DNA of 25,687 bases, taken from the NCBI GenBank assembly GCA_003194525.1, contig NBIV01000470.1, positions 1 to 25,687 on the forward strand. Reading direction: 5' to 3'. The notes under the pieces were generated by a model. It searched no databases. It was not told where the DNA came from and was given only the letters and a program-made list of their open reading frames with translations. This DNA comes from Gracilariopsis chorda (taxonomy: Eukaryota; Rhodophyta; Florideophyceae; Gracilariales; Gracilariaceae). The stretch's first letter is position 1; every line of letters starts with the position of its first letter. Below are positions 1 through 25,687 of this stretch, piece by piece. A program made the translations under genes and the position numbers.

Positions 1-33
1 GTGCGAAGCACGCAATGGAGCCATTTGTCTGAT
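1..33 (+). repeat. Helitron 3'-terminus-like sequence (left edge)
   Basis: The window opens with a small hairpin, GTGC-GAA-GCAC, followed by a 19-nt tail and CTGA directly before a T. Helitrons end in a short hairpin a little upstream of CTRR, and they insert between A and T. The stretch GCAATGGAGCCA(T/C)TTGTC recurs at 5976-5994 just after the broken Helitron, and similarity stops at the same point in both places. I infer that this is the 3' end of another copy lying mostly to the left of the window. Confidence 0.45.
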
Positions 34-48
34 ATACTAAAGATAATT

Positions 49-63
49 TGTGTGTGTGTGTGT
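49..63. repeat. (TG)n microsatellite
   Basis: An uninterrupted TG dinucleotide run of about seven units. Confidence 0.85.
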
Positions 64-316
64 TTCCTCCACGGCCATTAATTAGCTGGAAATTCAGCAA
101 GGAGGCCACCAAGTGCAAACATGTAACTTTATGCGCTCCAAGAGGCATCCTTCACCGCATAATGCGACACGTTTCCACATGGCGCTATTTGCACGCCACA
201 GTAGCCTAGCCATTTGACTAAAGTAGCCCACCCGTTACACTACAGTAACTGCGCGTACCAGTGCAGTGCACTTGACCGTTTCAATTACCATTTTTCAACG
301 CTCATGTGCACCCATG

Positions 317-347
317 GCATTGCACGCTATATAAAGGGGTGCAATGC
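317..347 (+). promoter_or_regulatory. TATA box inside an inverted repeat
   Basis: TATATAAA lies at 328-335 between GCATTGCAC (317-325) and its exact reverse complement GTGCAATGC (339-347). The related palindrome AGTGCAGTGCACT lies about 60 nt upstream. It could drive the Helitron that starts its coding remnant near 1023, but no transcript start can be read from sequence alone. Confidence 0.4.
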
Positions 348-1022
348 ACTCGCCAACGGAGCGCTAGCGTTCTCTTTTTGCTGTATTGTTAACTTACGGG
401 TGTCATTTCTAGCGCTCTGGGCAAGTCAGGACGTCTGAAAATGGTACGCTGGCCGTACTGGAGGGATCTATTAAGTGTAAAGTTCTCTTCGAATAACGCG
501 TTCGCCATCCAGTTTAATTGGTTCGGCAACTATTTATGGGGGCGTTCACGTGAGGTAGGATAGATCCCCACCAAACGTGCTCTGCACGGAAGGAGTAGCC
601 CCTAAAGAGTCTAAAGGGTACAAAAGAGTACCAGTCGAGAAAAAGCGGTTCTGTCTGGATCTAAGGAACTGTTAAAGAGAAACCGTCTTCGGATTAAGTA
701 CGTGCAGCACAGAGTTGCCAAGCGAATTTGGGATTGTTCATCTCGCAGTCCTGCAGAATCTCCAAGCACGGCACCGTGTTTGCTCTGTACAGGTTTGTCC
801 TCAATCTAGATGGTTTCTTTGAGGTCATGATATTTTATCATAATTGCAAAAATCCAAATGTCGGTGCTTGGTGCATAAAAGGGTTTGGCAGCCCGTTGCA
901 CAGTTTTTACCCACCACATACTTACTTTCCTTTTTTCTTTCTTTTCCATTTTTCTTCTTTTGCTTTTTGCTGATCCTGGATTGTTTTTATTTTCTTTCCT
1001 ATGGATTTAACTCATTTTCATA
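348..1022. other. Non-coding stretch upstream of Helitron coding remnant
   Basis: Only short, unconvincing reading frames are present. The strip from about 921 to 970 is almost pure pyrimidine. The Helitron 5' end (a TC after an A) should fall in this interval or slightly before it, but a two-base signature cannot be placed without another copy. Confidence 0.5.
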
Positions 1023-1133
1023 ATGCCTCCAACGCGGCCTAGTGTTTTCAGCCGATGCCAGTGGTGACCAAAACCGTCAAATTACTGCTGCAAGACGTCA
1101 AATGGATCAAAAGAGCAACCGCCTGAGAGGACA

Positions 1134-1391
1134 CGTCGTGATAGGGACCGAGCTGCCGCATCAAGATCAAGTGAAACTGCAGAGCAGCGTGAAACACGAA
1201 GAGAAGCTGATAAGGAATGTGCAAGAAAAAGGCGAGCTAGGGCATCTGTCGTGCATACTGATGACATTCGCAAGGCCGACCGTAGGGCAAGGGCTTCTGC
1301 ACGGGCTTCAGAGACTCCACTTGATCGTGCAAATCGTCAGGCAAATGATCGTGAAGTCTGTCGGGCTGCAAGGTTACAGAGACGTCCTTAG
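1134..1391 (+). pseudogene. Helitron N-terminal Arg/Ala-rich segment
   Basis: Read from 1143, one frame gives an Arg-, Glu- and Ala-rich segment containing SRSSETAEQRETRREAD and further RRARASARASETPLDRANRQ-like repeats, ending at TAG 1389-1391. Such charged repeats are common at the start of Helitron replicases, before the conserved Cys-rich segment. A likely original start codon is ATG 1023, but that frame stops after 14 codons, so at least one frame change separates it from this segment. A longer overlapping frame at 1042-1569 does not match the family. Confidence 0.6.
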
Positions 1392-1550
1392 ACTCAACGC
1401 TATCTGCATGACTCAAATCAATGATCTATGCAAGAGTCACGAGTCTTGGAGGGAGAAAACGATAAACAGCAGAGTCTCGAGGCTCAAGGCCAGAGATAAA
1501 CGTCCCCCCGGCGACTCTTTGACTCAAGTAATGTCAATGAGAGTGGCTAC

Positions 1551-1775
1551 ATGGACCTTGGTTTCATGAATGTAGACTGCCGTTTCTGCAAGGCGTTGTA
1601 TTTCAAAGCAGAAAGGGTTCTGAGCAGCTCTCGCTCGCAAATTCTTTTATCGAAGTGCTGCGCAAAGGGTCATCTCAGCTTCCCTCCGCTTCTGGAGCCT
1701 CAAGCTCTTCTTTGCCAACTGCTCACTGCGACTGGGACCCAAGAGAACCAAGTTCCTGCTGGGATCCGTGCCTAG
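1551..1775 (+). pseudogene. Helitron Cys-rich pre-Rep segment
   Basis: The frame starts DLGFMNVDCRFCKALYFKAE and continues to a CCAKGHLSFPPL-like end. This is the conserved Cys-rich block found before the Helitron-like N domain in many eukaryotic Helitrons, with a CxxC pair followed by a later CC. After about 1700 the frame drifts into unrelated sequence, and coding similarity resumes only near 2126. A deletion or heavy decay of the intervening part is likely. Confidence 0.7.
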
Positions 1776-2125
1776 AACACAGTTCTGTCCATGGCTTCCG
1801 TCAAGACAAACTGGGTGAACCGTTGTCTAGGAGACTCTACCTTCAATCCCCACGGTCACCATGTAGGGACAGATCTATCACTACATTGGTCAAGTCATTC
1901 TCGCTCAAGGTTTCCAGCACGCAATTCTGTCTGTCTGCATCCATGACACCGACTATGATGCGCAGTCTGCGCGGAGAGCGGGAATAATGCCCTGTCTCCA
2001 ACCGGTACTGCTATCTGAGTTCAAAGCCATGTTACACACGTCGAAACCCATACTTGCAAACATTCTGGAGCTTGCCTGAGTGAGCTATCACCGATACGCC
2101 AGCGATTCCGTATCAGACAGTGATT

Positions 2126-3830
2126 CATGCTGATAGATGCACCCGTGGCAAGCATTTTCGTCCCTAAAAAGGGCCCGAGCCGTCGCAAGTTGCCTCTATC
2201 ATTTCAGGGGATGAGAACAGAGAGGTTGGGACGCGCGATATGGTTTTTCCTAAGCGTGGAGAGCTGGCTGTAAGTGCTTATGAGGATCTGGACACTATCC
2301 GTGTCAGTCACAGATCGTACGATCCCTTGAGCTACGTTCTTCTGGTCCCAGGTAGCCATGACGGATGGCATCCTGAGATGAGGTAAAGCCCACTAAACGC
2401 CTCGCGAGAGAAGAATGTGAATAGGCCGATGTATTATTCGCGGCAGCTTTTCAAGGGACCGACCGAGTTCAGTACGATTCTACGTAGCAAACGGCTCTTC
2501 CAACAGTACATGGTCAATTAGTTCTGAAAGATTGAGTCGGAGCGTTTCTTTTACTTTCCGAACAACAAGGAGAGACATCGAGCTGCAGACTATACATCTT
2601 TGCGGGAGAGCCTGGGCGACTCTCTCATGGGCGTGGATTAGGCTGATGCTGTTCGCGCTGGACGACAGTTCGTGTTGCCGTCGACATTTTTTGGAGGGGA
2701 CCAATACATGAGAAAGCAAATGCACGATATCATCGCCATATCCAACACGATTGGGCACCCCGATATCTTTCTCACGATTAAATGCAATCCGAACTGGTCC
2801 AAGATCACCAGAGTGCTGTTCGATGGTCAGCACGCTCCCAATCCACCCAATCTTTGTGCTCGATTGTTTCGTCTCAATATGAATCCTGGATGTCGTTGGT
2901 CATTGATAAAATTCTTTTTGAATCCGTTTTTGCTCACGTGCGGGTGGTCGAGTTTCAAAAGCGAGGCCTAGCGCACGCCCACATCATCTTGTTCTTGAAT
3001 GAGAATGCGAAGCAGCAGATCTGAGACCTTGCCAACATTGACGAGCTCATCTCGGCTGACAATTCTCCTTCCTCTGACGCAACTTTACAAAACATGGTGT
3101 TCGGGCACATGATTCACACTCCATGTGGTGAAGGCAACTGGTCAGCACCGTGCATGTGCGAGGTGACCTGCTTGAAGCGCTTCACGAAGCCGTTTCGCTC
3201 CGAAACTGCACAGCTGGAGAATGAGTACTACATCAACTCCCGACGACGTGCTTCTTCCGAAGGCAAGTTTTTCTGTAAAGCGAAGCAGTAGGGTCGGGCG
3301 TGGACAGCGCATAGTGACGTTGAACAATTTGTGGGTGGTTTAACATTATTCAGAGCTTCTCTACCGGCTTGCGTGCCACATCAATGTTGACCTATACGTA
3401 TCGCGACTTGGCGGTATCAAGTACCTCTTCAAGTATATGTGGAAGGGTTCCAAAAGAGTCACCATGGAGATTGTAGATGATAACGGACGTCATGACGAGT
3501 TCCAGAACTTTCAGGATGCGGGCTATGTGTCAGTCTAGGAGGCAGCCTAGCGTACGCTTGCGTTCGAAATTGTTGAGCGCAATCTACCCGTCGTGCTGCT
3601 TGAAATACACTTGAAAGATCACCATACGGTGTTCTTCCGGGAGGGCGACGAGCATTCTGCTTCTTACAGAGATCAGGCAGGAACCAAGCTGACTGAGTAG
3701 TTTTTGGCCAACCAAAAGTACCCCCGCGCATTTCATATCCCTTATTTCCAGTTCCCGAGGTACTTTGCTTGGAACAAATCAAACAAATGCTGGCAGTCGC
3801 GTGCGTGTCTCCGACGTCGTTCAGTATCTC
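2126..3830 (+). pseudogene. Helitron Rep (HUH nuclease) domain, broken
   Basis: This is the rolling-circle nuclease region of the Helitron, spread over several frames. Recognisable blocks are SYDPLSYVLLVPGSHDGWHP near 2310-2380, a segment near 2670-2810 containing ISNTIGHPDIFLTIKCNPNW, the HUH motif HAHIILF with its two His codons at 2974-2976 and 2980-2982, and the catalytic Tyr motif YLFKY with Tyr codons at 3422-3424 and 3434-3436. In active elements the His pair binds metal and the Tyr residues cut and join single-stranded DNA. These residues survive here, but stops such as those near 2519, 3022 and 3537 and several frame changes inactivate it. The segment near 3420-3790 continues through FHIPYFQFPRYFAWN. 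Confidence 0.85.
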
Positions 3831-3914
3831 GAAGCTAGCGTATCTCCTCCTCAGCCGCCGCTGCAGCGGATCTGTATGACTTCACTGGTAGCAGTACGGA
3901 TGTAGTTGGGCACA

Positions 3915-4219
3915 TTTATACTGCCAGTCCACGAGAGGGTGAGCGATACTACCTCCCCTTACTCCTGACCCACACACAGGGTGCTAGTTCCTTTCAGCAT
4001 CTCCGCACCGTGGATGGTCAGCACTGCTGTAGCTTCAGGGAGGCCTGCCTAAAAACGGGCCTTCTTGCAGATGACAGCGAGTGGAGACGCGTACTGCGTG
4101 AATCCTTTAACTCCTCATTTGTTCCGCTCTCCCATTTGTTTGCCACTCATGGTCTACTGCCAGCCATCGGACCCACGTACTCCATTGCAGCAGCATCTAT
4201 CAATGTTCCTGCGGGATAA
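3915..4219 (+). pseudogene. Helitron segment between Rep and helicase
   Basis: One frame encodes SPREGERYYLPLLLTHTQGA followed by a block containing FREACLKTGLLADDSEWRR. This is the conserved linker seen between the nuclease and helicase of eukaryotic Helitrons. The last third (4010-4219) stays open to a TAA at 4217. It has no known catalytic role and mainly serves to identify the family. Confidence 0.8.
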
Positions 4220-4237
4220 AAGGGCTTGACATCCCGG

Positions 4238-5198
4238 CATGATGCAGGCACTGGCCGACGACGACAGAGCCAGCTTTATCATTCTGTTAGAAGTCCAAAA
4301 GGCACTGCAAGAAATGGGTGGCGCATTGACGTCTCTGTACACGTAAGTTCTTCTGAAACCCATAGAACACCAACAGGAACTGCGCGCTCCAGCTCCGTCT
4401 CCGCACCAAATTCAGTCGGAACTGCAAGAAACTGTGCAAGCTGCCCTCCCTCTCTTCAATGAGCGTCAGCGTCTGGCGTTCAATACCTTCGTGGGGGCCA
4501 TCCTTTCTGGCGTGTCCGCAGAGAGCTTGCAGGGTCTTGTTCGTTCTTCTACGGCAACGCAGCCCAACACTCGCGTCTTCTTCTTGGATGCCCTTGGAGG
4601 AACCGGGAAGGATTTCCTCTCCAAAGCAGTTGAGGGCACGCTACGGCTTCGCGGCAAGTCCGTCATTACGATATCCAAGTCTTCTCTAGCAGCCATACTG
4701 CTTGAGGGCGGTTCAATGGTCCACTCGGTGTTCGGGATTTCCATCCCAGTGACCGCTGAGAGCACGTGCAACATCACAGTCAACTCCCCCCTGGCCAATC
4801 GCATGAAGAACGTGGACCTCATTATCTGGGACGAGATCGTAATGTGTCACCACTTCTGTGTCGAAGCCGTAGACCGCACTTCCCGTGACATAACGCGCTC
4901 GCAGCTTGCGTTTGGAGGCAAATTCGTATTCTTCTGTGGTGGCTTTTGGCAGATTCCTCCCGTTGTTCGTGGTGGCTTTCGATATGTGATTGTCAATGCA
5001 TGCATCAAACGCTCAAGTCTCTTCTCTCACTTTCGCACCTTGAGAATCTCTGAAAATATGCGACTCTCTGCGCTCCACCGGGATCCTACAGCGACACAGG
5101 AGATATTGAAGTTCCCAGACACTCTCTTGAAATTTGGGAGAGACGCTTTCCAGAGACCGTCCCACCACAACAACCTTCTACCTTGCCGAAGTCCGTAA
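4238..5198 (+). pseudogene. Helitron PIF1-type helicase, N-terminal half
   Basis: A 254-codon open frame (4434-5198) carries the first helicase core, and similarity extends back to about 4238 in broken frames. Visible motifs are NERQRLAFNTF (start of the domain), Walker A GGTGKDF at 4596-4616, Walker B LIIWDEIVM, and FFCGGFWQIPPVV. Active PIF1-like helicases have GGTGKT and GDFxQ, so the Thr after the catalytic Lys has become Asp and the Asp of the third motif has become Gly. Both changes should abolish ATP hydrolysis even before the later stops. The GTG at 4434 is only where the open frame can be started, not a believable eukaryotic start. Confidence 0.88.
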
Positions 5199-5828
5199 AA
5201 TGTGTCATTATTATAACCGCACGAAACTATAGGCTACTAGAGCTCAATGCATATGTAGGCCACATGATACCTGGAGCGTATGGCACGTACTTCAGTGCAG
5301 AAAAGGTGAGTGACAAGGACGCTGCTGAGCTTTAGTACCCAGTCAAGATGCTCAACACTCTGACTGCCGGGTCAGCGCTGCCGGGCCACTGCCTCAAACT
5401 GAAAAAGCGCTTTGTTTTTATGCTTTTTCGCAACTTGAATACCTCAAATGTCCACGTTAATGCTGCCATATATACCGTGGAAGACATGCAATGCAACGTA
5501 CTGCTCTTTTGACTCGCTGCTGAAGTAAATAGTGGCAATACACTATCCCGCCGCGCATGCCATAGGGACCTGGAAATGAAGAATTTCTAGTTCCCGACTT
5601 CACTAGCACCAAGTTCTCTGTACGTGTCTTTTTTCCCATCATTACTAATAAGGCTCAGGGGCAGTCTTATAGTGGTTACATTGGACTAGTATTTTTGATG
5701 GCTGTTTCACGCATGGCCAGGTATATGTTGCGTTTTCTGGGACCACTAACCCGTCCAATATCGTGGCGTGTCTCCCTGCCTGTACCGTATCTACTAATAA
5801 TATAGTGTACCCCGAAGTTCTTTCGTAG
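5199..5828 (+). pseudogene. Helitron helicase, C-terminal half
   Basis: Broken frames continue the helicase. They include a YPVKMLNTLTAGSALPGH block near 5335-5395, MLFRNLNTSNVHVNAAIY near 5420-5470, ITNKAQGQSYSGYIGLVF near 5640-5698, THGQVYVAFSG near 5707, and a NIVYPEVLS-stop ending at 5828. The last blocks correspond to the TINKSQGQS, GQLYVALSR and NVVY(K/P)EVL ends of Helitron helicases. At least three in-frame stops and two frame changes are present. Arg in the final LSR motif is replaced by Gly, another inactivating change. Confidence 0.82.
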
Positions 5829-5856
5829 AGAAACTACATAGGTTGACTTAAACGTC

Positions 5857-5905
5857 TAAGTTTTTTCTTTTACCGTTTTCTTTTCTTTTTCTTTCTTACT
5901 CCCTT
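5857..5905 (+). repeat. Polypyrimidine tract
   Basis: An almost uninterrupted T/C run lies just past the Helitron coding end. A similar tract (about 921-970) lies just before the coding start, so the Helitron reading frames are bracketed by pyrimidine strips. No function is claimed. Confidence 0.6.
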
Positions 5906-5962
5906 AAAATACTTGCATTCTACAAAACACGCCACTCAAATGTTTCTTTCGCTTCTTAACGC

Positions 5963-5997
5963 CTGCAAAGCATGCAATGGAGCCACTTGTCAGTTCC
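5963..5997 (+). repeat. Helitron 3'-terminus-like sequence (right copy)
   Basis: A degenerate hairpin TGC-AAA-GCA and the tail GCAATGGAGCCACTTGTC match the window's first 32 bases with few differences, after which the two diverge. The right copy continues CAGTT where the left has CTGAT, so both could derive from a CTAG-like end. This position, 135 nt after the last helicase codon, is where a Helitron 3' end is expected. Confidence 0.5.
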
Positions 5998-6440
5998 TCT
6001 CGAGAGGCGAAGAAAATATCTCACAGCTCTAGCTGAGATGCGCTTTACACCGTTAGCAATAGCTTCATAAATCATTCATTGTGCAGTGGGAGCTTTATTG
6101 ATGTTTGTCAGGAAAATTTGGCGCACTCTTTTGTTCGTTGAAACTGCTTCGGGTGGCGGAGTTGTGGATGGATTGATTTTATTATTTGAGTCTGTGTCTG
6201 GTGAAATGTTTGTTGTACTCTCTGTCGTTGTGAAGAGAGATCGTGCAGTTGTATTCTGTAAGCCTATGTGGGCGAAAGCGTTAAACAACAGTGAGGCATT
6301 GAGAGCCATATTTGATGCTTTGTGACAATTGGGGTGACTGTGGTTCTGAGATGACCATTGGAGGGTCTTGATGCATGTATGAGTTCAAATTTGGCCCCAG
6401 TACCATCGTGATCCACGCTATTTCTGTATGGGGTCGTGGT
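5998..6440. other. Non-coding flank of the Helitron
   Basis: Short open frames on both strands near 6076-6325 mirror each other and show no recognisable domain. I see no RNA gene or promoter here. Confidence 0.5.
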
Positions 6441-6442
6441 AA

Positions 6443-6550
6443 CCACACTCGAAATAGTGTGGACCACACTAATCTGCGTGTTTATACTATTTCAGAAACC
6501 ACACTAATCTGCGTGTTTACACTATTTAAAGAACCACACTAACAACAGCG
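6443..6550 (+). repeat. Hairpin plus 35-bp tandem repeat
   Basis: CCACACT (6443-6449) pairs with AGTGTGG (6456-6462) around a 6-nt loop. Directly after it, a 35-bp unit starting ACCACACTAATCTGCGTGTT occurs at 6463-6497 and 6498-6532, and its first 11 bases occur again at 6533. The word CCACACT therefore appears four times, as in an iteron-like cluster. Confidence 0.8.
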
Positions 6551-7745
6551 TTCACCTTTACCTTCGAAGGTACCTCACTCATTTGCAACCTTCCAACTCA
6601 GTTATGATCGAAGATGAAAGGTTTAATCATCCATGGAAGCAATCTGGCCGCCTCTGCTCGCAGCGTCCAGAGATATTTTTTGGTCAGAGTTATACTAATT
6701 TACATAAAATAGATGACCAATTCCGGCGCTTTTGTGCTTGCTGTACGCATCAACAGATGCATATTTTATATGTCAATTATTGTTCAACTTTAATCTGCTA
6801 AGATCTTTACGTGGTTTGGGTTCAGGATGATGACAGCGTATACACTCTGAGCATCTGGTAGCGGGGAGGCATAACCCGCTACCGACAGCAAGAAGAAGCA
6901 CTTCGTGGTGCTCCTGGGATGGGGCTGTGAGTATTCAATGACATTTGATGACTGGGCCTCGCGGTTGTCTTTCATCCGGTCTTTGATGCTTGCGAGTCAA
7001 AAGAACCGATTCGAGAGCTGCATCGGAGATGACGGAGAAGCGGTTCCACTGCAAACGCAGCGCAAAAGTGTCAAATGAATAAATTTCTTCGTGTCCTTAA
7101 AAATCCAATGTTCTTAATGTGGGAGAAATTGGTATGCATCACCTTGGACAAGTCGCTTCTGCGGGCGAAGGTCTAGGTCTAGTTATTGAGCAGCTCTCTG
7201 CATCTGATTTTGGAAGTAGTGATCATGATAAACACTGCCGTTATTATTGTTTTTGGTCTTCATCTGCTTGAAGACTACGACTAGACCAGAAGCATTAGAT
7301 TAATCCCGTATTTGGGACTCAATGGTTTTGATAATTCCAAAAAACGAACGAAAGAGAGAGAAAACAAGTGCCAAGTGCTCAATGAAGAGCAGCTGATCTG
7401 CAAAGAACAACAAAGCGTAGACTACAGAAAACGGCAATGAAAATATGTCCAAACCTTGGTTCGATAAGGAATGAAACTTTTCGCGGAAAGGCCGCAGAAA
7501 TCGGCCTCTGTCTCCTAGCGAATTTGTCTAATTGGCTTCAACCTTCTTTAGCAACCAAAGTAAATAACCTCTACCTCTACTGCAGAAAAAAGGTGAAGAG
7601 GTCGTACAAAAGGCGAGCTACACTGACCACAAACAACCCTACTATATGGCTCAGAAAACGGGTTTACTGAAAATCGGCAAGACATATGCGCCTTCTGGGC
7701 CACATGACCGTTTACGGTCTCTAACAATCCAAACCAAACCTCCGT
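6551..7745. other. Non-coding stretch with one 9-bp hairpin
   Basis: No convincing gene was found. GGTAGCGGG (6857-6865) pairs exactly with CCCGCTACC (6875-6883) across a 9-nt loop. The 3' half probably includes the far end of the transposase element on the minus strand, but I could not find terminal inverted repeats. Confidence 0.5.
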
Positions 7746-9399
7746 CTACAGCCTCTCCACCCCACCACAAGCGAGTTCCCTCACGCACGCTTTGGCTCTG
7801 CGCAGCTCCCTTTGCGCCTTGCGCGTCTGCACACGACGATAGCGCTGACTCTTGCGAACCGGTGCAAGCTGCACTAAACCCCTGATGTCTGATTTTGGCT
7901 CTTTAAATTCCGCCGTGAGTTCACGGTCCTCAGCCTCTCTGCGTCTCCCTTCTTGAGCCGACTTTCGCTGATTCACCGCCTCCAAAACTACATCAAAAGT
8001 TAAATGATCGTCTGCGGTGGTGTTGATGCGCACACGGCAGTATTCTTCAACCACAGCATCTCGAAGCAGCGTACAATGCATTGTGTCAAACTTGGCAAGA
8101 AACTGTTCTATTGTGACCGTAAATAACATCCTTCCGCACGTCTGCATCATGGAGTACCTCAACGGGGCAACGTTTGGCCCCATTAACTCCATGTCCCAAA
8201 TCCCAATTTTGTTGATACCTGATCGAATGTTGTTGGGGGTATGGGAACTGGCATATGCATTACTGATACGCTGCACAACCTCAAACACGTTCAGTTTCTG
8301 CGTCTGCCTTGCCGCATTATACAGTTCATTCTGCATGTGTGATTTGTACGAATTGAAAATGGTAACTTCTACTGGCTGCGTAATGTGCGATGTGTGCGCC
8401 AGAAGAGCGATTACAATGATGTTATTATCTTTGAGCAGTTTCAGTGTGTTGTATTGAACATGGGCTTCGCATCCATCAAATAGAAGAAACAAACGCTGGT
8501 TGTCCTTTCGAAGGTTCTCCGTCTCTTCCGAAAATTCTTATGCCCAATTGAGAACAATTTCTGTGTTGAAACCTGAAGTGTTGCACTGAAAAATGTAACA
8601 CGGAGGCAGTACCGAGTGAAGCGATTTAATTCGTCTTCCAACCTTACTTTAGTGCGCAAGTCTCCCCGGAAAGACAATCGGTGGCTTGTAGCTTTCTCTT
8701 TAAGCGGATACAACTGACATGATGGTTACCCTATCAAGGCTGCCTTTTGTCGTCAAGGCTTTGTGCACCAGTCGCGCATTGTTTTCTCTAATTCCCTTTA
8801 GAAGGCTTCGCCCTTTTATTTCTTCAAACGAAGTGCCGAACGGATCGGTATTGAAGACATAATTTGGGGTCTGTGATGTTGTAGCGTTTGATTGCCGCTT
8901 CGACTCTGGCTATGTGCTCAGTGACATTCTCTGGTGTGGCTGCGTTAACTCTTTTGTCCTCCATCATTTGGAATCGCTGCACATGGAGATCATTGCGCTT
9001 CAAATACTTTGATACTCAGTTGTTGGACGGACGGTTGTCAAAGAATCCTATTTAATTTTGTCTCTCTTGCGGTAACATTGAAACGTAGTCTTCAACAAGA
9101 GTACAAATTCCCTGTCGGGTTAGCGGTATGTTGTTATCCGCATAGTACAACACACATTGAGCAATAACATCTTTTTCGTCTCGGGTCAGTACTGGTGGTC
9201 GTCCTATCGTCAGAAGGTTCAAATAAATATCCTTGGCTTGTGTTGGTTGTGATTCAGGATATTTCCTCACCGAAGAGGCGTACGCACGACTCAAGACTCC
9301 CGCATGCACTTTGTGTTTGTCTGATAAAGCTTCCCACGACAAGCCATTCTGGAAGCGTTCAAAGACCGCTGATTGCAGTATCGCATATTGAGGTTCCAT
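7746..9399 (-). pseudogene. pogo/Tigger-type DDE transposase, broken
   Basis: This is a cut-and-paste DNA transposase remnant of the Tc1/mariner superfamily, pogo branch, which binds element ends through an N-terminal helix-turn-helix and cuts DNA with a DDD/DDE core. The N-terminal piece (9399-9052, 115 codons from ATG) has a helix-turn-helix-like SWEALSDKHKVHAGVLSRAY and the family block LTRDEKDVIAQCVLYYADNN. It then runs through broken frames with blocks such as RNDLHVQRFQMMEDKRVNA near 8945-8998 and DRVTIMSVVSA near 8705-8740. The C-terminal piece (8492-7746) gives FLLFDGCEAHVQ (second catalytic Asp) and THSHITQPVEVTIF-like third-motif sequence, where the usual QPLDV has Glu in place of Asp. 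The C-terminal tail is basic. Several stops and frame changes inactivate it. Confidence 0.8.
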
Positions 9400-10084
9400 C
9401 GCTTCCTGTTGAAACAGTTTTCATTGCGTTGTTTGCATATGTTGTAGGGCCGGTGGCTGCAATACATAGTGTTCGAAAGAAAAAAGGGCGCGCTTTTTGA
9501 ATATATCTTTACAACGACTAACCCAAGAATAGATATCTCACAGTATGAGATGAACTACTTCGATGTTGCCCTCGTTTTCCCTTATGAGCAAGACTCGTGA
9601 AAATGGGGACAAAAAGGGGCTTGTCAATTTTGGGATTTCTGTCGAATTAAGATGCGGACGGATACATGAAAGGTGGCAATTGCAACACTTTTTAAGTCAG
9701 TTCACCGTCTTTCTGGACCTAATGCTTTAGCAGTGACATAGAACCTCAAAATGTTTTGCCTCACAGAAATCTCATAGGCTTTGACAACCGCTTTGAGAGA
9801 AATCTGACGATTTTCCGAGCCAGCTTCTCTAACTTGTCAATCCAGCATCGAATCTACTACCTTCGGATAAGAAGCGCCCCCGTTTATCATGCATCAAAGA
9901 TGAATACGTAATCTCAACTTTTTCGCCTTCTTTTTCTTCCTCTTTCTCTTCTTCTTATTCTCCTTTAATTTGGTCTGATACAACCAATTATGTAACACCA
10001 GGAAAGCTATCCCACAAATAGTTCTTCCTCCTGAGAAAGACCAAAAGCATTGACTGCCATCTTCTAATCGACTCTAGAAAGGAA
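9400..10084. other. Non-coding flank of the transposase
   Basis: It holds a pyrimidine-rich strip near 9920-9965 and CAGTGACATAGAACCTC at 9732-9748, which resembles the CAGT...GAACCTC style of pogo/Tigger terminal repeats. I could not find its inverted partner on the other side of the transposase, so the element ends remain unplaced. Confidence 0.35.
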
Positions 10085-10462
10085 ATGTCCTTTCTTTCTC
10101 GCGATATAGATAACTCATCTCGCCGAGAGGCATTGGTCAGCGGGCATCGAAATAAGAAGTGGTTTACATCTTTTTTCGCCTTTGTGCCGCACTCGTATCA
10201 AGCATTCTTATTGTCCATGTACGATCCTACAGGTGTGGTGACTGTACATGACAGCTGCAGATTGAAGCTATTATTGCTTCAACACCTCCAGCCATGTGCC
10301 CTCGGCAAGCACATGAGAGGCCACCACTCAGCGGGTAACCACCGTGAGTACTTTCTACTGAAGACCGTGAAGCCAGGATCGAGTCCTGCAACGGCGACAT
10401 CCCCCAGTTCTCTACAAGAATATTACATCTTCGTTTTACCTTTGCCCAAACCAAGTCTCTGA
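10085..10462 (+). CDS. Unrecognised 125-codon open frame
   Basis: The frame starts at an ATG preceded by GAAAGGAA and runs 125 codons without a recognisable domain, signal peptide or membrane segment. It faces the 3' end of the minus-strand vWA gene, 208 nt away. No TATA box was seen just upstream. Its composition is unremarkable, and an ORF of this length can occur by chance. I list it as a weak candidate only. Confidence 0.15.
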   Translation: MSFLSRDIDNSSRREALVSGHRNKKWFTSFFAFVPHSYQAFLLSMYDPTGVVTVHDSCRLKLLLLQHLQPCALGKHMRGHHSAGNHREYFLLKTVKPGSSPATATSPSSLQEYYIFVLPLPKPSL

Positions 10463-10574
10463 ATTCCGCCATTGGTGCACGTTGTACTAACCAGCGCACT
10501 AGCATTTTGAAGCAGGACGCAGGGGAAAGGGTGTACTACTGGCCTTTTACAGTTCCGCCATTTGTTATTTTCGA

Positions 10575-10580
10575 TTTATT
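10575..10580 (-). terminator. Polyadenylation signal of minus-strand vWA gene
   Basis: TTTATT on the + strand is AATAAA on the - strand, about 90 nt past the stop codon of the 10670-11368 gene. This is a normal distance for a compact eukaryotic 3' end. Confidence 0.5.
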
Positions 10581-10669
10581 CTATTGAGGAACTACATAGA
10601 AACAGGTTGAGGGAACCGAAGCTCTTCAAGTTTCTTTGGCCCATCCTCCGTGAACGCCAATCCTTCTGC

Positions 10670-11368
10670 TTACAAATCGAGAGAGATGCCACAGATCTCG
10701 GCCACTAGATCTTCCACCTTCTCGGACAGTTCATCGTAGTCATCAACAGTGAACACGCCTCCATTTTCTCCAGCAACCTCGCTCAGAATACGCTCGCCTT
10801 CCTTACCAGGGTATCCAATGCTAACGGTTGAAATTTCACCGCCGACTTTGCGCCTGAAGTTGTTGGCACGACGAATAGGGTCACCTCCCAACGTGTTTCT
10901 TCCATCGCCAATCACCACCATCTTGTTCACAATATTTGCGTCGGCGGCCTTCTTCCTTGCTCTACGCAGCTGTGAGTGACAGAATACAATGCCAGATCCG
11001 ACTGAAGTCTGGGAGTCGTGCCTGTATGGCGAAAACCCGACTTCTGTGTTGAAGGTGGCCACGTCACCGGTCATAGACGCGATCTTGTACGTGCGTCTTC
11101 CGTACTGTCCGGCGGCAAATTTGGTTCGGCGGTCATTGCCAAGAATAGCAGTGATATCGAGGATGAAATCCCTTCCATAGAAGAACTGCTGCTTAGTTAC
11201 AGAACCACTTGTATCCAAGGCAAAGCAGACATGAGCGAGACATCCACGGGCTTCCACTGCTTCTGAAGCAGTCCTTATGGTGTTTTGGTATCTGAGCTTT
11301 GCTTCCTCAACAGATCGACAGCTGGCGTACGCAAACAGCAAAGCGAGAACAAAGAAAAACTTTAACAT
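10670..11368 (-). CDS. Secreted vWA-domain protein with intact MIDAS motif
   Basis: This encodes a 232-residue, intronless protein. It opens with a clear signal peptide, MLKFFFVLALLFAYASC, and then one von Willebrand A domain from about residue 43 to the end. The MIDAS metal-binding motif DTSGS is at residues 52-56, with candidate partner residues T121 and D155 (in VVIGDGRNTLGG). vWA domains of this kind bind ligands through a divalent metal outside the cell, so an extracellular or cell-wall adhesion role is likely but unproven. Cysteines 43, 48, 130 and 226 are shared with the paralogue at 12588-13268, suggesting conserved disulphides. A TATA box lies 105 nt upstream and an AATAAA about 90 nt downstream. 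I find no break, and start and stop are clear. Confidence 0.92.
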   Translation of the reverse strand: MLKFFFVLALLFAYASCRSVEEAKLRYQNTIRTASEAVEARGCLAHVCFALDTSGSVTKQQFFYGRDFILDITAILGNDRRTKFAAGQYGRRTYKIASMTGDVATFNTEVGFSPYRHDSQTSVGSGIVFCHSQLRRARKKAADANIVNKMVVIGDGRNTLGGDPIRRANNFRRKVGGEISTVSIGYPGKEGERILSEVAGENGGVFTVDDYDELSEKVEDLVAEICGISLDL

Positions 11369-11470
11369 TTTTGTGATTGCGTTTGCGGTAGATGGTACTG
11401 GTTAGGAAGACTGATCAGATGAGTAGTTGAGGTGAGTTGAAGTTTCGCCGACTAAACCACAAGCTGGGTT

Positions 11471-11480
11471 ATTTATATAG
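11471..11480 (-). promoter_or_regulatory. TATA box of minus-strand vWA gene
   Basis: On the minus strand the sequence reads CTATATAAAT, about 105 nt before the ATG at 11368. This would place the transcript start near 11445 and give a 5' leader of about 75-80 nt without an intron. Confidence 0.65.
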
Positions 11481-12587
11481 AGGTCAAATGTGCTCCTGTT
11501 CTTCGACTATCGCCTCCTGCATCAGCAACACGTTGAATTGGATTAACAGGAAGTAAAGTCCAACAGAAGATTGTTGCTGACTTCTATTCATACAACACGA
11601 AAGAGCTTCTGCATATTAGGTGGCTGCCAATCTTCTCCATTAGAACCACGTTATGCATTCGATCTAACCCACAGGTACGGCTATTTGAAAATACAGGTCA
11701 TGAGCAACATGAAAAATGTTACCGGATCAAGTTCCGCTTGTGTCGTCATGAATTTGTTCCATGCGTACTTTGCCTACATGATCCACACTCACTGTGTTTT
11801 GCACCCCTTGCGAACACGAAAACTTCTCCTATCACGTTTGAAACGTGATAAATATCTTCGCAACCGAACAAGGAATTGTTAGCGTCGAGCTGTACACTGG
11901 CTCGGGAACCGCTCTTCTGGCAATAGTATACAGCCAACAAAGTTGCGTTGAGAACAGTCTTACCCTCGAGAGTGCGTCCTTTGCTGACGGGCACACCATG
12001 AACGAGATTTACGGTATTGCTTCTGCATTGGTGTCACGATGGAGGTAGACTGCCACAGTTTTTTAGACAGAATTAAGTAGGTTCTAACTCCCAAAGCCAT
12101 CAGCGAGCATATATGCGTACCTTCTGCAGTGCACACTCCTGGCTGCAGCGTTTGATGAAGTGTCCTGAGCACACAAGCTCGTGTGGCGTCGACGCGTCGC
12201 GCACCGCTGGTGTCTGCCTTGCTAATTTTATACTGCGGTTTGCCTGGCTCAAACTGGAAACGCCGCTGTAATCCTTTTGTATGCAACAAGTTGTAAAGCC
12301 AGCGAACTCAAGTCCAACATCCTTGCAGCCGCCACACCTCACTTCCCTTTCGGAGATGCTTTATGGAAGCTGGGCTGCTGGAACCATCGACAGGAGGGTT
12401 TAGTTCTTGGGACATAAGCAACTGTCAATGTTTTTCACGAAAAGCAAGAATGCCAGCGATACGTAGTCTGTTTCCGATTTCCATAGTGCGTCTATGTCAA
12501 AGATTCCGTTCGCCAGCTTCAAAACTCGCTTTCTGTCTCTTGTAACCCTGGCTTCTTCCGCAAACGAAGTTCCCCTACTGTGGTCAA
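11481..12587. other. Intergenic spacer between the divergent vWA genes
   Basis: About 1.1 kb separates the promoter of the left gene from the start of the right gene. Several short frames on both strands lack any domain or composition bias. The one notable site is the 21-bp palindrome at 11830-11850. I see no clear TATA box for the right-hand gene. Confidence 0.6.
11830..11850. promoter_or_regulatory. 21-bp palindrome between the vWA genes
   Basis: TATCACGTTT (11830-11839) is followed by one base and then the exact reverse complement AAACGTGATA (11841-11850). Such symmetric sites often bind dimeric regulators, and its place in a divergent spacer fits. Function is inferred only. Confidence 0.45.
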
Positions 12588-13268
12588 ATGAATTCGTCAA
12601 GGTCCACGTACCTTCTGATGGCAATATGTGCCTATTACGCCTTCTTCCTTTCCGATCGCTCAGTCGCAGCAGACGCACTTTGTTCGGAAACCGTAAACGT
12701 TCGGAAATCAGAGAAAACTAAACGTCGTTTACCGTCGTGTCCCGTATCCGTGTGCTTTGGGATAGACGGAGGGAGGCTAACAAGGACCCAGGTCAGACTA
12801 CAAAGGAACTTCTTTCGAGATCTCTTGAAGTCTCTTTCGAGGCGTAAGCACGTCAAAGTGGCCGCTGTGGAGTTCGGAGCAGCAAACAGAAGGTTATTCA
12901 AACTCACCTCGGACTTGGCTGAGGCTATAGAGATAGCTTCAAATATTCCGTTCAGGGGAGATGAACTTGCAAGTGTGAGTAGCTCGATTGTGTATTGCGA
13001 CAGCATACTTCGCCACGAAGAAAAGAGATCAGTGCGAATGGTTCTCTTTAGTGACGGAACTAATACCCTAGGAGGCAGCCCAGGGCGAAGGGCAGAGGTT
13101 TTCCGAACGAGGGCGGAAGGTGATATCATAGCCATCTCTCTGACGGATTCGGACAATAAGATACTGAAGGAAGTTACTGCTAAGAACACTAGAAACATCT
13201 TTGTTCTAGATTCAGATGAGTACGATCCGCTCCTTAGAAAAGTGACTGATCGATTGTGTGATGTGTGA
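12588..13268 (+). CDS. Secreted vWA-domain paralogue lacking the MIDAS motif
   Basis: This 226-residue intronless protein has a hydrophobic leader (residues about 9-21, LLMAICAYYAFFL) with a likely cleavage near SVAADA, then one vWA domain from about residue 50. It aligns with the 10670-11368 protein: CPVSVCFGIDGG matches CLAHVCFALDTSG, and FSDGTNTLGGSPGRRAEVF matches the GDGRNTLGGDPIRRANNF region. The MIDAS DxSxS is replaced by DGGRL at residues 60-64, so metal-dependent ligand binding is probably lost although D156 remains. Cysteines 51, 56, 137 and 224 keep the spacing of the paralogue. I chose ATG 12588 because it starts directly before the signal peptide. An AATAAA follows 67 nt after the stop. 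The pair looks like an inverted duplication that has diverged strongly. Confidence 0.88.
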   Translation: MNSSRSTYLLMAICAYYAFFLSDRSVAADALCSETVNVRKSEKTKRRLPSCPVSVCFGIDGGRLTRTQVRLQRNFFRDLLKSLSRRKHVKVAAVEFGAANRRLFKLTSDLAEAIEIASNIPFRGDELASVSSSIVYCDSILRHEEKRSVRMVLFSDGTNTLGGSPGRRAEVFRTRAEGDIIAISLTDSDNKILKEVTAKNTRNIFVLDSDEYDPLLRKVTDRLCDV

Positions 13269-13334
13269 TCATGTCATCCGATGCATGGAAGATGATTTAA
13301 ATGAGTATACATGCATCGGTGAGAGCTGTGAGTG

Positions 13335-13340
13335 AATAAA
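13335..13340 (+). terminator. Polyadenylation signal of plus-strand vWA gene
   Basis: AATAAA lies 67 nt after the TGA at 13266-13268, at a usual distance for a compact gene. Confidence 0.5.
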
Positions 13341-14094
13341 TGAGTCCGTCGTGCGTGCTTTGCGTTCGTACTATATTGTACAATCATTTCTACGACACAA
13401 TTTACGCTCATTCAAACGTAATCTAACCAACGCAGAGTTCAAACTTAGCTTCCGACTGCGATTTCAAAGAAACACAAGCTGTGTCACTCATCCCACAAAC
13501 ATATTGTAAGTTTATTTAAGATCTTACGCAACCATGAGTACTATAACCACAACTTCTAGTGCAGTTCACTTATGTAAACGACTCTCGCGCAGAGCCTCTT
13601 CACAATGTGAAGTTCACATGCAGTGTGCTCGTCGAGGATCGTAGAAGCTTTTCCCGAACTTCGTCCATCCCAACATGAAAGAGCTAATGTGCGCATGGGA
13701 TGAATGCATGGAGTGCGTAACCAAAGCTGCGGTTCTTTGCTGGAAAGAAGGTCATTGGCACCATTCCGCCTCCACAACGCGAAATAGAGTTACACAGCAA
13801 TGCATCGAGCAAGCAATTCTTTCAAGCTTCGCGAGAGCCTTATTTCAACAAACGGACCAATAAAATTGCGTTTTTGGCGCGCTTCACACTGAAAGGCACC
13901 GTCCTTGCTGTATCTTCTTCCCGAGGCAGTCTCGTGCTCGAGAGGGGCAATGACTGAGCACGTTCTGCTGTCCATGTTGTTCACATATCTTGGCTATTTT
14001 AAGCGCTAGGCAAGCAAAGCGTGAATGCGTTTGCGTGCATGCCTGCGACGGTTCCTTCAAATGCAGCAGCAATCCCGTCGGTCGCGAAATTGGT
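13341..14094. other. No recognisable gene
   Basis: Several short frames occur on both strands, none longer than about 75 codons with a recognisable motif. No RNA gene or repeat was identified. Confidence 0.5.
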
Positions 14095-14156
14095 AGAATG
14101 TTCCAGCACTGCTGGAACACACGTGTAGAGTGCTCCAGCAGTGTCTGGAGCATTCT
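14095..14156. repeat. Nested inverted repeat, 25-26-nt arms
   Basis: AGAATGTTCCAGCACTGCTG and the next bases (arm 14095-14119) pair with 14131-14156 across an 11-nt loop, with a few G:T or unpaired positions. Each arm is also self-complementary: TTCCAGCA pairs with TGCTGGAA inside the left arm, and TGCTCCAG with CTGGAGCA inside the right. The DNA can therefore fold as one long stem or as two small hairpins. Confidence 0.75.
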
Positions 14157-14336
14157 AAGCTTGGCTGGCCTAGCATTACCACTGTATTCGGTGATGCAGG
14201 CGCCAGTTGCTAAATTACTATTGGTTAGTGTGCAGCTCCAGAGGCTTATGGAAGCCAATGGAGTAACCTAGACGCACACATGAGTAAGTAGCAAATAGTA
14301 ATGCGTTTCTATGTAGCTTTGTATGCTTTTTGACTC

Positions 14337-14343
14337 TATAAAA
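14337..14343 (+). promoter_or_regulatory. TATA box with no intact gene downstream
   Basis: CTCTATAAAATGGC is a strong TATA-box context. Downstream lies a C/A-rich stretch like the 5' leader of the left vWA gene, but no ATG opens a convincing frame. Coding-like residues LVRPLLLFAYFKCG at about 14458-14499 resemble a signal peptide that lacks a Met. Confidence 0.4.
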
Positions 14344-14472
14344 TGGCGAGTTGAGCACCGGGCTTCGGTCGGGACTCATCCCAAGAATCACATCATAACT
14401 TCCTCACCCCGACAACTGTCTCAACTAGTACTATCAACCATCAACTCGCAACCGCACTTAGTGAGACCCTTG

Positions 14473-14848
14473 CTACTTTTTGCATACTTCAAGTGCGGCA
14501 TTACCGTCTCTGCGAACGGTTGAAGCGCCCTTCGCGTAGACGGGAGACGAGTAATGTGTATCAAAGGCGCTTTTGTCGTCTGTGAGCTCCCACCGGAGCT
14601 TCGCTCGAATAACGGTGACGGTCGAAAGACTTGGTGGTGTCCGGCCGGAAGTGCTTGACGGGACGCTGTCCGCAGGCAACATGCCGTGCAACCTCTCTTG
14701 AAAAGGGCCAGATTTGGTATAGGGTGAAAGCATATCCCGCTGGTAGTAGCTCTTCTTCGGGAGCCCTGTAAGGATTGTGCGCACCTGCTTCTGGTTGGTG
14801 CAAAAGTGGGTAGGCTGCAGAAATCACTTCATATTCGGATTGTCTCAC
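14473..14848 (-). pseudogene. Unrecognised minus-strand coding remnant
   Basis: Two overlapping minus-strand frames (14848-14561 and 14784-14473) look more protein-like than the surroundings. The first gives SEYEVISAAYPLLHQPEAGA and the second KLRWELTDDKSAFDTHYSSP. A single frame change near 14650-14700 would link them into one reading. I recognise no family. It may be the end of a broken gene or an unknown element. Confidence 0.25.
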
Positions 14849-14856
14849 CAGAAGCC

Positions 14857-15400
14857 GAGACTCTGACTCTTAGTGACCCTTGAAATAATTCTTGGGTTGT
14901 GCGCCGTTTCAAGAAGTATCAAGAAGTTTGTGTTTGGATTGAGCCCTGTGCTCTCCTTTTTTATTTGTTGTTATCGGTGCAGGTTGAGTCTTTTTGGTCC
15001 CTGCATTGGTCGTTCGTTTGATCTTTTGTTCGTGTCATTTCATTTTGTTGGGGCTTCCAGCTACGAGGAACGCCCTTTTTAGGCTAATTTTTCATTTCTT
15101 TTGGCCCCGTGCGTCACCGTCTCGTGATGGCGCCCACAAATTCTATCGTCCAGAAGCGTTCCGGTACCCTGATAATGAGAATGTTGCCACAGCATAATAG
15201 GAAACAAGCATTTGAATACACGATTAAGTCATCGTGAACGGGTCCGACTCTCGCCTGGTTCAATCAGTATTATTGAGATTTTCAAGCGTTTTGAGAGAAG
15301 CTCTTTTAAGATTCTGCAAAGAATGTACATTTCAGACTTCTGGAACAACAATTTTGAAGTGCAACGCCCTCAGGGAGGGATTCTGGGTACTTGAACGCTT
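14857..15400. other. No recognisable gene, left flank of the retrotransposon
   Basis: A hydrophobic 69-codon frame at 14873-15082 is probably chance in a T-rich stretch. No feature could be supported. Confidence 0.45.
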
Positions 15401-15415
15401 TCCCGATATTATCGG

Positions 15416-16267
15416 TTGTGTAGTGTGTATATGAACTACGCCCCACAATGGTGGGTATGGACACGTGGGACACGGTTTTGGGTCAATTGGCGGTTGGCCA
15501 CAGTAGTGGATGTTGCCACGGAATGTGGAGTATTTTAGTTAATTTTATTTATTATTTTCACACCCATTTCTGGGAAGCTAGTACTTAGTGCGACGGCGCA
15601 CTGCCGTCGCACCAGTAAACCTTCCCCAACAAGGGACCCCAACCTGGGGAATTGGCTCTGAGCTTTACCGCCTCCGCGTGTTCTCAACTCCTCCTAGGAG
15701 GGAAGCACCGTAGTGTACGGAAGTTCACCCCCCTTGCACATCTAAAGGAGACCCATCATTGGGAGTACTAATTGTTCCAATCATATTGGTGTTTCGCCCT
15801 GTATAGGGAGTCCTGTCCACCGGCATTGCCGTATCTACTCGTCGCTCTCGCGACCCACTTCGTCCTTCCTCTTTCCCCTTTTTAGGGTAGCACCTCCCGC
15901 TATCCGCGGCCCTCGTGTGCGCATCCGCCCACTCACCCCCACTTACGTGGAAACATACCTCTACTGAGGATCACACCCCGCTCACGCGGATACCGATTCT
16001 TCGCCTTCACCTCCCTGCGCGAGTCGCGACAGGTGTCCCTGGTCTTACAAACCGGCTTCGCCGTGACACCTCTGGGAGGGCTCTACCCAGCTGGGTTCAC
16101 CTCGTGAGAGGAAGATCCCGGACGTCTTTCGGTGTTTTTTCCCTTTGGGGCATTGCACCACAAAGTGGTCTCCCGACCTAGAATCGGTTTCTGTTTTCCC
16201 TCTTACGAGGTTTGTTTTTTTTTACCGGAAGTTCCGTGATCGTTTCCCGTCGTAACGGTATTTTCTC
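15416..16267 (+). other. Probable 5' LTR and untranslated leader
   Basis: This stretch precedes gag. An AT-rich strip (about 15530-15560) could supply a promoter. It is followed by a perfect 10-bp hairpin, GTGCGACGGC to GCCGTCGCAC (15588-15612), then a pyrimidine-rich, hairpin-dense leader of about 650 nt. No clear tRNA primer-binding site was found. TGGCGCCG at 16388 recalls an Asp-tRNA site but lies inside the gag start region, so I do not rely on it. Confidence 0.5.
15588..15612. repeat. Perfect 10-bp hairpin at start of the hairpin-rich block
   Basis: GTGCGACGGC pairs with GCCGTCGCAC around the 5-nt loop GCACT. It is the longest perfect stem I checked in the block. Confidence 0.9.
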
Positions 16268-17346
16268 ATGTCGAGAAATCCCTCCGACGCGGAGCCAGCG
16301 GTTACGCGTAGTCGCTCCCGCGACAACGCGGACACTTCCGAAGTTCGGTTCGTACCCCGTATCCCTATACGGACAAGTTCCAGCCGTGCTGGCGCCGCTT
16401 CATCGCGGAACGATACCCCCGACCGGGAACCCCGGAACCTCCTTTTGCCCTCGTTATACCCCTGCAGGGTAATGCAGCATCGGCTCCGGCTGTTGCTGCA
16501 GTGCCCCAGGCACCCCGGCCTGCTCCCGCTGTCGCGGCTTCAAGCCCCCGTGGAACGGGCGATAACACCCCCCAGGGGACTTCCCTGGAATCCCAGGTCC
16601 GCGCTCTGTGGACCGCCCATGACAGCCTTGTAGGGGAACTAAAATCCCTCCAAGAGGTGGTCTCGGCAACCCCCGTAAAGGAGGTCGCCGAGGAGCTCCG
16701 TATTTTACGGTCTGACGTCAACTCCGTGTTGGAGAGTTTGGGACAACCCGCCGCCTTCATCGAAGGAGTTGAAGCCCGATTTGATCGGATTGGTGCCCGC
16801 CTGGAGACGCTGGAGCAGTTCGTCCTCATGGACAAACCATCCCCGGGTGATCCGGTCAACGAGGCATCGCACAACGACCAGCTTGCTGGGAAGAAGAAAC
16901 GCCGTCACCGACGGAAACATCACCGAAAATATTCGGACTCCGATTCTTCGACATCGTCGGACTCACCCCGAAACCATTCGGTTAGGTCGAGCTCCTCGGA
17001 CTCCGACTCGGAGGACGAGAAGCGAGGCTACTCCTCCCGCTCGAAGCGGTCATCGGCCACTGAAGGTGTGGTCCGAACCCGCCAGAAGGGGAGAAGACAC
17101 CCCGGTCTCCGGGAATTGAAACCGACAAACCCGGATTACCGGAAGCTTTTATCATACCGGTACTACCGGCTTGAAGATTCGTCACTTGGACGTACGCCCC
17201 GTGGTACGGGAAAGGTGCGAGAATGCATTAAGCGAATGCAGCTCTCGCTCCGCAACCAGTATTTTACTGGAGAGGACCCAGTCCTAGTACTGGATTTCCT
17301 ATCCCGCTTTGTAGCGGAGGCCGATATCCTCGGTATGAATGAGTGA
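16268..17346 (+). pseudogene. gag: gag, N-terminal part
   Basis: Gag packages the element RNA into particles. ATG 16268 begins MSRNPSDAEPAVTRSRSRDN, which looks native, but the rest of this part is in another frame (open from 16312, running to 17346), so a frame change lies near 16440-16455. The second frame has an Ala/Pro-rich start, then a likely coiled coil (about residues 20-105 counted from 16501, with LESQVRALWTAHDSLVGELK), then a Lys/Arg- and Ser/Asp-rich stretch (SDSDSSTSSDS, SSSSDSDSEDEK) like RS-domain sequence. It ends at an in-frame TGA, 17344-17346, after which the same frame continues into the next part. Confidence 0.8.
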
Positions 17347-17620
17347 CAAGCCTATTTGGCTTTACCGTATTTCTTACGGGGAGTGGCGGAGGACCAATAC
17401 ACCTCTGTCAGAGGATCTTCTCGCGCCTCCGAGGGAGGAGTTACTTGCTGGCCGGAGGCTGTGCAGTATCTTCTGCGCTCCTACGCCACCAACACCGCTA
17501 TTCAGCAGGCTATCCTCGCTTTGCGAGATACACGCCAGCGTGCTGGAGAGACCGAGACTGATTACTCGGTGCGCCTTAACAAGGCTTTCCACAGATGTGG
17601 TAACGTATACCCCGCTGGGG
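17224..17620. repeat. Sample of the hairpin array in gag
   Basis: In 397 nt I find stems at 17224-17240 (TGCATT/AATGCA), 17256-17270 (CCAGTA/TACTGG), 17304-17317 (CCGCT/AGCGG), 17321-17333, 17365-17379 (CCGTA/TACGG), 17402-17414, 17515-17527 (CTCGC/GCGAG), 17535-17546, 17551-17570 (ACCGAG/CTCGGT), 17589-17600 (CCACA/TGTGG) and 17610-17620 (CCCC/GGGG). Confidence 0.85.
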
Positions 17621-18441
17621 AGCGCAGTACCATGTTCATTGATGGTCTTGACCCGGCAATCCGGAGTTTAGTTACCCGTTATCGGGAGGAAAAGCGAAGG
17701 ATCACCTACCTCGAGCTGGTCCAACACGCTCGAGCGGAAGGGGATGCACTTCGTGCAAGAACTCCGAACAATCGGTCTAAATCCGCCAAGGCGTTGTTGC
17801 TGGAAAGCGAAGCTTCCTCTCTCCCGCTCACCGCGGATGGGAACCCTGGACAGGAATTTGATACCGTGCATTTAGCGCAGGGGGATGGTGTGTCGATACC
17901 CACCAGTGAGTTACCGTCAACGATGGAGATGTCCCATGATACGGGAACAGAAGATCCCGTTCTATACGGTGGTAACAGTCGGGTTCAACCCCAACGACTC
18001 CCGTTTTCAAACGGTCAATCCCGTTATCAACGGCCTGGATGGACTGACACCCGCCCTGCGGTTCGCTTCTCCGATACTCGGAATAATAATCCGCGTGTCG
18101 CGGTGCTGGCTCTCATTTGCCACCTGTGCTATGCCCATGGCCATACCTCTCCTCAGTGTATTTGTTCACTGAAGGATATGGCCAAGGTGGTGGCAAATTA
18201 TGAGGCCCTCACTCCAGAGGAGAAACGTTCCGTCCCGACGGCTTCCTACCTCCGTGCTAAAACGGACTTTTCCCACGCCCTACCACAGACCCCGCGTGCG
18301 CGGCAAGCTTCATACCTCCCGATTCGGGAGATCATGCAACCATCCGTTGCGACCCCCGCTTATGCGGATAGAAACCCCCGTCAACCGTATGAAGCACTCG
18401 TTGTCGAGGAAACCAACCCAAAGCCGAAAGCGGAAAACTAA
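17347..18441 (+). pseudogene. gag: gag, capsid and nucleocapsid part
   Basis: This continues the previous gag part in the same frame after a TGA. It opens QAYLALPYFLRGVAEDQY, a retrotransposon-gag capsid pattern, with ETETDYSVRLNKAF further on. Near 18117-18158 it has the zinc knuckle CHLCYAHGHTSPQC, exactly C-x2-C-x4-H-x4-C, which binds nucleic acid. The frame stops at TAA 18439-18441. The pol frame is already open from 18393, one base back, so gag and pol overlap by about 48 nt. Without the TGA, gag would be roughly 720 codons, long for the family because of the Ser-rich stretch. Confidence 0.85.
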
Positions 18442-20555
18442 CTGAGGGAGTCTCCCCTTTGGGAGAGGCGTCCTCAAGAACGAGGCTGTTGGCACCCGAG
18501 GCGTCCTCGCCTCGCTCCCCGGTGAAAGTCCTCTCGAGGAAAGACACCGCTGACGCGGACTCTGCGCACCTCGGTGTGTTGCGTCGCCCGTGGATACGGA
18601 GTGAAAATCCCCGGATTCCCGGTAGAGTCTTGGTCTTGGCCAAGCGCAATTATAAGGTCTATGCCGACCTTGGCCTTGACCCCCAGTTTATGGTGAGGTT
18701 TCTCACCGGCCTGGATACAGGTGCAGGCCCCAACTTCGTTGTGGAAGCATTGTTACCCCCGCTTGTGCGGTCTCGTATCCGCTCTGACGCGGTCCCCGAC
18801 ATTTTGGATGCGAATAACAACCCGTTACAAACGGTGGGCACAGTGGACCTCGTCGTGAGACTTGGTAACTCCGTGGTGAAGTTGGACTTCATCGTTTGCC
18901 GTTCATTGGCAGCACCAGTCATACTGGGATGTGATTACTGCGACAGATTTGTCGACGCAATCAGGCCCCGCCTCAGGCGTGTAGAACTTGACGACGGATC
19001 GTCGGTTGTTCGCCGCCCGCTAAAGCGGTCCTCTCGGAACCAAGTTCCGCTCCCTGCTGCGCAGGAACCACCGCCCGCGTCCCGCGAGTCCACCAAGCTC
19101 CGCGTCGCTGCCTCGGTTTCTATACCGGCTGAGTCCCAAGTCTGGGTGCAGGTAAATTCCCGTCAACACGGTCTTCGGGTTATACAACCCCTCGCCTCGT
19201 TGTACGAGAAATCCCAGCTGGCGCTGGCTAATGGAATTGTCTCCATTTCCCCGGATGTCCCTTCCCGGATATTGGTTGCCAACCTTGGCAAACACCCCCA
19301 GTATCTGGTCAAACACCAAGTAATTGGGAGTGTAACCCCCCATCCTATGGGAATGCTGCCAACAAAGATGACAGCCGCCGATGTACTCGGAGTTACCACC
19401 TCTTCTGAGGAGTTCGCCCCGCCGTCCGAAGACGTCAAGTCTAAGGAGGGGGAGGAAACCGCTACTTCAGCGCCGAACATACCGAGTAACTCGGAATTGC
19501 GAACCACACCTGTTCCACAGGACAATGCTCCATCGAGCAATGACCGGATTGATCCGGAAAAAGCACTTGAAGCGCTGGACTTCAGCCACGTGCCAGAGTC
19601 GCACCGCGACAAACTCCGTACTATGTTACGGGAATTCACCACAATGTGGGATGGCTCGCTTGGCGAGATTAATGCAACGGAACACCGGATCGATTTAATC
19701 CCCGGTGCGCGACCGGTTGCACAACCCCCTTACAGGGCAGGTCCTAAAGCTCGGGAAGAGGAGCAGTCCCAGGTGGACAAGATGCTCCGCGCAGGTGTGA
19801 TTGAGCCCGCTCAATCACCCTGGGCATCCCCAGTTGTACTGGCTTTAAAGGCCGACGGAACCTGGAGGTTCTGTGTCGACTACCGCCGGCTCAATGCCGT
19901 GACTGTTATGGACACGTACCCCATCCCTCGTATGGACGAGTGCATTGACTCCCTTGGAGACGCCACCGTATTCACGGCCCTTGATGCCAATTGGGGATAT
20001 TGGCAAGTACCTGTCAGACAGGAGGATCGCGATAAAACCGCATTCACCTGCCATGCAGGAACGTACCGCTTCAAGCGGATGCAATTTGTGTTAGCCAACG
20101 CCCCCGCCACCTTTCAGCGTGCAGTAGATATTCTACTCAACCGCTTTAAGTGGCGGAGTTGTCTGGTCTACCTTGATGATATCATCATCTTCTCCAACTC
20201 GTTGGACGACCATCTCACTAACGTCCGAGACGTGCTCACCGTACTCCACGATGCGGGAATTACCCTCAAGTTAAGGAAATGCGAGTTTTTCACAGATACT
20301 GTGAAGTATCTGGGTCACATTATCCGTCCTGGACGGTTAGCGATCGAGAAAGCTCGAGTCAAATCCCTCGTTGAGGCGAAAGAACCCCGTACTCAAACGG
20401 AACTGCGCTCCTTTCTGGGACTGGTCAACGTCTATCGACGGTTTATCCCGAACTATTCGGATACTGCAGCGCCCCTGAACGCGTTGTTGCGAAAGGGGAA
20501 CCCCCCAAAACTGGAACATTTACGCCCGAGCAATCGGAAGCTTTTAACTCCTTAA
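18393..20555 (+). pseudogene. pol: pol: aspartic protease and reverse transcriptase
   Basis: This is the protease and reverse transcriptase part of pol. With the frame counted from 18459, the protease active site is LDTGAG at residues about 85-90. A linker follows, with reverse transcriptase at residues about 430-640: CVDYRRLNAVT, FTALDANWGYWQVPV, and the catalytic YLDD at 571-574 (Tyr codon 20169-20171). All essential residues of these two enzymes are present. The frame ends at a TAA (20553-20555), while the family sequence continues in another frame, so a base was lost or gained near 20500-20515, close to runs of C and A. No independent ATG fits. Expression was probably by -1 frameshifting from gag. 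Confidence 0.92.
20010..20078. repeat. Three hairpins within the reverse transcriptase
   Basis: CCTGT/ACAGG (20010-20022), CCTGC/GCAGG (20047-20059) and CCGCT/AGCGG (20066-20078, extendable to CCGCTT/AAGCGG) lie within 69 nt of highly conserved coding sequence. Nearby TTCACAG/CTGTGAA (20289-20305) has a 7-bp stem. Confidence 0.85.
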
Positions 20556-21183
20556 AGGAGGCTGTCACATCAGCACCAATCCTACATCTCCCAAAACTTG
20601 GGTTGCCATACTCCGTAGATACGGACTCGAGCGACTACCAAGTCGGGTGTGCTCTTTTTCAAACCACCCCCGAGGGGGAACGGCATCCAATAGGTTATTG
20701 GTCACGTTCGCTCAATGTTCATGAGCGGAACTACTCCGTATCGGAGAAAGGGTGCCTCGCCGTCGTATGGGCGATGACCACTCTGCGCCCCTACCTTATG
20801 GAATTCACTTCACCGTGTACACGGATCATTCCTCATTGAGGTGGTTGATGAATATCTCCGACCCGTCGGGACGCCTCATGCGCTGGAGACTCCGCCTCGC
20901 GGAATATGACTTTCAAGTCATTTATAGAAAGGGTGCGCAGAACACCCAGGCCGACGCTTTATCGCGGTTACCCACAAGTGGGGAAGCACTCCCAACGGAG
21001 GATGATGAAGTCCCATGCTTCATGGCTACAGACCCGGATAATCCGGAACATGCCGTCGAGGCTAGGCCAGAAACCTGGGACGAGGATGCTGATTTTGACG
21101 AACTACTCGCATCGCGAGATAAATCTGAGAACCCGTTACCGGGAAACTTTGTACCGGTATCACCGGAAGAAATGATCCGATAA
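20505..21183 (+). pseudogene. pol: pol: RNase H
   Basis: RNase H removes the RNA template during reverse transcription. The first part (frame of 20603-20839) gives the connection region and VDTDSSDYQVGCALFQ with a catalytic Asp, then SEKGCLAVVWAM with the Glu. A frame change near 20800 leads to FTVYTDHSSLRWLM, with the next Asp, and KGAQNTQADALSRL, with the last catalytic Asp region. The frame stops at TAA 21181-21183 but continues in phase into integrase, so this stop is a point mutation and not a natural end. Confidence 0.88.
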
Positions 21184-22385
21184 CAATTCGGCGACCGATT
21201 CTGTACGAGAATTCGTGCCCGTATCAACGGTGGTGAAGATCTCCCTTTCGGGGTAAACGACAAAGGCTACCTCGTAAGAAAGGTCGAAGCCCGCCCACAG
21301 ATTGTGGTACCACATTCCCTGCAATCGCGGGTGTTACATCTATCACACTACGCCCCCATTGGAGGTCACCCAGGTGGGAGGAAACTCTACCTAACCCTGC
21401 GAAGGGATTTCTATTGGCCCGCAATGGCGGTGGATTGCTACGCAACTGTGCGGTTTTGTAGCGAATGCGCGAAAAATCGCGTCAAACTCCGCAAAAATGC
21501 GAAGAAGATGAAACTATTCCCCGCAAGGGCGCCGCTCGAGTTTATTGCGGTCGATATTTTCGGACCATTACTCACCACGAAACGTGGAAACAAGTTTCTA
21601 CTTGTCATTACCGACCGCTTTTCTAAGCTGGTACGGACTGTCCCTCTTCGGAGGATAACCGCTCTCACGGTGGCCCAGGCTCTGGTGACGCACTGGATTT
21701 TTGTCTACGGTCCCCCTGTAGAGGTGCTCTCTGACAACGGGAAGCAGTTCGTGAGCAAGTTCTTCCAGGATGTTTGTCGCATCCTGGATGTCAAAACTTG
21801 TTCACGACTACCTACCACCCCCAGTGTAATGGGAAAGTTGAACGGTTTAACCGGACGTTACTTGTGGCGTTACGTTCCTACGTCGCTGACCACCCAACGA
21901 ATTGGGATCTCTACGCTGATGCGGTAACCTACGCGTACAATACGCAGGTACACCGGACTAACGGAGTTTCGCCATTCGAGTTAGTTCTATCTAGAACACC
22001 CTCGCCTGTGGCGCTGGAACCCCAAGCTACCTTGGACAATTTCCCATCTGTGGGTATCTACCGGCAGCAATGGAAGCAATGGCTTCCCAAGCTGGTCCCC
22101 GCGGCGCGGAAGTCTATGGCACGGGCCCAAGCCGCTTACAAGCGGGATTTTGACGCTCGCTTGCGAGGAAAACCGTCCCCGATTCGGGCAAATAACTACG
22201 CCTTCATCAGGAAGGAATACTACAACCCGGAACGGGAGAAGCGTCACAAACTCTCGCCTGTGGCGGATGGACCCTTCAAGGTCATCTCTGTTAACACCGA
22301 CACTGTCGTGGTAGAGATGGGGGACACGCACGAACGGATTTCCCGTGATCGTGTTGTCCTTGCCCTCCTCCCTCGTCAGAGGTAG
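21184..22385 (+). pseudogene. pol: pol: integrase
   Basis: Integrase inserts the DNA copy into the chromosome. The N-terminal zinc finger (two His near 21340-21365, then CSEC) lies at about 21320-21480. The catalytic triad is D (codon 21553-21555, AVDIFGP), D (21733-21735, LSDNG) and E (21840-21842, VERFNRTLL). The spacing of about 35 residues between the second D and E is the family norm. A one-base frame change in the AAAA run near 21794 separates the last E from the first two. After the core, LSPVADGPFKVISV carries the GPY/F-type motif. The last frame stops at 22385, but the neighbouring frame is open beyond it. Confidence 0.9.
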
Positions 22386-23794
22386 TCCTGGGTCCAGGCA
22401 ACCCCGTTTCTACGGACTCCGCTACACCGGAACAATCCGGGAGTACTAGACCTACGGTACTACCACACCCCAGCCGGGGACTCTCAGACCTACCGACTCT
22501 GTCGGACTCACCGGCTCAGCCGGGTAATTCGGGCCCCTCAGCGCCCGCCCCTACCACATCTGCCGCACTGGCGCGCATTTATACCCGCCAGGCGGGGAAT
22601 GTTATCCCTTATCTCGCCGCTCCGTCTAAGGAGGGGGAGGAGAACACTCGTTTTCGAGGAACGATATCACCGTCGCAACGGGAAACACACCGTAACATAC
22701 GGAACACTGACCTTGGAGCACGGTGTATGTCACGCGACACTAATCCCCCGTTCCCGGGCAGTGCTGTGCAACAGGAACCAGACGCGCAGGCCCCGCAAAA
22801 GCGGCAAATACACCGTTTGTCACGGGAAAACGAGAAGCCTCACTCGAAGACCGCAGCAGCGGAAAGGCAATCGCCCGATGCCTCGAAGCCGCCGTTGGCA
22901 GAAGTCCCCGCGGAAGCGGTTCAATCAGTTCGATCAGACCCGCGCCCTGGGGAGAAGGGGCGCCCAGATACGCCGGCCTCACAGGGGAATACCCACACCC
23001 CTCTTGGGGAAAAAGGCGGCCAAGCTGCAGTCGAAGCTTTAAGCCCTGGCTCGCAAGCACCGGAAACGCCTCCCGTCGTTGACGGAATTAAAGCCCCCGC
23101 TACGGGGAATAATTTGCGCCAACCCCCGCATCGCTGCGGCGAAGAACCGAGAAACTCGGGAATAACGCGCGCCATCGCACGCTCGAAACCGGTCGTACCG
23201 GACGCTGCTCCTCATCACGGAGATGGTGCACTGCGCTCAGCGGCAATTCCCCTGAAAAGGGTGTCATCGGCACCTGCCAGAACCCCCCAAAGGGGATTTT
23301 GACCAAAATACCGGTGTATCGGAGTTAGCCCCAGGCAACCCGTCAGTAGCCGGGGACACCACGGCGTCGCCGGAACGTATGGTGCAGAGCGCTCGTGCGC
23401 CTGGCAGGGAGGCGGTTTGCCACCCAATCACCGTGTCGCACGGGACCCCCCAGGGGATTGTGGAAATGACGATCCCGCAGGAGCGGTCATCTTCCCGCAA
23501 ACTCGCGGCTCGTGAGCTCAACCGCGAAGGCGGAGCCCAAGTCCCCAGCCAACTGGCGGTTCGCCCGGCCTACCGTGAAGACGGGAACAACGACACCCCA
23601 ATGGGGAATGACTTGCCGGGGAAAACCGTGACACCACACACTCTCTTGAGGGATATTTTCGCGCATGAGCAGCGGCCACTAGGACAGCGCACGGCAACGT
23701 CGGAGTTATCGCCGAACACCCTGCTAAGGGACATTATACCGCACATGGGCAGCCCTGGCAAGGGAGTACAACCACCACCCGGCACGGCCGGCAG
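22382..23794 (+). pseudogene. pol: Long Pro-rich linker after integrase
   Basis: The frame 22382-23302 is open for about 306 codons, rich in Pro, Ser, Thr, Gln and Arg, with no recognisable domain. A second open frame, 23379-23816, has similar composition. They bridge integrase to the chromodomain. In most chromoviruses this link is short, so a spacer of about 1.4 kb is unusual. Runs such as GNVIPYLAAPSKEG and PETPPVVDGIKAPATG are low-complexity. Frame changes near 22340-22380 and 23302 separate it from its neighbours. The hairpin density is as high here as in the enzyme regions. Confidence 0.6.
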
Positions 23795-24043
23795 GTCTAC
23801 GAACGAGAGTTCGTAGTAGACCGACTTGTCGGACACACCTGGAACCAGGATGGTATTCTACAATACTGCGTCCGCTGGTACGAGTACGACCCCAGTGGGG
23901 ATACGTGGGAGCCAAATGAACACCTCCCACGGTCGCAGGTTCTGCGATACCACCGTCAGACGGGAACTGCAGCCCAGCCACGCTGGTTAATGCCCAAGTT
24001 GGGTAACGTTGCCGCGCGAGCGGAGAGCGAAAGGAAAGGATAA
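23669..24043 (+). pseudogene. Chromodomain of the retrotransposon
   Basis: Starting at about 23798, one frame encodes YEREFVVDRLVGHTWNQDG, then LQYCVRWYEYDPSGDTWEP, then a NEHLPRSQVLRYHR end, and stops at TAA 24041-24043. This is a chromodomain (about 50 residues), with the aromatic-cage positions occupied by F, W and Y and the DTWEP signature. In chromoviruses it binds methylated histone H3 and directs integration. The frame is open only from 23669 and is not in phase with 23379-23816, so at least one frame change precedes it. Confidence 0.88.
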
Positions 24044-24137
24044 CAAGGCAAAGTCCGTCGAAGACGGGGAACTCAACCGAGAAGCACCGTTCTAAACGGG
24101 AAAGTTTATTCAGGGGAGCAAGCTATCTCCCACAATA
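24044..24137. other. Convergent gap between chromodomain and antisense gene
   Basis: Only about 94 nt separate the chromodomain stop from the end of the minus-strand reading frame. There is no room for a full LTR, so the antisense frame either lies inside the same element or belongs to a second element joined here. A purine-rich strip (GAGCGGAGAGCGAAAGGAAA near 24018) could be a polypurine tract. Confidence 0.4.
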
Positions 24138-25687
24138 CTACACTACACTAACTGGCATATGCCAGGGAAAGAAGAACCAGGAAACTGGACCAGAGGTTTC
24201 ACTCACCCCCATCGTCCGGGCGTAACCACCAGCGAGGCGGTAGGCCAACGCGTCCGCCATGGTGGTGACATCCCCCGATACCTCGGCAGCGCTAAGACCG
24301 GCACCGCGGAGGAAACGTGGGATGATTTCGTTTTCATTCGCCGTCACCCCGCTGGGGATTGAAGGTCCGGCACTTGCCGCCGAAGGGTCAGCAGCCGGCT
24401 CGGCCGGAGATGCCCCCTCTGGGAAAGCTTCCGCGCTAGCGCCGGTTTCCTCTACGTCCATCTCCCCGGGTTCTTCCGGTTCGTTATCGACCATTGGGTC
24501 ATCCCCGCCGTATGCGCGGTAGTAGTCGTCGGAATCGACGTACCCCACCGGGTGGTCTTCCGGCACATGCCGGGGCGTATCGCTAAGCTCGCGCGCCTCC
24601 TCGGAGGAAATTTCCCGGAACTCCCAGGGGTCGAAGTAGATAAAATCCCCCGCAAGGGCGGTGTTTCTACCGAGTCCCGGACCACCGTGTGTTACCGCTA
24701 CCGCCATCCAGACGACCGCTTTGCTCCAGCGGGACCTCACTCCAGCTAACGCTGTCGATGTACCCAAGTAATTAGAGGACCTCTTCATTGTTGGCCTGGC
24801 CCCCAAGGGGGATGCGAAGATCCAGGTTTCGGATCGCTGCCCGCACACGCGGTTGAAGGAACCAGAGACGATACTGGTCGTACGCCTCGTTGAGGATATA
24901 AGCCGCACTGCGGGCCGCCCACTCCGTAACCACTACGGACACAACCCGACCGGGGATCCTGCATGAGCAGCGAACCGAGGTACGTAAGTACCGGCGGGAG
25001 TTCTATGTAGCACCCCGGCAGGCTTCATGGAAGCGCCACCACTCGGGAGTGCTACATACCGACCTAGTCGGTGAGGCGGCGCAATCCGCTCTATCTCCAC
25101 GTTCTGATACGGGATAAAATACCCGAATCGGGATCGCCAACGCCGCTCGTAGCGGATGAAGTTTTGGAGAAAGTTGGACCGGTATTGCGGGGAAGGTACC
25201 TGAACTCCGCCGAATAATCGGTCGCTCCCAGCAAAGGGCCTCTTGCCGCGCTGCGGGGAATTTCCTCCAAGCGAGGGTCTCGAGGTGGAACAGGTTCTCG
25301 CCGTACCAATCCCCCGCGAGTGCGGAAGTAGCTAACGTCGAAGCCAAACTCCGGTGGGACCGGTACATCGAATGGAGCCCGGCTCTGCCGTTGATACGCC
25401 ATGCGCGTCAGCGCAGTCTGTGCCGCAAGTGACTGTCTCGCCCGAGTTTCTTTGGAGGTGGTGACGCGGAATCGCAATCCGGTGAACGCCAATCCCACGA
25501 TGTGGTGACTGCTCTGGGCAGATCCCCCGGAAGGGTGTCTGAACCATCCGCATAAGCGGTGACCAATCCCTCATTGAGGACGGCGACCGGGTGAAACCAC
25601 GGGGCAAGGCGCAGGCGCGACGCGTGATTCCGATTCATTGGGTTGAGCCCCACCAGGTGTTGTAAGTTGGCCAGTTGGACACCGGAG
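24138..25687 (-). pseudogene. Unrecognised antisense gene in the retrotransposon, broken
   Basis: Reading the minus strand from the window edge, protein-like segments follow one another in different frames: NHASRLRLAPWFHPVAVLNE (25653-25408 frame), ETRARQSLAAQTALTRMAYQ then PPEFGFDVSYFRTRGG (25498-25091 frame), NFIRYERRWRSRFGYFIPYQ (about 25180-25095), then AYILNEAYDQYRLWFLQPRV (about 24902-24843). Next comes the 24908-24138 frame with DFIYFDPWEFREISSEEARE, an acidic Asp/Glu/Pro/Ala-rich tail and MADALAYRLAGGYARTMG. I recognise no family. Plant Tat-lineage elements such as Retand carry antisense ORFs after pol, so an accessory role is possible. Alternatively it is a separate convergent element. 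The gene begins outside the window. Confidence 0.45.
24903..25155. repeat. Hairpins within the antisense gene
   Basis: The same style of stem continues where the coding strand is reversed: CCGC/GCGG (24903-24913), CCGTA/TACGG (24924-24938), GGTAC/GTACC (24979-24992), ACCGAC/GTCGGT (25058-25072) and CCGCT/AGCGG (25143-25155). Confidence 0.85.

Follow-up and report, generated by a model that had tools for sequence, protein, structure and literature searches.

Genome-scale ordered RNA structure (GORS) is not known to consist of a repeated hairpin of fixed size. Dispersed packaging signals have been described for MS2, the picornaviruses and the HBV pregenome (PMC6281560), and palindromes with arms of up to 142 bp, the persistence of which has been proposed to result from conversion, have been described in nematomorph mitochondria (PMC6649704). 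The genomic RNA of yeast Ty3 is A-rich (about 36%) and has been portrayed as structured regions interspersed with dynamic ones (PMC11381356). The element described here, a Ty3/gypsy LTR retrotransposon of the chromovirus type, carries one tiny hairpin per about 20 to 60 nt along its length, superimposed on the coding message. A first-pass annotation of this DNA had stated that no described LTR element is known to have such an architecture, and our search of the open-licence literature, within the text accessible there, likewise returned no description of such a hairpin array.

The element lies in the window, that is, the whole stretch of DNA analyzed (25,687 nucleotides of contig NBIV01000470.1 from the red alga Gracilariopsis chorda), and has the following parts:

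15355..16162, plus strand: 5' LTR (TGAAGTG...CACCACA), from comparison with the C103 LTRs; it contains hairpins from 15403 on
15403..25579, plus strand: array of compact Watson-Crick mini-hairpins, 180 of them CC...GG-based (11-14 nt; 4-5 bp, 3-4 nt loop)
16166..16183, plus strand: candidate primer-binding site, beginning TGG, by its position right after the LTR
16268..18441, plus strand: gag region from the open reading frame list, its frame interrupted in the window copy; 16268 is the edge of the span and not an established start codon
18118..18159, plus strand: single CCHC zinc knuckle of Gag (CHLCYAHGHTSPQC), from a pattern match, with no Pfam match
18459..20555, plus strand: pol part 1, protease-like motif and reverse transcriptase (RT domain at about 19848-20324, PF00078, E 1.2e-31)
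20752..21183, plus strand: RNase H (PF17917, E 1.9e-8)
21304..22385, plus strand: integrase, zinc-binding part and core (PF17921, E 6.4e-14; PF00665, E 1.3e-11)
22386..23794, plus strand: linker region, proline-rich by eye
23795..24040, plus strand: chromodomain (PF00385, E 2.5e-10)
24138..25498, minus strand: antisense reading frame(s) for a predicted protein, in open pieces 24138-24908 and 25091-25498, filled with hairpins

The Pfam search found the domain order RT-RH-IN, with the chromodomain C-terminal to the integrase. The LTR boundaries were set by reference to the copy on contig C103, whose two LTRs start 10,701 bp apart. Near-identical LTRs flank the internal part: the 321 bp used as a query are found again, in one orientation and 9.0-10.7 kb apart, at a rounded identity of 100% on C24, C28, C37, C76, C103, C104 and C262. 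The first-pass annotation had the element begin at 15403 with a leader; it begins at 15355, the start of the LTR, and the supposed leader is the 5' LTR. At the other end, the window edge cuts the element before its 3' LTR. No Pfam match was obtained for the open pieces of gag (16501-17346 and 17356-18441) or for the protease-like motif LDTGAGPN, which was spotted by eye in 18459-20555. As judged from the open reading frames, the integrase of the window copy changes frame between 21774 and 21927. The antisense frame has a relative in family C.

Between 15403 and 25687 there are 162 non-overlapping stems of at least 5 bp with loops of 3-8 nt, compared with 51.0±7.7 in 40 block dinucleotide shuffles (z 14.4), whereas the flank (1-15402) holds 83 compared with 76.5±7.7 under the same null (z 0.8). 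This bears out the earlier claim of an element-wide array that is independent of coding, and the earlier count of 11 stems in 17224-17620, with about two due to chance, was reproduced exactly (11 versus 1.7±1.1 in 100 shuffles). Hairpins of 11-14 nt based on CC...GG number 180 in the element and 9 in the 15.4 kb flank (1-15402). Their density is 14-23 per kb in every one of six segments of the array (18 in the gag region, with a peak of 23 in 22386-24100), and the array spans the LTR, gag, pol, the linker and the antisense gene. When eight stretches of the genome were picked arbitrarily, z was -0.5 to 1.4 in six of them; the other two were L052 (z 19.6), in which a copy of family A lies, and L056 (z 4.1). 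Block dinucleotide shuffles, the flank and the six low-scoring stretches exclude chance or composition as the cause.

A constraint from protein or codons is excluded as well, as synonymous shuffles never attain the observed counts. In 3.4-3.6 kb of pol coding sequence, taken from one real copy per family and shuffled so as to keep the protein, codon usage and every dinucleotide, CC-type hairpins numbered 58 in family A (7.3±2.2 expected, maximum 13 in 100 shuffles), 37 in B (4.4±2.0, maximum 10) and 21 in C (3.9±1.9, maximum 8), so that hairpin density is clearly higher than protein and codon use would give. With codon usage kept in synonymous shuffles, the antisense gene had 40 hairpins in family C (14.9±3.1 expected) and 22 in the A copy L060 (7.7±2.5 expected).

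The hairpins are of a narrow size. In the window element the excess lies in stems of 4-5 bp whose loops are 3-4 nt long; with loops of 5 nt (41 versus 25.3) and 6 nt (36 versus 23.8), 4-bp stems show only a mild rise, and stems of at least 7 bp are near chance, except three of at least 8 bp with 4-nt loops. The range first proposed, 4-7 bp with 3-8 nt loops, is wider than this element warrants. Some longer loops do occur in families B and C, where 4-bp stems exceed expectation with loops of 5 and 6 nt (+27 and +18 in B, +33 and +25 in C). Of the CC...GG hairpins that pair fully and have loops of 3-4 nt, 47, 80, 55 and 15 are 11, 12, 13 and 14 nt long; the next two lengths have 2 and 1, and there are no others up to 23 nt. 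CC stems end at 5 bp, save three of 6 bp. The proposed form CCGNN-loop-NNCGG holds as regards its base, CC...GG being constant in A, but G occupies the third position in just 49-57% of the 12- and 13-mers. CC is not a universal signature either: in family C it is mostly shifted inward by one pair, and CG leads in L065, L076 and L077.

Flanks and spacing are also constrained. Watson-Crick pairs at -1/+1 of CC-called hairpins are rare in A (8/181, 40.6 expected; 7 versus 28.9 for A-T and T-A only) and in B (1/37, 9.9 expected). Such avoidance of stem extension was absent from family C (5/21 versus 5.4) and from a broader family A set that counts nested windows (54 versus 52.4). Family A favours linkers of 6-11 nt (36 versus 20.0±4.1, P 0.0004), and linkers of 0-3 nt occur once when 13.6±3.4 are expected. 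A rigid 21-nt lattice is unsupported; there are echoes near 41 and 63 nt, yet the order looks short-range. CC stands before GG (CC 181, GG 14). In family A one strand polarity runs through the whole array: the polarity of the flanks, when learnt from the remainder of the element, persists within the antisense gene (mean 1.00 bit, z 1.9, n=20). Polarity is absent in family C (leave-one-out mean -0.01 bits).

The first-pass annotation had listed, as a possible cause, template switching by the reverse transcriptase that turns near-palindromes into perfect ones. On this view the hairpins would be a functionless by-product of quasi-palindrome conversion. The trait does track the RT lineage, and CC-N9-GG sites with 0, 1, 2 and 3 paired inner positions number 46, 47, 24 and 55, a two-peaked distribution with perfect arms but no excess of imperfect ones, as has been argued for nematomorph coding palindromes (PMC6649704). 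However, the outer CC...GG pairs are themselves over-represented at hairpin spacings (138, 170 and 171 at N7-N9 versus 64-76 at N12-N15, with N5 and N6 also raised at 127 and 125). Conversion should also lengthen stems, while A and B avoid extension and CC stems stop where they do; linker spacing is non-random; and conversion should not slow substitution, yet family A stems evolve more slowly than their surroundings. We consider this explanation very unlikely.

The substitutions concerned are those shared within family A, which hit 17/764 stem sites, 21/307 loop sites and 232/3835 sites outside, while private mutations in A, B and C together hit 61/1264 stem sites and 424/9978 outside. These counts leave out the misaligning copies L003, L006, L010 and L016 (A) and L048 (C), and shared substitutions in B and C were too few to use (2 and 17 outside stems, none within them). 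The idea that stems of resident copies are shielded from mutation is rejected, as private mutations strike stems as often as elsewhere. Since shared substitutions avoid stems in family A and private mutations do not, selection rather than mutation bias is indicated. Arms do not vary independently: among six hairpin lineages (A, B, C, L076, L077 and L079, with L078 and L080, near-copies of C and L079, and the partial L065 omitted), 104/208 arm pairs changed on both sides were Watson-Crick again (50%), compared with 22% when partners were slid by whole codons and 35% (94/266) in hairpin-poor relatives. Hairpins with the same centre in A and B (15/58, null 0.7) have compensatory arms, and 49 centres are shared over 15 lineage pairs (10.4±3.0 expected). 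The majority of hairpins are not common between lineages, being fully kept in 78/445 comparisons. Selection appears to keep the hairpins in the element.

What is selected might be the thermodynamic stability of ordinary, genome-scale ordered RNA structure. Folding energies lie below those of shuffles along most of the element, GNRA loops are somewhat frequent (21/532 versus about 14), and loops of 5-6 nt occur to some extent in B and C. Against this, the minus strand is about as structured as the plus strand (mean z -1.96 and -2.25 over 34 windows; flank -0.01), family A makes little use of 5-8 nt loops, TNCG loops are at chance (8/532 versus 8.4), and the G.U-tolerant hairpin set that RNA stability predicts was not found. 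We give this explanation, too, a low probability. Loop-motif counts reject GNRA, UNCG or DNA GNA loops as a general rule; there is no common loop motif, only minor enrichments such as CGNA (17/532 versus 6.3).

Over nine sampled elements of seven lineages, 5-bp hairpins with one mismatch, observed versus shuffled, numbered 305 versus 222.7 for G.U, 371 versus 244.9 for A.C and 1453 versus 930.2 for others, so that G.U behaves as any mismatch and not as a pair. For energy cut-offs taken from the weakest 2-25% of the real hairpins, the predicted number of one-G.U hairpins per perfect CC 13-mer is 0.79-1.05 under RNA energies and 0.10-0.20 under DNA energies, and per 12-mer it is 0.20-0.53 and 0.01-0.21; 5 G.U per 55 (A.C 6) and 6 per 80 (A.C 8), respectively, were observed. 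The absence of G.U pairing thus fits DNA better than RNA stability. This favours the idea that single-stranded DNA hairpins are selected per se, the folded first-strand cDNA evading attack, annealing or deamination before second-strand synthesis with no docking of Gag. However, a single cut-off for all lengths makes DNA energies over-predict G.U 13-mers too (0.64), and G.U slightly exceeds other mismatches in family B alone (1.76 versus 1.65). By nearest-neighbour rules, moreover, the CC-before-GG polarity is not thermodynamic, and the difference between whole lineages would still want a reason. We regard this idea as unlikely.

Folding on both strands would also suit a shield against hybridisation or RNA silencing, the latter also named by the first-pass annotation, in which short loops and linkers deny guide RNAs or antisense RNA a place to seed and the stems are too short for Dicer. 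The host has two strong Piwi-domain (Argonaute-type) genes, RNase III domains occur in pairs in two of its open frames (Dicer-like), and the element has its antisense gene. A search for RdRP gave no match, and its controls likewise gave none. The shield, however, offers no reason for the CC...GG base or the capped stem length, the flanks in family A are strand-polar, and L073 and L074, related elements that share the host and have open RT frames, lack the array; it seems to us rather improbable.

All 50 loci retrieved for families A, B and C carry the array (z 6.4 to 26.2). It is common to six Ty3/gypsy lineages sampled in the host and to L065 (z 8.0), one of seven loci from a scan of prokaryote contigs, which lies in a contig that is assigned to a bacterium but looks algal. 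The other six loci had z values of -0.9 to 2.3, one of them (L068) with 34 stems of at least 5 bp and 3-4 nt loops versus 18.3, and scans of viral contigs found no relative. A related clade is mostly without the array (UFBoot 93 for the hairpin-poor clade, in an RT tree that omits L055, for its short RT match, L070 and L071). L072, counted as hairpin-poor, is borderline (z 3.4; its RT core carries 12 hairpins). In L057, whose overall z is 2.0, stems of 5 bp or longer that close on 3-4 nt loops number 27 versus 12.0. A CCHC knuckle was found in 6/6 hairpin lineages examined (A, B, C, L065, L076 and L077) and in 0/4 hairpin-poor ones (L072-L075), which have a different Cys motif. This correlation represents essentially one evolutionary contrast, with soft edges at L072 and L057.

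Our tentative reading, possible rather than probable, is that the array is a genome-long, selected set of docking sites for Gag on the single-stranded genome or cDNA of the element. Each compact hairpin, with its 4-5 Watson-Crick pairs and short loop, would be a repeated docking or condensation site for a protein that senses hairpin size, helix geometry and helix base. As the base sequence varies by lineage and the trait follows the element lineage, the reader would most likely be the element's own protein, with the CCHC nucleocapsid (NC) part of Gag as the best candidate. It might act on genomic RNA in the particle, on first-strand cDNA, or on both, packing them as spaced beads, and the strict, DNA-like pairing rules would favour the cDNA stage. 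The first-pass annotation had listed ordered structure for packaging or reverse transcription among possible causes; this survives as the leading reading, while ordinary thermodynamic RNA structure fits badly with G.U unused. The more specific picture, a retrotransposon lineage whose whole genome is a string of nucleocapsid-sized Watson-Crick hairpin beads, selected as single-stranded cDNA and forming a packaging code over the protein code with a base that drifts between lineages alongside Gag, is doubtful.

Several observations run against Gag docking. NC knuckles prefer exposed G, whereas the loops and linkers of family A are G-poor (18.5% and 20.6%, versus 26.9%), and the loops share no motif as classical packaging hairpins do. 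Family C has neither strand polarity nor extension avoidance, plus-strand RNA folding retains half of the hairpin pairs (388/772), and most hairpins are not shared between lineages. The longer loops of B and C also shift slight weight from Gag docking to thermodynamic RNA structure.

The array amounts to a second strict code over some 10 kb of coding sequence (4-5 bp, short loop, no G.U), to which A adds non-pairing flanks and 6-11 nt linkers, and the hairpin-poor relatives in the same host are natural controls. If Gag is the reader, this would be a directly testable case of a capsid protein that recognises and packs a whole genome; if cDNA is the selected form, single-stranded DNA structure during reverse transcription can face genome-wide selection. 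Synonymous sites in hairpin elements are far from neutral, which affects insertion dating.

Ty3 belongs to the same superfamily, and short palindromes at its 5' end have been proposed to hold the dimer; unlike the present element, a uniform hairpin array is not mentioned in the available text on its RNA (PMC11381356). The array resembles dispersed packaging signals, as described, in having many small stem-loops genome-wide whose spacing matters, with coat-protein docking only conjectural here, but those signals share a coat-protein recognition motif, such as that in the MS2 apical loop (PMC6281560), and the array loops have none in common. It further differs from them in its exclusively Watson-Crick pairing, its CC hairpins of at most 14 nt but for three, its 14-23 hairpins per kb and its LTR retrotransposon carrier. 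As in GORS, folding energy lies below that of shuffles, but size and pair type are fixed, as is the base sequence in A and B, and G.U is unused. With the nematomorph palindromes, as far as they are described, it shares perfect inverted repeats inside conserved coding sequence with no excess of imperfect ones (PMC6649704); it differs from them in being part of a nuclear element, with arms of 4-5 bp, avoidance of extension and, in family A, purifying selection on the arms.

A Ty3/gypsy element occupies the region from position 15355 to beyond the end of the window and comprises, in order, an LTR, gag with one CCHC knuckle, reverse transcriptase (RT), RNase H, integrase, a linker and a chromodomain; both gag and pol are interrupted in this copy. 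Several Agarophyton chilense proteins (Rhodophyta, Florideophyceae, Gracilariales) are among the relatives of its RT (best 120 of 404 matches). In the genome scanned (91.3 Mb, 1,081 contigs; the window is part of contig C470), the RT region is encoded at at least 64 places with 95-100% identity (64 of 5,258 candidates scored), and the LTR stretch searched has 100% (rounded) identity at 40 of 42 listed places (40 of 1,498 candidates scored). Because of these identities, the element has probably been active recently. The copy belongs to family A, one of three element families (A, B and C). Features of the flank and the antisense genes are as follows.

4434-5198, plus strand: remains of a PIF1-like helicase, in the flank
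7746-8492, minus strand: remains of a DDE_1 transposase, in the flank
10670-11368, minus strand: von Willebrand A-like, secreted-looking frame (PF00092)
12588-13268, plus strand: von Willebrand A-like, secreted-looking frame (by eye)
24138-25498, minus strand (also locus L060, 2-958): antisense gene of family A, downstream of the chromodomain
Locus L063, 2182-3996, minus strand: antisense gene of family C, a 605-aa open frame

The antisense gene matched no Pfam family; its relative in family C is 46% identical over 54 aa, and there are two more relatives, P0121 and P0122. The two von Willebrand-type frames adjoin in opposite orientation; for the flanking gene of this type, a relative occurs in Gracilaria domingensis. 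Together with the Agarophyton matches, this makes a red alga the presumed host. Elsewhere in the genome, contigs C483, C648, C777 and C944 carry Piwi-domain fragments in opposite-strand pairs about 200 nt apart, which on C483 and C648 repeat at 8,008-bp steps; this tandem array of inverted Argonaute pieces is possibly a natural silencing locus.

The first-pass annotation had described a dense array of short hairpins throughout the element, and the counts bear this out: the element holds 162 hairpins against 51.0 ± 7.7 in local dinucleotide shuffles, whereas the flank (1-15402) shows no comparable excess (83 against 76.5 ± 7.7). The 11 hairpins it had counted in 17224-17620 compare with 1.7 ± 1.1 in shuffles, and shuffles of family A preserving protein, codon usage and dinucleotides reached a maximum of 13 hairpins against 58 real ones. 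The excess in the window element is narrow in stem and loop size, with 75 against 9.1 for 5-bp stems with 3-nt loops, 38 against 9.1 for stem 5/loop 4, 112 against 32.8 for stem 4/loop 4, 82 against 33.8 for stem 4/loop 3, and 17 against 5.4 for 6-bp stems with loops of 3-4 nt. Hairpins with a CC...GG base are enriched among 12-mers (80 against 4.8) and 13-mers (64 against 5.5), while mirror GG...CC hairpins are at background level only. CC-N9-GG sites are two-peaked, numbering 46, 47, 24 and 55 with 0, 1, 2 and 3 paired inner positions, respectively.

The array counts G·U as no pair. Over shuffles, one-mismatch 5-bp hairpins of nine elements are enriched 1.37-fold for G·U, 1.51-fold for A·C and 1.56-fold for the rest (in family B alone, 1.76 for G·U against 1.65 for other mismatches). 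When random CC stems were drawn and kept if as stable as real ones, RNA energies predicted 0.79-1.05 one-G·U hairpins per perfect hairpin for 13-mers and 0.20-0.53 for 12-mers; DNA energies predicted 0.10-0.20 (0.64 under a single cut-off for all lengths) and 0.01-0.21, respectively. The observed ratios were 5 to 55 (13-mers) and 6 to 80 (12-mers), with 6 and 8 A·C hairpins. Watson-Crick extension of stems is avoided in families A and B. Hairpin calling merges C-G extensions into longer hairpins but does not affect A-T and T-A extensions, which number 7 against 28.9. G·U extension is not avoided in family A (7 against 9.0). Thermodynamic RNA folding by itself leaves the CC/GG polarity, the avoided extension and the exclusion of G·U unexplained. 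Family A has hardly any linkers of 0-3 nt and favours those of 6-11 nt. The flanks of its hairpins have a strand signature, with a leave-one-out mean of 1.42 bits over 159 hairpins, that stays plus-polar inside the antisense gene; no such signature was found in family C flanks.

Families A, B and C are about 68% identical in DNA. Between them, hairpins lie at the same alignment centre in 15 of 58 cases for A-B (0.7 expected), 10 of 58 for A-C (0.4) and 9 of 37 for B-C (0.2), and in many of these the two arms both differ, as in CCCTTACAGGG / CCCGTATCGGG. Compensatory changes, which the first-pass annotation had proposed to look for, were counted in the RT core across six lineages: of 208 pairs altered in both arms, 104 have regained Watson-Crick pairing and 5 have become G·U, against 22% Watson-Crick in a slid control. 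The 35% (94/266) in hairpin-poor relatives may reflect a shared ancestor with some hairpins. As only 78 of 445 lineage comparisons keep a hairpin fully (11 of 345 against the hairpin-poor relatives, which are also more distant), most hairpins are unshared, and density is more conserved than position. Across 16 copies of family A, substitutions common to three or more of them amount to 0.022 per site in stems, 0.068 in loops and 0.061 outside; private mutations (A, B and C pooled) are alike in stems (0.048) and outside (0.043). A large part of the stem difference between the two A subgroups falls within a divergent block near locus positions 4180-4950, where hairpins reappear in shifted register. 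Conversion by the RT does not account for the outer-pair excess, the length cap or the slowly changing family A stems.

All 50 loci sampled from families A, B and C carry the array, and L076-L080, further elements of the genome, are also hairpin-rich (z 5.2-10.1 against shuffles). As L078 is near C and L079 near L080, six hairpin lineages are present: A, B, C, L076, L077 and L079/L080. No excess was seen in L073, L074, L075 and L081 (z −0.1 to 0.8), and L072 is borderline (z 3.4). Among eight arbitrary 6-kb genome windows, L052, which holds a family A copy, has z 19.6 and L056 z 4.1; the other six have z −0.5 to 1.4, L055 and L057 among them holding distant Ty3 elements. L057 has z 2.0, yet 27 stems of at least 5 bp with 3-4 nt loops against 12.0. 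Seven CC hairpins (11-14 nt, CC...GG base) lie within 1 kb at L056:1500-2500, possibly an element fragment, in a window otherwise hairpin-poor. A hairpin-rich Ty3/gypsy element of algal kind (RT 74% identical over 136 residues) is also found in L065 (JALZUP010000409.1), filed in a Robiginitomaculum MAG; its loops are mainly 3 nt and the CC preference is absent. This contig is probably algal, contaminating the bacterial MAG. L057 and L072-L075 group together as a clade in the RT tree (UFBoot 93). Support is weak (19-42) at the deeper nodes surrounding the hairpin lineages, so that gain of hairpins is not distinguishable from loss.

A protein reading hairpin size and base would account jointly for the CC/GG polarity, the avoidance of extension, the exclusion of G·U, the outer-pair excess, the length cap and the slowly changing family A stems. 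As the base sequence is lineage-specific, such a reader would probably be encoded by the element. A silencing-related role is possible as well, since Argonaute-type and Dicer-like genes exist in the genome. For an element-encoded reader, Gag is the favoured candidate because its knuckle is a canonical CCHC in all six hairpin lineages examined and a different Cys motif in 4/4 hairpin-poor relatives examined, a correlation that is a single evolutionary contrast. No CCHC was seen in L057 either; in L072-L075 (upstream pieces L082-L085) it is replaced by C-x2-C-L-S and then one or two Cys. Searches of open-licence papers turned up no account of an array of this kind in an LTR element. Nucleocapsid (NC) knuckles prefer G, whereas the loops and linkers of family A are G-poor, which speaks against the Gag reading.
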